From contig CALFOT010000010.1 in assembly GCA_937919925.1 (NCBI GenBank), forward strand, positions 1 to 64,000: a stretch of DNA of 64,000 bases. The letters are read 5' to 3'. Under the pieces are notes generated by a model. That model was given only the letters and a program-made list of their open reading frames with translations. It ran no database searches and was not told the DNA's origin. Source of the DNA: an uncultured bacterium. GTDB taxonomy: Bacteria; Planctomycetota; UBA1135. Shown here piece after piece: positions 1-64,000 of the stretch. Positions within the stretch are counted from its first letter, which is position 1; every line of letters begins with the position of its first letter. The position numbers and the translations under genes are program-made.

Positions 1-829
1 ATTCCCCACCACGTGCTTCATTGCGGAAGGCATGTTTCGCCAAGCGATCCTCCAAAGAATGGAAAGAAATCACTGCTAAGCGGCCGCCGGGTGCCAGCAA
101 ACGCGGAGCCGCGTGCAAAAACGCATCAATCTCATCCAACTCACGATTCACTGCAATGCGCAACGCTTGAAAAGTACGCGTGGCGGGGTTGTGGCCACTG
201 CGCCCCCCAGGAATGGTGCGGCCAACCAAATCGGCCAACTGCGAAGTACGCAGCAATGGCCCAAAACGGCGTTGTTTGACAATTGCGTTGGCGATGCGAC
301 GCGAAAAGCGCTCCTCGCCATAGACGCGCAGCCACTTCTCGATTTCATCCTCGGAGGCATTGGCCAAAAGGACCGCTGCCGAAGTCTTTTGCATGGTGCG
401 ATCCATACGCATATCCAACGGCCCATCCTGCTGAAAGGAGAAACCACGCTCGTAATCATCAAGCTGATCGGAAGACACACCAAAATCAGCCAGAATGCCG
501 TTGGCAAGACCTAAACCAGCTTTTTCGACCAAACTCTCTATGGCTGAGAACGGCGCGTGTGCGAATTGCACACGCTCGCCGAACTCCTCGAGGTGTAAAC
601 GGGCCCGCTCCAGCGCCTGAGCATCGCGGTCGATGGCGAGTAAACGCACATCAGCACTCGCGCTCAACACCGCATGGGCATGACCGCCTCCACCGACGGT
701 GGCATCCACGAAAAATCCACCGCGTTGCGGCTGCAGAGCCTCAAGCACTGCCTCCATGAGGACGGGTTGGTGACAAGATGGCATCAGTGGACCAGAAGGC
801 GTAGCAAGGTGACGACAGACAAGAATCAC
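1..829 (-). CDS. rsmH: 16S rRNA (cytosine1402-N4)-methyltransferase RsmH, partial at the 3' end
   Basis: SAM-dependent methyltransferase that methylates N4 of C1402 in 16S rRNA. The reading frame runs off the left edge, so the C-terminus is missing. Visible motifs are HQPVLMEAVLEAL near the N-terminus, the SAM loop DATVGGGGHA, AIDRD, the DFGVSSDQLD and GFSFQQDGPLDMRMD blocks, and FHSLEDRLAKHAFR at the edge, all diagnostic of RsmH/MraW. The likely start is the GTG at 829, which overlaps the mraZ stop (GTGA) and has a GAGGAGGGG ribosome binding site inside mraZ. An ATG at 784 would give a more typical N-terminus but has no clear ribosome binding site. Gene order mraZ-rsmH is the classic head of the dcw cluster, which would continue outside the window. 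Confidence 0.95.
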   Translation of the reverse strand, partial: MILVCRHLATPSGPLMPSCHQPVLMEAVLEALQPQRGGFFVDATVGGGGHAHAVLSASADVRLLAIDRDAQALERARLHLEEFGERVQFAHAPFSAIESLVEKAGLGLANGILADFGVSSDQLDDYERGFSFQQDGPLDMRMDRTMQKTSAAVLLANASEDEIEKWLRVYGEERFSRRIANAIVKQRRFGPLLRTSQLADLVGRTIPGGRSGHNPATRTFQALRIAVNRELDEIDAFLHAAPRLLAPGGRLAVISFHSLEDRLAKHAFRNEARGGE

Positions 830-1305
830 AGTCCCCCCTCCTCAGGTACATAATCCGGATTGGGGAAAGTGGCCGCCTCCGTGTTGAAGAAATCATCTGC
901 AGCTGGCAGCGCGGTTTCCAGGTACATCTTGCGATCCCAAATTTCAAAATAGCTCAAGCTTCCAACAATCATGGCGTCTCTCCCGAGTTCAATGCGGGCA
1001 CGTAGCTCGTCTGGAAGTAGCAGGCGCCCCTGCGCATCCAATGCAATCTTCCGTGAGTTAGCGCCCAGGCTGCGGCGCAGTAATTGCGCGCCTTTGGCGG
1101 TCTTTTGTTTGGCGACGGCGCTGCCGATATAGGCGGCAAAAGCAGAAGCTGTGTAAATCACCAAGCAACCGTCCGCTTTATTGACGACCACATGAAAGTG
1201 GTTGCGTTCGCTGATTTCTTCAATTTCCTCAAGGAAACGACGCGGCACAAAAATGCGACCTTTCTGATCGATTTTGTGTTCGAATTCCCCGTTGAAGCTA
1301 GTCAT
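826..1305 (-). CDS. mraZ: Transcriptional regulator MraZ
   Basis: A 159-residue protein with two SpoVT/AbrB-type repeats. The first has HKIDQKGRIFVPRRF near the N-terminus and the second has ALDAQGRLLLPDELR in the middle, both with the D-x-x-G-R signature of MraZ. In well-studied bacteria MraZ is a DNA-binding ring that controls its own division and cell-wall operon. It is the first gene before rsmH, and its stop overlaps the presumed rsmH start. The length is slightly above the usual 140-150 residues because of a short acidic tail. The 105 bases upstream, to the terminator of the preceding operon, must hold the promoter. Confidence 0.96.
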   Translation of the reverse strand: MTSFNGEFEHKIDQKGRIFVPRRFLEEIEEISERNHFHVVVNKADGCLVIYTASAFAAYIGSAVAKQKTAKGAQLLRRSLGANSRKIALDAQGRLLLPDELRARIELGRDAMIVGSLSYFEIWDRKMYLETALPAADDFFNTEAATFPNPDYVPEEGGL

Positions 1306-1410
1306 GAATTGAGAGCGGATGTTGTAGCGGCCTTGAACAGGACAAATTCCCCATATTCATGCTCGTCTCCACCACATTCCTATTCTTCTCTCCCACCCAA
1401 ATTTGGCAAG

Positions 1411-1437
1411 AAAAAACCCGAGAAAATCCACGGGTTT
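1411..1437 (-). terminator. Intrinsic terminator of the der/queE operon
   Basis: On the minus strand a 7-bp stem (AAACCCG/CGGGTTT, 1414-1420 with 1431-1437) is followed directly by a T run (complement of 1411-1416). It lies 36 bases past the stop of the CxxC protein gene and separates that operon from mraZ. Confidence 0.8.
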
Positions 1438-1472
1438 ATTAAATTGTTTGTATCTGGCTTGTTTTAATGCAC

Positions 1473-1991
1473 TTACGAAGGCTCGCTGGCCTCAAGTCCG
1501 CCCTCAATCGTCGGGTCTAGGAGCCCAGCAAGGATGGCGGACAGTTGTGCACGACGTTCCTCTTCCAATCCGCGTGATTCCACGGTGAAGGTGGTTTTGG
1601 AGCGTATTTTGCGCAGAATCAAAAATTCGACGCCCTGCCGCGCCTCCACGCGCTCGAGACGCAATTTCCGGTGCCGAACGAGCAGCAAGGTGAGTAAATA
1701 GCGCAAATCACGGCGCTCTTCGCGTGGGTCATCCGCCAGTTTTTCCAGCACTGCGAGCAACATGTCAAAATCAACCTTCAGAGCACCGCCCTTTTCACGA
1801 TGAGAAGTACGCCAATAGACCACATCTTGGCTTGGATCGCGGTCATCAAACGAAGCTCGGCATAAATCGACCCGTTGTAGTTCATCAACCACGATACGTA
1901 GCAACGAATACACTTCTTCTCCTTCCACAAAAGTGCGCTCGCAATCACTGCAACACAGTTGTCGTTTGGCGTAAGTCCAGTTTTCAGCCAT
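1473..1991 (-). CDS. Small CxxC protein, function unknown
   Basis: A 172-residue protein I cannot assign to a named family. The N-terminus carries CCSDCERTF (Cys13, Cys14, Cys17) and a further Cys44 in VDLCRASF, which looks like a worn zinc ribbon or treble clef that has lost its fourth cysteine. The middle and C-terminal parts are charged and probably helical (ERRDLRYLLTLLLVRHRKL), with a short acidic end. No signal peptide or membrane segment is seen, so it is probably cytoplasmic. It is the last gene of the operon with der and starts 3 bases after the lipoprotein stop, followed by a strong terminator. Confidence 0.75.
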   Translation of the reverse strand: MAENWTYAKRQLCCSDCERTFVEGEEVYSLLRIVVDELQRVDLCRASFDDRDPSQDVVYWRTSHREKGGALKVDFDMLLAVLEKLADDPREERRDLRYLLTLLLVRHRKLRLERVEARQGVEFLILRKIRSKTTFTVESRGLEEERRAQLSAILAGLLDPTIEGGLEASEPS

Positions 1992-1994
1992 GGG

Positions 1995-2459
1995 TTAACC
2001 TGAGATATGCAGTTGCGACAACACGTGCTGCATCAAAACGCGCGCGCGGGCCGGTTCATCGTCGGTACGCTCCCACTCCGCAGCAGCAGGATTCATGGTT
2101 TCATTGATTTCCATGTTGCGTTCCGTCAGAACTCGTGCTTTGAGGATCGTGCTGCCATCTTCACGGATGACCACTTTCAAAATTCCTTGCCAGCGCAATC
2201 CTTTCTTGCTGTACGGCCGCAAATGGACATCCCAACCGGAAGTGACGCTGCCCCGGCCCTCATCGCGCGAGCCCGGGGGAAATCCCGCACTCACCGTGGC
2301 CCATTCACATGCATTGAGCAAATCCCGCCGCGGAGGAGCAGGTTCCACCACGTATTCCACCCACAAACCAGCGGCGTCGTCATCGTCCAACGGTGGAGTG
2401 GTGCAGGCTGCCGGCAGCAAAACCAACAGCAGCAAAGAAAGCATCAACAGCTTGCGCAT
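1995..2459 (-). CDS. Small lipoprotein, function unknown
   Basis: A 154-residue protein starting with a clear lipoprotein signal: two basic residues, a long leucine core and LLPAAC with the lipidated Cys at position 19. The mature part starts with an acidic stretch and then a predicted beta-rich region (LRWQGILKVVIREDGSTILKARV). It resembles no family I know with confidence; a planctomycete periplasmic or outer-membrane lipoprotein is all that can be said. It lies between der and the CxxC gene in one operon, 28 bases after the der stop. Confidence 0.8.
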   Translation of the reverse strand: MRKLLMLSLLLLVLLPAACTTPPLDDDDAAGLWVEYVVEPAPPRRDLLNACEWATVSAGFPPGSRDEGRGSVTSGWDVHLRPYSKKGLRWQGILKVVIREDGSTILKARVLTERNMEINETMNPAAAEWERTDDEPARARVLMQHVLSQLHISG

Positions 2460-2487
2460 TGTGTGATTCTAGCAGCCCCGAAGACGC

Positions 2488-3831
2488 CTAGCCCTTTTTT
2501 GAGGCACTGCGTTCCCGCTCGCGTAATACCAGGCGCAGCGGCACGGATTTGAGCCCGAGGCGCTTGCGCAAATCGCTGCTGATGGCACGCACCACCTCTT
2601 TTTCAAATAGGTGTTTGCGGTTCACAAACAGCAAGAACGACGGCGGGTTAGAGCCAAGTTGGGTGGCGTACATGACCTTTGGTTTCTCACCCCGGCCGCG
2701 GAATCGCAAAGTGTTAAAGGTTTGGGTAACAATACGGTTGAGCTCACCAGTGCCTATCTCCACCTTGCCCTCCTCATGCAAAGCTAATGCTTCTTTGATG
2801 ACGCGATCGATTCCCTTGCCGGATACGTTGGAAATCGCAATCACCGGACTGCCTTTTAAGTGAGGTAATTTATGCTCCACATGATCACGGAAGGCCTGCA
2901 AATCAAAGTCTTCGATTAAGTCCGTCTTGGTGCCCACAACTACCACTGGGCGAAAGCGGTCGACAATCGTCCGCGCAAGCTCCTGATCCAAACGCGCTAG
3001 GTCGTTGGTAAGGTCAAGAAAAAGCAGAGTCACATCGGCACGACGAATCGCTTGGTCACTGCGGGTTAGAGAATAGAATTCGATGGCATTGGCCACTTTG
3101 CCGCGGCGGTGCACACCAGCCGTATCGACCAAAGTAATGTCATGCTCGCGCCAGCGAAAATCAATATCAATGGCATCCCGGGTGGTGCCAGCAATATCAC
3201 TCACAATCACCCGGGGCTCGCCCAACAGTTTGTTGATAAAGGAGGATTTGCCGGTGTTGCGCCGGCCCATCACAGCGATTTTCAAACGCTCCACAAAGTT
3301 CACATCGACTTTCTCCGGCAGCGCCACAACCAAGCGCTCATAGAGATCGCTAATCCCCATGCCTTCTTGGGCAGAAATAGGCAAGGCATCGCCAAATCCT
3401 AACGAGGAAAAATCGGCCAAAGACAACTGGGCAGAGCGCGCTTCACTCTTATTCGCCACCAAAATAACCTTCACATCCGAGCGCCGCAAATGCCGCGCAA
3501 CCTGTTCATCGAGCAAAGTGACGCCTTCGCGTGCGTCGACCAAAAACAGCACCACCTGCGAAGCAAGTAAGCCGGTCATGACTTGGTACTCCACAGACTC
3601 GGCAAGATCGGCACGGTCGACGACGCCGATTCCACCAGTATCCATCATTTCGAAATACAATTCGTATTCGGGCAAATCAACCGGCACAATCAAACGATCA
3701 CGAGTGACGCCTGCGGTGTCTTCGACAATGGCCCGTCGCTCGCCCAGAATGCGGTTGAACAAGGAAGACTTGCCGACGTTTGGGCGGCCAACGATGGCCA
3801 CCAATGGGCGTTTTGAAAGGGTTTGACTCAT
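2488..3831 (-). CDS. der: Ribosome-assembly GTPase Der (EngA)
   Basis: A GTPase with two tandem G domains, needed for late assembly of the 50S subunit. The first P-loop is GRPNVGKSS with DTAGVTRDR switch I and DTGG in G3; the second is GRRNTGKSS with GTTRDAIDI and DTAGV. NKSEA and TKTDL are the two base-recognition motifs. The C-terminal KH-like domain follows (VMYATQLGSNPPSFLLFVN). Length from the chosen ATG is 447 residues, normal for the family. The ATG at 3831 overlaps the queE stop by one base (TGATG), which favours it over an upstream in-frame start that would add 26 residues of queE antiframe. Confidence 0.97.
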   Translation of the reverse strand: MSQTLSKRPLVAIVGRPNVGKSSLFNRILGERRAIVEDTAGVTRDRLIVPVDLPEYELYFEMMDTGGIGVVDRADLAESVEYQVMTGLLASQVVLFLVDAREGVTLLDEQVARHLRRSDVKVILVANKSEARSAQLSLADFSSLGFGDALPISAQEGMGISDLYERLVVALPEKVDVNFVERLKIAVMGRRNTGKSSFINKLLGEPRVIVSDIAGTTRDAIDIDFRWREHDITLVDTAGVHRRGKVANAIEFYSLTRSDQAIRRADVTLLFLDLTNDLARLDQELARTIVDRFRPVVVVGTKTDLIEDFDLQAFRDHVEHKLPHLKGSPVIAISNVSGKGIDRVIKEALALHEEGKVEIGTGELNRIVTQTFNTLRFRGRGEKPKVMYATQLGSNPPSFLLFVNRKHLFEKEVVRAISSDLRKRLGLKSVPLRLVLRERERSASKKG

Positions 3832-4592
3832 CAGCGAATTCCCAGCATGGGGTGTATTTGCGGCAACACCCGCAAGTCCAAATGAAAGTGAAACAACTGC
3901 AAACTCCAATCAAGAAGTTGCTTGCCAGTGGGAGGCCCTGGCCCCGCACCGAACTGGGTTACGGGTTGCAAGAAAACCGTGCACCCCGGAGAAATCTTGG
4001 CGATGGCAGCGAAGGCATCCTCAAGTTCTGCGCGCGTAGTCATGGCGGTGACCACCAACTTGACTTGCACCGCAACACCACTCACCACCGCTACGGCTAA
4101 ACACGCCGCGGGTTCCAGTAATGATTCCCCTTGGCGCACGGTATTGGGCAGCTTCCAATCCAATGACAATAGATGCACATAGGGCAACAACAAGCGCAGC
4201 TTGGCAGCGTACACGCCGGCAGTTTCGAGCAACACCAGTCCACCCCATGTCGGTAACCAAGCAGCCAGGAAATCAACTTGTTCGAGTGGCTCACCGCCGG
4301 TAACAGACAACATGATTTGCTCACGCCGCAAACCAGCCTCATGCAGTAATCGGTCAAGTTCGGCCTCTATTTCCTGAATAGAGAGACTTCCACTCGCCTG
4401 CCAGGAACGCGGGGTATCACAATAAGTACACCGCAACGGGCATCCGCCGAGGCGTAAAAATAATTGTGGGCGTCCTACCTCAAGTCCTTCGCCCTGAAGG
4501 CTTAGAAAGATCTCGTCGACGTGGACGGTAGCGGTTTCCGGAGTCATCACGACTGCAGCATGGGGAAGCCCCCGGTGACGCAAAGCATCCAT
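3831..4592 (-). CDS. queE: 7-carboxy-7-deazaguanine synthase-like radical SAM protein QueE
   Basis: A 253-residue radical SAM enzyme. The family makes 7-carboxy-7-deazaguanine in queuosine and other deazapurine pathways. Support comes from IFLSLQGEGLEVGRPQLFLRLGGC, broken by the cluster motif C51PLRC55TYC58 (Cx3Cx2C), followed by DT, then VTGGEPLEQ and LLETAG. No other queuosine genes are nearby. The gene is coupled to der by a one-base overlap. A second ATG at 4547 would remove 15 weakly conserved residues and is a possible true start, as neither has an obvious ribosome binding site. Confidence 0.9.
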   Translation of the reverse strand: MDALRHRGLPHAAVVMTPETATVHVDEIFLSLQGEGLEVGRPQLFLRLGGCPLRCTYCDTPRSWQASGSLSIQEIEAELDRLLHEAGLRREQIMLSVTGGEPLEQVDFLAAWLPTWGGLVLLETAGVYAAKLRLLLPYVHLLSLDWKLPNTVRQGESLLEPAACLAVAVVSGVAVQVKLVVTAMTTRAELEDAFAAIAKISPGCTVFLQPVTQFGAGPGPPTGKQLLDWSLQLFHFHLDLRVLPQIHPMLGIR

Positions 4593-4645
4593 CCGGGGAG
4601 TGCGGGCCCTGATATGACAAGCCAGTGGAGAAGGCGCAGCGAAAC

Positions 4646-4927
4646 CTAATCAGGGACTACTTCGCCGGCTGCCTCGGCTGCGCGAGCGGCAGCATCGGCG
4701 GCTTCCGCCTCAGCGATGGAAATTTCGCGTTCCGCCGCAGCAAGCGCCTTCAACTGACGCTTACTCACGGTGCGGAAACTGGTGCGCACTTTCGGCAAAC
4801 CGAGTGGATTGGAACTAAGTTCCACTTCGCCCCCCTCCACGAGTTTGTCAATCCGCTCACGACGGGTAAATACAGAGCGCACCGAGGAAAGTCCGCTACC
4901 GAGGTTCAGGGATTTATGGATGGACAT
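4646..4927 (-). CDS. PVC-type small basic protein with an Ala/Glu-rich C-terminal extension
   Basis: A 93-residue protein. The first ~55 residues (MSIHKSLNLGSG, RSVFTRRERIDKL, NPLGLPKVRTSF) match the short basic protein family shared by Planctomycetes, Verrucomicrobia and Chlamydiae, whose members have the form HKSL..., N/VLTRxERIxxL..., GLPKVR. Its role is not known to me; a ribosome- or RNA-associated role has been guessed from its basic character. Here about 35 extra residues rich in alanine and glutamate form a probable acidic helix not seen in the short family members I recall. It lies in an operon 20 bases after the membrane protein gene and 53 bases before queE. Confidence 0.85.
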   Translation of the reverse strand: MSIHKSLNLGSGLSSVRSVFTRRERIDKLVEGGEVELSSNPLGLPKVRTSFRTVSKRQLKALAAAEREISIAEAEAADAAARAAEAAGEVVPD

Positions 4928-4947
4928 GGATCGAAGTTCTTAGTGGT

Positions 4948-5451
4948 TCAATTGGACGAGTCTGGCCGAGGCTCGATGCTGGCCCCCCGAAAGGGGAAAT
5001 TACCAGCGCTCCCCTCAGGGGAAGTTTCTTGGATTCTCTGCAAGGTATCTTCTAAGGTTGCTGGATCGGTTTCTCGACCGACAAACAGCGCTAATTGTTC
5101 TTGCCCTGAATCGTCAGACACCCGTAGCAGATTCACAGCATCATACTCTAATTTCAGCAATGCGCTGCCATCCTTTTGGCCTTGCTCCATCCTAGAGATT
5201 TCATAACGGCTCGCCAAAATGCCGTAGCTAACCTTCTGTGGGCCACCAAACATTGCGTATAAGCCCCAGATGACCAAAGCGACGGCCACCACGCCAGCGC
5301 CAATTTGGAGCATGCGGGGCGGCAAATGGAAAGCAAAAGAACGGCCAGCAGGGACGGAAAAAGACTGCCGCGAAGTAGGCAAATCGATGCCGGCCTCGCG
5401 GTCTTTCCGCTGGCGCAACACATCCAATAATTCGCGTTTTCTAGGGGTCAT
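4948..5451 (-). CDS. Single-pass membrane protein, function unknown
   Basis: A 167-residue protein with a basic cytoplasmic N-terminus (MTPRKRELLDVLRQRKDRE), one clear membrane helix at about residues 47-68 (QIGAGVVAVALVIWGLYAMF) and a C-terminal periplasmic part with SYGILASRYE and ALFVGRETDPATLEDTLQRIQ. I do not recognise the family. It is the first gene of the operon, 20 bases downstream of a good promoter match. Confidence 0.75.
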   Translation of the reverse strand: MTPRKRELLDVLRQRKDREAGIDLPTSRQSFSVPAGRSFAFHLPPRMLQIGAGVVAVALVIWGLYAMFGGPQKVSYGILASRYEISRMEQGQKDGSALLKLEYDAVNLLRVSDDSGQEQLALFVGRETDPATLEDTLQRIQETSPEGSAGNFPFRGASIEPRPDSSN

Positions 5452-5471
5452 CGGCTTCTTACAACGGCAAA

Positions 5472-5500
5472 AGGATACCCGCTTGAAGCGCGGCTGGCAA
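5472..5500 (-). promoter_or_regulatory. Sigma70-like promoter of the der/queE operon
   Basis: On the minus strand TTGCCA (5495-5500), 17 bases of spacer and TATCCT (5472-5477) lie just upstream of the ATG at 5451. The -35 matches 5 of 6 and the -10 matches 4 of 6 consensus positions. The implied leader is short. Confidence 0.5.
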
Positions 5501-5539
5501 ACTTGAGCAGTCCTCTGACATCTATGGCAGAATAGGGCA

Positions 5540-6244
5540 ATGCCCCGCGTCTACTCCAACGATGCCCCGCGCCGTGCTGCTGCGGAGTGCCTACTTGAGG
5601 GGATGCTCGAAGCTGGCCTAGCAAGCATTCATCGTGTTGCCCCGGCTCCTCCGCTCCCAGCCACCACCTCCAGTGCGGAGGCCCTTTCTCTTGGTTTGAT
5701 TGCTGCGGCCGTCGCCAGCTGTCAAAACTGTGATCTTTGGCGTAACCGCACCACCGCCGTGCCTGGAGAAGGTCATGCCGCAGCCCGCCTGATGTTTGTT
5801 GGCTTAGCTCCGGGGGCGGAGGAAGACCGCCTCGGACGCCCGTTTGTGGGCCCAGCTGGCCAATTGCTCGACAAGATCATCGAAAATGGCATGAAACTGA
5901 CGCGCTCCGAGGTTTTTTTTAGCAATCTCGTCAAGTGCCGGCCGCTTCATGACGGCGCCCCCCAAGAGCAGGAGGTCGCTCTCTGTTCCAACTACCTCAC
6001 ACAGCAGATTCACGCGATTCAGCCCGAGCTCATCATCGCCCTGGGGCTCCCGGCAGCGCAATTTCTGTTGCAAACCAGCGCCCCAATCGCGGCAATCCGC
6101 GGAAAAATCCACCAAAGACCGCAAGACGGCCCCCCTATCCTAGTGACCGATCACCCTGCCTCCTTGCTCCTGGAACCCTCACGGAAAGCCGAATGCTGGG
6201 CGGATATCCAGGTTGCCATGCGTTTTCTGGGTTTGCCTGCGTGA
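5540..6244 (+). CDS. Type 4 (iron-sulfur) uracil-DNA glycosylase
   Basis: Removes uracil from DNA in base-excision repair. Support: cluster cysteines in SCQNCDLW and KCRP plus ALCSNY; the active-site block FVGLAPGAEEDRLGRPFVGPAGQLLDK (family form GExPGxxED); and the leucine-loop motif TDHPASLLLEPS near the C-terminus (family form HPSxLL). Length is 234 residues, with ~60 extra N-terminal residues that look disordered and Ala/Pro-rich. It stands alone on the plus strand, divergent from the der operon. Confidence 0.93.
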   Translation: MPRVYSNDAPRRAAAECLLEGMLEAGLASIHRVAPAPPLPATTSSAEALSLGLIAAAVASCQNCDLWRNRTTAVPGEGHAAARLMFVGLAPGAEEDRLGRPFVGPAGQLLDKIIENGMKLTRSEVFFSNLVKCRPLHDGAPQEQEVALCSNYLTQQIHAIQPELIIALGLPAAQFLLQTSAPIAAIRGKIHQRPQDGPPILVTDHPASLLLEPSRKAECWADIQVAMRFLGLPA

Positions 6245-6307
6245 TATTCCAGGTAACTTCCAAAGGGAAGGAAACTTCCACTTCTTGTAGAACGATCAAC
6301 CACACCT

Positions 6308-6335
6308 TTGACGCGTAGCCGCGCGTCGGCATAAT
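6308..6335 (+). promoter_or_regulatory. Sigma70-like promoter upstream of the first secretin gene
   Basis: TTGACG (6308-6313), 16 bases of spacer and CATAAT (6330-6335) lie in the 224-base gap between the glycosylase gene and the secretin gene. It leaves a leader of about 125 bases. The earlier part of the gap has three copies of AACTTCC/GGAAG in mixed orientation, able to form a weak hairpin. Confidence 0.5.
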
Positions 6336-6468
6336 CTCTGGTCGGCCCGTGGCTCTGCCGCTCCGGTCGTCCTTGGCTTCTTTGTAAGCCGTTACTTTCC
6401 CGCACCCTTGTGGCTGATTCTCCTCGCGGAGAACTGTCACAAATGCCGCCCCTTCCCAAAAGAACTCG

Positions 6469-9042
6469 ATGCGCCCTGATAGGAAGAAACTGTTGCTCCC
6501 ATTTCTGCTTCTCGGTGCTTGCACTTCCCCGCAAGCAGAGATTGAAGATGGCCAATACCAACTCGCCGATGATGCTCCACAAATGGTAGAGCAAGACCCG
6601 GGTCAGCAAGAGGCTAACGCCGGTAGTGCTGCCCAGCTCATTCGCGCGAAAAGTGAAAAGAACGCCCTGGTTGCCCAGAGCTATGTTGACATGGGTGCTG
6701 ACGCTTTCGAGCGCGGCGACTTTGTCGGCGCAGGTGTTCACTACGCAGAGGCAGCCCGCCTTGATCCAAGCAGCGTGGCTGCCCGCGACGGAATGCGTCG
6801 TGCGCAACTTGCTTCCGCCGGTCAGCCTTACGACATTGACTCCGCAGAAAATGCCTTGGAGACCGCAACCCGGCGTGCGAGTGCCCAACGTATGCGCGTC
6901 GAGGGTTTGGTGCGCGAAGGTGATATCGCCATGGGCCAAGGCGATTTCCAAACTGCCGTCGAACGCTACACCATGTCCACCCAGGCATTGTCGTTCAACC
7001 CGAACTTGGCTTACGGTTATTTGGAAACCGGCCTAGTTCAGAGCAAACTGGATGAAGCTGTTGCGGCCCGCAACTCCGCGGATTTAGCGAATCGCGCAGC
7101 AAACATTCAAGGTGCTGCTGCTGAGGCTGCTGCCACCGTGGAAGCCCGCAGTGCTTACAGCGCAAACCTCATTGCCAGCCACCTCGACGACGCCAACGAG
7201 AAGTTCCTACAAGGCTTCCCTGGTGAGTCCGTCACCATTCTTGATCGTTTGCTACGGATTGATCCGGGTAACGAGGATGCTATCTACTTGCGCAGTGTTG
7301 CGCTGGAAGCTTCTCACCAGAACCGCCAAGACAGCACCGCTGCTCGGTTCAGTGAAGAATGGCAACGCACCTTCGAAGTGCTGCGTCACCAAACTGCGCC
7401 GCCAAATGGCTCCTTCAATTTCGATAAGGACTATTGGGAAAATGTAGTTTCGATCCGTAAGCCTCTCGACCAGGTCGAAGTCGATGTGACCATGGATCCT
7501 GTTGAGGCTGCCATTCGCTTCGCCTTGGCGGATACCAAAATTGTCCCCAACTTTGATGGCACCCTGGAAGAGATCGTGCCAAACCTGCAAGCTTTCACAA
7601 AGGTGAACTTCCAGCTTTCACGTGCCGTCCTTGACGACATTGAAGAAGACGTCAAAACCATTCGCCTGCCAATCAAGCAAGCCATGAGCGTGGATCGCAT
7701 CCTGCGCATCATGGAAGACTTGATGGGTAGTCAGGTGAAGTTTGTAGTTCGCCACGGAGCTGTGTGGGCCTTAACTGCTGAAGAAGCGGATACCGAGGCC
7801 ATCACCAAGCTTTACGAAGTGCGTGACATTGTGCGCCCGGTCAAAGACTTCCCACTTGGTGATTACAATCTCAACCCATCCGGCGGCATCGATTCCGAGG
7901 CAGAAGAATTGCCGGAGCCGGAAGCCACCATTCTGGGTGATGATGATTTGATCACGATGATCACAGAATCGATTGCCCCAGATTCCTGGGACGGCGAAAA
8001 CCACTCCGCAGCCATCGAAAGCGGCAATCTCATCGTGCACCACAATCCTGAAGTGCAAGCGGAAGTGGCGCAAATGCTCGAAGATTTGCGCGTGCCCGCC
8101 AACATCATGGTGGACATCAAAGTGCGTTTCATGCGCGTGGAAGATTCCTTCCTGCAAGATGTCGGCGTAGACTTCCGCGGCCTCGGTAACGATTCCACTT
8201 CTGGCGCAGCGGGCAAGGGCGACGATCTCGTCTTCGACGATTTCGGCAACAACTTTGGTTCCGCTGGAGCTCCTGGCCGGATCGGCACCGGCGCCGACAG
8301 CGGCATGATTTATCGGGAAGCCAACAGCGACGTCACGATTCTTGCACGCACGGAGAACCTTTACGACTCCAGCCTCGGTGGCGATGGCATCATGACCAAC
8401 GCTGGCGGTTTGGCCATGCAGTACACCTGGCTTGACGATACCCAGCTGGAAATGGTTCTGCGGGCTGTGCGCAAGTCAAAACGCTCCGAGCTAGTCGTGG
8501 AGCCGAGCTTGATGGTGTACAACACCGCGCGCGCCAACCTAGTGGTAGCGAACCAAGTCTCCTACATCTCAGACTTTGATGTTGAGATTGCTTCCAACGC
8601 TGCCATTGCTGACCCAATCGTCAAGGTTGCCAACGATGGCGTGTACTTGGATGTTCGCCCAGTGGTCACTGCTGACCGGCGTTTTGTTTGGATTGACGTC
8701 CGCCCCACCGTCGCCAACCTGAAGCGTCCTATTGCGACTCTGCAAACTTCACTCGGTGTCGGTTCCCCGGTAACTTTGATGCTGCCCGAACTGGAGCTGC
8801 AGAAGATTCGCACCCGCGCGATTCTGCCTGACGGCGGCACTTTGCTGCTCGGCGGCATGAACGTCATCAAAGAACAAGAAATGGTTACTGGAATCCCCTT
8901 CTTGAGCTCGATTCCGGTGCTTTCCTTCTTCTTCTCGCGTAAAGGTACCTACGAGTCCTACCAGAAGCTGATCATCCTGCTGACGGCACACATCATCCTC
9001 CCCGAAGAGTACGAGCCGGAAAAACTGCCGGCCGGCTTCTAG
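6469..9042 (+). CDS. Secretin-family outer-membrane lipoprotein with N-terminal TPR repeats
   Basis: An 857-residue secretin. It starts with a lipoprotein signal (LLLGAC, Cys18). Residues ~65-275 are helical repeats of TPR type (DAFERGDFVGAGVHYAEAARLDP, IAMGQGDFQTAVERY, LLRIDPGNEDAIYL). About residues 338-430 hold a short secretin/TonB N-terminal-like domain (LQAFTKVNFQLSRAVLDD ... VKFVVRHGAVWAL). An N3-like domain and the pore follow from ~520 (VDIKVRFMRVEDSFLQDVGVDF), ending with the secretin signature DGGTLLLGGM ... VTGIPFLSSIPVLSFFF ... LIILLTAHII. Secretins form gated rings in the outer membrane. No type II or pilus ATPase is next to it; instead TPR, ExbB and ExbD genes follow on the same strand after a terminator. 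Confidence 0.92.
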   Translation: MRPDRKKLLLPFLLLGACTSPQAEIEDGQYQLADDAPQMVEQDPGQQEANAGSAAQLIRAKSEKNALVAQSYVDMGADAFERGDFVGAGVHYAEAARLDPSSVAARDGMRRAQLASAGQPYDIDSAENALETATRRASAQRMRVEGLVREGDIAMGQGDFQTAVERYTMSTQALSFNPNLAYGYLETGLVQSKLDEAVAARNSADLANRAANIQGAAAEAAATVEARSAYSANLIASHLDDANEKFLQGFPGESVTILDRLLRIDPGNEDAIYLRSVALEASHQNRQDSTAARFSEEWQRTFEVLRHQTAPPNGSFNFDKDYWENVVSIRKPLDQVEVDVTMDPVEAAIRFALADTKIVPNFDGTLEEIVPNLQAFTKVNFQLSRAVLDDIEEDVKTIRLPIKQAMSVDRILRIMEDLMGSQVKFVVRHGAVWALTAEEADTEAITKLYEVRDIVRPVKDFPLGDYNLNPSGGIDSEAEELPEPEATILGDDDLITMITESIAPDSWDGENHSAAIESGNLIVHHNPEVQAEVAQMLEDLRVPANIMVDIKVRFMRVEDSFLQDVGVDFRGLGNDSTSGAAGKGDDLVFDDFGNNFGSAGAPGRIGTGADSGMIYREANSDVTILARTENLYDSSLGGDGIMTNAGGLAMQYTWLDDTQLEMVLRAVRKSKRSELVVEPSLMVYNTARANLVVANQVSYISDFDVEIASNAAIADPIVKVANDGVYLDVRPVVTADRRFVWIDVRPTVANLKRPIATLQTSLGVGSPVTLMLPELELQKIRTRAILPDGGTLLLGGMNVIKEQEMVTGIPFLSSIPVLSFFFSRKGTYESYQKLIILLTAHIILPEEYEPEKLPAGF

Positions 9043-9056
9043 AACCGGGAAACCGA

Positions 9057-9091
9057 ACGGCCGGGGACGTATACACGTCTCCGGCCGTTTT
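9057..9091 (+). terminator. Intrinsic terminator after the first secretin gene
   Basis: ACGGCCGG (9057-9064) pairs with CCGGCCGT (9081-9088), extended inwards by GACGT/ACGTC around the loop ATAC, followed by a short T run. It sits 15 bases after the secretin stop and 45 bases before the next start, so it either ends the transcript or acts as an attenuator that sets secretin levels above those of the downstream genes. Confidence 0.85.
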
Positions 9092-9135
9092 CAATCACAC
9101 CGAGAACGATTCAGCCCTTCATCACATCATCTGGC

Positions 9136-11970
9136 ATGCTAGCCCTCTGTTCCGGATTCCTACTTAGTCTTCTGGCGTTACCGCAAAGCGGCGTCGACAA
9201 CATGGCCCTCAAAAATGCCAACGCGGCACGGGCTATCACTGAAGAGTTCAGTCTCGACTATTGGTCAGAGAAACTCCTCGAGCGCGCCCTAGCGGAAACC
9301 CATGGCCCAGAAGGCCGGTCGGAGTTGCTACTTGCCCGTTGCGATGTGCTCCGCCTCAAGGCGGGTCGCAAGATTAACGACGATGAGCGCCTACCTGCTC
9401 TTGGCGATGCCGGCACTGCGTATGTGGAATACCTTGAAAGTAGCCCGGGTGCTGCACGCACGGTTTTAGCGCAGAAGAACCTTGGGGCGCTATCGAAGAT
9501 GTATGGCGAAACCTTGGTGCGCCTCATCGAAAATGGAGACATTCAAGGTGAAGAGCGTGCTGCAGCGGTTGTGACTGCAGAAGCTATTTTCAAAACGGCG
9601 CTCGTGGGCATGAACACCGTGGTCAGCGATTGGGAGAAACTAGATGACGAAGATGAAGAGAAAAACTTCACCCGCTACACCGTCTATTTCCCAACCGTGT
9701 TTAACCGCGCCATGGTTTACCTTTATTGGTCCCAGCTCCACGAACCCGGTTCCTTGGAGCGCAACCAGCGCGCCAACCAAGCTTTGGAGGCCTTGGGCGA
9801 TTTCGCAATGGGTGCACCTTTTCTACAAGCACAATTGGCGTATAAGGCCATGGCGGACTGCTACGTCGCGCTTGGCTCCTACGGAGAATCTACCGATTAC
9901 TTCGATTACGTGCTTGGCAATATCACCCAACTACTTCAAGAATCGGGCTCTGAGCTAAGCCAAGACTACATCGATCTGCTGCACGAGGTCGTGCAAGAAA
10001 CCGACCACGGCTTAATGAAGATGCTCCTACTCGCCGGCAACGTGAAACATTTTTGGGAAATCTACGATGGCATGATCAAGTGGACTACCGAAGAGCGCAT
10101 CGAGCTCAGCCGCCCCGGCTATGAAGCCATGCTCACGGCCGCTTTACAAATGGTGAATGAAGGCCGTGCCATCGATGCGATTGAACTTTCCAATCGCATC
10201 GCCGAGGCCAATTCGAATAGCCCATTACGTCTTCAAGCGAATGCAGTCATGGGACGTGCGATTGCCATTGCCCCGCCGGATGCCGACATTCCGCTCGATG
10301 TACTCTACGGTGCAGCCGAAGGCGCTTTCTACCAAAAAGATTACAGCGCCGCGGTCGACGGCTTCCGCATGCTCATTCCGCGACTTGCCGGTTCACGCGA
10401 CGCCGATTTATACGGCGCCCACGCGTATTACTTGCTTGGTCTTTCCTGGGCCAAGCTTGACATGCCGATGCTGTCTGCCGTGGCCCACCAAGTTGGTTGC
10501 CTCGATTACAGCGAAGATGAAGATTGGACCCTGAAGAATGCACAGAGATGGCAAGCTGCTGCCGAGCGCTTCACCAACCTTGATCCCGCCGACAAAATCC
10601 TGCAGGCCTTTAATGAAGATGCTGTACAGGCGGTGGTGGACAACGACGGTGGTGGCGATGATTTGCAATACAAGCAAGCCAAAGCCGCGCACGACGCTGC
10701 CAAAAAAGCCGCGCGGGCCAAGGCAAATGATGCCGATATGGCACGCCTGTATAAAAAAGCCATCGCTCTCTACAAGGTGGTTCCGAAGGAGAGCTCCAAA
10801 TATGAGCAATCTCTGCTCGGCATTGCCATTTGTGAAGACGAAAGCATCGCTTTTGATCCCTCTGCGGCGGCCCGCGCGGAAACTCTGTTAAAGGCTTTCC
10901 TCAACGTCTATCTTGCCGATCCAGCCAATGCACCGCAGGATCCACGCCAGCGGAAAGTGCGCAAAGAAAGTGAACCGGCGGCAAATTTTTACCTCGGACA
11001 CACTTATCGCGCTATGGCCAAGGCTGGAGATATGTCTGCTTGGATGAAGGTACTGCAAACCTTTGAAGGGATGGTTGAGAAGTTTCCCGATCAACCAGGG
11101 CTTACTCACGCGGGAATGAGTTATCGCGTGGAGGCATTCTTAGAGCTCGACCAGAAGGCGGAAGCCCTCTCCGAGTATCAAACCATGCTGGCGCTCCCGG
11201 CCGATAAGTCCCGTTTGTCCATCGCAGCCTATTACATTTACCAGTACTACAGCGATCAGGTGGCGCAGATTGCTCCGGAAGCAGAAGACGATGCGTATTG
11301 GATTGCCAAAGGTTTCCAAGCCAAATACTTAGCCGATTACAATCGTTTCAGCCGTAACCCGGCTCTGTCGAACCTGGTCAGTGAAGCCGATTTGTGGGCT
11401 GCACTGGGAGAATTCGAAAAATCCGCAGCACTGTTTCAACTGGTGCTTGATAACTACACCAAGGATTCCAGCTATTCCGCAGCCGTGCATTTCAAGGTGC
11501 GTATGGGCTTAGTGGAATCGCTGCTGCAAATCAACAAACTGGGGGCTGCGATTCCTTTGGTTGAGGAACTCGCCGCGGAAAGTCCCAAGAACCTGCGTGT
11601 CATGATTGCGGTGGTGAAAGTCAAAGCTGGCTTCCTCGTTTACGAAAAAGGGAAAGTGATTGAGGTCCCTGGAGAGGGCACCAAAGAAGCTCTTGAGCAA
11701 GCAACCGAGATGGCTACCCTGCTGCTGAAACTGGCCGAAAACGATGCTGGCAAGGAAAATCCGCCAGTTAACTATTTTTACTTCCCCTCCTGGTGGGAAG
11801 CCAAGTTGATGCATGGCTATGTTTTGTATCAACGCAACTTGACGGTGGCAGAGGATGTTGGCAAACATAAGAAGATGGTCGAAAGCCTGCAACGACAAGC
11901 TCCCCTGCTTGGCGAGAAAGTCGTCGGCAAACGTATGTCCGAATCCCTTCGTTGGCTCTTGACCCACTAG
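9136..11970 (+). CDS. Large exported TPR-repeat protein
   Basis: A 944-residue protein with a cleavable signal peptide (CSGFLLSLLALPQSG) and otherwise mostly alpha-helical repeats. TPR-like units are seen at several places, for example AALGEFEKSAALFQLVLDNY, GAFYQKDYSAAVDGFRMLI and NFYLGHTYRAMAKAGDMSAWMKVLQTFEG. A lysine/alanine-rich helix is seen near residue 515. It is likely periplasmic and a scaffold for protein contacts. It is followed after 4 bases by a second TPR gene and then by the ExbB/ExbD motor genes, which suggests a role in the same machine (inference). Confidence 0.85.
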   Translation: MLALCSGFLLSLLALPQSGVDNMALKNANAARAITEEFSLDYWSEKLLERALAETHGPEGRSELLLARCDVLRLKAGRKINDDERLPALGDAGTAYVEYLESSPGAARTVLAQKNLGALSKMYGETLVRLIENGDIQGEERAAAVVTAEAIFKTALVGMNTVVSDWEKLDDEDEEKNFTRYTVYFPTVFNRAMVYLYWSQLHEPGSLERNQRANQALEALGDFAMGAPFLQAQLAYKAMADCYVALGSYGESTDYFDYVLGNITQLLQESGSELSQDYIDLLHEVVQETDHGLMKMLLLAGNVKHFWEIYDGMIKWTTEERIELSRPGYEAMLTAALQMVNEGRAIDAIELSNRIAEANSNSPLRLQANAVMGRAIAIAPPDADIPLDVLYGAAEGAFYQKDYSAAVDGFRMLIPRLAGSRDADLYGAHAYYLLGLSWAKLDMPMLSAVAHQVGCLDYSEDEDWTLKNAQRWQAAAERFTNLDPADKILQAFNEDAVQAVVDNDGGGDDLQYKQAKAAHDAAKKAARAKANDADMARLYKKAIALYKVVPKESSKYEQSLLGIAICEDESIAFDPSAAARAETLLKAFLNVYLADPANAPQDPRQRKVRKESEPAANFYLGHTYRAMAKAGDMSAWMKVLQTFEGMVEKFPDQPGLTHAGMSYRVEAFLELDQKAEALSEYQTMLALPADKSRLSIAAYYIYQYYSDQVAQIAPEAEDDAYWIAKGFQAKYLADYNRFSRNPALSNLVSEADLWAALGEFEKSAALFQLVLDNYTKDSSYSAAVHFKVRMGLVESLLQINKLGAAIPLVEELAAESPKNLRVMIAVVKVKAGFLVYEKGKVIEVPGEGTKEALEQATEMATLLLKLAENDAGKENPPVNYFYFPSWWEAKLMHGYVLYQRNLTVAEDVGKHKKMVESLQRQAPLLGEKVVGKRMSESLRWLLTH

Positions 11971-11974
11971 TTTC

Positions 11975-13054
11975 ATGATTCTTACTACCGCGCTACTACT
12001 CCCACTGCTTTTGCCAACGGCGCTGCCACAGAGCCGCGTACACAAGGTTGATGGTGGATTGGTCTCTGGAGAACTTACCGCTGCTGGCTTTGAAACTGTG
12101 GATCTCACGATTGGCGGCAAGAAGCGCAGTTTTGCTGCCGCTGAGATTCTGAGCCTGAGCCCTGGTCCTCTGCCCGAGCTCGTCCATAAAGCCGAATCCT
12201 TCTTCCTGGCCCACGATTTCCAAAATGCTGCCAACAGTTTCGATGCTGCCGCAGAAGCAGAAGCAACTGCTGAGGGCGCCTTTTGGTTGCGGTCGTGGGC
12301 AAAGTTACGCCACGCAGAAACTCTACTGGCGTGGTCAGCAACCGATCGCGGGCGAGCAGGCGACGCCGCCAAAGCGTTTCGCACTTGGTCTAGCGACAAC
12401 GCCGACAGCTTCTGGTTGCCGCGTGCGCAAATGGGCCAGGCGAAAGCCATGGCCATGTCGGGAGATGTCGACGGCGCCACGTCTTTGATGCAGCGGCTTT
12501 CGGATACCGCTTTCGAAAAAAACCTCGGGCGCCATGTGGAGCTGCATGTCAACCTAGTGCGTTGCGAGGCGTTTTTAGTTGGTGGTCAAGCCGAAGTTGC
12601 CCAAGCGCGTTTACGCGATTTGGTTGTCAAACTGGGTGAAGCGGTGCAATCCCCCGAAACTCCATCCGGCAGTAAATCTCTGTTCAGCGGTCTTTACTCA
12701 CAGGCTCAGATTCTGCTCGGCAACGCCATTACCGAAAAAGATGGCGGCCGCGCTGCGGCCACCTACTGGCAGAGCCTTGCTCAAGACCGCAATGTAAGCG
12801 CTGATGTGCGCGCTGCGGCATGGATTGGGATGGCTCAGAATGCCCGGGAGCAAGGCCTAACTCGTGAAGCACAACTCCAACTTGCCAAAGTTGTTGCGAC
12901 TCTACCGGCAAATGACGAGCTGATGGCTCGCGCACTTTTTGAGCTCGGTGAGATTTCTAAGGAGTTAGGGAATAACCCAACCTCCGGAGATGCTTATCAT
13001 CAACGCCTACTAAAGCGCTACCCCAACACTTCTTGGGCAGCCAAGGTCCGTTAA
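11975..13054 (+). CDS. Exported TPR-repeat protein
   Basis: A 359-residue protein with a signal peptide (LTTALLLPLLLPTALPQS). A short beta-rich section comes first (RVHKVDGGLVSGELTAAGFETVDLTI), followed by TPR-like repeats: ESFFLAHDFQNAANSFDAAAEAE, AMSGDVDGATSLMQRL, NAREQGLTREAQLQLAKVVATLP and LGEISKELGNNPTSGDAYHQRLLKRYPNT. The last repeat resembles those of YbgF/CpoB and BamD type proteins. It lies 4 bases after the large TPR gene and ~120 bases before exbB. Confidence 0.85.
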   Translation: MILTTALLLPLLLPTALPQSRVHKVDGGLVSGELTAAGFETVDLTIGGKKRSFAAAEILSLSPGPLPELVHKAESFFLAHDFQNAANSFDAAAEAEATAEGAFWLRSWAKLRHAETLLAWSATDRGRAGDAAKAFRTWSSDNADSFWLPRAQMGQAKAMAMSGDVDGATSLMQRLSDTAFEKNLGRHVELHVNLVRCEAFLVGGQAEVAQARLRDLVVKLGEAVQSPETPSGSKSLFSGLYSQAQILLGNAITEKDGGRAAATYWQSLAQDRNVSADVRAAAWIGMAQNAREQGLTREAQLQLAKVVATLPANDELMARALFELGEISKELGNNPTSGDAYHQRLLKRYPNTSWAAKVR

Positions 13055-13092
13055 TCCCTAAGTCAACGGCAACTCAAGTCCAACTGCTGAGT

Positions 13093-13114
13093 AACTACGC
13101 CATTGTGGCGAGTT
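13093..13114 (+). other. Stem-loop between the TPR and exbB genes
   Basis: AACT-a-CGCCA, loop TTG, TGGCG-AGTT (13093-13114) forms a nine-pair hairpin with one bulged A. A second small hairpin, GGAGC-AATC-GCTCC, lies at 13136-13149. Neither is followed by a T run, so they are more likely RNA-stability or processing elements than terminators. Confidence 0.45.
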
Positions 13115-13173
13115 GCTAGAATCCTCCTCTTCCCTGGAGCAATCGCTCCGAGTAACACTAGCGTCCAACTAAA

Positions 13174-13887
13174 ATGTCCCGATTCCGTTACCTCGTTCCT
13201 GCTCTGTTCGGTTTCCTCGCAACCGCCAGTTCCGTTCTTGCTCAAGGTGAACCTGCTGCCGATGACGGCACTGGTTTCCTCGCGGCCATCCAGAAATCAG
13301 GAACCATTGGTTATCTGATTATCCTGATGTCCGTGGTGGCCATGGCTCTGATCATCGAACACTTCATGACTCTCAAGCGCGAGAAGCTTGCGCCACCGGA
13401 AGTCATTGACGAGATTGAAGAACTCTTCCAAGAAGGCAACTACCAAGAAGCTCTGGTGGCCTGCGAAGCCACCCCATGTTTCTTTACCAACGTTACTGCA
13501 GCAGGCATCCGCAAGCTTGGCCACCACTTCGCTGCGATTGAAAAATCAATCGAAGAAATGGAAGACGAAGAAAGCATCAAGCTGCAGCAGAAAATTGGTT
13601 GGCTGTCGCTGATTGCTGGTATCGGCCCAATGATGGGTTTGTTTGGCACGGTTACGGGAATGGTTGGTGCGTTCGCAACTATCGGTTCTGCCGGAGCTGG
13701 TGGTGTCAACCCCGCAGACTTCGCAGCAGACATCTCTTTGGCACTGATGACCACCGTACTCGGTCTGACCGTGGCAATCCCTACCACTGCATTCTACGCC
13801 TACTTCCGCAACAAGGTCACGATGACCTCGCTGGAAATCGGTGCTGTCGTTGAGGATATGTTCGAGCGTTTCCGCGCTGCAGAATAA
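13174..13887 (+). CDS. MotA/TolQ/ExbB proton channel family protein
   Basis: A 237-residue inner-membrane motor subunit. Its N-terminus looks like a signal peptide or extra helix (LVPALFGFLATASSVLA). Then comes membrane helix 1 (GYLIILMSVVAMALII), a cytoplasmic domain, and the paired helices 2 and 3 with the family signature LSLIAGIGPMMGLFGTVTGMVGAF and ALMTTVLGLTVAIPTTAFYAYF. With ExbD-type partners such proteins turn proton flow into mechanical work across the periplasm. Two exbD genes follow directly. No tonB gene is seen in the island. Confidence 0.95.
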   Translation: MSRFRYLVPALFGFLATASSVLAQGEPAADDGTGFLAAIQKSGTIGYLIILMSVVAMALIIEHFMTLKREKLAPPEVIDEIEELFQEGNYQEALVACEATPCFFTNVTAAGIRKLGHHFAAIEKSIEEMEDEESIKLQQKIGWLSLIAGIGPMMGLFGTVTGMVGAFATIGSAGAGGVNPADFAADISLALMTTVLGLTVAIPTTAFYAYFRNKVTMTSLEIGAVVEDMFERFRAAE

Positions 13888-13953
13888 TTTAGCGCTGAAA
13901 ACCGTTACCCTGTGAACATCCACGACCTAGTTTGAGCTGAGGCTCTACAACCG

Positions 13954-14577
13954 ATGGCAAAACGCACTGCAAATACCGAAATCGAAATCGACATGACCCC
14001 CATGATCGATATGACTTTCCTGTTGATCATCTTCTTCATCATCGTAAACGATATGTCGCAGAAGGATCTGGAGGAGCTGAAGTTGCCCATCGCCATGGAA
14101 GCTGGTCACGATGAACCGCCAGAGAACCGCCCCGTACTCAACGTACGCTGGTTCCCTGCGGGAGGTGTACCGGATTCGGTCATCGCTCACTACAAAGAAT
14201 TGGGCATTGGCATCCCTAGTGATCAGGAGTGGTCGGACATCGTGTGGAAGCGCAATATCCTCTACTACCCGTTTATGGATACCAAAGGGCTTACCGATCC
14301 CATCCGTAAGGGGCGGCCCGACTACTACTGGAAGTTGGCGGAAACCATGCGGCTTGTGTGGGTCCCGGAAATGGCCACCAAGATGGATGACAAGTTGAAG
14401 AGGATTTTGCCCGATGACCCGATTCTGATTCGGGCCGACCGCAACACCCCATTCAAATACATCCAGAAAATCATGGAAGTATGTACCCGCGAAGGCATTC
14501 AGATTTGGAAAGTGCAGCTTGCTGCCTCGGAAGATCCAAAGATTGTCGATGCCCGTGAAAAAGCCAAAAGGAAATAG
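13954..14577 (+). CDS. ExbD/TolR family protein, enlarged (first copy)
   Basis: A 207-residue partner of the ExbB-like channel. One N-terminal membrane helix follows the motif IDMTPMIDMTFLLIIFF, with the proton-carrying aspartate at residue 19. The periplasmic domain ends with the usual fold signature ILIRADRNTPFKYIQKIMEVCTREGI. Standard ExbD is ~140 residues; this one has some 40-60 extra residues between the first strand (VLNVRW) and the final ADRNTP block, including WSDIVWKRNILYYPF. It ends with a basic tail. It starts 66 bases after exbB and is followed after 11 bases by a second copy. Confidence 0.92.
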   Translation: MAKRTANTEIEIDMTPMIDMTFLLIIFFIIVNDMSQKDLEELKLPIAMEAGHDEPPENRPVLNVRWFPAGGVPDSVIAHYKELGIGIPSDQEWSDIVWKRNILYYPFMDTKGLTDPIRKGRPDYYWKLAETMRLVWVPEMATKMDDKLKRILPDDPILIRADRNTPFKYIQKIMEVCTREGIQIWKVQLAASEDPKIVDAREKAKRK

Positions 14578-14588
14578 AGCTTAATACC

Positions 14589-15113
14589 ATGGCTAAAAAG
14601 AAGAAGAAATTCGAAGAGATCAAACCAGACATGACGCCAATGATTGACGTCACGTTCTTACTGCTGATTTTCTTCATCGTTACGCTGAAGTTCAAGGTAC
14701 TTGAGGGGCGTCTGGACGCCGCCCTACCCAAGGACCGCGGCTCCAGCACTGCGAAAGAGGAAGAGATTGAAAAGATCGATATTCAACTCTATGTTGCCGA
14801 TCCTGGTGACCTAGACTTCGAAATCGATGATAAGAATAAAGTTACCAACCTCAAGGTTTTCTCCGGTCGCAAGATTCGGATTGAGGTCGGTACCCAAAAA
14901 TGGTACTACGAGCCATTCGATCCCAACCGCGATACCCAAAACCCGCTCCCCGAGCTTGCCACTTTCTTGAAGACCTTTGATAAGGATGAAACCCCAGTCT
15001 CCATCGATGCGCGTAAAGGCATCGTATACGGTGACGTGGTGGTGATTCTCGACGTCATCGTGCGCGCCAAGTTCGAGCAAGTTTCCTTCGCTGGTACGTT
15101 CGAGCAAGAATAG
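14589..15113 (+). CDS. ExbD/TolR family protein (second copy)
   Basis: A 174-residue ExbD-type protein. It has a lysine-rich N-terminus (MAKKKKKFEEIKPD), the membrane motif MTPMIDVTFLLLIFFIV with the key aspartate at residue 20, and a periplasmic domain ending VSIDARKGIVYGDVVVILDVIVRAKFEQVSF, split here as the end strand-helix-strand of the ExbD fold. The acidic stretch DLDFEIDDKNK has no counterpart in standard ExbD. It differs clearly from the first copy, so the motor is probably hetero-oligomeric. A strong terminator follows 47 bases later. Confidence 0.92.
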   Translation: MAKKKKKFEEIKPDMTPMIDVTFLLLIFFIVTLKFKVLEGRLDAALPKDRGSSTAKEEEIEKIDIQLYVADPGDLDFEIDDKNKVTNLKVFSGRKIRIEVGTQKWYYEPFDPNRDTQNPLPELATFLKTFDKDETPVSIDARKGIVYGDVVVILDVIVRAKFEQVSFAGTFEQE

Positions 15114-15160
15114 AGCATTTTGCAGCGCTGCAGAAGGAAATCACGGTTCCTTAATCCCAA

Positions 15161-15195
15161 GACTGCCCCTCGGCCCACCGAGCGGCAGTCTTTTT
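15161..15195 (+). terminator. Intrinsic terminator of the exbB-exbD-exbD operon
   Basis: GACTGCC (15161-15167) pairs with GGCAGTC (15184-15190); the inner stem CTCGG/CCGAG closes the loop CCCA, and TTTTT follows. Confidence 0.9.
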
Positions 15196-15502
15196 CATTT
15201 TGGCCCACTTCGCATCCTTTTCGCTGCCTAGCGGGTCTACACAGGCTTTTGGGGATGAATTTGCCAATTTACCTGCTACCGCGCTGCAAAACCGAACTAC
15301 TTAACGCAACCGCCTAGCGGCCATCCATGCGCCACTTTTTGGAACTCTTCAGAGTCCCGAACATCTGACCACAAAAGGGCGTAGCGTGGCTCCGCTGGCG
15401 CTGCTACATTCTTCCCGTGCCCATCGTCCGAAAGACGGTAGCCGGGGTCTGACGGTTGACTAACCGCCTGCTCCGGCAACAGCTTGGAAAACCTGCATTC
15501 CC
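15196..15502 (+). other. Intergenic region upstream of the second secretin gene
   Basis: About 300 bases without a supported gene. It must hold the promoter of the second secretin gene because a strong terminator precedes it. A small CGTC-cgaaa-GACG hairpin lies at about 15428-15440. TTGACT occurs near 15459 but lacks a convincing -10 element at the right distance. I see no confirmed riboswitch. Confidence 0.5.
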
Positions 15503-18145
15503 ATGAAGAGAACCCTTAAATCGGCTGCGTGCCTTTCGCTTCCTTTCGCCCTCATTGCTTTCAGTTGTGCATCTTCTGAAAGCCCAGATGACACCAATTC
15601 CGCAGCTGCGCCTCACTCGGCGTCTAGCGATGCGCCTTTGTTTGTAGGCACTGCACAAGAGCCTGGCGATTCTGACCTTCAACAAGGTATTCAGGCCAAG
15701 AGCCTGCGTGATCAGAAGACTGCCATGTTGGTCAATGAACACGTCCGTCGCGCGCGCATGGCATACAGCGATGCACGTTTGCTGGAAGCCGAAAATGAGT
15801 TAGTGGCTGCCTTAGGCTTGGACAACTCCTCGCAGGAAGCCCGCGCCCTTCTCGAAGATGTACACGTTGCTTTAGGCAAAGCCGATACCAACATTACTGG
15901 TTCTTCCAGCGATGTGGTGCTGGCCACCCAGGCGCGCGCAGAACGTAGCCGCGCAGATGCCCAAGGCAACTTGACCGCTGGCCGCAACTACTTGAATGAA
16001 GGCAACTACAACGTTGCCATTGGCAAGTTGCGCCTCGCCAAGAGCGCCATCGATGGTTCGAGTTTGCAGATTGCTTGGGGTAGTATGACGGATGAAGTCA
16101 ACACCCTGCTTGCACAAGCCGAAGCCGAGCGCGATTTGGCCTTAGCAGCCCAACGGAGCGATGAGCAGTTCGCCACCTTTGAAGCTCTCCAAGGCCAACG
16201 TCGGATGGAAATCGAACGTCGCAACTTGCGCCTCGATGCCATGTTGGTGGATGCCATTGGCGCCTTCGATGCCGCAAAATACGATGATGCCATCACCCTC
16301 TGTGAAGACATCATCCGCGAAGATCCTCTTTACGGTCGGGCACGCGAATTGAGCGATGCTTCCCAAAAAGCTCGCCACACCAACGTCGAACAGAAGTGGT
16401 TGGAGCAGCGTTCCGAGCGGTTCCAGGATTGGCAGGAAGATGTTGATGAGGCACGCATTCTCAACAACAACATCATGACCCTTCCAGACCCAACTCACTG
16501 GAAGCAGATTTCAGAGCAACGTCTGCGTTTCCGCGAGACGCAAACTGGAGGTGCTGATTCAGAGCTCAACCTGCAGTTGCTGGAAGACATCAACACCCAG
16601 CGGATTCCGAGTCTGATCTTCGAAGGGGAAACCTCTCTCGATACGGTCATCGACCAGCTGCGTACCTTCACCAGCATTCCTTTCGTGATCACTCCGGATG
16701 CCATCGAGGCCGTGGATTCCGCAGGTATTGAGTTCAACCTCAACATGACCCACGAACTGAGTGTTGCCAATGCCCTCAACATCATCACCGATGTGGCAGG
16801 AACAGGTGTCACCTACACCTTCAAGCACGGCGTGGTCTATATCACTTCCACTGCTAAAGCCCACGGTAACCTGATTCTAAGGCCACACGAAGTACGTGAC
16901 TTAACCGCTCTGGTGGTGGACTTCTCCGGTCCAAAACTCGATGCCATCCGCCTTCCAGATGAAGAGTACAACGACGAAGACGGCTCCGCTTTCGGCGGTA
17001 CGATTGGCGAAAGCCTGCCGATGATGGATCCGGATGCTTTGGCTGCTTTGGTGCAACAGAGCGTGGCCACCTCCACTTGGGATACCGTTGAGGGCGCTTC
17101 CATCGTGCACATCAACGGCCAACTGTTCGTGCGTCACACCCCTGAGGTGCACCAGGAAATCGAAAACTTCCTGGAAAAATTCCGCAGCTACACCTCTTCG
17201 ATGGTCAACATTGAAGCGCGCTTCCTCACCATCACCAATGATTACTTGCAGGAAATCGGCATTGACTGGCGCGGCAACGGCGGCAATGGCAGTACACTGG
17301 ATCTCGTCAACCTTGATGATGTCACTTCGGGCTTCGATGACAACTCTTCCCTAGGTCTGGACAACAACGGTCCTGGCTTGCCCTCTGGTGCAGATTCCAA
17401 CCCATCTGCGGGAGCTTACTTCGATGAGTTTAGCGACGGCGATATCCGTGCCCGTACGGAGAACATCCTTGGCTCTTACGGTTCCCGCTTGGGAACCACC
17501 GGTGGCCTCGCGATGCAGCTGTCCTTCCTGGATGACCTGCAATACAGCCTGATTCTGGAAGCCGTTGAGAAAAGCCAAAATGTGCAAGAGTTGACCAGCA
17601 CTTCGCTGTCTGCTCAAAACACCCGGCGCGCTTACGCCACCATGCTCAACCAAATCACTTATGTGCAAGACTTTGATGTTGAGGTGGCGCTGGCAGCTTT
17701 CATCGCTGACCCTGTCATTGGTGTGATTAGCGACGGCATCGTTCTGGATGTACGTCCAACCATTTCGCAGAGCCGCAAGTACATCACTCTGGAGTTACGC
17801 CCCACCATCGCCACCATCGTGCAGCCCATCACCGAGTTCACCTCGTCGCTGGCAGCACTTACCGTGCCGATTACCGTGCAACTTCCAGAGCTGCAGATTT
17901 CGTCAGCCAACACCACGGTGGTGGTACCTGACGGCGGCACGGTGGTGATTGGTGGTTTGAAGAAACTCTTCAACATTGATCAGCGCGCAGACATCCCCTT
18001 CCTTTCTGACATCCCGGTGCTGAGCCTGTTGTTCAAGAAAGAGGGCGAAGCTGAGGAGAACCGCGACATCATCCTGATGATTCGCGCAGAGATCGTCGAT
18101 GCCAACGAAATGAAGGCCGCTCTCGATACTAGCCTCGGTCGCTAA
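15503..18145 (+). CDS. Second secretin-family outer-membrane lipoprotein
   Basis: An 880-residue paralogue of the secretin at 6469. The signal ends in a relaxed lipobox (AFSC, Cys22). Helical TPR-like repeats occupy about residues 70-290 (RMAYSDARLLEAENELVAALGLD, YDDAITLCEDIIREDP). A short secretin N-terminal-like domain follows (LRTFTSIPFVITPDAIEAV, ITDVAGTGVTYTFKHGVVYI), then the N3-like domain and pore (VNIEARFLTITNDYLQEIGIDW, IADPVIGVISDGIVLDVRP) and the signature VVPDGGTVVIGGL ... DIPFLSDIPVLSLLFK ... IILMIRAEI. The same architecture flanking one ExbB/ExbD motor suggests two related outer-membrane channels, possibly with different cargo (inference). It has its own terminator. Confidence 0.92.
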   Translation: MKRTLKSAACLSLPFALIAFSCASSESPDDTNSAAAPHSASSDAPLFVGTAQEPGDSDLQQGIQAKSLRDQKTAMLVNEHVRRARMAYSDARLLEAENELVAALGLDNSSQEARALLEDVHVALGKADTNITGSSSDVVLATQARAERSRADAQGNLTAGRNYLNEGNYNVAIGKLRLAKSAIDGSSLQIAWGSMTDEVNTLLAQAEAERDLALAAQRSDEQFATFEALQGQRRMEIERRNLRLDAMLVDAIGAFDAAKYDDAITLCEDIIREDPLYGRARELSDASQKARHTNVEQKWLEQRSERFQDWQEDVDEARILNNNIMTLPDPTHWKQISEQRLRFRETQTGGADSELNLQLLEDINTQRIPSLIFEGETSLDTVIDQLRTFTSIPFVITPDAIEAVDSAGIEFNLNMTHELSVANALNIITDVAGTGVTYTFKHGVVYITSTAKAHGNLILRPHEVRDLTALVVDFSGPKLDAIRLPDEEYNDEDGSAFGGTIGESLPMMDPDALAALVQQSVATSTWDTVEGASIVHINGQLFVRHTPEVHQEIENFLEKFRSYTSSMVNIEARFLTITNDYLQEIGIDWRGNGGNGSTLDLVNLDDVTSGFDDNSSLGLDNNGPGLPSGADSNPSAGAYFDEFSDGDIRARTENILGSYGSRLGTTGGLAMQLSFLDDLQYSLILEAVEKSQNVQELTSTSLSAQNTRRAYATMLNQITYVQDFDVEVALAAFIADPVIGVISDGIVLDVRPTISQSRKYITLELRPTIATIVQPITEFTSSLAALTVPITVQLPELQISSANTTVVVPDGGTVVIGGLKKLFNIDQRADIPFLSDIPVLSLLFKKEGEAEENRDIILMIRAEIVDANEMKAALDTSLGR

Positions 18146-18187
18146 GCGCTTGCTAGAAAAGGCCGGGCTTGCCGCTCGGCCTTCACC

Positions 18188-18224
18188 AACCGCCCTCTCT
18201 GCTTCCTGTGGAGTGGGCGGTTTT
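18188..18224 (+). terminator. Intrinsic terminator after the second secretin gene
   Basis: AACCGCCC (18188-18195) pairs with GGGCGGTT (18215-18222), followed by TTTT. A second hairpin, AAGGCCG/CGGCCTT, lies just before it at 18159-18183. It closes the island against the convergent HAD gene. Confidence 0.8.
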
Positions 18225-18254
18225 CTGTTGGCGCCGCCCAACACTAGGCTGCAA

Positions 18255-18986
18255 CTAAACGGGAATCGCGTAGGAATCGCGCAGTAATTGGCGCAACTCA
18301 ACAAACTCATCAATCACATGTGTTGGCTTACTGTGCGGCAGCAAAGCCGAATACTTGCCCGTGCCGCGCAACCAGACGGTGCGAAGTCCAGCAGCATTCG
18401 CTGTATCAACGTCATGATAAGGGTGATCGCCCACATGCATCACATGATCGGCCTCGACACCGGCGCGTTCCACGCAGCGTTGGAAAAGCCGCGGGTTTGA
18501 TTTGGCAATGCCCACTGCATGAGTTATGAACAGCAGCTCTTTATCGAGAAAGCGATCAATCCCCAGGCGCAAAATTTTCTCTATTTGCTTGTGCACCAAA
18601 CCGGCACTGATGATTCCTAAGCGCAGCGGCGTGGCGGCTAAGGCACGCAGAAGGTCTTCGGCCTCCGGCCTAATCCGTAATTCTTGCCACTTGGTATTGT
18701 GATAGGCAATCACCCCCGCTCCGACTAATAAATCGTGGTTGGCGCCGGCCACACAACTAGCAGGCAAACGCTGCAACAAACGGTTGTAATGGTGATCATC
18801 ATTGCTGCCAAACTCCGCCACAACTTCGGCCAAAGACTGTAAGACTTGCCCCGGCTCGGCAAGCAAGCCGCGCTCAATCATGGCCGCTACCGCAGCGGTG
18901 CGCGCCTTCTGCACAAAGTCCGTAGTGCCAAAAAGCGTGTCGTCGATATCAAGGAAAAGAACCTTGAGGTCGGGAGTGTCAGTCAC
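18255..18986 (-). CDS. HAD-superfamily hydrolase (subfamily IA type)
   Basis: A 243-residue phosphatase-like enzyme. Motif I is FLDIDDTLFG near the N-terminus, motif II is LGIISAG, the motif III lysine is in GIAKSNPRLF, and motif IV is HVGDHPYHDVDTANAAGLRTVWL. A helical cap of ~70 residues lies after motif I, as in subfamily IA. The substrate cannot be told. The GTG start overlaps the stop of the ABC ATPase gene by four bases (GTGA), so the two are probably coupled. Confidence 0.9.
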   Translation of the reverse strand: MTDTPDLKVLFLDIDDTLFGTTDFVQKARTAAVAAMIERGLLAEPGQVLQSLAEVVAEFGSNDDHHYNRLLQRLPASCVAGANHDLLVGAGVIAYHNTKWQELRIRPEAEDLLRALAATPLRLGIISAGLVHKQIEKILRLGIDRFLDKELLFITHAVGIAKSNPRLFQRCVERAGVEADHVMHVGDHPYHDVDTANAAGLRTVWLRGTGKYSALLPHSKPTHVIDEFVELRQLLRDSYAIPV

Positions 18987-20626
18987 GAGGCTGAGTGTAT
19001 CGCAGCAGAGGCATGGAGTAGACGCCGGGTGTAGGCGTGCTGTGGATTTCCTAGCACTTGGGCGGTGCTACCCGTTTCCAGAATTTCCCCATCTTTCATG
19101 ACTGCGATGCGATGGGCGAAGCGGCGGACCGCCTCGAGATCGTGGGTAATAAAAAGGTAGGCAAGGCCATAACGTTGCTGGAGGCTGGCGAGGAGCTCCA
19201 GGACCTGGGCTTGAATGCTGCTATCCAGCGCCGAGATGGCCTCGTCACAGACCACCAAACTCGGTTTGAGGGCAAGTGCACGGGCAATCGCGACGCGCTG
19301 GCATTGCCCTCCGCTCAGAGCGCTTGGCAGGCGGTCAGCGAACTCCGGGCCAAGGCCCACATCCGCCAGGAGTTCTTCGGCACGAGCGCGGAGTGCAGCC
19401 CCATGCGCCTCTTGATGGATCACCAACGGCTCCACCACACTGCGCCAGACCCGCATCCGTGGGTCCAGGGCGGCGACCGGGTCTTGAAACACCATCGCAA
19501 GATGGCGCCGCAAAGGCCGCGCTTGTGGTTCTGGAAGCTGCAACCAGTCCACTTTGACGCCATCGGGCAACCAAAAATCGATTTTCCCCTCCACCTCTGG
19601 CAACAAGCGCAACAAGGCGCGCCCCACCGAGGTTTTGCCGCTACCGGATTCGCCCACCAGCGCCAAGGTTTCTCCCGCGTGAATGGCAAAACTGACCCCT
19701 CTGACGGCTTCGGTGGAGGCTCGTTTGCGCCCAAACCAACCGCCGGCCGCCTGGTAACGCACTTTTAAATGCGCTACCTGGCAAACGAAGGGGATGACGT
19801 TCGCTTGGGTGGCTTGGTGGGCGGTCGCTTGGCCACCCGCCTCTGCTGCGGCCACCAGCTCTTTGGTGTGAGCGTGTTGCGGGGCGGCAAATAATTGTGC
19901 AGGGGTGCCGCGCTCCACAACCTTGCCCGCATAGAGCACCACTGCTTGTTGGCAGAAGGCCCGCACCAGCTGCAAGTCATGGCTAATCCACAGCATGGCA
20001 AGGCCGTGTTCGGTGCGTAATCGCTCCAACAACAACAAAATCTGCTCCTGGACGGTGACATCCAGCGCCGTGGTAGGTTCATCTGCAATCAGCAAATCCG
20101 GTTCCCCCGCCAAGGCTGCAGCAATCAACACTCGTTGACGTTGGCCGCCGCTCAGTTCGTGCGGATAACGCTGCGCCATCACCGCTGGTTCGGGAAGCTC
20201 CACTTCGGTGAGCAGTTCCAACAAGCGTGCCTTACGCTGGACTCTACTGAGCTGCGATTGATGCGCGCGCAAGACTTCTTCAACTTGGGCGCCCACGCGC
20301 ATCACGGGATTCAAAGCAGATGCAGGATCTTGAAAAATATAAGCCACCCGCGCACCGCGATATTTGCGCAACTGGCGTTCTGCCAAGCCGGCCAAATCCG
20401 TGCCGTCGAACAAGATCTTCCCGCCCGTGCGGCGAATTTGCGGCGGCAAGAGATCGAGTAAGGCCAATGCCGTCAAACTCTTGCCACTGCCCGATTCCCC
20501 CACCAGGCCAACGGCCTGACCCGCTGCGATGACAAAACTCACATCTTGCACCAAAACGCGTGGGCCAGCGGCCGTTTCGACTTCGAGACGGAGCTGGGAC
20601 ACGGCGAGTAATGGCTCGGGCGACAC
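18983..20626 (-). CDS. Fused dipeptide/oligopeptide ABC transporter ATPase (DppD-DppF type)
   Basis: About 547 residues with two complete ABC modules. Module 1 has the Walker A GESGSGKS, signature LSGGQRQRV and Walker B DLLIADEP. Module 2 has GESGSGKT, LSGGQCQRVAIARAL and SLVVCDEA, with ISALD after it. This is the layout of the peptide/nickel subfamily, like GsiA and YejF. It probably powers the permeases encoded on the other strand at 23897-25647. The start is uncertain: GTG at 20626 sits right before the conserved fold, while an upstream TTG at 20707 would add 27 alanine-rich residues. Confidence 0.93.
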   Translation of the reverse strand: MSPEPLLAVSQLRLEVETAAGPRVLVQDVSFVIAAGQAVGLVGESGSGKSLTALALLDLLPPQIRRTGGKILFDGTDLAGLAERQLRKYRGARVAYIFQDPASALNPVMRVGAQVEEVLRAHQSQLSRVQRKARLLELLTEVELPEPAVMAQRYPHELSGGQRQRVLIAAALAGEPDLLIADEPTTALDVTVQEQILLLLERLRTEHGLAMLWISHDLQLVRAFCQQAVVLYAGKVVERGTPAQLFAAPQHAHTKELVAAAEAGGQATAHQATQANVIPFVCQVAHLKVRYQAAGGWFGRKRASTEAVRGVSFAIHAGETLALVGESGSGKTSVGRALLRLLPEVEGKIDFWLPDGVKVDWLQLPEPQARPLRRHLAMVFQDPVAALDPRMRVWRSVVEPLVIHQEAHGAALRARAEELLADVGLGPEFADRLPSALSGGQCQRVAIARALALKPSLVVCDEAISALDSSIQAQVLELLASLQQRYGLAYLFITHDLEAVRRFAHRIAVMKDGEILETGSTAQVLGNPQHAYTRRLLHASAAIHSAS

Positions 20627-20765
20627 ACGGCGATTGTACGGGGGATGGGCCGCGGAAACCGCCCCTCCAGAATCGTTATCCGCACCGCTGGCGGCAGCAG
20701 CAGCCAATCACCGTCAGCGGCAAGGTTCCAAACCAAGCGCAAGCCACTTACCCCCCCCCGGATCC

Positions 20766-22289
20766 CTACTCGTAAAAAAACAAATTAAAGCTCTCCGCCC
20801 CGCGTTCCTCCAGCCGGCCCAGAAGTAAATCCAGCCACTGCAGTGAAGCATCACGCGAGACGAGAATCTGCAACGGTGGGTAGCGCCGCTTCGCTTCCTG
20901 AATCATCCGCTCAAGCTCTTCTGGCTCGACGAGACCCCTACCCGGTAGCCCGCGCAAGTACTCCTCATGCGACACTTGATCCCGGAATGCACCCGTCTCT
21001 ATAGCAGGCATGCGCAGCAAGCCATTCAAGCTGCCGTCCTCCGGGGCCAATAGCACATCAGGCCACAGCATCCCCGGGTTGAGGAGGCGGTGCTCAGGAC
21101 CATCACCAACACAAAAGCGAATCTCATCGCACTGGGCGCGCCAGAGATCGGGAGTGCATTGGGCCAGATGCCGGACCGGCTGCTGTGGCCGGAATTCCAA
21201 ACGCACCGTGGGGGTTCCATCCACGTACTCGTCCAGCCATTTCTGAAACTCCAGCCACTCTCTATTAACGGTACTGCCAGGGGCAAGAAGCGATGGATAG
21301 GAAAAGTCTCTGCCAATCGCATGGCTGGGAATGTAGGCGTGGAGTCGATCCCGATGCTGAACCGCATACATTTGGGCAAACTGCCCGCTGGTGGCCGCCA
21401 TCAGAGTCATCAGAATCAAAGCGAACAGATCCGTGGAGAGTCGCCGCAGATGGCGCTGCGGCGAAGTGACTGCACGGCCGGCCAACTCCACCAACAGAAA
21501 CAGCATGGATAAAAGTGCTGCCCACATCCACCAGGAGAACATTTCCCAGAAGCGCAACAAGGTTTCTGTCTCAAGACTAGCCGGGTTGTGGTTCACGAGC
21601 ATGATGATCATGAACATGACCCACAACACCAACAGCACCAGAGAAGCCATGCCCGCTTTCCCGATTGCCGGAACTGGGCTGCCGGGATCTAGCTGCGGCG
21701 GCGGACGTCGGCGATGGTGACGACTTGGAGCTTGCAGCCGTGGGATAGCGCGTCGTGCAAATAGCCCACGCCGACGTCCGCCTTGCTTGTTACCGTTTCC
21801 CATTTGGGCTGCTTTGCGTGCTTCTTTGCGCGCCAAACTCCGCGCCTGGATTCGCGCCTGCTGAAGCTTGGGATTCAGTTGCCGATGGACTCGATACTGC
21901 GCCAGCATTCCACTACAGACCAAAACCACAGCCTCGAGCTGCAAGTCTCCATCCACGAGGCCGCGATTAGCCGCCATCACCAGAGCGATGGCGGTGGCGA
22001 CGGCCATGGCGAGCCAAGCCGCAATCCGTTTTTGGGGGCGCTCTGCTGCGGCAACAGCGAACAGCACCAGCAGCGAGCCAGCGAGGGCGGCGGCCGTCAG
22101 CATGATGCCGCGCTCCACCCAAGCGAACCAAGGCACAGTGTTGATCCCGCTGACGAGATCGGGCTCGGGACTGAAAGTTATGGCAACGCCATAGAGAAGG
22201 AACCCCGCCAGCAGCGAGACGGCAACTCCGCAATAGGCTACGAGGGCGATGCCAAGCCACCCCAATAACCAGTTCAGGAATTTACCCAC
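20766..22289 (-). CDS. Multi-pass membrane protein with an ExbD-like C-terminal segment
   Basis: A 507-residue protein, function unknown. There are about three N-terminal membrane helices, a further one near residue 115, then a basic cytoplasmic stretch (KEARKAAQ...RRRGLFARR) and three more helices (ASLVLLVLWVMFMIIMLV, WMWAALLSMLFLLVELA, LFALILMTLMAATSG). About 200 periplasmic residues follow. They end in PPLQILVSRDASLQWLDLL and RLEERGAESFNLFF, which resembles the closing strand-helix-strand of ExbD/TolR proteins. The resemblance is by eye only. It starts the minus-strand operon with the fused ABC ATPase and HAD genes. Confidence 0.7.
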   Translation of the reverse strand: MGKFLNWLLGWLGIALVAYCGVAVSLLAGFLLYGVAITFSPEPDLVSGINTVPWFAWVERGIMLTAAALAGSLLVLFAVAAAERPQKRIAAWLAMAVATAIALVMAANRGLVDGDLQLEAVVLVCSGMLAQYRVHRQLNPKLQQARIQARSLARKEARKAAQMGNGNKQGGRRRGLFARRAIPRLQAPSRHHRRRPPPQLDPGSPVPAIGKAGMASLVLLVLWVMFMIIMLVNHNPASLETETLLRFWEMFSWWMWAALLSMLFLLVELAGRAVTSPQRHLRRLSTDLFALILMTLMAATSGQFAQMYAVQHRDRLHAYIPSHAIGRDFSYPSLLAPGSTVNREWLEFQKWLDEYVDGTPTVRLEFRPQQPVRHLAQCTPDLWRAQCDEIRFCVGDGPEHRLLNPGMLWPDVLLAPEDGSLNGLLRMPAIETGAFRDQVSHEEYLRGLPGRGLVEPEELERMIQEAKRRYPPLQILVSRDASLQWLDLLLGRLEERGAESFNLFFYE

Positions 22290-22367
22290 CCGGACAGTTT
22301 ACGGTTCCTGAGCCGTTTTTGGGGCCAAGCCAACCAGTTGCGCACCCAGAATCGTTATCCTCTGCAC

Positions 22368-23900
22368 GTGTTTGTTCGACTTCGTTGGCTGACGTTGATT
22401 CTGCTGTGGACAGCATGCACGCCCAGCCGTGCGGAGTTAGTGATTGCCAATGGCCCTGATGTGGAAGTGCTGGATCCGCAGCTGGCCAATACCACCGCCG
22501 CCGCGCGCCTGTTCCAAGCCCTATTCGAAGGCTTAACCCGACTCGATCCTGTTTCCCTCGAGGTTCTGCCCGGATTGGCGGAGTTCTGGGAGCCCAATGA
22601 TTCCGCCACCACATGGCGCTTTCAACTGCGCGCAGGCTTGCGGTGGTCCGATGGGACGCCCTTGACCGTAGCCGATGTGCGCGCCTCCTGGGAACGCTTA
22701 GCCGCACCGGCTACGGGTGCTAGTTATGCCGATTGGATGCGCGACACGCGCATAGAAATTGATTTGCCAGCGCGCGAGTTGGTGATTTATTTTCCACGTC
22801 CGATGCCGCTATTTGACCGCATGTGCGCCTATCACGCTTTGGCCCCCATTCCTGCCGTGTTACGCGCAGCGGCGCCGGGAAGTTCTCCGCAACCCTTACC
22901 GTGCAGTGGCCCCTTCCAATTGCTAGAACGGCGCATCCGCCAGCGGATTCGTGTGGTGCGTAACCCACTGAGCTGGCGCGCTGCTTCCGTTGCGTTACAG
23001 AGCATTGATTTTCTCACCATCGATTCGCAGTTTACCGCGCTCAATTTATTCTTGAGTGGAGATGTATCCTATACGCCAAACGTGCCCTCCTTGGCAGTAC
23101 CCAAACTGCTCGAAGCACACGCCGACATTTTTTCTCCCGAGCCTCAATTCGCTACTTACTTCCTGCGTTTTCATGTCAATGCACCGCCCTTTGAGAATCG
23201 TGATTTACGCTTGGCTTGCACTTACGCCATCAATCGCGAAGAGTTGGCCAAACAAGTCGGCGGTGGCCGTCAGGCGGCGCATACTTTGGTGCCCGAGTTA
23301 GTCAAAGGCTACCCCAAAGTTCCTGCGCCAAGCTTTGATCCAATCCAGGCACGCAAGTTCCTAGAATCTGCAATCGTTGCGAATGGTGGTCCTTTTGGCC
23401 GTTTAGAGTACATTTACCCTTCGTCTGAACTGAACCGTGCGGTGGCTGAAGTGTTACAACAGCAGTGGCGCGAAGTGCTCGGTTTGGAGGTTGCGTTGGT
23501 GAATCTAGAGAGTCAATCCTTTCGGCCGTTACAACGCGACTTGGAATATCAAATCTCTCACTCTAGTTGGATTGGAGATTACCTCGATCCGCTCACGTTC
23601 TTGGAGCTGTTTCACTCGAAGAGTAGCAACAACCGCACCGGCTTCCGTGACCAACATTACGATGCACTACTCGAGGATGCCAGCGCTCACCCCGACGCCG
23701 CCGCACGTTTTGAACTCCTCGCCCAAGCAGAAGTCATGTTGCTCGAAGAGGCCGTCGTATTGCCCTTGCTAGTTGATGTGAGTCAGGAACTGATCAGTCC
23801 GCAGCTCCAGGGTTTGCCGCGTAACGCTAGCGGAGTGATCGATTGGGCCGCACTTCATTTCCACAACACTGCGCCAGCAGCGCCGGCACCAGAGAAATGA
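22368..23900 (+). CDS. Peptide/nickel-type ABC transporter substrate-binding lipoprotein (family 5)
   Basis: A 510-residue solute-binding protein of the DppA/OppA family. From the GTG at 22368 the N-terminus is a lipoprotein signal (LTLILLWTAC, Cys17), which favours this start over an upstream TTG at 22338. Family features: LDPQLANTTAAARLFQALFEGLTRLDP near the N-terminus, WRFQLRAGLRWSDGTPLTVADVRASWERL, CSGPFQL and the lobe II block LRLACTYAINREELAK. The substrate is probably an oligopeptide but cannot be set. The stop overlaps dppB (ATGA). Confidence 0.93.
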   Translation: MFVRLRWLTLILLWTACTPSRAELVIANGPDVEVLDPQLANTTAAARLFQALFEGLTRLDPVSLEVLPGLAEFWEPNDSATTWRFQLRAGLRWSDGTPLTVADVRASWERLAAPATGASYADWMRDTRIEIDLPARELVIYFPRPMPLFDRMCAYHALAPIPAVLRAAAPGSSPQPLPCSGPFQLLERRIRQRIRVVRNPLSWRAASVALQSIDFLTIDSQFTALNLFLSGDVSYTPNVPSLAVPKLLEAHADIFSPEPQFATYFLRFHVNAPPFENRDLRLACTYAINREELAKQVGGGRQAAHTLVPELVKGYPKVPAPSFDPIQARKFLESAIVANGGPFGRLEYIYPSSELNRAVAEVLQQQWREVLGLEVALVNLESQSFRPLQRDLEYQISHSSWIGDYLDPLTFLELFHSKSSNNRTGFRDQHYDALLEDASAHPDAAARFELLAQAEVMLLEEAVVLPLLVDVSQELISPQLQGLPRNASGVIDWAALHFHNTAPAAPAPEK

Positions 23901-24817
23901 GTAAACGTCTTTTGCGCCGTCTATTGAGCTTATTGGTGAGTATTTTGCTCGTGCACGCTGCCGCATTTATGATGGTGCGCGCCACCCGCGGCGGGCCTTT
24001 TGATGAAGAACGTGCTCTTGCACCGCAAGTGCAATTGGCACTGGAGCAACGCTTTGGTTTCGACGATTCTTTGCTGGTGCAGTACTTCCATGCCGTCAGC
24101 GGCCTATTCCGCGGCGACTTCGGCCCCTCCTTGCGTTACCGCGATACGCAAGTCTCCGCATTACTCGCTGACGCGCTACCCATATCTTTGGCGCTGGGCG
24201 GAGGAGCCTTACTGCTTGCACTTTTGCTCGGCATTCCCAGTGGTTTATTGGCCGCCAGCCGACGTCATCGCAACGCTGGCGCACTGGCAATCACTACGAG
24301 CACGTTCTTATTAGCAATTCCAAACTTTGTGCTTGCCGGCTTGTTGGTTGCATTGTTTAGTTTCCAACTCGGTTGGTTGCCACCGGCAGGATTTGGCAGT
24401 GTGCGCCATTTGCTCTTGCCGTGGTTGTGTTTGGCGCTACCGCTGGCCGCACAAATTTCTTTGTTGGTGCACGCCCGCACCACCGAAACTCTCAATAGCG
24501 CCTCAGTACGTAGTGCAATCGCCCAAGGCTTATCCCCGCAGTTACTCTTGCGGCGCTATATTTTGCGCCCTAGCCTCACCCCCGTACTGGCTTTTCTTGG
24601 CCCGGCCACGGCGGCATTACTCACCGGTTCTTTAGTGATTGAGCAAGTGTTTGCGTTGCCCGGCTTAGGCACTTTTTTTGTGCAAGCCGCGTTGGCCCGT
24701 GATTACACTTTGGCACTCGGCGTGACGGTAGTGTACACCGCGCTACTCGGCAGCTGCACTTTGTGCGCCGACCTCCTCATGGCGCGAATGGATCCACGCA
24801 TGGAGGCTCTGTCATGA
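23897..24817 (+). CDS. Peptide/nickel ABC transporter permease (DppB type)
   Basis: A 306-residue inner-membrane permease. It has the typical start RRLLSLLVSILLVHAAAFMMVRATRGGPF, six predicted helices, and the coupling-loop region SAIAQGLSPQLLLRRYILRPSLTPVLAF before the last two helices (VIEQVFALPGLGTFF). The ATG overlaps the dppA stop by four bases, which decides the start. Confidence 0.94.
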   Translation: MSKRLLRRLLSLLVSILLVHAAAFMMVRATRGGPFDEERALAPQVQLALEQRFGFDDSLLVQYFHAVSGLFRGDFGPSLRYRDTQVSALLADALPISLALGGGALLLALLLGIPSGLLAASRRHRNAGALAITTSTFLLAIPNFVLAGLLVALFSFQLGWLPPAGFGSVRHLLLPWLCLALPLAAQISLLVHARTTETLNSASVRSAIAQGLSPQLLLRRYILRPSLTPVLAFLGPATAALLTGSLVIEQVFALPGLGTFFVQAALARDYTLALGVTVVYTALLGSCTLCADLLMARMDPRMEALS

Positions 24818-25647
24818 CTAGGCGTTGGCTGAACCGTGCAGCGTGGGCATTTCTCCTCACCCTTGGTTGTGCCGCACTGGCAGCCCCATGGCTGCCGCTC
24901 GAAGACTACCGCAGCATGCACGTGGAACTGCGTCTGGAGGCGCCACATTGGACGGCGTCGCCCGTGCTCGGCACCGATGCCCAAGGCCGCGACATGCTGG
25001 CGCGTTTGCTTTGGGGTGCACGCATTTCGCTATTCGTGGGTCTATGCGGCACGCTGGTGGCGATGTTTGTCGGTGTTCCCTACGGCGCGTTTGCGGGTTT
25101 CCGCGGTGGTCGCTGGGAACGCACAATGATGCGCCTTGCCGATGCCCTGGAAAGTATTCCGATGGTGGTTTTTGTGCTCTTTCTGATGTCGATTTTGCAG
25201 GAATATCGCAGTGAGTTGGCCGCCATCGGCTGCGGACGGCTGCAGTTGTTCCTGGTGGCCGTCGGCCTGCTGTTTTGGCTACCCACCGCGCGCGTGGCCC
25301 GTGCGGAAGCGCTGCGGATCCGACAACTCCCGTATGTACTCGCTGCCCGCGCGAGTGGAATGCGTGGCTGGCCACTGCTGCGTACCCACATTCTGCCCAA
25401 CATGATGCCCGCCATGCTGGTGATGCTGCTGCTCACTTTGCCGCGCGTGATTCTAATGGAAGCCTTTTTGAGCTTCCTCGGTTTGGGGGTTGAGCCGCCG
25501 GCGGTTTCTTGGGGTGGTTTAGCCAGCGACGGACTCGCGGCGATGAATCCTTTGGTGGGTTCTGCCTGGCTGATGGGCCTCCCCAGTGGTGCACTTGCCC
25601 TCACTCTGCTGGCGCTGCAACGCATTGGCCGTAGTGCGCGCCCCTAA
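24814..25647 (+). CDS. Peptide/nickel ABC transporter permease (DppC type)
   Basis: A 277-residue partner permease. Support: HVLGTDxxGRD-like motif VLGTDAQGRDMLARLLWGAR, six helices, the coupling-loop ARASGMRGWPLLRTHILPNMMP and the closing EAFLSFLGLGVEPPAVSWG, all typical of DppC. The ATG overlaps the dppB stop (ATGA). The matching ATPase is encoded on the opposite strand at 18983-20626. Confidence 0.94.
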   Translation: MTRRWLNRAAWAFLLTLGCAALAAPWLPLEDYRSMHVELRLEAPHWTASPVLGTDAQGRDMLARLLWGARISLFVGLCGTLVAMFVGVPYGAFAGFRGGRWERTMMRLADALESIPMVVFVLFLMSILQEYRSELAAIGCGRLQLFLVAVGLLFWLPTARVARAEALRIRQLPYVLAARASGMRGWPLLRTHILPNMMPAMLVMLLLTLPRVILMEAFLSFLGLGVEPPAVSWGGLASDGLAAMNPLVGSAWLMGLPSGALALTLLALQRIGRSARP

Positions 25648-25654
25648 ATCTTGG

Positions 25655-26032
25655 CTAAGCTGGCACGCGCGCAATCACGTCAATTTCAATGCGCAAGTCA
25701 CGCGGCAAACGCTGCACTTCCACACACGAGCGCGCCGGTTTATGGCCATCCATAAATGCAGAGTAAATCTCGTTCATGGTGGCAAACTCATTCATGTCGG
25801 CGAGATAAACAGTAGCCTTCACCACATCTTTGAGGGTGCAGCCTGCGGTAGCGAGTACCGCCGTCAAATTGGCGAATACCTGCCGTGTTTGGGCAATAAT
25901 GTCGGGGCCAGCAATGCTGTTGTCAGGGCACATACCCACCACCCCGCTGGAATAAACCCAGCCATCTACCTTGATGGCTTGACTATAAGGACCAATCGCT
26001 TGCGAGGAATTTTCAGTGTGAATGATCTGCAT
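25655..26032 (-). CDS. ridA: RidA family enamine/imine deaminase
   Basis: A 125-residue cytoplasmic enzyme that hydrolyses reactive 2-aminoacrylate-type intermediates. Support: the N-terminal AIGPYSQAIKVDGWVYSSG, TVYLADMNEFATMNEIYSAFM, and the active-site PARSCVEVQRLPRDLRIEIDVIA with the conserved arginine. Length is standard. The coaD stop lies 2 bases upstream, so the two are cotranscribed. Confidence 0.95.
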   Translation of the reverse strand: MQIIHTENSSQAIGPYSQAIKVDGWVYSSGVVGMCPDNSIAGPDIIAQTRQVFANLTAVLATAGCTLKDVVKATVYLADMNEFATMNEIYSAFMDGHKPARSCVEVQRLPRDLRIEIDVIARVPA

Positions 26033-26034
26033 GA

Positions 26035-26526
26035 TTACTTGTTGGTGAAGCGTTTTTTGAGCGCGACGTGTACCGCATGCGGCAGGAATTGTTCAATCTC
26101 GCCGCCGCCGGCATAGACCTCTTTGATGAGCCTGCTTGAAACATAAGCGTAAAGTTCGTTGGGCATCACGAATACACTTTCGATGTCTTCATTCAGGCGA
26201 CGATTGGTCATCGCCATGGGGTACTCATATTCAAAATCAGTGAAAGTGCGCACACCGCGCATCAAGATGGAGATGCCGCGCGCATGGGCTTCATCGACCA
26301 CCAAGCCATCAAATCGCACCACCTCCACCGGCAAGTCACCGAGCTCATTACGAATCATCTGCACCCGCTCCTCTGGGCTAAACAATGGCGCTTTGGAACG
26401 ATTTTCGGCGACGGCAACCAGGAGCGAGCCAAAGAGTTTCACGCCGCGCTTGATTAAATCCAAATGACCCAAAGTCATTGGGTCAAAAGTGCCTGCGTAC
26501 AGCGCGCGCGGTTTGAGCTCAGTCAT
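26035..26526 (-). CDS. coaD: Phosphopantetheine adenylyltransferase CoaD
   Basis: Penultimate step of coenzyme A synthesis. A 163-residue nucleotidyltransferase with YAGTFDPMTLGHLDLIKRG (the T/HxGH-type motif), AVAENRSKAPLFSPEERVQMI, LMRGVRTFTDFEYEYPMAMTNRRL and the C-terminal YVSSRLIKEVYAGGGE. Together with coaX at 59306 it gives two CoA pathway genes in the window. It is divergent from comEC. Confidence 0.96.
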   Translation of the reverse strand: MTELKPRALYAGTFDPMTLGHLDLIKRGVKLFGSLLVAVAENRSKAPLFSPEERVQMIRNELGDLPVEVVRFDGLVVDEAHARGISILMRGVRTFTDFEYEYPMAMTNRRLNEDIESVFVMPNELYAYVSSRLIKEVYAGGGEIEQFLPHAVHVALKKRFTNK

Positions 26527-26604
26527 GTCGCCGATTGTAGGGTGCCGCAGCCGCTGTGGAACGTCTTCCTGGCAAGCCTATTGCCCTCCTCGTTGTTGCC
26601 GCCT

Positions 26605-28671
26605 GTGTCCATCCGCTTACTCCCCACTGCCGTTTGGTGTGCAACCAGCCATGTTCTCACCACGGTAGTGGTGTTATTTTGCAGCACTCCATCTGCATCG
26701 ATGATGATGGTGGCTGGCTGGGCAGCCATCACTCTCGCGGCTTTGGCTAGTTTGCATCGTTTCTGCGGCTATCCGCCACGCCTGCTGCTTATTCTTGCGA
26801 GTAGTTGCCTAGCGCTGCAACGAACTCCGCAAATCATGCCGTTGCATCTGGTGGAGGCGCGCCCCGTGCAATTACGTGGGCGCTTATTGGAATGGCACCC
26901 CACCCCCGATGGAGATTGGGCTCTACTGGATCAGCTCGAAGATCTGGATGGCCGCGCACTGGCCGCTCCCAGCCAGCGCTTACTAGCGATTGCTGCACCC
27001 CATATTCCTGCAGCATCACCTGGCAATTTTTTACGCTGCGAAGGGCGCCTGAGCCATGACGGCTACTCCTTCCGGCTCGAACGTTGCCGCTGGCAATTTC
27101 TCGAGTTTGGCCGCGCTCCACCCTTAACGGCATTGCGCAATTGGGTACGCGAACGCCTCCATCAAACCTTGTCCGCCGAAGCTGCGGGCTTGGCGTTGGC
27201 GCTATTGCTTGGCGAACGTCGTGAATTGGCGCCTGCTCTGCAGGAAAACTACCGACGCTTTGGCCTGATTCATCTCCTGGCGGTGTCGGGCTTGCACTTC
27301 TGGTTGTGGGATCAATTGTTGCGCCGTTTGCTGATTGGCCGTTGCGCCCATTTGCGTTGGCCCTTGCTGCTACTCGCGGCTGGTTTGGCCAATGCTTCCG
27401 CGCCCGTAGTCAGAGCGTGTAGCGTGGTGTTGCTCCGCGATGCCAGTGCTGCTGCGGCCCTCCCAGTGCGTGGTTTGCATTTATGGGCGGCGGCGTGGGC
27501 GGTCGAAGTGAGTTTGCTTCCGGCACGTCTAGATGGCCTCGGTTTCGCCCTTTCCTATACGGCAACTGCATTTCTCATTGTGGGCTCCGGCGCACGCACC
27601 AGTCCCTATTTCCTTTCTGCTTTGCGTGCTTCGTGGGCGGCATTCCTGGGTTCGATGCCCATCTTGTTTGCGGTCCAAGCCACCCTCGAACCATGGACCA
27701 TCCTACTTAGCCCGATACTGGCATTACTCATGCCCGTGCGCCTGCTTGCAAGTTTGTTGGCACTGGTACCAGGCCTCGGTTGGTGGATGAACCATCTGCT
27801 ACTCGGACTGGGTCGTGCGGAAGATTATCTCTTTGGATTATTGGATAAGGCTCCCTGGAGTCCGTGGTCCTGCCCGCAGCTATCGCCGTGGATCTTGAGC
27901 TGCAGCGCACTAGCTGGTTTGTGGTTGTGCCGTGATGGATCACGGCTGGGATGGTGCAAACGTTCTCTGGCCGTGTTGATGTTGGCCAGTGGATTTGTGA
28001 TCTCGCTGCCGGTGACTCCGGGAGTGACTGCGCTGCCGGTGGGCCATGGTTTGGCGGTGATCATTAGCGGCAAAGAAAAAAGTATGAGTTTTGACTTGGG
28101 TAGTGGAGATTACGATCCGCGTTTGCTCGTCGAGCGGTTGCTCCTGCCGGAACTGGGCGCACGCCATTGGCCCTTGCCGCAAATCGCAGTGCGCTCGCAT
28201 CCTGATCGCGATCACGTCAACGGCTTGCCGTTTTTGGCGCGCCGCACCAACTTCACCGATTTGCAGGTTGCCCCTCAACAAAGCCATTTGCTGGACGGTT
28301 TTGAACCCTTGCAAGTGCGTGTGATAGGCTGCCAACCAGCACGTAATGGAGTGGCCAACGATGGAGGTCATGTGCTGGAAGTGCGCGCCAAAAACTTTCG
28401 CATGGTGTTATTGGGGGATCAAGCAGGCTATAGCTTGCGGCAACTGCAGCAACAACTGGCCCCTGGGCCGATTGATATTTTGCTGGTGCCACATCATGGA
28501 TTAACCACCGATGGCTTGGCCGAGCTGCTGCTGTATTTGGCACCCAAACTCGCATGGACATCCTCCGGCCCACGCAACTATCCCTTGCCGGTGGCGCCGT
28601 TGTTGGAATATTTCGGGATTCCCCTCGCCTCAACTTTGGGACATGCTTTGGATTGGCAAGATAGCGAGTAA
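26605..28671 (+). CDS. comEC: ComEC/Rec2 family competence membrane protein
   Basis: About 688 residues from the GTG at 26605 (688 codons; an ATG at 26701 and earlier starts inside coaD are alternatives). It forms the inner-membrane DNA channel of natural transformation. The Competence domain is marked by ALLLGERRELAPALQENYRR and GLIHLLAVSGLHFW near residue 200, followed by many membrane helices. The C-terminal metallo-beta-lactamase-like domain has VRSHPDRDHVNGLPFL near residue 531, VLLGDQAG and VPHHGLTTDG. This is a full three-domain ComEC. The next gene is the transformation helicase homologue yifB/comM. Confidence 0.9.
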   Translation: MSIRLLPTAVWCATSHVLTTVVVLFCSTPSASMMMVAGWAAITLAALASLHRFCGYPPRLLLILASSCLALQRTPQIMPLHLVEARPVQLRGRLLEWHPTPDGDWALLDQLEDLDGRALAAPSQRLLAIAAPHIPAASPGNFLRCEGRLSHDGYSFRLERCRWQFLEFGRAPPLTALRNWVRERLHQTLSAEAAGLALALLLGERRELAPALQENYRRFGLIHLLAVSGLHFWLWDQLLRRLLIGRCAHLRWPLLLLAAGLANASAPVVRACSVVLLRDASAAAALPVRGLHLWAAAWAVEVSLLPARLDGLGFALSYTATAFLIVGSGARTSPYFLSALRASWAAFLGSMPILFAVQATLEPWTILLSPILALLMPVRLLASLLALVPGLGWWMNHLLLGLGRAEDYLFGLLDKAPWSPWSCPQLSPWILSCSALAGLWLCRDGSRLGWCKRSLAVLMLASGFVISLPVTPGVTALPVGHGLAVIISGKEKSMSFDLGSGDYDPRLLVERLLLPELGARHWPLPQIAVRSHPDRDHVNGLPFLARRTNFTDLQVAPQQSHLLDGFEPLQVRVIGCQPARNGVANDGGHVLEVRAKNFRMVLLGDQAGYSLRQLQQQLAPGPIDILLVPHHGLTTDGLAELLLYLAPKLAWTSSGPRNYPLPVAPLLEYFGIPLASTLGHALDWQDSE

Positions 28672-28700
28672 CTTCCTGCGCGCGCCCCGTCTTCCTGACA

Positions 28701-30305
28701 ATGAGTAGGGCAATCCTTGGTGCAACCTTGTTTGGCGATTCGGCCCATCTGGTTCACGTAGAAACGCGCATCGGCCGCGGCTTGTCACGCGTGATTATGG
28801 TTGGCATGCCGGATGCTGTGGCCAGAGAGGCGCGCGAACGCTTGCCGTCGGCATTGTCGTGGCACGGATTTCGATTCCCCAAAAGCAAAGTGTTGTTCAA
28901 CTTGGTACCCGCGCAACTACCCAAGCACGGCTTGCCTTTGGATCTGGCCTTAGCAGTATCGTTGTTGGTGCAAGATCGCCAACTGCCTTCACCCCAACAA
29001 CCAATCCTTTTTTTGGCAGAACTGGATTTGCAGGGGCGCTTGCGGCCGCCCGCGCGTGGAACTTTGCTGGCCAGTTTGGCCGCCCTAAAAGATCAGTGTC
29101 AGATTGTTCTTACCGCTACAGAATCCGCGCCTGAAGCCGCCATCGCTCCGGGAGTGCAAGCCTATGGCTTAGTCGACTTACGCGAAGTCGAGCAATTCCT
29201 GCGCGAACCCCAGGCTTTTCATCCAGCGGTTGCGGTGGCACCGCCAGAAAATCCCTCCAGGGTTAGGAGTCCATTGCGGCTGGATGATCTGCGTGGCCAA
29301 AGCTTGGCGCGGGAAGCCGCCATACTGGCTGTAGCGGGGCGACACTCCTTGTGGCTGCAAGGTCCACCAGGCACCGGCAAGAGCATGCTGGCGCGGCGTC
29401 TACCCGGTTTACTACCTCCACTCTCGGCTACCACGGCTTTGGAACTTGCGCGCGTAGAAGCCTTGCTGGGGCCGATTCCAGCAATGCCTCATCGGCCGCC
29501 CTTTCGTGCGCCGCACACCAGTGCTTCCGCGCAAGCTCTACTGGGCGGCGGTTCGCCTCTACGTCCTGGTGAAATGGCGCGCGCACATGGCGGCGTGCTG
29601 TTCCTGGATGAACTACCCGAATTTGCACGCCCAGTGCTTGAAGGTATGCGGCAACCACTGGAAGAAAAAGAAGTGCGCCTACAACGCGCGCGTGAATGGG
29701 CCACCTACCCCGCCGATGTTTTGTTGGTGGCCACCAGCAATCCCTGTGCGTGTGGATTTGCCACCCATCCCAAGATTCCATGCCGCTGCACTCCTGGGCG
29801 TTTGGAAAATTATCGCAACCGCATCAGTGGCCCCCTCCAAGACCGCTTCGATTTGTTCGTCGAAATGGGCCCCGTCTCCGCCGACGCCCTGCAAAGCCCG
29901 CCGTCACCACCGCACGATGAAGACATCCTCATGTTGCTTAGCCGAACGCGCGAATTTCAACAGCTACAAGCGCGTACCCGCGGCTTCGTGAACTCTCGTG
30001 ATGTGGAAATCAGTATCCTCCGCGCCGCCGGCTTGGAACCCTCCGCAGCAACCTTGCTCCGTCAAGCAGCGGCCGTGATACCCCTCAGCGGGCGCGGTGT
30101 TTTACGTTGCCTGCGGGTAGCGCGCACCGCTGCAGATTTAGGTGGGCGCCCAAAAATCAACAGTGCGGATATGCGCAAAGCACTCAGTTTGCGGCCGCTG
30201 CCTGTAAAGGAGGAAGTAACCACAGCTCCACCCCGTTCTCACTTGCGCGTAACTCGGCACCAGCCGCGCGCAACCGATGAGCAGGCTCCGGCATCGCCAA
30301 ACTAA
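28701..30305 (+). CDS. YifB/ComM family Mg-chelatase-like AAA+ ATPase
   Basis: A 534-residue protein. The N-terminal fold-5 domain has VIMVGMPDAVAREARERLPSAL; Walker A is GPPGTGKSMLARRLPGLLPPL at about residue 220, Walker B is VLFLDELPEF, and the metal-binding ATSNPCACGF and PCRCTP motif follows. In Haemophilus and Vibrio, ComM is a branch-migration helicase for incoming DNA; in many other bacteria the role is unproven. The conserved fold ends near residue 497 (SADMRKALSLRPL). The last 37 residues are not conserved and overlap the tail of the convergent GT-C-like gene. Confidence 0.94.
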   Translation: MSRAILGATLFGDSAHLVHVETRIGRGLSRVIMVGMPDAVAREARERLPSALSWHGFRFPKSKVLFNLVPAQLPKHGLPLDLALAVSLLVQDRQLPSPQQPILFLAELDLQGRLRPPARGTLLASLAALKDQCQIVLTATESAPEAAIAPGVQAYGLVDLREVEQFLREPQAFHPAVAVAPPENPSRVRSPLRLDDLRGQSLAREAAILAVAGRHSLWLQGPPGTGKSMLARRLPGLLPPLSATTALELARVEALLGPIPAMPHRPPFRAPHTSASAQALLGGGSPLRPGEMARAHGGVLFLDELPEFARPVLEGMRQPLEEKEVRLQRAREWATYPADVLLVATSNPCACGFATHPKIPCRCTPGRLENYRNRISGPLQDRFDLFVEMGPVSADALQSPPSPPHDEDILMLLSRTREFQQLQARTRGFVNSRDVEISILRAAGLEPSAATLLRQAAAVIPLSGRGVLRCLRVARTAADLGGRPKINSADMRKALSLRPLPVKEEVTTAPPRSHLRVTRHQPRATDEQAPASPN

Positions 30306-31893
30306 GCACCGCTAGGTGCCGTTGTGGTTGAAAAGCACGCGCAGCGGCAAGGGCTAGATTCGCGTCGTAGGGCGCGGTTTGTTGGTTAGCACCCGCCTGC
30401 CAACGTCGGCCTTCCCAGAAACCAAGACAGGCGTCCAAGCGCGCTTGCATATCAAAGATGCCCTCATTATGAATCTGGGGGGAGTCCACCAAGAGCACAT
30501 GGTGCAACAAGGGCGCCAGCTGATTGCCTTGTGTGCCGCCGACAACATTGGGGTGGCCGGGATGGATCATCAACACGGCGTCGGCAGGCAACTCGCGCTC
30601 GGCTAGTTCTACGGCCAGTGGCCAACCTTCTTGCCGCGCCGTTGCGCGAACAGCCAAACGCCCATGTTCGACGTGATCCAGCAAATAGTGCGATCCATCA
30701 CCCCATGAGGCGTAGACCACCACCGTTTGCCAAGTCATGGGGACACAAAGCAACAGCCACAGACCGGCTGCGAAACCACCAGGAATGCGTCGCGACCAAG
30801 CGCCAAGCAAGCTGCCCACTGGGATTGCAAGCAAGATGCCTGCAATCCGTGGAAACTTGTATTCATTGCCCCATGGCAAACTCGCGAAGGAAAACGCGGC
30901 GGCCAAAAGAATCCCCAACAGTAAAAAATTACGCCGTTGACGCATCCGCCACAAGCCCGGAACGGCGCACACCAAAAGCCACAACAGCGGCCCAAGAAGA
31001 TTGGCCCAAGCAACTCCTTCAAACGGTAATTGGGGATTGCTGGCCTCCGAATCACGTTCGATGCCAGCAAAAAAAACCGGCAATAAAAAGGGCACGGCGA
31101 TCAACAATGCCAAGAATGCCGGTGGCAGCAGTTGTTTGAGCGCAGAGCTTCCTTGGCGCAAAGAAGGCAGTTTGTGAGCGGCCACCAGCAAGCCAGCAAA
31201 CAATCCCACTAAGGGATTCAACGCCGTGGTGATACCCAGCAAACTCGCGCAGCGCCACAGAGCTGTGCGGCCAGCACGTAAGTTTTCTGACAAGGTGAAA
31301 AACGCAAACGGCAAAGCTAACGCAAAGGAAGAGACATTCAGAAACTTGGGGAGGAAGGCCTGCAGGCGGCCGTCCCAGCGAAAAGAACCAAACGGCCGGG
31401 TGGCATCCATCAACGCCGCCAAAGGCAAAGCACCAGGCGGCAGCGGCTGATGATCCGACCACATCATGAATAACCAACCCAGACCGTTGAAGCCCAGCAC
31501 CATGGCGGCGAAGGCAAAACGTCGCGCGCGAAAATCAAGGCCGAAGCGTTTGCCGAGCGCGTCCAAGGCCGGGCCCATCAAAGCAGCCGCCAAAATATTT
31601 AGGATGGCAAAACCCCATAACGGTCCACCACCTAAACGCCCGAGCAACACACCCAGCAGCGGGTAGAGCAAATAATAATGCAAATTGGAACCTGCATGAT
31701 ATGGGTTTTCCGGCAACAAACCATCGCGTAATACCGCTTCACCGATGGTGGTATGTAAATAACCGTGGTAGGACGTGCGCACCGCGTCGCCACCCATAAT
31801 CACCACCGCCATGACGAGTAGAGCAAGTGCTCCACCTTCCAGCCACGGCGCGATGCGTTCCCGCAAGGAGGGCTCCGAATCTAGGGATTCCAT
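30184..31893 (-). CDS. GT-C-like multi-pass membrane protein, possible glycosyltransferase
   Basis: A 569-residue integral membrane protein with about 10-12 helices and a C-terminal soluble part of ~150 residues. The first extracytoplasmic loop after helix 1 (YHGYLHTTIGEAVLRDGLLPENP, then GSNLHYYLLYPLLGVLLG) resembles the first loop of GT-C fold glycosyltransferases that use lipid-linked sugars; WSDHQPLPPGALP may be another active-site loop. The specific family is not recognised. It follows the alkaline-phosphatase-fold lipoprotein gene with a 13-base overlap, so the two may act together on the cell surface. Confidence 0.75.
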   Translation of the reverse strand: MESLDSEPSLRERIAPWLEGGALALLVMAVVIMGGDAVRTSYHGYLHTTIGEAVLRDGLLPENPYHAGSNLHYYLLYPLLGVLLGRLGGGPLWGFAILNILAAALMGPALDALGKRFGLDFRARRFAFAAMVLGFNGLGWLFMMWSDHQPLPPGALPLAALMDATRPFGSFRWDGRLQAFLPKFLNVSSFALALPFAFFTLSENLRAGRTALWRCASLLGITTALNPLVGLFAGLLVAAHKLPSLRQGSSALKQLLPPAFLALLIAVPFLLPVFFAGIERDSEASNPQLPFEGVAWANLLGPLLWLLVCAVPGLWRMRQRRNFLLLGILLAAAFSFASLPWGNEYKFPRIAGILLAIPVGSLLGAWSRRIPGGFAAGLWLLLCVPMTWQTVVVYASWGDGSHYLLDHVEHGRLAVRATARQEGWPLAVELAERELPADAVLMIHPGHPNVVGGTQGNQLAPLLHHVLLVDSPQIHNEGIFDMQARLDACLGFWEGRRWQAGANQQTAPYDANLALAAARAFQPQRHLAVLSLAMPEPAHRLRAAGAELRASENGVELWLLPPLQAAAAN

Positions 31894-33341
31894 TGCGTGC
31901 CAGGCCAGGGTAAAGCAAGGTTGACAGCATCCGGATCATCGCCAGTAGCGTAGCCCAACTCAGCTAGTTCCGTTTGCCGCTCCGGGGTGAGCACGACGGC
32001 TCCACTACCAGCATCCCGATTCAGTTGGAAATACCAATGATGCAAGGCATCCAGCAAATGGCGGGTGATTTCGGGATGCTCAGCGGCCACATCATGGAGT
32101 TCCAGAGGATCCACCAAACGATCAAACAAGGCAACTTGCGGATACGCAAAAGGTACTCCTTGGGGTGGCTCTTGCGGCCCTTTGCGATTGTTGCTCGGGT
32201 TATGGATTAAAGTCCAGCGTTCGTCGCGTGCGGCAAAGTAAACATCGCGCCACGCTGAGAAAAAAACTTGCGCTTGCGGCTGCGTGCCACGCAAGACCAT
32301 CGGCAATACTGCGGCTAAAGGCAAAGCCCGCCTAATGCGCTGGCCAGGTTTCCAATCTCCCCCGAGAATAACCAGCGGCACATGGGTTGTGCCTGAGTAG
32401 ATGCTCTTGGCGTGCATGAAATAGTTTTCGTGAAAGGCCAGTTCTTCGCCGTGATCGCTGACCAATAGGACCACCGCATTTTCCAATAGACCGCCGCGCC
32501 CTGCAGCTTGATATTGCGCGTCAAGACCACTCAAGAAAGTCATCACATAATCGTTCGCGGTGAGAATTTCTTCATCATAAAGTCCGCGCAAATGGGCCAG
32601 GAGCTTTTCGTCGACGGCAGAGCGGTCGGGATTGGAATGAATTCCTTCCAAAGTGTTGCGATCGCCGGGCACCCCATCGGGAGCTGAAAACTTGCCTAGA
32701 TGGATTGGATTGGGTTCATAGGGTTGGTGCGGCGCCATGTAGTGGGCCCAAATCAACGAGCGCTTTCTCTCTTGGATGCCCCTTTCCGTGCTCAACAACA
32801 GCAGCGCTGGGCCGTTGGCTTCTTGCTCTTTGGCACGCACTTCGTAACTGCTAAAGCCACGATCCACTCCCGAACCCCGGTTCAGTACTTGATTCGCAAC
32901 CACTGCATGATTGTTCCAACCTAAGGCCGCCAGCTCCATCGCAAAGGTGGGTGCAACCACTTGGCGATGATTGCCCATGGCGCCGTGTTCCAAGGGCGAG
33001 AGCCCCGTCCACAGCGTGCCAAAGGAAGGCAGAGTCATGCCGGCGGGCGCCCAAACTTGATCAAAAAGAGTGCCTTGCTGTGCCATCCAGGCAAGGGACC
33101 ACTGGGCTCCCGGATCGCCTGCGGTGGCATGTTCTGCGCCATAAAACGGCAGGCGGTCGGCACGCAAAGTATCGATGGAAATAACCACTAAATCCAAACT
33201 TGCGGCAGAACCAAGTACGCCTTGAGCGGGAATATCGAGTGGCGTCAGCGCCGCTGGACCGCCTGCCACGGAATCATCACCAGAGCAGCTCGCCACAGCG
33301 ACACACAGCAATCCAGGCAAGAAGACCAGCTTCCAATTCAT
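31881..33341 (-). CDS. Sulfatase/alkaline-phosphatase-fold lipoprotein
   Basis: About 486 residues from the ATG at 33341, which opens a clear lipoprotein signal (LLCVAVASC, Cys19). The fold is marked by VVISIDTLRADRLPFYG with metal-binding aspartates, the nucleophile block APAGMTLPSFGTLWTGLSPLEHG, and LLVSDHGEELAFHENYFMHAKSIY with the second metal site. The nucleophile position appears to be a threonine (MTLPS) rather than the C/SxPxR that is turned into formylglycine. It is therefore more like phosphotransferases of the LtaS type than a classic sulfatase; the substrate is unknown. Divergent from the proline dehydrogenase gene. Confidence 0.85.
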   Translation of the reverse strand: MNWKLVFLPGLLCVAVASCSGDDSVAGGPAALTPLDIPAQGVLGSAASLDLVVISIDTLRADRLPFYGAEHATAGDPGAQWSLAWMAQQGTLFDQVWAPAGMTLPSFGTLWTGLSPLEHGAMGNHRQVVAPTFAMELAALGWNNHAVVANQVLNRGSGVDRGFSSYEVRAKEQEANGPALLLLSTERGIQERKRSLIWAHYMAPHQPYEPNPIHLGKFSAPDGVPGDRNTLEGIHSNPDRSAVDEKLLAHLRGLYDEEILTANDYVMTFLSGLDAQYQAAGRGGLLENAVVLLVSDHGEELAFHENYFMHAKSIYSGTTHVPLVILGGDWKPGQRIRRALPLAAVLPMVLRGTQPQAQVFFSAWRDVYFAARDERWTLIHNPSNNRKGPQEPPQGVPFAYPQVALFDRLVDPLELHDVAAEHPEITRHLLDALHHWYFQLNRDAGSGAVVLTPERQTELAELGYATGDDPDAVNLALPWPGTQWNP

Positions 33342-33399
33342 TCCGCTAGTATAAGCAAGCAGCGAGCTAAACTGTACCCACAACCCGACACCCCTTCCC

Positions 33400-34323
33400 A
33401 TGTCCTGGTTCGATTCACTCACTGCATCTCTGATTCCTCTTGTGCCGAAGCCCATCATGCGGCGGCTCAGCACGCGCTACATCGCTGGTGAACAACGCTC
33501 CGATGCCTTATTGCGCGGTGCGCAACTGGCACGCGCGGGTTATCGCGTCACTTACGATCAGCTTGGCGAGGCCGTCAGCAATGAAGCCGAAGTTGCCGAA
33601 GCCGTGGTGGAGAACCTAATGCTGCTCGCCGACTTGGTGGATGGTGGTTTAGAGCTCAATATTTCCACCAAACCCACCCAAATGGGTCTCAACATTTCCG
33701 AAGACCTATGCCACGATTCCGTGGCGCAAATGCTCGATACTGCCGCTATGAGTGGCGCATTCGTACGTTTTGAAATGGAGGAGTCGTGGACTGTGGATGC
33801 CACGTTGCGCGTATTTGAACGCTTGCGCGCCCGCTACGGCGCCACCGTTGGCATCGTGGTGCAATCCATGTTGTTGCGCACTGAAAACGATGTGCGCCAG
33901 TTATTGGCCAGCAGTACGCAACCTCTGAACGTGCGTCTGGTGAAAGGCATTTACGTCGAACCAGCAGAGATTGCGTTTCAGGATTACCAAGCCATCAACG
34001 ACAGCTATTTACGCTGTTTGCGCCTGCTGTTCGAAGGCGGCGCCTATATCGGCGTGGCTACCCACGATGACGCCCTCATCGCTGGTTTGTTGGCAATGCT
34101 GACCGAACATCCGCACTGGCGGGAGCGCTGCGAGGTTCAGGTGCTGCTTGGCGTGCGCGAAGACTTGCGTCAAAAAGTAAGAGACAGCGGTTTGCCGGTG
34201 AGAGTCTATGTACCTTATGGCCATGCATGGTTGCGCTATGTCACGCGGCGCTTGAAGAAAAATCCGAAACTTGCACGCTATGCGTTCTTCGGTTTGTTCC
34301 GGCGCGGCGAAAAAATCAGCTAG
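33400..34323 (+). CDS. Proline dehydrogenase (monofunctional)
   Basis: A 307-residue FAD enzyme that oxidises proline to pyrroline-5-carboxylate. Family motifs: STKPTQMGLNIS, VRFEMEESWTVD, VGIVVQSMLLRT, NVRLVKGIYVEPAEIA, GVATHDDALI and the substrate-binding VRVYVPYGHAWLRYVTRRLKKNP. Length fits the short single-domain type rather than PutA. No pyrroline-carboxylate dehydrogenase gene is next to it. Short intergenic region (58 bases) shared with the divergent lipoprotein gene. Confidence 0.93.
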   Translation: MSWFDSLTASLIPLVPKPIMRRLSTRYIAGEQRSDALLRGAQLARAGYRVTYDQLGEAVSNEAEVAEAVVENLMLLADLVDGGLELNISTKPTQMGLNISEDLCHDSVAQMLDTAAMSGAFVRFEMEESWTVDATLRVFERLRARYGATVGIVVQSMLLRTENDVRQLLASSTQPLNVRLVKGIYVEPAEIAFQDYQAINDSYLRCLRLLFEGGAYIGVATHDDALIAGLLAMLTEHPHWRERCEVQVLLGVREDLRQKVRDSGLPVRVYVPYGHAWLRYVTRRLKKNPKLARYAFFGLFRRGEKIS

Positions 34324-34347
34324 GGGTTTGCGAGGCCGCCGAACTTT

Positions 34348-35316
34348 TCAGCGAATCACGTTGAGTAAGCAATCACGCACCTTGGCGACTGCATCGGCGA
34401 GAGTTGTGCCCTGGGCAAAAGTAGCTCCGGCCGCGCGCGCATGACCACCACCGCCAAGTTGACGCGCAACTTGATTCACATCCACGCGATGTTTACTGCG
34501 CAAACTTAATTTCACCACACCGCCAGCGCGCTCGGTCAACACCGCCACAACTTCCACAGTGCGCACCGAACGCAGTAAATCGAGCACATCGTCAGTATCT
34601 TCCATGCTGCCGCCAAGCTCTTCCAAATGGGCTTGGCTTGCCCAAGCAATCGCGATTTGCCCATCGGCAAAATACTCAAGGCTTTCCAGCACCGCCGCAA
34701 TCCCCAGCGGCCGGCCGATTTCGGCTTGTTGAAAAACTAAATCGAAGATGCGCGCGCTATCCACTCCCTGCTCCACCATTTTTGCCGCTGCCGCCCACGC
34801 CGCTGCATTGGCATTGGAATACTTCAACCAACCGGTATCGGTCATCAGTGCGACGAAAGCCGCTTCATGGGCTTCCACCGGTAGATTTTCAACGCCTAAG
34901 GCCGCGGCGAAATCCAGTGCCAGCAAACCACTGGCCGCCGCACTGCAATCGTGTACGCAAGCGGTCCAACCGTGATCCTCAGCCATTGGATGGTGATCCA
35001 GCACGATCCGCGGCAAACCACTCGCAAGCACAGCATCCCCCATCGCTCCCAGGCGATCGAGTTGATTGCAATCGCACACAATCAACAAATCCGCTGGCGG
35101 CAGAGTGCCGGCAAATAAAGTCCAGGGCGTGTGCGCCTCGAGAAAACCGTAACGATTGTCAGGAGCATTCGGCAACATCACTTCGACTTGCTTGCCGAGC
35201 TGCCGCAAGGCGTGGTAAATCACACTTTGAGCTCCAAGACAATCGCCGTCTGCACGGAGATGACCAGACAACAAAATACGCTGACTCTTTTTAACTAGGC
35301 TGACGGCTTCCTTCAC
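34348..35316 (-). CDS. DHH/DHHA1 phosphoesterase, NrnA-like
   Basis: About 322 residues. The DHH domain has SGHLRADGDCLGAQ, LIVCDCNQLDRLG, VLDHHP and LMTDTGWLKYSN; the DHHA1 domain ends in VNQVARQLGGGGHARAAGA. NrnA proteins degrade nanoRNA and dephosphorylate pAp. The likely start is GTG at 35316, five bases after the amidohydrolase stop; a TTG at 35340 would overlap that gene by 19 bases. Convergent with the proline dehydrogenase gene. Confidence 0.9.
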   Translation of the reverse strand: MKEAVSLVKKSQRILLSGHLRADGDCLGAQSVIYHALRQLGKQVEVMLPNAPDNRYGFLEAHTPWTLFAGTLPPADLLIVCDCNQLDRLGAMGDAVLASGLPRIVLDHHPMAEDHGWTACVHDCSAAASGLLALDFAAALGVENLPVEAHEAAFVALMTDTGWLKYSNANAAAWAAAAKMVEQGVDSARIFDLVFQQAEIGRPLGIAAVLESLEYFADGQIAIAWASQAHLEELGGSMEDTDDVLDLLRSVRTVEVVAVLTERAGGVVKLSLRSKHRVDVNQVARQLGGGGHARAAGATFAQGTTLADAVAKVRDCLLNVIR

Positions 35317-35321
35317 AGAGC

Positions 35322-36521
35322 TTATTTTATCGGCGCGCAATCATCGAGCCGTCGCGGTGGCCGCCAACCTTCACACAGAGCTTGGCAGACGCCCGCAGCA
35401 CTCAGCTCAGGTGTTGCTTGATGCTGCAGCGTAAGACGCAGAACGGTGGCTCTTTTGCCTAGCGTCAACGCGCCCCAGGTGGGCTGCTGCAACACTGCCG
35501 CGCCGGTAGAGGTCAAAGCGTGCCACCACGCTTGGGCGCCGGGCTCTGGCATCATGGCATAAGCGAGCTGCAGCTCACGAAGCGGATCCAGGCAGGAATT
35601 GGATGCACGCGAATCGCAGCCGAGTGCTGGTAGCGCAACACCCGCGGCCACAAAGGCCGGTAAGGGTCGTTCAAAATAATGATGGGTGCCGGGACAAAAG
35701 ACCACCCCAACCTTGGCGTCAGCGAGCCGCTGCAATTCTGCCACGTTGAGATTACTGCCATGCACCACCAGCGTGCCCGGCTGCAGGCCTCCAACGGCAT
35801 CCAACCAATCCACTGGCGAAGCCCAACGCTGCTGTTTCAAGGAGCGTCCGCGGCTGGTGAGCAAATCTGCTAATGGCCCCGTGCCCGAGGCCAAGAGTTG
35901 CCGCTCTTCTTCGTGTTCACCAAGATGAATGGAAACCAACTGCCCAGCGGCGGCTTGAAATACGGCGGCGGCAACCTCATCGGCAATCGAAAAAGGAGCA
36001 TGCAAAGCAATGGCGGCGCCGGCTTGAATGGTTGTAAGGAATTCTCCATCGAAGTCTGCTGCCGCGGGCGCGAACACTTCTTGCATAGCAAGGATATGCG
36101 GCAAAACTGCTTGGTAAGCCGTGCCGTCAGCCCCCGCTTCTGCGACATGCGTGGCCACCAAACCGCAACCAAAATGCAACAACTCCGCCAGGGAAGCCGC
36201 GGCGCTCGCTGGAGCCGACAACCGACCTTGACGCTGACGCCACGCCAACAACTGCGCCACCCAAGTGCTGAAACCAGCACCACCCCACTCTTCGCTGGGT
36301 GCATCGAAGCTTTCCAAGTGTGCATGCGCCAACACTGGCGCGGCGGTCCATAACTCACCGGGAAAGACTGTCTTCGGAATATCCGCAGGCAAACTGGCAG
36401 CGGGTGTCACCGCCACGATGCGCGCATTTTGATCGACGACCAAAGCAGTGCGCTCCTGCAGGGTTAAAGAATCCTGCAGGAGCGCGTCAGGCAAAAATGC
36501 TCGGAAACTATTTTGGCTCAA
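35322..36521 (-). CDS. Amidohydrolase, aminodeoxyfutalosine deaminase-like
   Basis: A 399-residue metal-dependent deaminase/hydrolase. Metal motif 1 is PVLAHAHLESFD, followed by SIHLGEHEEERQLL, TLVVHGSNLNV, VVFCPGTHHYFERPLP and ALGCDSRASNSCLDPLREL. The last two blocks resemble the family that deaminates aminodeoxyfutalosine in the futalosine route to menaquinone (form CPRSNxY...GTDSxASN). The exact substrate is not proven, and no other menaquinone genes are in the window. The start is a TTG that overlaps the stop of the giant lipoprotein gene (TTGA), so the start is somewhat uncertain. Confidence 0.82.
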   Translation of the reverse strand: MSQNSFRAFLPDALLQDSLTLQERTALVVDQNARIVAVTPAASLPADIPKTVFPGELWTAAPVLAHAHLESFDAPSEEWGGAGFSTWVAQLLAWRQRQGRLSAPASAAASLAELLHFGCGLVATHVAEAGADGTAYQAVLPHILAMQEVFAPAAADFDGEFLTTIQAGAAIALHAPFSIADEVAAAVFQAAAGQLVSIHLGEHEEERQLLASGTGPLADLLTSRGRSLKQQRWASPVDWLDAVGGLQPGTLVVHGSNLNVAELQRLADAKVGVVFCPGTHHYFERPLPAFVAAGVALPALGCDSRASNSCLDPLRELQLAYAMMPEPGAQAWWHALTSTGAAVLQQPTWGALTLGKRATVLRLTLQHQATPELSAAGVCQALCEGWRPPRRLDDCAPIK

Positions 36522-39500
36522 TCGCCCGAGTAAGCGAAGCTGAGGTCAGTGACGCGGAAGTAAGCGCCGGCGCCGGTGCCAATCAGCGCCGCGATTTTGT
36601 CTTGGTCAAAAACCAAGGTGTAACGCAAAGCACGCACCACCGTGCCGTTGAGGTTGGTAATGCCACCAACGACACCGTTGAAACCCGGGATCACCCAATC
36701 CGATTGATTAATCAAAGTTGGATTGGCCAAAGCCGATTGCCCGGCAGCCATCCAGGCCGCTTGAAAGGCGATCCAAATGGGTGTGGTATCAGGATCGGTT
36801 GGGGAAGCATTGTTATAGGTACCCGTGTTCACCGTGACGCCGTTCGGAGACCACTGGTAGTGGATGGTCCAATCGGAAAACAGCAGTTCCTGCACATCCG
36901 AAGCTGGCTCATACCAGCGGCTACGCACACCGCTCGCGTTGCCGTTAAAAGTGGTGCCATCACCTGCAACCACATCACCGCCGCTAAAGGCCACAGCAAT
37001 CGTTGAAATATTGGCTTGGCCTACAGAACCGATTGGCCCAAGCTCCACCGCGCCATCGGGGCTGATACGGTCTTGCAAGAAGGCAAGGCTTTCCAAGCCA
37101 GTGGCGGTTTCCACCCTCACCAAACCGCTGCCACCCGCGCCACCATTGTTGCCTGCAGCTCCAATACCGCCGCGTCCACCCGTAACAGAAATGGAATCCA
37201 TGTCGGCCTGCAAAACGGAGCCGACTTGGATCAGCAACGCGCCGCCAGAGCCACCGCCGCCACCAGCATCTCCTGGAGGGCCATATTCAATCGCATTGGT
37301 GTCGACGAATGGAATCGTCAGCATGAAAGCACTATCGCCACCATTACCGCCATTGGCCAGAATCGATCCACCCACAGTCAGACGAGATCCAACATGGATC
37401 TGAGCAGCACCACCACCCGATCCGCCACCCGCGCCAGGGCAGTTGCGGTAAGTGCCAACTTGTCCAGGCGAAGAACCATAGCGATTAAAAATGGAGCCAT
37501 GCACAGAAACGCCTGCACCCCCGCCACCCGAACCACCAAGCAACAAATTGCTCTCTGGATTCGCCGTTTGGATACCACCGGGCAAGGAATAGTTACCGCC
37601 GTCCGCATCAGCAATGAGACCGCCTGCAGCAGCATCCCATTTGAAGTAATTGCCACCAAGACCATCCCCGTTGAATTCGCGAACGTTATCGCCCCCGTCT
37701 AAATCAATCAGAGGTACCGGCAAAGCAGCGCCTAGTGGGTCGGTTGCAGTGGCATCGTAGTAGCCACCGATGCTGCCATCGAGCCAGTAACCACCGCCAC
37801 CGCCACCACGGGCACGGTGAATGACATTGTTGCTGTAAGTAATCGCAGTGCCACCTGAAAAAGCAGTGGGGTGCGTGAGCACTGGAACGCCGCCAGTAAA
37901 GGCTGGGTTCGGCATGTTGCCACTGTGCGGTGGCCAGGCCCATGATCCCATTCCAGAACCACCTTGGAAATCTGCGAGCAGTTGGCCTGGAGCACTTAAC
38001 GGTGAACCTGCTGCACTGACACCACCAATGCGCCCGCCGTTACTACCGTTGTAGTTGTCTCCGGACATGGATGTTTTGAAACGGGTGATGTCTGGAGTGC
38101 TCCCAGTAAAACCCTGTTGCCAATGTGTCTTCAGAGCGTTGAGATATCCGTTCGCGTTAAAAAAGATACTGTTGTGATACCAAGCGCGGCCGCCACGGCC
38201 GCCATCACCACCAGACAAATCGCCAACGCCACCATCGCCACCTAAGGCCGCATCTTCATTGCCACTGAAATTCACACCTTTGCCGAGATCCGATTCAAAG
38301 AAATCTCCAAACCCGTTACTGCCAGAATCCTGTTCGGTGCTGTGAAAATACTTGCCGTTTTCATTGACCGGTGCATCCGCACCAGAGACATCCACAACCC
38401 CTGCAACTTGCATGCTGCCCTGCACCACCAAACGCAGTGGGTTGCTGCCCGTTGCTTCGATACGTGATGCCAAATTGATTGTGACCTCCGAGAATGGAAA
38501 CAAACCATCGGTAAGCGTGACATCTTCGCCAAGTAATTCAGAGTGCACCACCGCGGAATCGGTATCCAACACGGTGATTCCATCCAGAGAATCAAAGACG
38601 CCCAGCGCACCGGAGCCACCACCTTTATGCAGCCCAGTGGTAGCGTTCAAGCCACTGTCCAAAGTTCCTGGGGCAGCGGAAGTGGCCCACAAACCAGCGG
38701 TACTGCCGTTGTCATCTTCCTTACCCTTGTCGTTAAACGTTTCCGTGAGGACACCAGAAACAGTAGGCAAGTCCGGCAACAATGCCGTCTTGATGCCTGG
38801 ATTCACTAGCAGATTGCCGGCCAAATCGGAAATTTGCTGCGACAGGAAAACGCGCACCACGCGTGCTCCAGAGTTGGAACTCGGCCACGGCACCAGCGGC
38901 GTGAAGGTAACGGTGGTGCGCAAGGTATCGCGGTTTGCGACCGCAGTGAAAAACCCCGGAATAGGAATCGCACCAGCAGTCGTATCAAACGTTTCAACCG
39001 TAATCAGCAAACTCGCGCCGGTATCTGGGTTCGCCAAAGGTAGAGTGGACATGATGTCATCGAAGACCATTTCGATACCAAAATCCCGCGTGGTTGGCGC
39101 AGTAATATTATCCGGTGAAATCGAAATCATACTCGGCGGGCCGGGGATGAAATCGACGACGTTTACAATCGTGACGTCGCCGGTGAGGAACGATTGGTTC
39201 ACGCGCCCAGAAAGGGAGCGAACTGCGTTCGGACCACTGCCATCAAAAATGCGAATCTGATAAACCGCTCCATTGAGGAAACCAAATTGCAGACCCGAAG
39301 AAGTCTCGAGTAGCGTTGGGCGGAAAATAACGTTGTTGCCGTTGACCAGGAAACTTCCTGTAGGTGAAGCCCCATTGGCCAGGTTTACAATCGAAATGGA
39401 TGAGAAGTTAACCGAAGTGGGATCAACCGCATCATTGAAAGTAAACGAGAGATCCTTGTTGGCCGGATGTGAGTTCAACGCGAACGTTGCACCATTGCAG

Positions 39501-39625
39501 CCAAGCGAACAAACCGAGATGCCAAAGGCTTCCACCTTGGCGCCAGCAGAGGATGAGGAGCCGCAAGCGCCCAGCACGAGTAACATGCAGGCAGCGGCAA
39601 GGGATTTGCTTGTAGGGAGAAGCAT
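36518..39625 (-). CDS. Giant glycine-rich Ig-like lipoprotein (A)
   Basis: About 1035 residues from the ATG at 39625. The lipoprotein signal ends in LVLGAC (Cys21). The N-terminal third has Ig-like modules of the SbsA/Big_5 type (DLSFTFNDAVDPTSVNFSSI, IEMVFDDIMSTLP, VRVFLSQQISDLAGN). From about residue 455 to 830 there are glycine-rich blocks such as GGDGGVGDLSGGDGG, GAGGGSGGGAAQIHVGS, GGGGGSGGALLIQVGS and GGRGGIGAAGNNGG, likely a repetitive beta structure. The end has a beta module with VVRALRYTLVFDQD and FRVTDLSFAYSGD. Probably a cell-surface protein; function unknown. An upstream in-frame start would add 43 residues before the signal and is rejected. Confidence 0.85.
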   Translation of the reverse strand: MLLPTSKSLAAACMLLVLGACGSSSSAGAKVEAFGISVCSLGCNGATFALNSHPANKDLSFTFNDAVDPTSVNFSSISIVNLANGASPTGSFLVNGNNVIFRPTLLETSSGLQFGFLNGAVYQIRIFDGSGPNAVRSLSGRVNQSFLTGDVTIVNVVDFIPGPPSMISISPDNITAPTTRDFGIEMVFDDIMSTLPLANPDTGASLLITVETFDTTAGAIPIPGFFTAVANRDTLRTTVTFTPLVPWPSSNSGARVVRVFLSQQISDLAGNLLVNPGIKTALLPDLPTVSGVLTETFNDKGKEDDNGSTAGLWATSAAPGTLDSGLNATTGLHKGGGSGALGVFDSLDGITVLDTDSAVVHSELLGEDVTLTDGLFPFSEVTINLASRIEATGSNPLRLVVQGSMQVAGVVDVSGADAPVNENGKYFHSTEQDSGSNGFGDFFESDLGKGVNFSGNEDAALGGDGGVGDLSGGDGGRGGRAWYHNSIFFNANGYLNALKTHWQQGFTGSTPDITRFKTSMSGDNYNGSNGGRIGGVSAAGSPLSAPGQLLADFQGGSGMGSWAWPPHSGNMPNPAFTGGVPVLTHPTAFSGGTAITYSNNVIHRARGGGGGGYWLDGSIGGYYDATATDPLGAALPVPLIDLDGGDNVREFNGDGLGGNYFKWDAAAGGLIADADGGNYSLPGGIQTANPESNLLLGGSGGGGAGVSVHGSIFNRYGSSPGQVGTYRNCPGAGGGSGGGAAQIHVGSRLTVGGSILANGGNGGDSAFMLTIPFVDTNAIEYGPPGDAGGGGGSGGALLIQVGSVLQADMDSISVTGGRGGIGAAGNNGGAGGSGLVRVETATGLESLAFLQDRISPDGAVELGPIGSVGQANISTIAVAFSGGDVVAGDGTTFNGNASGVRSRWYEPASDVQELLFSDWTIHYQWSPNGVTVNTGTYNNASPTDPDTTPIWIAFQAAWMAAGQSALANPTLINQSDWVIPGFNGVVGGITNLNGTVVRALRYTLVFDQDKIAALIGTGAGAYFRVTDLSFAYSGD

Positions 39626-39659
39626 CTTCAAAGGGACCTTAGTAGGACAAACCGCAAAG

Positions 39660-39683
39660 CCACGCTGACAAACGTCAGCGTGG
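39660..39683. repeat. Perfect 10-bp inverted repeat between divergent genes
   Basis: CCACGCTGAC (39660-39669), loop AAAC, GTCAGCGTGG (39674-39683). It lies in the 93-base gap between the giant lipoprotein gene (minus) and the HEAT-like lipoprotein gene (plus). It could be an operator for both promoters or an RNA hairpin. Confidence 0.75.
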
Positions 39684-39718
39684 TTTCTCGGGGTAGCAAG
39701 TTTAGCAAAGTAAACACC

Positions 39719-40678
39719 ATGGGCACACAGACTTACGCACGAGCACACAGACACTCGCTAGGGACTCCATTTCTATTGCAATTAGCATGCCGCCATGGCC
39801 TTATTGCGGCCGCGACATGGTTGCTGCTGTTCACCGCAGCATGCTCCAGCAATTCCGACGGAAGTCCTTTCATTCCAGAGGCTTCGCGTGCTTTGGCCGC
39901 CTCTTTTGCAAGCCCGGAAGCGGCCATCGCCGAGCTCCAGGTGCGAGCCCGCACAGTTGCCGTGCGACTCCACACGGATGCGCTGGTGGCAGAGCTTCCC
40001 AGACTCGAGGACGAGCTGCTGGTCAATGTGAGGGCTCTGGCGGCCCTACCAGACGCCGCAGCGCTCCCTTGGTTGCCTTGGATTGAAGCAACTTGGCGCA
40101 TTCTGCCCAATCTCGCCGAACAGTACATGCTCTGTGCTGAGGAGCTGCTCCACGGCGAAGCGGCGCTGCAACTGATTCGAACCGTGGACCTACGAGAAAT
40201 GCCCATGCGCGTCCGTCTGGTGGCGCACCGCATGTTATGGGAGCTCGATCCCAATGAAGCTCTGGCGCGGGGCAACGTTTTATTGTTTCGCGAACGGCCA
40301 CGCGCAGACGACCGTATGCGACCACTTTATGTCGAAGAATTGTTGGTTGCTGCAACCCACCCACTGGCACTCGAATTATTACTCAACGTTGCGACCTCGG
40401 ATGCAATGGAGCCACGCGCGCGCACTCTTGCCATTCGCGCGCTGGGCAATGGCACGTCCTTCGAGGCGCCCGCCATTTTGGAAAGTTTATTTGACACCGA
40501 GTCCACCAATTTTCTCGTGCGCAAAGAAGCACTGATGTCTATTTTGAAACTGGACCCGCCACGCGCGCACCATATGTTGATGGATCGCTTACCAGGACGT
40601 GAACATGACCCCGGGCTGTGGGAGTTCATGGTGACTTTGCGCAAGCAAGAGGGGCTGCCGTTGCCGTCAGAAAATTAA
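39719..40678 (+). CDS. Lipoprotein with HEAT-like helical repeats
   Basis: About 319 residues from the ATG at 39719. A long N-region leads to LLLFTAAC, a good lipobox. The mature part is alpha-helical with HEAT-like units: LLVAATHPLALELLLNVATSD, PRARTLAIRALGNGTSFEAPAILESLFD and FLVRKEALMSILKLDPPRAHHMLMDRL. Function unknown. An earlier GTG at 39680 would put 13 extra residues before the signal. It is followed after one base by tatD, so probably cotranscribed. Confidence 0.8.
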   Translation: MGTQTYARAHRHSLGTPFLLQLACRHGLIAAATWLLLFTAACSSNSDGSPFIPEASRALAASFASPEAAIAELQVRARTVAVRLHTDALVAELPRLEDELLVNVRALAALPDAAALPWLPWIEATWRILPNLAEQYMLCAEELLHGEAALQLIRTVDLREMPMRVRLVAHRMLWELDPNEALARGNVLLFRERPRADDRMRPLYVEELLVAATHPLALELLLNVATSDAMEPRARTLAIRALGNGTSFEAPAILESLFDTESTNFLVRKEALMSILKLDPPRAHHMLMDRLPGREHDPGLWEFMVTLRKQEGLPLPSEN

Positions 40679-40679
40679 G

Positions 40680-41465
40680 ATGCGTATCATCGACACCCAT
40701 TGCCACCTTGTTTGGCGAGAAGAGGAGAATCCACCCGGACCCCAATTGCAACGCGCGCGTGCGGCTGGCGTCGAACGCTTCATTTGCGTGGCTACCGATC
40801 TCGAAAGTGCCACACGGTGTCGCGCCCTCGCCGCACTAGAAGCGGATGTGTTCGCAACCGTGGGGATTCACCCTAATGACGTCGGCAACGCAGCTGCATT
40901 GGAAGTGCAGCTACGCGAGCTGGAAATCATGCTCAAGGAGCCAGACTGGGTTGCCATTGGTGAAACTGGTTTGGATTTCTTTCGCGAGTGGTCTGCGCCG
41001 CAACAGCAAATACATGCCTTGGAGCACCACCTACAGTTAGCCAGCGAGCATCAACTTCCGGTAATCCTGCATTGTCGGCAGGCGATTGACAGTCTCTTGC
41101 CGGTACTCGAAAATTTTGACGGCAAGTTGTCAGGCGTGATGCACTGTTACTCGGAAGGTCCGGCCGCGATTGAGCGGTTAGTAGAACTTGGCATGCATAT
41201 CAGTTTTGCCGGCAACCTCACTTTTCCAAAATCCGATCACTTGCGCGCTGCTGCTGCCATCGTGCCGCAAGAACGCTTGTTGGTAGAAACTGATGCACCG
41301 TTTTTAGCCCCACAAGCGCAACGCGGCCAACGCAATGAATCCGCGTTTATCGCCTTCACCTTGCAGGCTCTGGCGGAGTTGCGCCAAGTGGATGCAGAAG
41401 CACTTGCTTTGACCACCTCGGAAAATGCGGCGCGCTTATTTGCACTGGACTGGCCGCAGCTTTAG
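40680..41465 (+). CDS. tatD: TatD family metal-dependent DNase
   Basis: A 261-residue TIM-barrel hydrolase. Metal and signature motifs: IIDTHCHL, ATVGIHPND, AIGETGLDFFR, VILHCRQA, MHCYSEGP and LLVETDAPFLAP. The family includes 3'-5' DNases and the D-aminoacyl-tRNA-like YcfH/YjjV proteins, so the physiological role is open. Convergent, with a four-base overlap, with the prepilin gene. Confidence 0.95.
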   Translation: MRIIDTHCHLVWREEENPPGPQLQRARAAGVERFICVATDLESATRCRALAALEADVFATVGIHPNDVGNAAALEVQLRELEIMLKEPDWVAIGETGLDFFREWSAPQQQIHALEHHLQLASEHQLPVILHCRQAIDSLLPVLENFDGKLSGVMHCYSEGPAAIERLVELGMHISFAGNLTFPKSDHLRAAAAIVPQERLLVETDAPFLAPQAQRGQRNESAFIAFTLQALAELRQVDAEALALTTSENAARLFALDWPQL

Positions 41466-42034
41466 TCCATCAGCGCACTTAAATCCTCGGGGGCAGGCGC
41501 CAAAGTGCCTGGCGTATCATTCCATGAAGCATGCACCGAGCTCACCGAAAGAAGGCTAGTGGAGAAATCAATCCAGTAGGTTTCACTGCCTGAGTACCCG
41601 CGTAGATTGGGCCACGCCCAACAACCAACAGCCTTACCTTGGCCGTCGGTACCAACCAGAAAACGATAACCGCCACGGTGGGCAATGCTCAGCCCGTCAA
41701 AAATCAGTGGAGGCGTGAGTGACATGCCGGGCGTGCGCGCATGGTTACGCTGCTCCGGAGGGATTGGAATCGATTGTGCCAAGCGGCGCAAATCCACATA
41801 AACGCCCATTTCGCGCTGCCAGACTTGCTGGGCAGAAGAAATCATCCGCAGGTAAGCGCGGGCGTGCACGCCGTTCTCAACTTGGCGCGCTTGCAAAGCG
41901 AGCGGCAACAGCCACATCGACAGGCCCGTGAGTATCACCAAAAAAACCAGCAACTCGCCAAGCACGAAACCGGGGGCGCGGCGAACCACGCTCCCGGTTG
42001 GAATGGCTTTGGCAAATGCTATCCAATTAGTCAT
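41462..42034 (-). CDS. Type IV prepilin-like protein (pseudopilin)
   Basis: About 190 residues. The cleavage motif is RRAPGFVLGELLVFLVILTG with glycine before Phe+1 and the conserved Glu+5, followed by a hydrophobic helix. The globular part has QQVWQREMGVY and a C-terminal acidic end. The leader is long (~20 residues). The ATG at 42034 overlaps the EF-G-like gene stop by 8 bases. It is a lone prepilin with no pilin or assembly genes beside it, but a prepilin peptidase is encoded 2.8 kb away on the same strand. Confidence 0.82.
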   Translation of the reverse strand: MTNWIAFAKAIPTGSVVRRAPGFVLGELLVFLVILTGLSMWLLPLALQARQVENGVHARAYLRMISSAQQVWQREMGVYVDLRRLAQSIPIPPEQRNHARTPGMSLTPPLIFDGLSIAHRGGYRFLVGTDGQGKAVGCWAWPNLRGYSGSETYWIDFSTSLLSVSSVHASWNDTPGTLAPAPEDLSALMD

Positions 42035-44009
42035 GAGCGACGGCTTCACCTTGAGCTGCCATGATCTCAGTTTGCAGATGCGAAGGCACTTGATCGTAAC
42101 GCAAAAAATTCATGGTGAAACTACCTTCCCCGTGAGTCATTGCACGCAGCAAAGTACTATAGGTTTGGAGTTCCGCCTGCGGCACCTGACCCTCAATGGT
42201 CTGGAAATCACCATCGGTGGTCATGCCCATAATCTGGCCACGGCGTGAACTCAAATCACCTGAAACATCACCGAAGTAACGTGACGGAACAGTAATCGCC
42301 ACAGTCATAATTGGCTCGAGCAAAATCGGATGGGCTTTTGTAAAACCATCCATCAGCGCCCGCGCGCCAGCCATCTTGAAGGAGTGTTCATCACTATCGA
42401 CGGCGTGGAATTTGCCATCATAGAGTTGCACCTCTAGATCAATTACATTGGAGCCAGCGATTACACCTTTCAGCATTTGCTCTTCGACGCCTTTGCCAAC
42501 CGCCGGAATGAATTGACGCGGCACCGAGCCGCCGACAACTTTATCCACAAACTGGAATCCAGAACCACGCTCACCTGGAATCAAACGAATGTAACACTCG
42601 GCGAACTGACCCTTGCCCCCCGTTTGCTTCTTATGACGGAAGTGTCCTTCCGAAGCCTGCGTAATGGTTTCTTTGTAAGCAATCTTTGGCAAGTGCGTTT
42701 CCGCCTCCACCCCGCGCGCTTCCAAGCGGCGCAACAGACCACGCAAATGCAGTTCGCTCAACCCTTCGATAATCGTTTCGTGGGTGGTGGAATCGTGACG
42801 CATGCGGAAGCAAGGATCCTCACGCTCAAGTTTGTGCAGCTCCTGCCCAATCTTTTGCTCCGCAGAGCGATCCTTGGGCACAATCGCCAACGCCGTGTAA
42901 GGCTTTGGCAGTGGAAAATGATGCGCGCTTGCTTCCCCTTCACTGACCAAGACATCACCAACCCGCAAATCATCAATACGCGTTACCGCAATGATGTCGC
43001 CGGGGCCAGCCGATTTGGTGCCCACCAGCTTCTCCCCAATGATGAAGGAGAGACCATTCATTTTGATGTACTTGCGCGTGTGCGGATCGAGCAGCTGCGC
43101 ATCGGATGTGACCGTGCCTTGCAGAATCCGCAAGTAACTAATTTGCCCGAGGTGTTTATCCGTCATCACCTTCCAGACCCGCGCCACCACACGTTCTTCA
43201 GGGGCGCCACTTGCTAAGTTCTCACTATGCATGACGGCCAATTGCATTGCGGCGGATGGGAAGTCACGCACCATAAACTCGCCGAACTCATCCACGCCAA
43301 TATTGCGCACTGGATCGACACAAAACAATGGCGCAAAAGTGCCCTTCGCCATAGCCAGAGGAATCGCAGCCTCCAAAGCTTCATTACTGATGACACCCTC
43401 TTCCAGATATTTCTCCATCAGCTCATCGTTAGCTTCGACCACGGCGTCGACAAGATGCTCACGATCTTCGCCCGCTTCCTGCTCGACAACCACAACCTTG
43501 GTGAAATCGGAGCCAGTGCCATTAGCAAGCGTGAACGGAACCACCCGCTGCCCAAACAAGGTGCGAATGTTCTCAATCACGGCATCGAGGTGCAGATTAT
43601 CGCCATCCAAACGGGTGACCACGACCGCCCGCGCTAGACCCAAGTCGCCAGCCTGCTTCCACATTTGCAAGGCATGAAATGGCACGCCGGTATCGCGTGC
43701 CGGTACCACAATCACAGCGGTCCCAGCAGCACCCATGGAAGTGATGGCGTCGGCGCAAAAATCCGGGTAGCCCGGCGTATCGATGAGGTTCAGTTTCCCG
43801 TGCGGGGCCTCTAAATGAACCACTGCTGCGGCAAGGCTGTGCTGTTTCTCTTTTTCATCGGGGAGAAAATCGCACAGAGAGGTACCTTCTTCTACGCTGC
43901 CGACGCGGTCGATTGCCTTGAAGTGGTAGGCCACTCGTTCGACTAGAGTCGTTTTTCCGGCATCAGAGGAGCCGAGAAAAGTGATGTTGTGGATGTCCTT
44001 TGCTGACAT
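42027..44009 (-). CDS. EF-G-like translational GTPase (second-type EF-G)
   Basis: A 660-residue protein with the five-domain EF-G layout. P-loop GSSDAGKTTL, G3 LIDTPGYPDF, and domain IV with FRHKKQTGGKGQFAEC and VGGSVPRQFIPAVGKGVEEQM are seen. It is shorter than canonical EF-G (~700). The base-recognition motif NKxD is replaced by TRLD (VVVTRLDGDN) and the P-loop starts GSS rather than GHV, so it belongs to the divergent EF-G-like group, not the main elongation factor. Its function is unknown in most bacteria. Confidence 0.92.
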   Translation of the reverse strand: MSAKDIHNITFLGSSDAGKTTLVERVAYHFKAIDRVGSVEEGTSLCDFLPDEKEKQHSLAAAVVHLEAPHGKLNLIDTPGYPDFCADAITSMGAAGTAVIVVPARDTGVPFHALQMWKQAGDLGLARAVVVTRLDGDNLHLDAVIENIRTLFGQRVVPFTLANGTGSDFTKVVVVEQEAGEDREHLVDAVVEANDELMEKYLEEGVISNEALEAAIPLAMAKGTFAPLFCVDPVRNIGVDEFGEFMVRDFPSAAMQLAVMHSENLASGAPEERVVARVWKVMTDKHLGQISYLRILQGTVTSDAQLLDPHTRKYIKMNGLSFIIGEKLVGTKSAGPGDIIAVTRIDDLRVGDVLVSEGEASAHHFPLPKPYTALAIVPKDRSAEQKIGQELHKLEREDPCFRMRHDSTTHETIIEGLSELHLRGLLRRLEARGVEAETHLPKIAYKETITQASEGHFRHKKQTGGKGQFAECYIRLIPGERGSGFQFVDKVVGGSVPRQFIPAVGKGVEEQMLKGVIAGSNVIDLEVQLYDGKFHAVDSDEHSFKMAGARALMDGFTKAHPILLEPIMTVAITVPSRYFGDVSGDLSSRRGQIMGMTTDGDFQTIEGQVPQAELQTYSTLLRAMTHGEGSFTMNFLRYDQVPSHLQTEIMAAQGEAVAHD

Positions 44010-44042
44010 GTTCCTGGGATGTTCTCAGTGGATGCGCTGGGG

Positions 44043-44080
44043 TAAAAAAGGAGCGCCGGGTGGTTAATCCACCCGGCGCT
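44043..44080 (-). terminator. Intrinsic terminator after the OmpA-type gene
   Basis: A perfect 12-bp stem, AGCGCCGGGTGG (44052-44063) with CCACCCGGCGCT (44069-44080), loop TTAAT. On the minus strand it is followed by a T6 run (complement of 44043-44048). It lies between the OmpA-type gene and the EF-G-like gene. Confidence 0.9.
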
Positions 44081-44102
44081 AAAAGAGTAGCAAATCCTGC
44101 GC

Positions 44103-44789
44103 TTATGGAAGGATTAGAATCTCGACCCGACGGTTGCTCGCCTTGCCTTCTTTGGTGGCATTATCGCTAATTGGACTGAATTCGCCATAGCCAGAAACCC
44201 GCACCTGTTCAGAGCCGATTCCGCCTTGTTCCATCAGGTAGTTGGCGACTTCCATCGCGCGACGCACCGACAGCTCCAAGTTGTTTTTCCAGCCAGATTT
44301 CTTCGGCTGATCATTATCGGTATGACCCGTGACCCAGAAGGTGTTGGTGGGGTAACTCTTCAAGAGGATTTCGCTAACTTTTTGAATGGTCTCAGCACCC
44401 TGCTTGCTCAAATCCGCTTTGCCGGATGGGAAAGTGAGTGCAGAGGGCAGATCCAAAACAATCATGCCGCCACGAGAGGATGCGTCGACGCCAGGAGGCA
44501 AGGCTTTGCGCAAATCTTCAAGCTCAGCATTTTGCTGGGCAAAAGCTGCGTCGCGAGCCATGCCAAGAGCGTTGAGTTCCTCGACGCGATCGGTGGCAAA
44601 GCGCAACTGCTCCTCGAGAGCATCGCCCTCGGCGCGAGTACGCGCGAGTTGTGCGCGGGTAGCCTCATTATCCGCCATGAGAGCGGCGTTTTGTTGATCC
44701 GCATCCTGGAGCATTTGCTTTTGCATGGTGCTCTGGCAGGAAGGCGCGATCAAAGCGAGGATGACGATGAAAAGCGTAGATTTCTTCAT
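44103..44789 (-). CDS. OmpA-family peptidoglycan-binding lipoprotein
   Basis: A 228-residue protein. The lipoprotein signal ends in LALIAPSC (Cys18). Residues ~25-95 form a coiled coil (ENEATRAQLARTRAEGDALEEQL-like heptads). The C-terminal OmpA domain has ALTFPSGKADLSKQGAETI, TGHTDNDQPKKSGWKNN, ELSVRRAMEVANYL and GYGEFSPISDNATKEGKASNRRVEI, with the conserved D and R that bind diaminopimelate. It should tether the outer membrane to peptidoglycan, like Pal. A strong terminator follows. Confidence 0.93.
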   Translation of the reverse strand: MKKSTLFIVILALIAPSCQSTMQKQMLQDADQQNAALMADNEATRAQLARTRAEGDALEEQLRFATDRVEELNALGMARDAAFAQQNAELEDLRKALPPGVDASSRGGMIVLDLPSALTFPSGKADLSKQGAETIQKVSEILLKSYPTNTFWVTGHTDNDQPKKSGWKNNLELSVRRAMEVANYLMEQGGIGSEQVRVSGYGEFSPISDNATKEGKASNRRVEILILP

Positions 44790-44822
44790 TTCGAATGCCT
44801 AAAAACTAGGACTTGAGGGGAT

Positions 44823-45818
44823 TCAGCCTAGAGACAAAGCACGTGGCCATGTTTCGAGGAAGAAGGTGTGAACAGCGGAAGGATCCAGCATGATGAGCAT
44901 GGTTCCAAGAATCAAAGGCGGGCCGAATGGGATGGTGCGCCCAGCTTGCCAGCCGATGTAGAAGAAGGAGTGGACGTAGTGATGATGCTTAGCCCTTGTA
45001 CGACGCCGATGGCGAACCACCAGAATCATCCGCAGAACATTCACTACCCCCAAGATTGCGCCCGCAAAGACGCCGACCGCCAAAGTCCAAAGAGAACCTT
45101 CGAGACCGAGGAAAGCTCCGACTGCGGCGATGTATTTGACATCCCCGAACCCAAGGGCTTCCTGCTTTAAAAGATAAGAAAACAGACGCCCAATTCCAAA
45201 CAGGAACCCAAAAGAAATTATGGCGCCAAAGATTCCTGAGATAAAAGCCACATAATTTGGCGAGGCGTCGGCGCTAAGTCCTAACAAGCTAACACCTAGC
45301 GGCAATCCCTCTAATCCTGGCCAAAAGTGAAACGCGGGAACAAATGCCGCCGCAAGCAGGCCAAATGGCACTCCGCCGATGGTAATTCCGTCGGGCAAAA
45401 TGAAAAAACGGAAGTCCACGGCCGCCGCGACCCATAAAGCAGTGAAGGCCACAAAGCCCAAAAGCAGCGCCGTGGCGCCTCCGCCTAAGCTCATATCCGC
45501 CATCCAGCTGTGACCGGCCAGCCAAAAAAGACCGCTCAAACCAAGCTCATGCACCATATAGCCCGGCCCATAACTGGCTTTGCAAGAACGGCATTGGCCG
45601 CGCAAAATCAGGTAACTAAGAATCGGCAGATTATCGTGCCAACGGATGGTGGCATCGCACTTGGGGCAATGCGAGCGCGCCGGACTCACAATCGACATAC
45701 CCTCGCGTGGAATGCGGAAAATGGCTGCCGACGCGAACGACCCAGCCATTGCGCCAAACACACAGAGGAACACTCCGTAAAGCAGCGGGGATTGTTGCAG
45801 GAGTTGCAGCCACGACAT
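44823..45818 (-). CDS. Prepilin peptidase (type IV leader peptidase)
   Basis: A 331-residue bifunctional aspartic protease that cleaves prepilin leaders and methylates the new N-terminus. It has the N-terminal methylase-type zinc motifs CPKC and CRSC, then the two catalytic aspartates in AAAVDFRFFILPDG and GFGDVKYIAAVGAFLG, with about seven membrane helices. The C-terminal end HHHYVHSFFYIGWQAG is an extra cytoplasmic loop. It can process the prepilin encoded at 41462. It is followed after 33 bases by the OmpA-type gene. Confidence 0.95.
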   Translation of the reverse strand: MSWLQLLQQSPLLYGVFLCVFGAMAGSFASAAIFRIPREGMSIVSPARSHCPKCDATIRWHDNLPILSYLILRGQCRSCKASYGPGYMVHELGLSGLFWLAGHSWMADMSLGGGATALLLGFVAFTALWVAAAVDFRFFILPDGITIGGVPFGLLAAAFVPAFHFWPGLEGLPLGVSLLGLSADASPNYVAFISGIFGAIISFGFLFGIGRLFSYLLKQEALGFGDVKYIAAVGAFLGLEGSLWTLAVGVFAGAILGVVNVLRMILVVRHRRRTRAKHHHYVHSFFYIGWQAGRTIPFGPPLILGTMLIMLDPSAVHTFFLETWPRALSLG

Positions 45819-45890
45819 CTATCCGATTGTGCGTGCGCCGCGGCCGATATCCAAGTCAAAGAAGCGGATAAGTCGCAGGAACGGGTGCGG

Positions 45891-46715
45891 TTACTGTGGA
45901 GCGCGATGGATCCGCATGGTGCGGATGTTATTTTCGAGCGGCCAACCACCAAGGCCTTCGATTTCCTCGGGCAGTTGCAGACGTCCCCAGCCGCTCCAAT
46001 TTCCTGCGAGCACCTCAAGTTCCGCGCCATCCAAAGCATTGCTGCGCAAGCGCAGTGCACAGGACTTGGTGGAACGTCCGCCTTCGCTCTGCAAGGTTGC
46101 TTCGCCAGTGATGGTGCGGGGATCCAGACCACTGCGGAAATGCAAAATCAGCGGCGCACCGGCGGCAAAAGCCAGCGGCGCTCCCACGGCGTAGCCACTC
46201 AAATTTACTGCAGAAAACTCGGCACCGTTACCGACCAGAGCTGCAGGATGATTGGCCGGGGCGGTGTGGAAGGGCAAAATCAATTCCGAGCGCAACACTT
46301 CTCCTTGAGTCGATGTCAGCGCCACCAGCCGCGGTAAACCATGCAGGCGAATTTGATAATTGTGGTCTGGTCGCAGACTGCCATCTTGGAGCCCCGGTTC
46401 GAGCGGCAGCCGCGGTGCCAGCCGTAACCAACTACCCACCACCGTCGGCAACAAACCAACAACGGGGTTGCCGCCTTCATCAAGGACTTCTACGGAACTG
46501 TGCCGCCAGGGTTGCGTTAACGGCTGGTTGAACTCAATGACCAACTCTTGGTCCAACGGAACAGCAGAAGCATCACTGCCGCTCCAGGAGAGCACCGTGA
46601 AGGCCTCTGGTGAATCTTGGTGGGCACAACCAATCGCCCACAGAACCGGCGCCACAAGCAGCCAGAATGCGCGTGGCGTGCGCCAGGGTTGGAGGGCGGG
46701 GCGTACAGTCCTCAT
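45891..46715 (-). CDS. Ig-like (Big_5 type) lipoprotein
   Basis: A 274-residue lipoprotein with a long N-region and the lipobox AIGC (Cys30). The mature N-terminal part is an Ig-like module (VPLDQELVIEFNQPLTQPW, VEVLDEGGNPVVG) like those at the start of the giant lipoproteins nearby. A second beta-rich part follows (APLILHFRSGLDPRTITGEATL). Function unknown. It lies downstream of the terminator that ends the giant lipoprotein operon and upstream of the prepilin peptidase gene. Confidence 0.78.
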   Translation of the reverse strand: MRTVRPALQPWRTPRAFWLLVAPVLWAIGCAHQDSPEAFTVLSWSGSDASAVPLDQELVIEFNQPLTQPWRHSSVEVLDEGGNPVVGLLPTVVGSWLRLAPRLPLEPGLQDGSLRPDHNYQIRLHGLPRLVALTSTQGEVLRSELILPFHTAPANHPAALVGNGAEFSAVNLSGYAVGAPLAFAAGAPLILHFRSGLDPRTITGEATLQSEGGRSTKSCALRLRSNALDGAELEVLAGNWSGWGRLQLPEEIEGLGGWPLENNIRTMRIHRAPQ

Positions 46716-46730
46716 TGGCCGTCAGCATAC

Positions 46731-46765
46731 AAAAAAACCCTCGTGACTCGAAAGTCACAAGGGTT
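46731..46765 (-). terminator. Intrinsic terminator of the giant lipoprotein operon
   Basis: AACCCT-c-GTGACT (46736-46748) pairs with AGTCAC-a-AGGGTT (46753-46765) around the loop CGAA. On the minus strand a T7 run follows. Confidence 0.9.
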
Positions 46766-46784
46766 AAAGGAGCTCGCTAGAGTA

Positions 46785-49700
46785 TTACCAAGCGAAAGGC
46801 AGTTTGAAGTATTCAATACCAGGACGTTCCTTATCCACCGTTGGACCAGAATCCAGGGCGTCGATATTGAACGTGAAACGGTAACGAATGAAGCGCGAGC
46901 CATCGAGCGTAGCGAGCGTGGTGGTACCCCCGTCGCCAGTCCATGCGGTTTTGACCGATTCATCTGGAAGGTTGGTGCCCGTGAACGCCGTCGTACCTTG
47001 GAACTGAATGCGCACACTCGCCGACACAGGCAAGCGATCCTTGGTCGCTGAGGTGGAAATGCGGAAGAACTTCGAGCGCACCGCCCAACTTGCACTGGCT
47101 ACCAAAGCCATCGGCCCATCACTCACGCGGGTGTTCAGGATGAGGCGTTCGGGACTAGCCGTGTAAGTGGCTGACACAATCTCGAAGGTAGGAGGATTGC
47201 CCAACGCGGCATTGGGCAAGACATCGAAACCAATCATCAAGTTCGGGTTACGCAAGAAGTCTGCGGAGAAGGAACTCGATGGACTGGAAATGGTGACGGT
47301 GTAGTTTCCAAACACCGCGGTACCGGCTCCGCCATCGCTACCCACGGTGGCGCCTGCGGCAACGGTGTTAGCGGTTGTATTCACCAAACCAGTGTTCGCA
47401 TTGATGCCATCAAAGTGCAGCAAGCTGTCCAGGTAAGCTGGGTAAGTTCCAGAACCAGAGTTGACGCGATCACCAGCTAAGCCCGTGTCAATCCACTTCG
47501 ACTGCAATTGGGATTGCGGTGAGTAGAACGGAACCAAGGTGAAGGCTTGCGGCAAACTGTACAGACCTAAAATGGCATCCTGACGAGTCGAAATCGGCGG
47601 GTTGCTCAAATCCAGACCCGAAATGTACTGTTTAAAGGCCGCATCCACCGAGGCTGCATAAGTGATATCGGTTAACGGATTCGGCACGTGCACTTGAATG
47701 ACGCCGCTCGCACCAGCACCACCGCGACCGGTGTGGAAGGGACCGTTGCCATCAAAATCCACATCGTTCGAAGCACCGCCTTGGTTAAAGGTGGCTGCAG
47801 AAGCACTCAAAGCCCAACCGCGACGTCCACCAATGCTGCGCAGCACATAGTTCGGAGTGAGGTTGGCAAAGAAGGTTGCAGGGATGGCTGGGTTGCCCGC
47901 AGTGCCGACTGGAATCGCTGCGAGATTCAAACCCGTGGTGGTATGCAAAACCATGTGGCCACCAGAGCCGCCACCTGAGCCAGAAACTTGAGTCGTGGTA
48001 CCCGAAGTGGTGCCCTCGAAGGTTGATTCGCCACCGTGACCTGCGCCACCGTTGACTTTCAACACCGTGCCAGGGCCGAGAGTGATTGCGCCCAAGGCGT
48101 GAATCTGCACTTGCCCACCCCCACCACCGCCAGGAGCGCCACGGTAGTATGCCGGCGTGGCAGGGCCGTGATTAGGGAAGTTGACATCTGGCCAGTGAGC
48201 TATCAGCGGCAAAGGAATGCCAAGACCAGCGCCATTGTCGATGTAGCGCAGGATGGCCTGCAAATCGCCACTCGCGCCACCACCGGAACCGGCATAAGCG
48301 GAAAGCAATTCTCCAGTTACCAATACAGGATCATTGGCGAGGTTGCCGTCCCAGAAATAACGGGTGCCAAAGAAATCATTGGCCAAAGCGCCATCCGTGA
48401 AAACCGATGCTCCGCCGAGGCCGCCATCTGGGCCATTGGTAAGGCTGCCATACTGGTAGCTGATGGTTCCGCCGGCCGAAGTTTCTGCGATGTCGAAGAA
48501 GGCGGTATCAGATGCTTCGCCATCTTCAAGCAGGTCTTCATAACCATGTACCCCGTGAGGGAGAACCGAAGTTTCTAGCCTGCCTGAATCGCGCGCGGAA
48601 CCACGTAAACCTGCTTCTGCACCGGTAAAATAATCATTTGCATCCGGGGTGCCATCAAAGACGGTGTGACGATCCAAGCGGACGTCGGGGCCGGCATTAT
48701 CAAAGGTGAGCGGGTTGACTGCAAGCGACCACTGATCCCAGAAAACGGAATCCGTACGGCCCAATGCAAAACCACCGCCACCACCACCGCCAGCAACGAG
48801 GTAGGAAGCTGCAGCACGGATGGTGCCGCCCCCCGTAGCAGCTGGGTTAAAATACTGCTGGAAGCCACCTTCGCCACCTTGCCCCCCGCCCAGGGTGCCA
48901 TGGAAAGGACCGGAGCCTCTGGCACCGCGAATGGTGTAGCTATCGATGGTGGCGGAAGCATTGCCGCCCTTGCCACCACCACAAGCGCCTAAAGCGCCGG
49001 GAACCATCAATTCGGGATGGTAAGCACCGCCATCAGGAGCCGTTGCGTTGAAGCCACTGGCATCCAGAGTGCCAAGCAAACTGGCTTCACCGGCCACATA
49101 AATGATGAAGGGGTTTTCACCGGCAGCGCGCAGGGTAGCGCCCGCTGCGATGGTGAAATTGTTCACCTCAAGCACACCATCGGTAATGGTGAAGGTGCGC
49201 CCGTTGCCATCCGAGAAATCATGGCTACCGTCGTCGGTAGTCACAGTGAGTAGGCCTTGGTTCGCTGAGACCACCAAGTTGTGATCGGTGGACACCGCGG
49301 AACCAGGGAAAGCGAAATTGGCCGACAGTAAATTCGAGGCCACGTGCGCTGCTGGTTGCGGCAAGGAGGCTTCCAAATCTAGGCCGTTGGGGCCATCATA
49401 CTCATCACGAAAATCATCCAGGGTGACATCGGTTTCCGTGAAGCTTGGGCCAGCCGCATAAAGTTCTGCCAGAGTGGGCATGGCCACAGCTGCTGAAGTA
49501 AGCACCGCAGTGTTGGTCGAGCCGCCAATATCTTGGAAATCTGTAGAGGCCACAATACGAATCAAACGGCCTGGAATCAGCACACCACTAACCCGGAAGT
49601 GCAAAATCGCACCATCCCCGCAGTTGCTGACCACCAGCCATGCTCCGGGCACGACATTGCCGCTGGCTGGGAAAAGTGCACTACTATTGGAGTACTGCAC

Positions 49701-50363
49701 AAACAAACGATCCTCCGCAAGGTTGGCCGGTTCTGGGTTAATCGATTGATTAAACGCAACCACGATTTCCGTCCTTGCTTGAGACAGGAGTCCCAGAGAA
49801 TTCGGAATCGTAACGGAATCGAACGCAGGAGGACCGACAATCGTGTCCGCAAACAACGGTTCACCAATCTCTGGCGTTTTAAAGCGACGGCTCAGACCAA
49901 TTGCGAGCTGATGCCCTTGAGTGTCGCGCAAAATCGCGGAACCTTGATTACCTAGAATCGGAATCACCAACTCATAATTTTTCCCGCCGGGAATCAAGCC
50001 GCCATTCGTATTGGCTGCATTGGTTGGGCAGGAAGGCGTGAAGACAATGACACGATTGGGATTGCCGACAGAATCTGCCTTCAGTGCAAAAGTACCGGTG
50101 ACCGGAGAGCCAAGATTATTGGAATCCGTAGGGCGCAAAATTACCGAGCCAAAACCCACGGAAGCTGGATCAATGGCGCTACTGAAAACAATTTGGATCG
50201 GCCGGTTCAGTGACCAAATGTCGCCATCGCTCATGTTCGAGGTAAGAGCTTCGAACGTACCAAGGGTTGGCGAAGTTGATTTACATCCTCCAGCTGTGAC
50301 AGCACAAAGCGCAGCAGCGGCGAGAATGAGGTTACACAGATGGGGAAAGCGTGATGGGTGCAT
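46785..50363 (-). CDS. Giant glycine-rich Ig-like lipoprotein (B)
   Basis: A 1192-residue paralogue of protein A at 36518. The signal ends in TAGGC (Cys27). Ig-like modules come first (IQIVFSSAIDPASVGFGSVI, TEIVVAFNQSINPEPANL). Glycine-rich blocks run from about residue 455 to 890: GACGGGKGGNAS, AGGGGGGGFALG, GAPGGGGGGQVQIHALGAI, GSGGGSGGHMVLHTTTGL and GRGGAGASGVIQVHV. The C-terminal module ends with FIRYRFTFNIDAL and YFKLPFAW. Probably on the cell surface. Its ATG overlaps the stop of lipoprotein C (TGATG), so B, C and D form one operon. Confidence 0.85.
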   Translation of the reverse strand: MHPSRFPHLCNLILAAAALCAVTAGGCKSTSPTLGTFEALTSNMSDGDIWSLNRPIQIVFSSAIDPASVGFGSVILRPTDSNNLGSPVTGTFALKADSVGNPNRVIVFTPSCPTNAANTNGGLIPGGKNYELVIPILGNQGSAILRDTQGHQLAIGLSRRFKTPEIGEPLFADTIVGPPAFDSVTIPNSLGLLSQARTEIVVAFNQSINPEPANLAEDRLFVQYSNSSALFPASGNVVPGAWLVVSNCGDGAILHFRVSGVLIPGRLIRIVASTDFQDIGGSTNTAVLTSAAVAMPTLAELYAAGPSFTETDVTLDDFRDEYDGPNGLDLEASLPQPAAHVASNLLSANFAFPGSAVSTDHNLVVSANQGLLTVTTDDGSHDFSDGNGRTFTITDGVLEVNNFTIAAGATLRAAGENPFIIYVAGEASLLGTLDASGFNATAPDGGAYHPELMVPGALGACGGGKGGNASATIDSYTIRGARGSGPFHGTLGGGQGGEGGFQQYFNPAATGGGTIRAAASYLVAGGGGGGGFALGRTDSVFWDQWSLAVNPLTFDNAGPDVRLDRHTVFDGTPDANDYFTGAEAGLRGSARDSGRLETSVLPHGVHGYEDLLEDGEASDTAFFDIAETSAGGTISYQYGSLTNGPDGGLGGASVFTDGALANDFFGTRYFWDGNLANDPVLVTGELLSAYAGSGGGASGDLQAILRYIDNGAGLGIPLPLIAHWPDVNFPNHGPATPAYYRGAPGGGGGGQVQIHALGAITLGPGTVLKVNGGAGHGGESTFEGTTSGTTTQVSGSGGGSGGHMVLHTTTGLNLAAIPVGTAGNPAIPATFFANLTPNYVLRSIGGRRGWALSASAATFNQGGASNDVDFDGNGPFHTGRGGAGASGVIQVHVPNPLTDITYAASVDAAFKQYISGLDLSNPPISTRQDAILGLYSLPQAFTLVPFYSPQSQLQSKWIDTGLAGDRVNSGSGTYPAYLDSLLHFDGINANTGLVNTTANTVAAGATVGSDGGAGTAVFGNYTVTISSPSSSFSADFLRNPNLMIGFDVLPNAALGNPPTFEIVSATYTASPERLILNTRVSDGPMALVASASWAVRSKFFRISTSATKDRLPVSASVRIQFQGTTAFTGTNLPDESVKTAWTGDGGTTTLATLDGSRFIRYRFTFNIDALDSGPTVDKERPGIEYFKLPFAW

Positions 50364-53300
50364 CAGTTGGTAGTGTAAGCGAAGCCGAAGGCGTCAAGTT
50401 CTGCCTCGAGGTCCTGATCAATGTTGGCTACGAAGGTAAAGCGAATCTGGAAGTAACGTTGGCCTGCAGCCACAAGAACTCCAGCATCATCGCTCCAATC
50501 AGTAGTTGGGTCAACTTGGCCACAAGCAGTGTTGTCGTAATCGCCGTAAGCATCAAAGTTCGCCGAAGCATCGCTGAGTGGCGATGACTCATTCAGGGCA
50601 ACGCAGCCCGCATTTAGAACTTGGGTGGTTGCGCGGTAATCCACTAAAACCGAAGTGCCGGGGTTCGCTTGGGTGGATGTTGGTTCCAGAGTCACGGAAG
50701 ACAAAGAGTTCAGGTTGCCTCCAAAGTCAAACCAATGGGTGTAAATCTTACTGACCTTGGTGACGAAATCGACTTGGCCCCAATACAATTCCGGGCCCCA
50801 ACCAAGCGTGGCAGTTCCTTGGTTTGGCGGCGATGTTTTGTACCCGCCATAAGGGTGAGTCCCTTTGGGGGATGAGTCTGGCACAATCAGTTGCCAAGTC
50901 GAACTAGTGTCTTGGCCCCCAGAACTAAACACGCGGAAGGCCGGAATACTGGAGGAGCCAACCATAATCTGAACCTGGAAGCCGTTGAACCCCCATTCCC
51001 CGCCACGCGGATAAGAGCGATAACGCATCAACAACGGCAAGGCAATACTTGGGTAGTAGCCCTTTTGATAAGTAGGAGTGGAACCAGAAACCACACGCGG
51101 TGGAACGCCCCAACCATTGAGCACGTTACCCCCTTGCAAGGTGGAGCCATTCGGCTTAGGCATACTGGTATCACGCCAAGTGTAAGTGGTCTGAAAATCC
51201 GGCCATGGGTACATGAACACACCACCGGCAGTCTGGAATTTGTTGATGTTCGAAATAGAGTAACTGCTGTCAAAGCAAACCACCTCATCGAGATCCGCAT
51301 AAACCGTGGGGTTCTGGCCGTAGCCGTAAATGTTGGTGTCGAAGTCATCCCCCGAAAGACGGTGCAAACCAGAGTTTGGAAAGCCCGGATAACCGGAAGC
51401 TGGATCAATCCAATCATCTGGGAAGCGGTTCGAGTGAGCCAGTGCAACCGAGTAACGGGCAAAAGTGTCGTCAAACAGCACGCCCTCAAAAGGTGACCAG
51501 TTCAAGCCCTCCACGTCAAGGTTGAATTCGGAGTTACTGGTAAGGCCAAAACCAAGGTGATGATAAGCCCAAAGAGTTTGCAACACCGCACCTGACGGAG
51601 TCAGCGGGGTCATCAGACCAAAACCGAACTTTAGCCGTTGACCAACGTATTGGTTGGTTTTATCTGCCTGACGGGAAAAACGCGACAAAGAACGACCGCG
51701 CAAAATTCCGTCGCCCACTTGAGCGCCAATCTGACCGCCGTATTCGGGGGCCTGATCGTTATCTTCATCCACGCCATTACCGCGCAGGGCAAAGTAGCTG
51801 TCTTCTGGAACAACCCCCGCCAAAGTCAACTGGGCTGCGGGTTGCGAGCTGTGCCCCGCTACGAAGCCAGTGAAGTTCACGGAGTTGCCCGATAAATCAA
51901 GGATACCCGTGGAGCCGTCTCGCAAAGCAATCGAAATGGTAGTGACTGCAAGTGGGTCGAATGGATCGGTTACGCCGGCAACAGGAGCCAAAGTGAAACC
52001 CTGGGCATCACCGGTAACGGACACTGGCCCAAACATGATGTTGCCGGAGCCGGAACCGGGACCGAAACCTGGAAGGCGATCGATATAGTCCGCCACAGGC
52101 TCCGAGCCAGCAGCATTCCAACCATCATCGGCCGTGATGAGCTCATTTTGAGCATCGCGATTGGTGTCATCCGTGGTTGCTAAAACCATGGAATCCAAGG
52201 ACCGGACCGTAGCAATATCGATCGGCTCACTGAAGCGCACGGAAAACGTTGAGAAGGGATCCACACCGGTTGCAGGTAGACTCTGCGGCGTTGGCGTGAT
52301 GGTGACGAAGCACAATTGGACCGGTGCATCGGCGATGGTGTACTTCGTGGTCAAGAAACCACTCGCACCAGCAGTGCCACCCGCTAAGGTGCCCCGCAGC
52401 AACGAGCCTGAAACGACATAGGCACTATTGTTTGACGGATCGACCACTTGCGTGACTTGGAGCAGTGCATCGCCGACCTCCACAACGTCACCGATTTTCG
52501 GAGTGACTGCGCGACAGCCTAGAGCATTGATCGAGTAGGTAATGGTGCGCAAAAAGCCAACTTCCACCACCGCAGCGACGGTCACATTTTGCGTTACAAT
52601 GAGATCTGGTTTGAGATTATCCACCAAGAAACCATTGAATACGTCCGAGTTGTTTCCGGTACGAAACGCGCGCACGGAAACTGGATCAAAACCGGCGAAT
52701 TCATGAGGCTCCAAAATGGAGCTGCCATCGGAGTTGCGCAACACATTGATCGTTCCCGTTCCAGACTTGTTGCTGAGCAAAAGATTCTGGTTCAAGAACG
52801 GGTTCTTCGCCGTTGGAATGCGCAGCTTTACGTTAGGGTCGAGTAAACTTACCGACTTCGGAAAGCCAACACCATTTTCAGGGATGCCAAGGTTCTCCGA
52901 ATCAAAACGCGAAATCGTGGGATCCAAAATTACCATCCCTTTCGGTTTTCCATCTTGGCCTACGCCCTCTTTCACCACATAACGCACTTCCAAACTGCGG
53001 AAATTTTCGGTGCTCGTTCCCACCAAAACTTGTAGGGTTTGGCGATCCACAGAGGCCGGATCAATATATTCGCTAAAAATGAGCTTCACACTGCCATTGC
53101 GAGCTACTTTGGTAAAAGGACCTGGATCACCAAAATTTTTCGACTGTAACGAAGCTAATCCGGTTGTGGCATCTGCAAAAGCCGAAGCAAAAGCAGCACT
53201 GCCAAAGGATGGTGTGATAGTCAAGGTCTCCCGTTGCGTAATCGGGTTGCTTGATAAGGTATAAATCACTCCATCGCCTTGCACGCTCTCACGAATGAGA

Positions 53301-53509
53301 ACATCGGCTTCCACCAACAGGCCTTCGCCGTCAAAAACATCCACCAAGCGACCCCATTGCAAGTCTTCCAAGAACAAATTGGAGGAGCCACTGCCTGCTC
53401 CGGTTCCCTGCGAAGCACCTAAATCAGTGTTCGTTTGTTCACATCCCAGCAACAAAACTGCTGACAGGGTGTAGGCGAGGAGAGAAATCGTTTTGTGGAT
53501 TGTATTCAC
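50363..53509 (-). CDS. Giant Ig-like lipoprotein (C)
   Basis: A 1048-residue lipoprotein starting at a GTG (AGG ribosome binding site 8 bases upstream); lipobox LLLGC (Cys23). After a Gly/Ser linker comes LFLEDLQWGRLVDVFDGEG and ITQRETLTITPSF, closely matched in lipoprotein D. Several Ig-like modules follow (VKLIFSEYIDPASVDRQTL, FSVRFSEPIDIATVRSL, DGSTGILDLSGNSVNF). The C-terminal part has THWFDFGG and RYFQIRFTFVANID, ending FGFAYTTN. No glycine-rich array. It sits 15 bases after the D gene and is joined to B by a one-base overlap. Confidence 0.85.
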   Translation of the reverse strand: MNTIHKTISLLAYTLSAVLLLGCEQTNTDLGASQGTGAGSGSSNLFLEDLQWGRLVDVFDGEGLLVEADVLIRESVQGDGVIYTLSSNPITQRETLTITPSFGSAAFASAFADATTGLASLQSKNFGDPGPFTKVARNGSVKLIFSEYIDPASVDRQTLQVLVGTSTENFRSLEVRYVVKEGVGQDGKPKGMVILDPTISRFDSENLGIPENGVGFPKSVSLLDPNVKLRIPTAKNPFLNQNLLLSNKSGTGTINVLRNSDGSSILEPHEFAGFDPVSVRAFRTGNNSDVFNGFLVDNLKPDLIVTQNVTVAAVVEVGFLRTITYSINALGCRAVTPKIGDVVEVGDALLQVTQVVDPSNNSAYVVSGSLLRGTLAGGTAGASGFLTTKYTIADAPVQLCFVTITPTPQSLPATGVDPFSTFSVRFSEPIDIATVRSLDSMVLATTDDTNRDAQNELITADDGWNAAGSEPVADYIDRLPGFGPGSGSGNIMFGPVSVTGDAQGFTLAPVAGVTDPFDPLAVTTISIALRDGSTGILDLSGNSVNFTGFVAGHSSQPAAQLTLAGVVPEDSYFALRGNGVDEDNDQAPEYGGQIGAQVGDGILRGRSLSRFSRQADKTNQYVGQRLKFGFGLMTPLTPSGAVLQTLWAYHHLGFGLTSNSEFNLDVEGLNWSPFEGVLFDDTFARYSVALAHSNRFPDDWIDPASGYPGFPNSGLHRLSGDDFDTNIYGYGQNPTVYADLDEVVCFDSSYSISNINKFQTAGGVFMYPWPDFQTTYTWRDTSMPKPNGSTLQGGNVLNGWGVPPRVVSGSTPTYQKGYYPSIALPLLMRYRSYPRGGEWGFNGFQVQIMVGSSSIPAFRVFSSGGQDTSSTWQLIVPDSSPKGTHPYGGYKTSPPNQGTATLGWGPELYWGQVDFVTKVSKIYTHWFDFGGNLNSLSSVTLEPTSTQANPGTSVLVDYRATTQVLNAGCVALNESSPLSDASANFDAYGDYDNTACGQVDPTTDWSDDAGVLVAAGQRYFQIRFTFVANIDQDLEAELDAFGFAYTTN

Positions 53510-53524
53510 TGATTCAGCCTAAGA

Positions 53525-56500
53525 TTAGTTGGTCCAAACGATGCCAAGTCCGTCCAGAGAAGGGCGCAGACCTAAGTCAGCATTGGATTTGAATGTCACT
53601 CGGATTTGGAAGTAGCGAAATCCCAAATCTTCCAGGTTAGAGAAATTAGTAGTCCAGACACTGGGTGCGCTGACGCTACCTACACCATTGCTATCCCCGT
53701 AATTATCAAAGGGGGTATCGGCACTTGTAAGTGGCGAAGGGTTCAAGCCAGGATCGCCGAAGTGGCCTACTGCAGCCGCACCGCGGAACTCAATCTTCAG
53801 GGAAGTCCCCAAAGGTTGATTCGCCGCCGGTGGCTCCACCACCACGGCCAGAGAATTACCCGCGGTAAGGGTGGCACCAAGGTCAAACCAGTGGGTGTAC
53901 ATCCGCGAAGTATCCAGAGCGAAATCGGCTTGTGCCCAGTAAATCAGTTCATCGCTGACGGTGGGAGTGCGCGCGCCGCCTGCCAAATATCCACCCGTTG
54001 GGCGCGTGCCACCTTTGGTCGGGTTGTCCGGCTGGACTTGCGCCCATTGGTTGTTACTGTCCTGGCCGCCCGCGGAGAAAATGCGACAAATCGGCGAGAA
54101 CGGAGGCGTGAGGTTGGGAGGAACAATTGCCGTCGTAGTGAAGGAATTCAAACCCAGACTGTTGCTCTGTGGGAACGTACGAAAGCGCGTTAACAACGGC
54201 AGGGCGACCGAAGGTGCGGTGCCGGGATTCCATGCAAAAAGTTCCCCGGTGTCAATCAGGTATTGAACGCCAGGAGTGGGAGCACTTGCGCCGCCCAAGT
54301 AAATTTGTGGGATGGTGGTATCCCGCCAAACGTAGTTGTTGGTGAAATCAGGCCATGGCAAGTAATTCACACCATTGGCTGTGTAGACATTGACGGCCTG
54401 GGTGAAATAGTTACTGCGAAAAACTTCCACCTCATCCACACCGGTATCCACCCCATCAATCCAGCCTAGAATGTTGGCGTCGAAACTCTCGAACACCAGA
54501 CCGGATGCTGGGTAAACCGGGTTGCCTGAAATCGGATCCAAATATTCATCTGGCTGGTACTCCGAAGTGGCCAAAGACAACGAAATATCCGCAAAGCTTT
54601 CATCAGAGACGACACCAGAAGCGGGTGCCCAGTTGAAGCCAGTTACCGTCACATTGTACTCCGTTGGATCGGTGTATCCAAAACCAAAATCGTGGGCACG
54701 ATACATCCCCATTACCACTGCACCGGCAGGGTTCAATGGTTCATTGACAGCGGCACCAACCGGACGGTTCGACATCGCAGCACTCGATGAGTCGGCGCTG
54801 CGGGTGAAGCGCTCGGGCACGCGGCCGGTGATTTTTCCTGCCGTAGCGAGGTTGACTTGACCAGCCCATTCGGAAAGGCCATCGCCGTTCTCATCCAAAG
54901 ACAGGCCAAGCAAGCACAAACTCTTATAGTTGGTGGCAACGCCTGCAACAGAAATCAACTGGGCCTGCCCTTCATTGCCGGCAACGAAACTCGACAAATC
55001 CACGGGGTTACCGGAAAGGTCTTTGATGCCATCCGCGCCACCACGTAAAGCCACCACAAAAGCGTGATCCGGACCGGGATCATTCCACCCAGCAGACGGG
55101 GCCAAGGTGAACTGGCGGTTACCATCGGTAGCTTCAATCGTGCCGAACAGGATGCGCCCGCCGAACTCCGAAGCTGGATCGACACCACCGGAGATTGGAC
55201 GATAGTCATAGCCACGCTGACGGTCGACGAACTCACCAACGGTTTCATCCAGAGTAATCTGACGGAACCATGCCGCTTGGATTTCATAGGGTTCGTTTAC
55301 CAAATTGGTGTTCTTGTCATCCGGGCTCACAATCACAAAACTCTTCATGGAGTACATGGAGCTGGGATCGATGGGCTCATCAAAACGCACGGTAACCGTG
55401 GCATTCGGATCGATATTCCGCACGGGAAAATCGCTCGGGTTTGATGGCGGTGGCTGAATATCCAAGTAGCAGACTTGAACCGGAGCATCCACCGGGGTGT
55501 AACGCGTGGTGTAACGGGCCGCCAAGTCGGTAGCGCCCGTGACCACGCTGCCGTCGGAACTCTCAATCGAAGTGCGCACGCGGTAGGCTGCAGGGTTTGC
55601 AGAGTTCAGCACATCGGTCACTAACAACAGGCTTCCGCCGACTTCAAAAATGTCACCAGCCTTGGGCAGCATAGGCTGACAACGGAGAGCATCGATGGAG
55701 TAAACCACATCGGCAACTGCTGCGGTTGCAGAAGTCACAGAGGAGATGGTTGCTTGTTGCACACCCAGCAAATGAGGACGGGTTGCGTCACGTAAAAAAC
55801 CGCGGTAGGCATCGACCTCGTTGCCGGTGCGAGCGGCGCGAACCAAAACTTTCCGGCCACTAATATATTCCTCAAAAGGTTCGGTGGAAGGATTCTGGAC
55901 TGTAGGTTTGCGGGAACCGCTGAGACTAGTCAGAACATTTGGCTGACCAGAAAGCGGATCTGGGATGGTTGGAATGCGGAAGGCAATATTGGATGTTAAG
56001 GTGTCGATGGAACCAGGAAAGCCAATCGAATTTTGCGGCACCGCTTCTTGCGCGGCCTCCAAAGCAGAAACAGTCGGATCGAAAATCACATTACCTTTGC
56101 CCGAAACAGAATCGTTATCAATCAGGTAACGACCGGCGAAGGACAACTGGGGTGGATCCCCCACAAAGACCTGAACCGTGGTGAAATCGACGGTAGCTGG
56201 ATTGATGTGCTCGGAAAACTGCAAACGCACCGTGGCGTTACGCGCAATCATTGTCATCGGTGGCGCGGCGCCTACTTTCTTCGCCGTTACGTGTTGCAAA
56301 TTGAGCTGCGCCGCCGCCAACAAGGTTGCAAACTCGCCCGAGCTAGCATCTTGAAGAATCGACAGGGTTTCGCGCTGGTTGACTGGGTTGGTACCCAATT
56401 GGTAATTCACACCATCAGAATCAAGTAAGTGATTAATCAACACATCGCTTTTGACCACAACACCGTTGATGTCGGTGACGTCGACTAAACGCCCCCAATC

Positions 56501-56659
56501 AACGGATTCAAGAAATAGGCCCAAACTCGAGTTCGAAGATCCGCCACCAAGGCCGGCACCAGAGTTAGATCCGCCAGTGATGCAACCGCCGCTAAGTACA
56601 GCAGCAGCAAGGCCGGAAAGTGCGATTAGGGAGAAAAGTTTCATCTTGATTGATTCCAT
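53525..56659 (-). CDS. Giant Ig-like lipoprotein (D)
   Basis: About 1044 residues from the ATG at 56659 (an ATG at 56644 is also possible; an ORF extension further upstream has no signal and is rejected). Lipobox SGGC (Cys26). It is a tandem paralogue of C: LFLESVDWGRLVDVTDINGVV, VNQRETLSILQDA, VRLQFSEHINPATVDFTTV, VTVRFDEPIDPSSMYSM, DGIKDLSGNPVDLSSF, THWFDLGATL and RYFQIRVTFKSNADLG, ending LGIVWTN. Probably surface-exposed; function unknown. First gene of the operon D-C-B; the 209-base gap upstream holds an inverted repeat. Confidence 0.85.
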   Translation of the reverse strand: MESIKMKLFSLIALSGLAAAVLSGGCITGGSNSGAGLGGGSSNSSLGLFLESVDWGRLVDVTDINGVVVKSDVLINHLLDSDGVNYQLGTNPVNQRETLSILQDASSGEFATLLAAAQLNLQHVTAKKVGAAPPMTMIARNATVRLQFSEHINPATVDFTTVQVFVGDPPQLSFAGRYLIDNDSVSGKGNVIFDPTVSALEAAQEAVPQNSIGFPGSIDTLTSNIAFRIPTIPDPLSGQPNVLTSLSGSRKPTVQNPSTEPFEEYISGRKVLVRAARTGNEVDAYRGFLRDATRPHLLGVQQATISSVTSATAAVADVVYSIDALRCQPMLPKAGDIFEVGGSLLLVTDVLNSANPAAYRVRTSIESSDGSVVTGATDLAARYTTRYTPVDAPVQVCYLDIQPPPSNPSDFPVRNIDPNATVTVRFDEPIDPSSMYSMKSFVIVSPDDKNTNLVNEPYEIQAAWFRQITLDETVGEFVDRQRGYDYRPISGGVDPASEFGGRILFGTIEATDGNRQFTLAPSAGWNDPGPDHAFVVALRGGADGIKDLSGNPVDLSSFVAGNEGQAQLISVAGVATNYKSLCLLGLSLDENGDGLSEWAGQVNLATAGKITGRVPERFTRSADSSSAAMSNRPVGAAVNEPLNPAGAVVMGMYRAHDFGFGYTDPTEYNVTVTGFNWAPASGVVSDESFADISLSLATSEYQPDEYLDPISGNPVYPASGLVFESFDANILGWIDGVDTGVDEVEVFRSNYFTQAVNVYTANGVNYLPWPDFTNNYVWRDTTIPQIYLGGASAPTPGVQYLIDTGELFAWNPGTAPSVALPLLTRFRTFPQSNSLGLNSFTTTAIVPPNLTPPFSPICRIFSAGGQDSNNQWAQVQPDNPTKGGTRPTGGYLAGGARTPTVSDELIYWAQADFALDTSRMYTHWFDLGATLTAGNSLAVVVEPPAANQPLGTSLKIEFRGAAAVGHFGDPGLNPSPLTSADTPFDNYGDSNGVGSVSAPSVWTTNFSNLEDLGFRYFQIRVTFKSNADLGLRPSLDGLGIVWTN

Positions 56660-56704
56660 CGTTCGGATTCTCGGTGGGACGGTCTGTTTCGAGGCGCAGA
56701 AGTC

Positions 56705-56756
56705 AGGACACAGGCCTTCTATATTAAAGCTGCGCCGAGTCCTTCGCCTGTGTCCT
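56705..56756. repeat. 11-bp perfect inverted repeat upstream of the giant lipoprotein operon
   Basis: AGGACACAGGC (56705-56715) and GCCTGTGTCCT (56746-56756) flank 30 bases with an AT-rich centre. It lies in the gap between pyrB and lipoprotein D, about 45 bases before the D start. The centre could hold a -10 element on the minus strand. A smaller palindrome, CTGAGGCGTCTCAG, lies nearby at about 56842-56855. Confidence 0.7.
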
Positions 56757-56868
56757 ATGAGCAAATCCCATACCAAGGCGCAGAGTGGGCAAAAAAGCTG
56801 CTTTAAGAAGTAAGACCGCCCACAGGGTGCGAAAGCGCACAACTGAGGCGTCTCAGGCTCCAAAGGAC

Positions 56869-58188
56869 TTAGGTCCCCCAGATATAGCCTGCCGCGGTAG
56901 CCTCGTCACGGCGTAAAAAGGGCCGCAAATTCTCCGGCGCAATTCTTAACGCTGCCTGAGAGTGAACTGGGTGTACGCGTTGGGTAGAACGACATCCAGC
57001 GTAGTCCACCGGCAAGAGCGAATCGCAGAAGGAACACAAAAAACTGCGTCGGGTGACCCCAATTACACGCCAAGGAACTTGTAAACCTTCCATGCGCGTG
57101 ATGCACCCCTCATTCGGACAGAGGCCTAAGTGGTGCTCATGATTGCCCGCAGGAAGCGGTGCCAAAGCCGGCAAGGACCACTGATCCTCCCCGAGCATGG
57201 CCAAAAACACGACCTGACGCACAATTGGCCCCATGGAAGCTTGCTCAAAATAGAGCGCACGCGGATCCCCATCAATCTCTACGGGTAGCTCTGCACAACG
57301 TGGAAGAGGGTGGAGCAACAGGCATGATTCCATCAGAGGGTTCTTCAGATGCTCCAAAGTAATCCCAGGGTAAGCACTGCTGGGGTCGACTTGAGCCCCC
57401 CGCTCCGCCTGCATTCTAGTTAAATACAAGGCGTCAAGGCTGTCTATTTCGGGAGGGTCCTCTCGGAATAAGCTTTTTTGCACCAAGCCCTTGGGCTCCA
57501 GGATGCGTGCTTCTTGAGATCCAGTCCAAACTGAGAACAGAGGGTGTTTGCCCCAACGGAGGCGATAATCGAATTTATCTAGAATGCGGCGCTCAAAGCT
57601 GGCTTCCCAATCGAGGCCTTTGCCGGGAAGAAGCAAAATACGCGCACCGAGCAGCGCTAAACCCCAAGCCAGAGAACGCGCTGTGCGACCGTTCCGCAAA
57701 TCCCCCATGACGGCAATCGTGCGCCCTTCAAAACTCCCCCATTTGCGATACAGCGTGTAAAGATCCACCAGAGTCTGAGTGGGATGCCCAAGGCGGCCGT
57801 CGCCACCATTCACGACCGGTACCCCCGCATACAAACCAGCCAAGCGCGAGGCACCATCTTGAGGGTGGCGTAGGACGATTAAATCGCAATAACTGCCAAT
57901 CACTTTGATGGAATCGGCCAGAGTCTCGCCTTTCGAGCCACTCGAGGTTTTCGGATCGGTCACGGTGATGACCGAAGCCCCCAGGCGATGGGCGGCCGAT
58001 TCAAAGGACAAACGCGTGCGGGTGGAAGGCTCGGCGAATACCGTGGCAATGACTCTGCCGCGCAAGGCCTCGCTGAATTCAAGAGGGCGGTTTTCCACTT
58101 GCCGTGCGCGCACAAAAAACGCCTCTAGAAAAGCTGGATTCAAGGCTTCAGCAGAATGCAGGCCTTTCATTACCGGCAAGAGATTCAT
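56869..58188 (-). CDS. pyrB: Aspartate carbamoyltransferase with a fused PyrI-type zinc domain
   Basis: Second step of pyrimidine synthesis. About 439 residues. The catalytic part (to ~residue 335) has FAEPSTRTRLSFESA at 51-65, SSGSKGETLADS, HPTQTLVDLYTLY, VMGDLRNGRTARSLAW, DALYLTRMQAERG and LLHPLPR. The C-terminal ~95 residues hold LCPNEGCITRMEG and FLCSFC, i.e. Cx4C and Cx2C, spaced 23 residues apart. This is almost exactly the zinc site of the regulatory chain PyrI, but the nucleotide-binding PyrI domain is missing. The ATG at 58188 follows a GTG at 58191, either of which could start the protein. Confidence 0.93.
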   Translation of the reverse strand: MNLLPVMKGLHSAEALNPAFLEAFFVRARQVENRPLEFSEALRGRVIATVFAEPSTRTRLSFESAAHRLGASVITVTDPKTSSGSKGETLADSIKVIGSYCDLIVLRHPQDGASRLAGLYAGVPVVNGGDGRLGHPTQTLVDLYTLYRKWGSFEGRTIAVMGDLRNGRTARSLAWGLALLGARILLLPGKGLDWEASFERRILDKFDYRLRWGKHPLFSVWTGSQEARILEPKGLVQKSLFREDPPEIDSLDALYLTRMQAERGAQVDPSSAYPGITLEHLKNPLMESCLLLHPLPRCAELPVEIDGDPRALYFEQASMGPIVRQVVFLAMLGEDQWSLPALAPLPAGNHEHHLGLCPNEGCITRMEGLQVPWRVIGVTRRSFLCSFCDSLLPVDYAGCRSTQRVHPVHSQAALRIAPENLRPFLRRDEATAAGYIWGT

Positions 58189-58260
58189 CACTAGAGATTC
58201 GGTATCGCGTTCGGACCTGGGGCGAATGCCACCGGGCGCGCTATAGGATAGCCACCACAG

Positions 58261-59313
58261 CTACCGACGGGAATCGGTTGCTGCCAGAGCTTGAAGTTCC
58301 AGGCGTTCGGCCGCGTGTACCGCCACCAGCTGCCCCACCGGTGGAGGTGGTCCCAGTTGCCGCAAAAGAGCCCCTTCTAAAGCTGTAATGAGTTGCGGCG
58401 ACTGCCTGCTTTGATTTTTGAAAAACGCACGCGGAAGAATTTTCTGTGGATTCCAAGTAGCTTCAAGATCCATACGGTTGACCACCAACAAGTCCTCTGG
58501 GCAACGTGTTGCAAGCGCCTTGAGCAGCGTTTTCGAAGGAGGCGTAGCGGCGTCCAAAAGCCAAATCACGCGCCAAGCGGAGGCTATGGCAGCGAGGCTC
58601 ATGGCGACCGCAGCTTGATCGACGCCGCGCGCTTGTTCCCACAAGCCCGCACTATCGACTAACTTCACCACGAACGCCTCCGCGCCAACACCAAGCTGAC
58701 AGGGTGCGGAAATGAGATCGCGGGTGGTGCCGGCAGCAGCGCTAGCGGTGACACGTCGCTCCTGTAACCAAGCATTAAACAGAGTGGATTTGCCGGCATT
58801 GGGAGGACCAGCCAAAAGCACCATAGGTGGTTCGGCTAACACTTGCCCCCACGCATTCCAATGTTGCAATGCCGTGACTATCGGAACTCGATCCGCAGCG
58901 GCAACGGATGGAAGTTGCTGCAAAGCTGCATGCCAAGCACCATCACGCCGCGCAGAAAATATTCGTGCTGCTAAGGGTGAAGTAGCCTGCAGTAAGTCTA
59001 AGTCTTCGTGAAGGATGGATGGCACTTCTTGCCAAGCGCGCGCGGCCAGGAAATCGCGCAAGGCAGCAGCCACACCAAACCCACCGTGTAGATGCACTTC
59101 GATGGTGTAATCCGGACTGCCGTCAGCGGGAAGCGCGCGACACCAACACAAAGCTTCGTCAAAGGCAAAGCTATGGCGTGCAAGTTGCAAAGCGCCAACC
59201 GTCGTTGGCAAACTCTCGCCGAGTAAATCGCGCAGCGGCACAAGTGGCGCGCAGAGCTCCCAAATAGACAATGCGCTAGTTCCAGCCGCCGAGAGGCGAC
59301 GGAATCTAGGCAC
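58261..59313 (-). CDS. Degenerate MnmE-like GTPase
   Basis: A 350-residue protein. A worn TrmE N-terminal domain is marked by EVHLHGGFGVAAALRDFL. The G domain has LLAGPPNAGKSTLFNAW, GTTRDLIS, LVDSAGLWEQ and VVNRMDL (NKxD replaced by NRMD). Real MnmE is ~450 residues and ends in the catalytic CxGK motif; here the end is LVAVHAAERLELQALAATDSRR with no such cysteine, and the N-terminal formyl-folate region is largely lost. It is probably not a tRNA-modifying enzyme in the normal sense. The GTG start overlaps the coaX stop by 8 bases. Confidence 0.82.
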   Translation of the reverse strand: MPRFRRLSAAGTSALSIWELCAPLVPLRDLLGESLPTTVGALQLARHSFAFDEALCWCRALPADGSPDYTIEVHLHGGFGVAAALRDFLAARAWQEVPSILHEDLDLLQATSPLAARIFSARRDGAWHAALQQLPSVAAADRVPIVTALQHWNAWGQVLAEPPMVLLAGPPNAGKSTLFNAWLQERRVTASAAAGTTRDLISAPCQLGVGAEAFVVKLVDSAGLWEQARGVDQAAVAMSLAAIASAWRVIWLLDAATPPSKTLLKALATRCPEDLLVVNRMDLEATWNPQKILPRAFFKNQSRQSPQLITALEGALLRQLGPPPPVGQLVAVHAAERLELQALAATDSRR

Positions 59314-60025
59314 CGTTACCGGCCCTGGCTACCCATAAATCTAGTGCTTCTAACACCAAGTTGTCACGCAGCTGCCAAGTGGGAAGCAATGTTTGCAAGC
59401 GCGCTGCATCGCCACCACTCAAAAAACGTAAGGCGGTACAGCCAAGCTGTTGTTCGAAGCGTTGCGCTAGCGCAGAAATGGATGCTGCCAGAGCAAGACT
59501 TGTGCCAGCAAATACAGCGCTCGCGGTAGTTTGCGGAATGATTGGTGTGCCAGCCACTGGCGCTGCGAGGTGTGGACATGCATGTTGCAAAGCTTGCTCC
59601 TGCACCGCCAAGCCAGCGCCAATCGCGCCGCCATGAAAACAGCCGTGAGCATCGACGATATCGAGAGTAAAAGCCGTGCCGCAATCAGCGCTCACAACTG
59701 CGCTGTGGTTTTGCTCGAAGAGCAACCACGCAGCCAGCAGGCGATCGATGCCGGTACCATGCGCAAGAGACGGCATAGGTAGATTCGCAGCGGTGATTTG
59801 CTGAATGGAAAACCCCTGCCAAACACTGGTCGTTAAAATTTCATCCGCCAGCGGCGCAGTACTCGCAAGCACGATATGTGTTGGTGCGTGGCGCTCCACA
59901 TAGCTGCGTAATTCCTGGCGGGCTTGTGGCTCGCGCCACGCGAAGCTCACGATTGGAGCGCCACCAAGAAGGCACACCTTGACTCTGCTGTTGCCAACAT
60001 CAGCCAGCAAGACAGAAGCTGCCAC
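59306..60025 (-). CDS. coaX: Type III pantothenate kinase CoaX
   Basis: First step of coenzyme A synthesis from pantothenate, insensitive to CoA in studied cases. A 239-residue ASKHA-fold kinase: phosphate loop LLADVGNSRVKV, GTGIDRLLAAWLLFE, the ADCGTAFTLDIVDAHG block and GGAIGAGLAVQEQAL. Length is slightly short of the usual ~255. GTG start, 4 bases after the GspC-like gene. Confidence 0.94.
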   Translation of the reverse strand: MAASVLLADVGNSRVKVCLLGGAPIVSFAWREPQARQELRSYVERHAPTHIVLASTAPLADEILTTSVWQGFSIQQITAANLPMPSLAHGTGIDRLLAAWLLFEQNHSAVVSADCGTAFTLDIVDAHGCFHGGAIGAGLAVQEQALQHACPHLAAPVAGTPIIPQTTASAVFAGTSLALAASISALAQRFEQQLGCTALRFLSGGDAARLQTLLPTWQLRDNLVLEALDLWVARAGNGA

Positions 60026-60029
60026 GGCT

Positions 60030-61001
60030 TTACTTGGGCAGGCGGAAGGTCAAAGTTCGCACACCACCGAGGCGTTCAATGCGCACCTTCAGAATATCGG
60101 TATCCAACTTTTGCATGGCTGCAAAAAGCTGATCACGATCGGTAGCAGGCTGCCCATTGACATCCAAAATGATGTCTTCGGCACGCAGGCCAAGACGCTC
60201 AAAAATGGAGTTTGCTGGAACGCTGCGGATGGTGATGCCATCCACCTCATTGGACATTGGGTGGCGATGAATCTTATGCGGCAACGAGCTGAGAATCTGC
60301 TCCTGAGACATCGACTCCAGCATGGCAACATCCTCTTTGCCAACGGCATAGGTGTAGGGTTCGGTCTCGCGCGTGATGCTAGGAGAAACGAAAACAGCAC
60401 CCTCGCCGCCAGGATTTGGCCCCCCATGCTCCCCATCCCCCAAAAATACCTGGCTGGAATCGACTTCATAGGTCAGGGAGTAAACCTGGAAGACCTCGCC
60501 ACTTTCCACCACTTCAATTTCCACCCATCCCGGCTGCACCGATTTGAGGCGCAGTTTCAAGCCAGCCTTGCTCGGCAGCTCAAATATTTCGCCCACCACG
60601 CGAAAATCGCCAATGAGTTGATCGCCGTTGGCTTGCTCGGCGCGCCCCTGAATCCACGCTGCAGTGGGCGATTGAATCAGCGGTACATCAACATCTTCCG
60701 CAGAGAAAACGGCCTTCGGCAGAGTCGTGGTTGGCCCTTCCAGGACCGGAGGCGGAGCCACATAGCCGGTAATATTGAGATCCTGAAGCACCTTATATTC
60801 CGCGTAGCTGAGCAAATGAGGCCCGAGCGGCACACTATCGGTGTTGCCAAATCCAGCCTGCAGCGCCTTCAAATCAAGACGCTGGGTAATTTCTTCGCGG
60901 TGCTTCACAAAATCGTAAAACTTCCAAGCAAAGCCCGAAAGCGTAGCGACGCCTGCAATGACCAGCGCAAATCGGAGCAATTTCTCGTTCACAAATAGCA
61001 T
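60030..61001 (-). CDS. GspC-like membrane protein with a C-terminal PDZ domain
   Basis: A 323-residue protein. One N-terminal membrane helix (LLRFALVIAGVATLSGF), then a periplasmic region with ADQLIGDFRVVGEIFELPSKAGL-like beta segments and a PDZ domain at about 250-323: VDGITIRSVPANSIFERLGLRAEDIILDVNG and LDTDILKVRIERLGGVRTLTF. This is the layout of GspC, which links the inner membrane to the secretin in type II secretion, though GspC homology over the middle region is weak. It is isolated from other secretion genes and lies in the obg operon. Confidence 0.8.
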   Translation of the reverse strand: MLFVNEKLLRFALVIAGVATLSGFAWKFYDFVKHREEITQRLDLKALQAGFGNTDSVPLGPHLLSYAEYKVLQDLNITGYVAPPPVLEGPTTTLPKAVFSAEDVDVPLIQSPTAAWIQGRAEQANGDQLIGDFRVVGEIFELPSKAGLKLRLKSVQPGWVEIEVVESGEVFQVYSLTYEVDSSQVFLGDGEHGGPNPGGEGAVFVSPSITRETEPYTYAVGKEDVAMLESMSQEQILSSLPHKIHRHPMSNEVDGITIRSVPANSIFERLGLRAEDIILDVNGQPATDRDQLFAAMQKLDTDILKVRIERLGGVRTLTFRLPK

Positions 61002-61033
61002 CTTAACGGTGTTCCCAGCAGATTGCGACGCGC

Positions 61034-62062
61034 CTAGACCAAGCCTTCTTCCAAATTCGCAGCCAGTGTCTGTAAGCCTTTCAGCATAGCCTCCAAACCA
61101 GCGCCGCTGGCGGCGGAAATCATCCGCGCTGGAAGTTGGATGGCAGCGAAGAATTCCTCGGCTTTGAGCCGCGATTCATCATCTTCAACCTTGGTGGCCA
61201 CCACCAACGTTGGGCGTGCCATAAGTGCCTCGCTATAGCCGGCCAGCTCCGCGCGAATCACCCGGTAAGCTTCCAACGGCTCTTCAAGCGCCATCGAGGA
61301 ACAATCCACCAAATGCAGCAGCAAGCGCGTGCGCTCGACGTGGCGCAAAAATTGAATACCGAGTCCCTTGCCTTCGTGGGCGCCTTCAATCAACCCGGGG
61401 ATATCGGCAATGACTAAGTGGCGGTCGCCGTCGCCCAAATCCAGGATGCCTAACGACGGATTCAGGGTCGTGAATGGATAATCAGCAACGCGCGGACGGG
61501 CGGCCGTCACGCGGCGCATAAAAGTGCTCTTGCCAGCATTTGGCAAGCCGAGCAGGCCGACGTCCGCAACCAGCTTGAGCTCCAAGCGGAGTTTACGAAC
61601 CTCTCCCTCCATCCCCTTTTCGGTGCGTACCGGCGCTTGGTTGACGGAGGTTGCAAAACGCGCGTTACCGCGACCAGGCTTGCCCCCAGCAGCAACCACC
61701 ACGCAAGCTCCCTCGGTAGTTAAGTCTGCGAGTAGGTTGCCGCGCTCGAAATCGTAAATCAAGGTGCCCACCGGAACCACGACGGTGACACTCTCGCCGC
61801 TGCGTCCGCTGCGGTTATTGCTGCCCCCGGGCTGACCATCGCTGGCACGCGCGTGAAAGTTACGCGATACCCGATAGAGGGAGTTCTCCTGCACACTTGC
61901 CAGCAGCGTGACATCGCCACCACGGCCACCATCACCACCATCCGGGCCACCTAAGTTGATGTACTTCTCACGGTGGAACGAGCGACAGCCGCTGCCGCCA
62001 TCACCTGCGTGAGCAATCATTACCGCTTCATCGCGGAACATGGTTTCGATTTTCTGTCCCAT
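61034..62062 (-). CDS. obg: GTPase Obg (CgtA)
   Basis: A ribosome-assembly and stress GTPase. The N-terminal glycine-rich Obg fold has MIAHAGDGGSGCRSFHREKYINLGG split over GGPDGGDGGRGGDV; the G domain has VGLLGLPNAGKSTFM, ADIPGLIEGAHEGKGLG and LVDCSS. The total is 342 residues; the variable C-terminal domain is short. An ATG at 62041 (MFRDEA) is another possible start, but the ATG at 62062 has GAGAG at the right distance. Follows rplU-rpmA in the classic order. Confidence 0.96.
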   Translation of the reverse strand: MGQKIETMFRDEAVMIAHAGDGGSGCRSFHREKYINLGGPDGGDGGRGGDVTLLASVQENSLYRVSRNFHARASDGQPGGSNNRSGRSGESVTVVVPVGTLIYDFERGNLLADLTTEGACVVVAAGGKPGRGNARFATSVNQAPVRTEKGMEGEVRKLRLELKLVADVGLLGLPNAGKSTFMRRVTAARPRVADYPFTTLNPSLGILDLGDGDRHLVIADIPGLIEGAHEGKGLGIQFLRHVERTRLLLHLVDCSSMALEEPLEAYRVIRAELAGYSEALMARPTLVVATKVEDDESRLKAEEFFAAIQLPARMISAASGAGLEAMLKGLQTLAANLEEGLV

Positions 62063-62077
62063 CCGTGGTCTCTCATG

Positions 62078-62112
62078 GAAAAAGCCTGGAAGTCTTTGGG
62101 GACTCCCAGGCT
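62078..62112 (-). terminator. Terminator or attenuator between rpmA and obg
   Basis: On the minus strand AGCCTGG-g-AGTC, loop of six, GACT-t-CCAGGCT is followed by a T run (complement of 62079-62083). A GC-rich hairpin (GCCGCG/CGCGGC, 62117-62140) lies just upstream. It probably reduces transcription from the ribosomal protein genes into obg. Confidence 0.75.
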
Positions 62113-62148
62113 CCTGGCCGCGCCACTTTCGGCGCGCGGCAAAAAAGC

Positions 62149-62397
62149 TTATCCCTCAAGAGGAATAATGCGCACCCGGCGGCGGGTTTGAAACTCCACC
62201 GTTCCCTCCCAAAGAGCAAACAGGGTGTAATCCGTACCCATGCCGACGCCGCGCCCAGGGTGATGCTTGGTACCACACTGGCGAATCAAAATCTCACCGG
62301 ATTTGACCTTCTGGCCACCGTAACGCTTAATGCCCCGCATTTGCGGGTTGGACGATCGACCGTTTTTGGTCGAGCCACCACCTTTCTTATGTGCCAT
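62149..62397 (-). CDS. rpmA: 50S ribosomal protein bL27
   Basis: An 82-residue ribosomal protein near the peptidyl transferase centre. [16 protein letters not shown] and the [25 protein letters not shown] block are typical of bL27. No cleavable N-terminal extension is present, unlike in Firmicutes. Confidence 0.97.
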
Positions 62398-62427
62398 AGT
62401 TCTGGTTTCGCTAGGTTAGGGAAGCGC

Positions 62428-62775
62428 TTAAATGCGGATTTCCTTGACGCGGATGTGGGTGTATTTTTGCCGGTGGCCAACGCTGGAGCGACTGCTCTTG
62501 CGGCGACGGAATTTCGCTACAGTGATTTTCTTATCAAGAACTTCACCCAGGATTTCGGCGACTACAGAGGCGCCATCGACAATTGGGGTTCCGACTTCAA
62601 TCGAACCATCTTCCTTTTTGAGGAGTTGGACTTGATCAAAGACGAGTTCACTGCCGGGCTCAGCGGTGGACATGCGGTCAATCCACAGGTCTTCACCGGG
62701 TGTGAGGGTCAGGCAGCGTGAGCGGTCGCGGACGATTGCGTACAAGGTAGTTTTCCCATACAAAAGGCTGGACAT
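62428..62775 (-). CDS. rplU: 50S ribosomal protein bL21
   Basis: About 115 residues from the ATG at 62775, one base after the RNase E/G stop. Core features: LYAIVRDRS near the start, VFDQVQLLKKEDGSIEVGTPIVDGA, VVAEILGEVLDKKITVAKFRRRKSSRSSVGHRQKYTHIRV. A TTG at 62745 would give MYAIVRDRS and the more usual ~105-residue length; the family start YAI favours it, coupling to the upstream gene favours the ATG. Confidence 0.95.
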   Translation of the reverse strand: MSSLLYGKTTLYAIVRDRSRCLTLTPGEDLWIDRMSTAEPGSELVFDQVQLLKKEDGSIEVGTPIVDGASVVAEILGEVLDKKITVAKFRRRKSSRSSVGHRQKYTHIRVKEIRI

Positions 62776-62776
62776 T

Positions 62777-64000
62777 CTAGCGGTCGTCGGCGACCTCGGC
62801 AAGAGCTGTCACGGTTTCCAGGACAGATTCTCCAGATGGAACCTGCAAATCTTCCACAAATTCCACTTTATGGGGCAGAGCCAACAAGGCTATCTGGTGG
62901 CGGCGCAGCTGCTGGATGACGCCAACTTGAGCTCTCACGCGGACCTGCCAAGCCCCGCTTAACCCGCGTAGACGGCGTAGAGTGCGTAATGCTCCGGCTC
63001 CATGGTGGGCATGGCTGCCGCTGCCACCACAATCGCGGCACATGGCTTCGGTGGCGCGGGCGGGCCCGGTACCGAGTCGGCGGCGAGTAAAAGAAAAGAG
63101 CCCAAAGTTGCCAATGCTGCCCGTTTTCATGCGTGCGCGATCACTCTGCAAACACTCGCGCAGCGCATCTTCCACTTGACGGCGGTTTCCAGCTTCGCGC
63201 ATGTCGATAAAATCAATCACGATAATGCCGCCTAAATCGCGCAGTCGGACCTGTTTGGCGATCTCTAGGGTGGCCAATAAGTTGGTTGCCAGCGCCGTTT
63301 CCTCGAGGGTACTCCCTTCCACCCGACCACTGTTGACATCAATCGCGGTGAGGGCTTCGGTGGGGTGAATGACAATAGATGCCCCCAAGCCAATCGGCAC
63401 GCGGCTGCGGAACAAACGCTGGTAGCTAGTTTCTAAGCCAAGTTTCTCGAAGAGTGGCAAATCCTCGGCATAGAAACGCTGCTCCACGCGTTCCGTAGCG
63501 GCTTTGCTCTCTAAAAAAGAACCGATGGCGACATTCATAGCGGAGTCATCGCAGTAAATCACTTCCACACCCGCGTGGAAGAGTTCGCGAATGGCGCGCA
63601 TCACGATAGATTCTTCTTCTACTAACAAAGCCGGAGCCACCGACGCTTTTGCCCCCGCCTTCAGCTTGTCAATGCGCTTTTGGATGCGGTTCAAATCGGC
63701 TTGCAAGACCCGTTTGGGTTCATCCGCCGAAGCCGTGCGTGCGATCACGGGCATATCCACACCCGCGCCCAGTTCCTGCAACAGAGTGCGCAGGCGTTCG
63801 CGTTCTTCGGTACTTTCAATCCGGCGACTGATGCCAATACGACCCAAAGATGGCATCCATACCAAACCAAAACCAGCTAAGGAGATGATGGTGGATAAAG
63901 TCGAACCTTTGCCGCGCACCGGATCGCGTACCACTTGTACGATCACGCGTTGGCCAACCTGCAAGAGATCAGAAATGCGGGCATGGAAATCAGAAACTAC
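62777..64000 (-). CDS. Ribonuclease E/G family protein, partial at the 5' end
   Basis: The reading frame is open to the right edge, so the N-terminus and part of the S1 domain (FHARISDLLQVGQRVIVQVV) are missing. Seen are the catalytic block ALTAIDVNSGRVEGS, LGGIIVIDFIDMRE with the second metal-binding aspartate, and the zinc-link MCRDCGGSG (CxxC). The endonuclease processes rRNA and mRNA. The short C-terminus after the zinc link is like RNase G, with no long RNase E-type scaffold. The order of this gene, rplU, rpmA and obg is common in bacteria. Confidence 0.94.
   Translation of the reverse strand, partial: VVSDFHARISDLLQVGQRVIVQVVRDPVRGKGSTLSTIISLAGFGLVWMPSLGRIGISRRIESTEERERLRTLLQELGAGVDMPVIARTASADEPKRVLQADLNRIQKRIDKLKAGAKASVAPALLVEEESIVMRAIRELFHAGVEVIYCDDSAMNVAIGSFLESKAATERVEQRFYAEDLPLFEKLGLETSYQRLFRSRVPIGLGASIVIHPTEALTAIDVNSGRVEGSTLEETALATNLLATLEIAKQVRLRDLGGIIVIDFIDMREAGNRRQVEDALRECLQSDRARMKTGSIGNFGLFSFTRRRLGTGPARATEAMCRDCGGSGSHAHHGAGALRTLRRLRGLSGAWQVRVRAQVGVIQQLRRHQIALLALPHKVEFVEDLQVPSGESVLETVTALAEVADDR

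Follow-up and report, generated by a model that had tools for sequence, protein, structure and literature searches.

In this work we are describing a seven-gene island, found in a stretch of 64,000 nucleotides from an uncultured planctomycete (the whole stretch is called the window here), in which two paralogous secretins enclose an ExbB-ExbD-ExbD motor and two TPR proteins. Secretins are understood as pores for ATPase-coupled export or for pili. On balance, we are inclined to read the island as a conserved trans-envelope TPR-secretin machine of Planctomycetota, which would be driven by the proton-motive force (PMF), is related to the MUL2 system of Akkermansia and probably serves the uptake of macromolecules such as glycans. 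If secretins are coupled to a motor of the PMF family throughout the phylum, this would be a new way of energising an outer-membrane gate, and the island may be a route by which large molecules, e.g. polysaccharides, pass the planctomycete outer membrane. It would supply a genetic candidate for the CCCP-sensitive entry of macromolecules into the planctomycete periplasm, as well as for the power source of the related glycan-uptake system of Akkermansia.

Gene content of the island

The island (6469-18145) comprises seven genes, all on the forward strand, in the order secretin A, Big, TPR protein, ExbB, ExbD1, ExbD2 and secretin B. The first six genes are separated by 93, 4, 119, 66 and 11 bp, and 389 bp precede secretin B. 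An ORF check of this interval showed that the frames named in the original prediction are real, and Pfam assignments together with these frames confirmed the composition it had described, i.e. two full-length TPR-liposecretins enclosing two TPR proteins, one ExbB and two ExbD on a single strand. It had also claimed that the island holds no ATPase, GspF or tonB, which agrees with our Pfam scan of the island proteins: no ATPase, GspF, pilin or tonB gene was recognised.

Secretin A (857 aa; 6469..9042, +; Pfam Secretin, 8.5e-24) is a liposecretin with orthologs throughout the order. It contains a lipobox cysteine (Cys18, nt 6520-6522), a TPR solenoid (aa 51-309), an N0-like domain (approximately aa 344-455), a ring-building motif (approximately aa 491-545) and the secretin barrel (aa 547-843). 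The next gene, Big (944 aa; 9136..11970, +), codes for a large, putatively exported alpha-solenoid protein which has no Pfam match of its own; it is assigned to TPR proteins on the basis of same-position orthologs in relatives, which match many TPR models. It is followed by a putatively exported TPR protein of 359 aa (11975..13054, +; Pfam TPR_2, 0.0025) with a short N-terminal non-TPR stretch and YbgF/CpoB-like TPRs, matching NCBIfam tol_pal_ybgF under the cut-off (9e-11) and having orthologs that match BamD/YfiO-type TPR. Export of both TPR proteins was judged by eye from their N-terminal hydrophobic segments.

The motor genes code for an ExbB/TolQ-type proton-channel subunit (237 aa; 13174..13887, +; Pfam MotA_ExbB, 1.7e-24) and two ExbD/TolR-type proteins, ExbD1 (207 aa; 13954..14577, +; Pfam ExbD, 2.7e-14) and ExbD2 (174 aa; 14589..15113, +; Pfam ExbD, 2.2e-17), whose transmembrane (TM) aspartates, Asp19 and Asp20, respectively, lie within a TPMID motif. 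Among NCBIfam models, TolQ and YbgF gave weak matches to island proteins, below the cut-off. The 389-bp gap (15114..15502) ahead of secretin B is gene-bearing in relatives. Secretin B itself (880 aa; 15503..18145, +; Pfam Secretin, 3e-22) is again a liposecretin, with lipobox Cys22 at nt 15566-15568.

Conservation of the gene order in Planctomycetota

Carriers of the island are uncultured aquatic planctomycetes, among which the gene set is conserved. Each of the 61 genomes sampled at the order level had a secretin-A-type match, as did, at E<=1e-30, 252 of the 294 genomes of the phylum sample, where the weakest matches may be ordinary secretins. To annotate the loci that were fetched we used HMMs made from genes of the window. 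Both secretins were found on one piece in 60 loci representing 21 families of Planctomycetota. ExbB-ExbD lay between them in 54 of these loci (18 families), and the exact order SecA-Big-TPR-ExbB-ExbD1-ExbD2-(x)-SecB was kept in 49 (16 families); in short loci of 8 more families ExbD or ExbB directly adjoined a secretin. The original prediction was to fall if the order was not conserved in relatives. It is conserved, and its recurrence in 49 loci of 16 families means that the arrangement is not due to chance; the gene order is ancient.

The motor was missing between the secretins in 6 of the 60 two-secretin loci, and three of these six genomes contain a diverged Big-TPR-ExbB-ExbD-ExbD module elsewhere. 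These modules (L069, L070 and L071, of genomes G051, G035 and G031) lie away from the secretins, which are adjacent to each other there. In families f32, f49 and f10, represented mostly by near-complete genomes, the twin arrangement was missing or single or weak matches only were obtained; the system is therefore not universal, and uptake in cultured model species does not have to depend on it. A search of plasmid sequences for carriers returned generic secretins only.

The two secretins

Secretins A and B are full-length paralogs (29% identity over 836 aa, E 3e-95), and their lipobox cysteines, C18 and C22, respectively, do not vary in the order-level alignments. A phylogeny of 148 sequences, with other secretins of the window's genome as the root, shows SecA and SecB each to be monophyletic (support 0.71 and 0.79); the retention of both thus predates the divergence of the lineages sampled. 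In the AlphaFold2 model of secretin A (mean pLDDT 77) a post-lipobox linker is followed by the TPR solenoid, the N0-like domain, the ring-building motif and the secretin barrel. The closest solved folds according to Foldseek are PilQ (6w6m, 1.6e-22), BfpB, InvG and GspD.

NCBIfam matches of secretin A were to MshL, PilQ, GspD and the Amuc_1098 family, each below cut-off, and those of secretin B to MshL (5.8e-31) and the Amuc_1098 family (2.9e-26), both below cut-off as well. The two island secretins did not reach the GspD equivalog cut-off (76 and 72 bits vs 351) and missed that of PilQ likewise by far. For secretin A of relatives the best NCBIfam match is the Amuc_1098 family (1.7e-41); best matches to this family score 67 to 142 bits vs a cut-off of 750, with the same architecture. 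An ordinary pilus-type secretin of the window's genome, used as a control, preferred GspD/PilQ as expected.

The motor and its possible TonB client

The closest solved structures of ExbB are TolQ/ExbB. The TM-Asp motif P-x-x-D is present in 60 of 61 ExbD1 and 61 of 64 ExbD2 proteins, and equivalents of TolQ Thr145/Thr178 were found by motif match in 62 of 65 ExbB proteins; the position of ExbB Glu176 is variable. Judging from these conserved TM-Asp and Thr residues, the motor looks active.

In the window's genome, which is 87% complete, the island genes are the sole PF01618 match and the sole PF02472 pair. The order sample included 18 genomes with a single ExbB, which in 17 could be placed in the island; 13 of the 18 carry TonB and 17 at least one TonB-dependent receptor (TBDT). 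In the window's genus TonB stands beside a TBDT with no ExbBD nearby. TonB was not found in the island or in the window's assembly, where a TBDT is cut by the contig end exactly at the place where TonB is expected to follow. The receptor loci of the genus (L154:1-1673, on contig G000:C75, and L153:7493-10356) are without exbBD, and in the window's assembly the adjacent tonB falls off the contig end. Since such TonB/receptor pairs have no ExbBD of their own in single-motor genomes, the motor is probably shared with TonB in lineages like that of the window, which the original prediction did not foresee. A motor dedicated to the secretins is a reading weakened by these unlinked TonB-TBDT pairs.

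Genes surrounding the island

In many other families the gap between ExbD2 and SecB is occupied by a sulfatase-fold gene with C-terminal TPRs (L085:12054-13967; equivalents in L086, L087, L091, L095, L098, L114, L120, L122 and L123). The active-site region of its product reads T-L-P-(S/A)-H vs the classical C-x-P-S-R, and the protein may therefore not be a sulfatase of the classical type. Other members of the window's family have a PLP decarboxylase in this gap, and the window has neither gene. On the other side of secretin B the window contains an adjoining HAD-family hydrolase (18255-18986, -); in other families, too, a HAD hydrolase is located 3' of secretin B, in most cases sharing its strand. 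Further downstream, three open frames of 1048 to 1192 aa follow one another (46785-56863, -).

Upstream of SecA many families have a PilM/GspL-like protein (PilM_2, up to 1.6e-43) and a TM-FN3-beta protein, sometimes also a single-TM PilO/GspM-like protein. The best match of the PilM-like protein of relatives is the Amuc_1101 family (5.2e-76, 257 bits vs a cut-off of 650). By sequence, then, the TPR-secretins and the PilM-like and platform proteins of relatives are nearest to the Akkermansia Amuc_1098-1101 system (MUL2). The model of the TM-FN3-beta protein (pLDDT 87) shows, besides a TM helix, an FN3 domain and one more beta domain. Its top Foldseek matches were all FN3-type folds, which left a GspC/PilP identity unconfirmed, therefore the name GspC-like refers to position and topology. 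A PilO/GspM identity of the single-TM protein (180-270 aa) was likewise not upheld, topology being its basis, with zero family matches.

Platform genes are missing beside the island in the window's genus, and a uracil-DNA-glycosylase-superfamily gene (5540-6244, +) occupies their position upstream of secretin A. A genome-wide search covering the C-type protein found no full-length C-type (TM-FN3) protein in the genomes of this genus; a PilM-like protein is present in the T4P-like locus of the window's genome. As the genus has no platform at the locus and keeps the rest, the platform can disappear from this locus without loss of the motor, the TPR proteins or either secretin, and so the retained core is the motor with the secretins.

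Other secretin systems in the genome

The window's genome contains three further secretins, on contigs C93, C36 and C92. The first is accompanied by GspE and GspF (gspDEF locus), the second belongs to a PilM-containing, pilus-like locus and the third forms a locus of its own. Topoisomerase VI B and A subunits adjoin the pilus-like locus (L079:1680-4541, on G000:C36). Each of the three loci has its own secretin, thus the island secretins are not required to complete them. A complete type II system elsewhere in the genome using both island secretins would have told against the original prediction; the gspDEF locus has its own secretin instead. Membership of the island in a type II secretion system, suggested by the presence of secretins, was rejected because of this separate locus and because the island is without ATPase and GspF. 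Every genome examined carries 3 to 14 GspE/PilB-type ATPases.

Discussion

The original prediction of a PMF-driven secretin machine holds in so far as the order is conserved and proton-channel-type motor genes, with no ATPase genes, stand beside the secretins; the motor, however, is probably not dedicated to them. For the working of such a machine we infer a stoichiometry of one ExbB/TolQ pentamer with an ExbD1/ExbD2 pair, which would turn the PMF into movement. Physical coupling would be provided by the two periplasmic TPR proteins and the N-terminal TPR solenoids of the secretins, passing movement to both pores: the TPR proteins may act on the TPR/N0 parts of the secretins and thus open or drive two different outer-membrane TPR-liposecretin pores. 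In many relatives PilM/GspL-like and single-TM proteins would build an inner-membrane platform for the same pores, and in window-like lineages the same motor probably serves TonB as well.

As for direction, we give uptake at least the same odds as secretion and favour it on two grounds: the system is akin to that of Akkermansia, and CCCP abolishes the entry of dextran into the planctomycete periplasm (PMC5394234), as observed in species that may or may not carry the island system. The likeliest job would be to bring large polymers, glycans being the most plausible ones, into the periplasm; glycans as cargo are suggested by analogy and by the sulfatase-fold neighbour, which is missing from the window itself. 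A stronger version, in which a rotary ExbB-ExbD1/ExbD2 motor rather than an ATPase-driven pilus operates two giant pores via TPR transducers and imports intact polysaccharides or other macromolecules, is possible, but we consider it doubtful.

The motor could be a general one of Ton/Tol type, merely co-transcribed with its neighbours, which powers TonB and the receptor, the function of the secretins and TPR proteins being independent of it. Such an arrangement would account for the 13 single-motor genomes with TonB, TBDT and no second ExbB, and for the TonB-TBDT pair standing alone in the window's genus (in the assembly of the window itself the position of TonB lies beyond a contig end). Still, we find it rather unlikely, as the motor is kept between the secretins phylum-wide, even where complete Ton loci exist separately (G006 and others), and neither two different ExbD nor a pair of TPR proteins belong to the standard Ton equipment.

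Lower still we place a variant of type II secretion or of the type IV pilus, whose PilM/GspL-like platform recruits GspE/PilB in trans and leaves ExbBD a side role. ATPases of this kind are available in all genomes, and PilM-like and single-TM platform genes lie upstream of secretin A in many families; yet the operon has no recognised ATPase, GspF or pilin, its secretins stay far from the GspD and PilQ cut-offs of NCBIfam, and the window's genus has kept motor and secretins despite the genome-wide absence of the C-type platform protein. Marginally less probable again is a machine for surface motility or adhesion like Myxococcus Agl-Glt, or an Agl-Nfs-like polymer mover, in which the secretins would serve as anchors or would guide a polymer. 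The make-up of one TolQ and two TolR matches AglR-AglQ-AglS, Glt has several TPR proteins (PMC3169522) and the Agl motor moves a carbohydrate polymer with Nfs (PMC3858216), but the island proteins include no Glt-type TonB-like or beta-barrel gene, and secretins, the outer-membrane parts of the island, are absent from Agl-Glt. A PMF-driven TPR-secretin machine thus remains the reading that we prefer.

Comparison with known systems

With the GspD/PilQ/MshL systems the island shares the secretin fold and, in relatives, the PilM/GspL-like platform; it differs in the N-terminal TPR solenoid, the twin secretins, ExbBD and an operon without ATPase, GspF and pilins. With ExbB-ExbD-TonB and TolQ-TolR-TolA it has in common the ExbB/TolQ and ExbD/TolR families with their motor residues, whereas two ExbD types, an operon without TonB/TolA and the linkage to secretins set it apart. 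The AglRQS-Glt/Nfs machinery of Myxococcus is PMF-driven and likewise joins one TolQ/ExbB and two TolR/ExbD to several exported TPR proteins (PMC3169522, PMC3858216). Its outer-membrane parts are beta-barrels and lipoproteins instead of secretins, and it has the TonB-like GltG; the TonB-like GltG/J and the beta-barrel parts GltA/B/H were not among the island proteins scanned with Pfam. In PVC bacteria a TPR-TolQ-TolR-TolR-vWA module is known, with secretins unmentioned in the accessible text of its description (PMC12204202). As described there, it resembles the island in its run of one TPR gene, one TolQ-like gene and a heterologous pair of TolR-like genes, and differs by its vWA transducer and, as far as that text goes, its lack of secretins. 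A vWA-transducer reading of the island was rejected, as a search for the MIDAS motif found no such signature adjoining the motor and one MIDAS-like signature in one locus.

The nearest known relative is the pilus-like Amuc_1098-Amuc_1102 cluster of Akkermansia. Its PilQ, Amuc_1098, is an outer-membrane secretin of 907 aa that bears TPRs at its N-terminus (PMC4960237). The genes of MUL2 (Amuc_1099-1102) are conserved among Verrucomicrobiales, and mul genes are required for glycan accumulation in Akkermansia (PMC13174399, PMC12418764). The two systems resemble each other in the architecture of the N-terminal-TPR secretin and, as regards island relatives, in having a PilM-like partner. The MUL2 locus, in so far as these sources describe it, has one secretin nearby, no ExbB/ExbD and no large TPR proteins; moreover, the matches lie far below the NCBIfam equivalog cut-offs, and the window's genus has no platform beside the island. 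In a literature search we found no work joining secretins and ExbBD as one machine. The original statement that no such system has been described was therefore too strong for the TPR-secretin and the PilM-like partner of relatives, which are nearest to Amuc_1098 and Amuc_1101; the novelty lies in what is added to these, namely an ExbB-ExbD-ExbD motor, a second secretin and TPR proteins of the periplasm.
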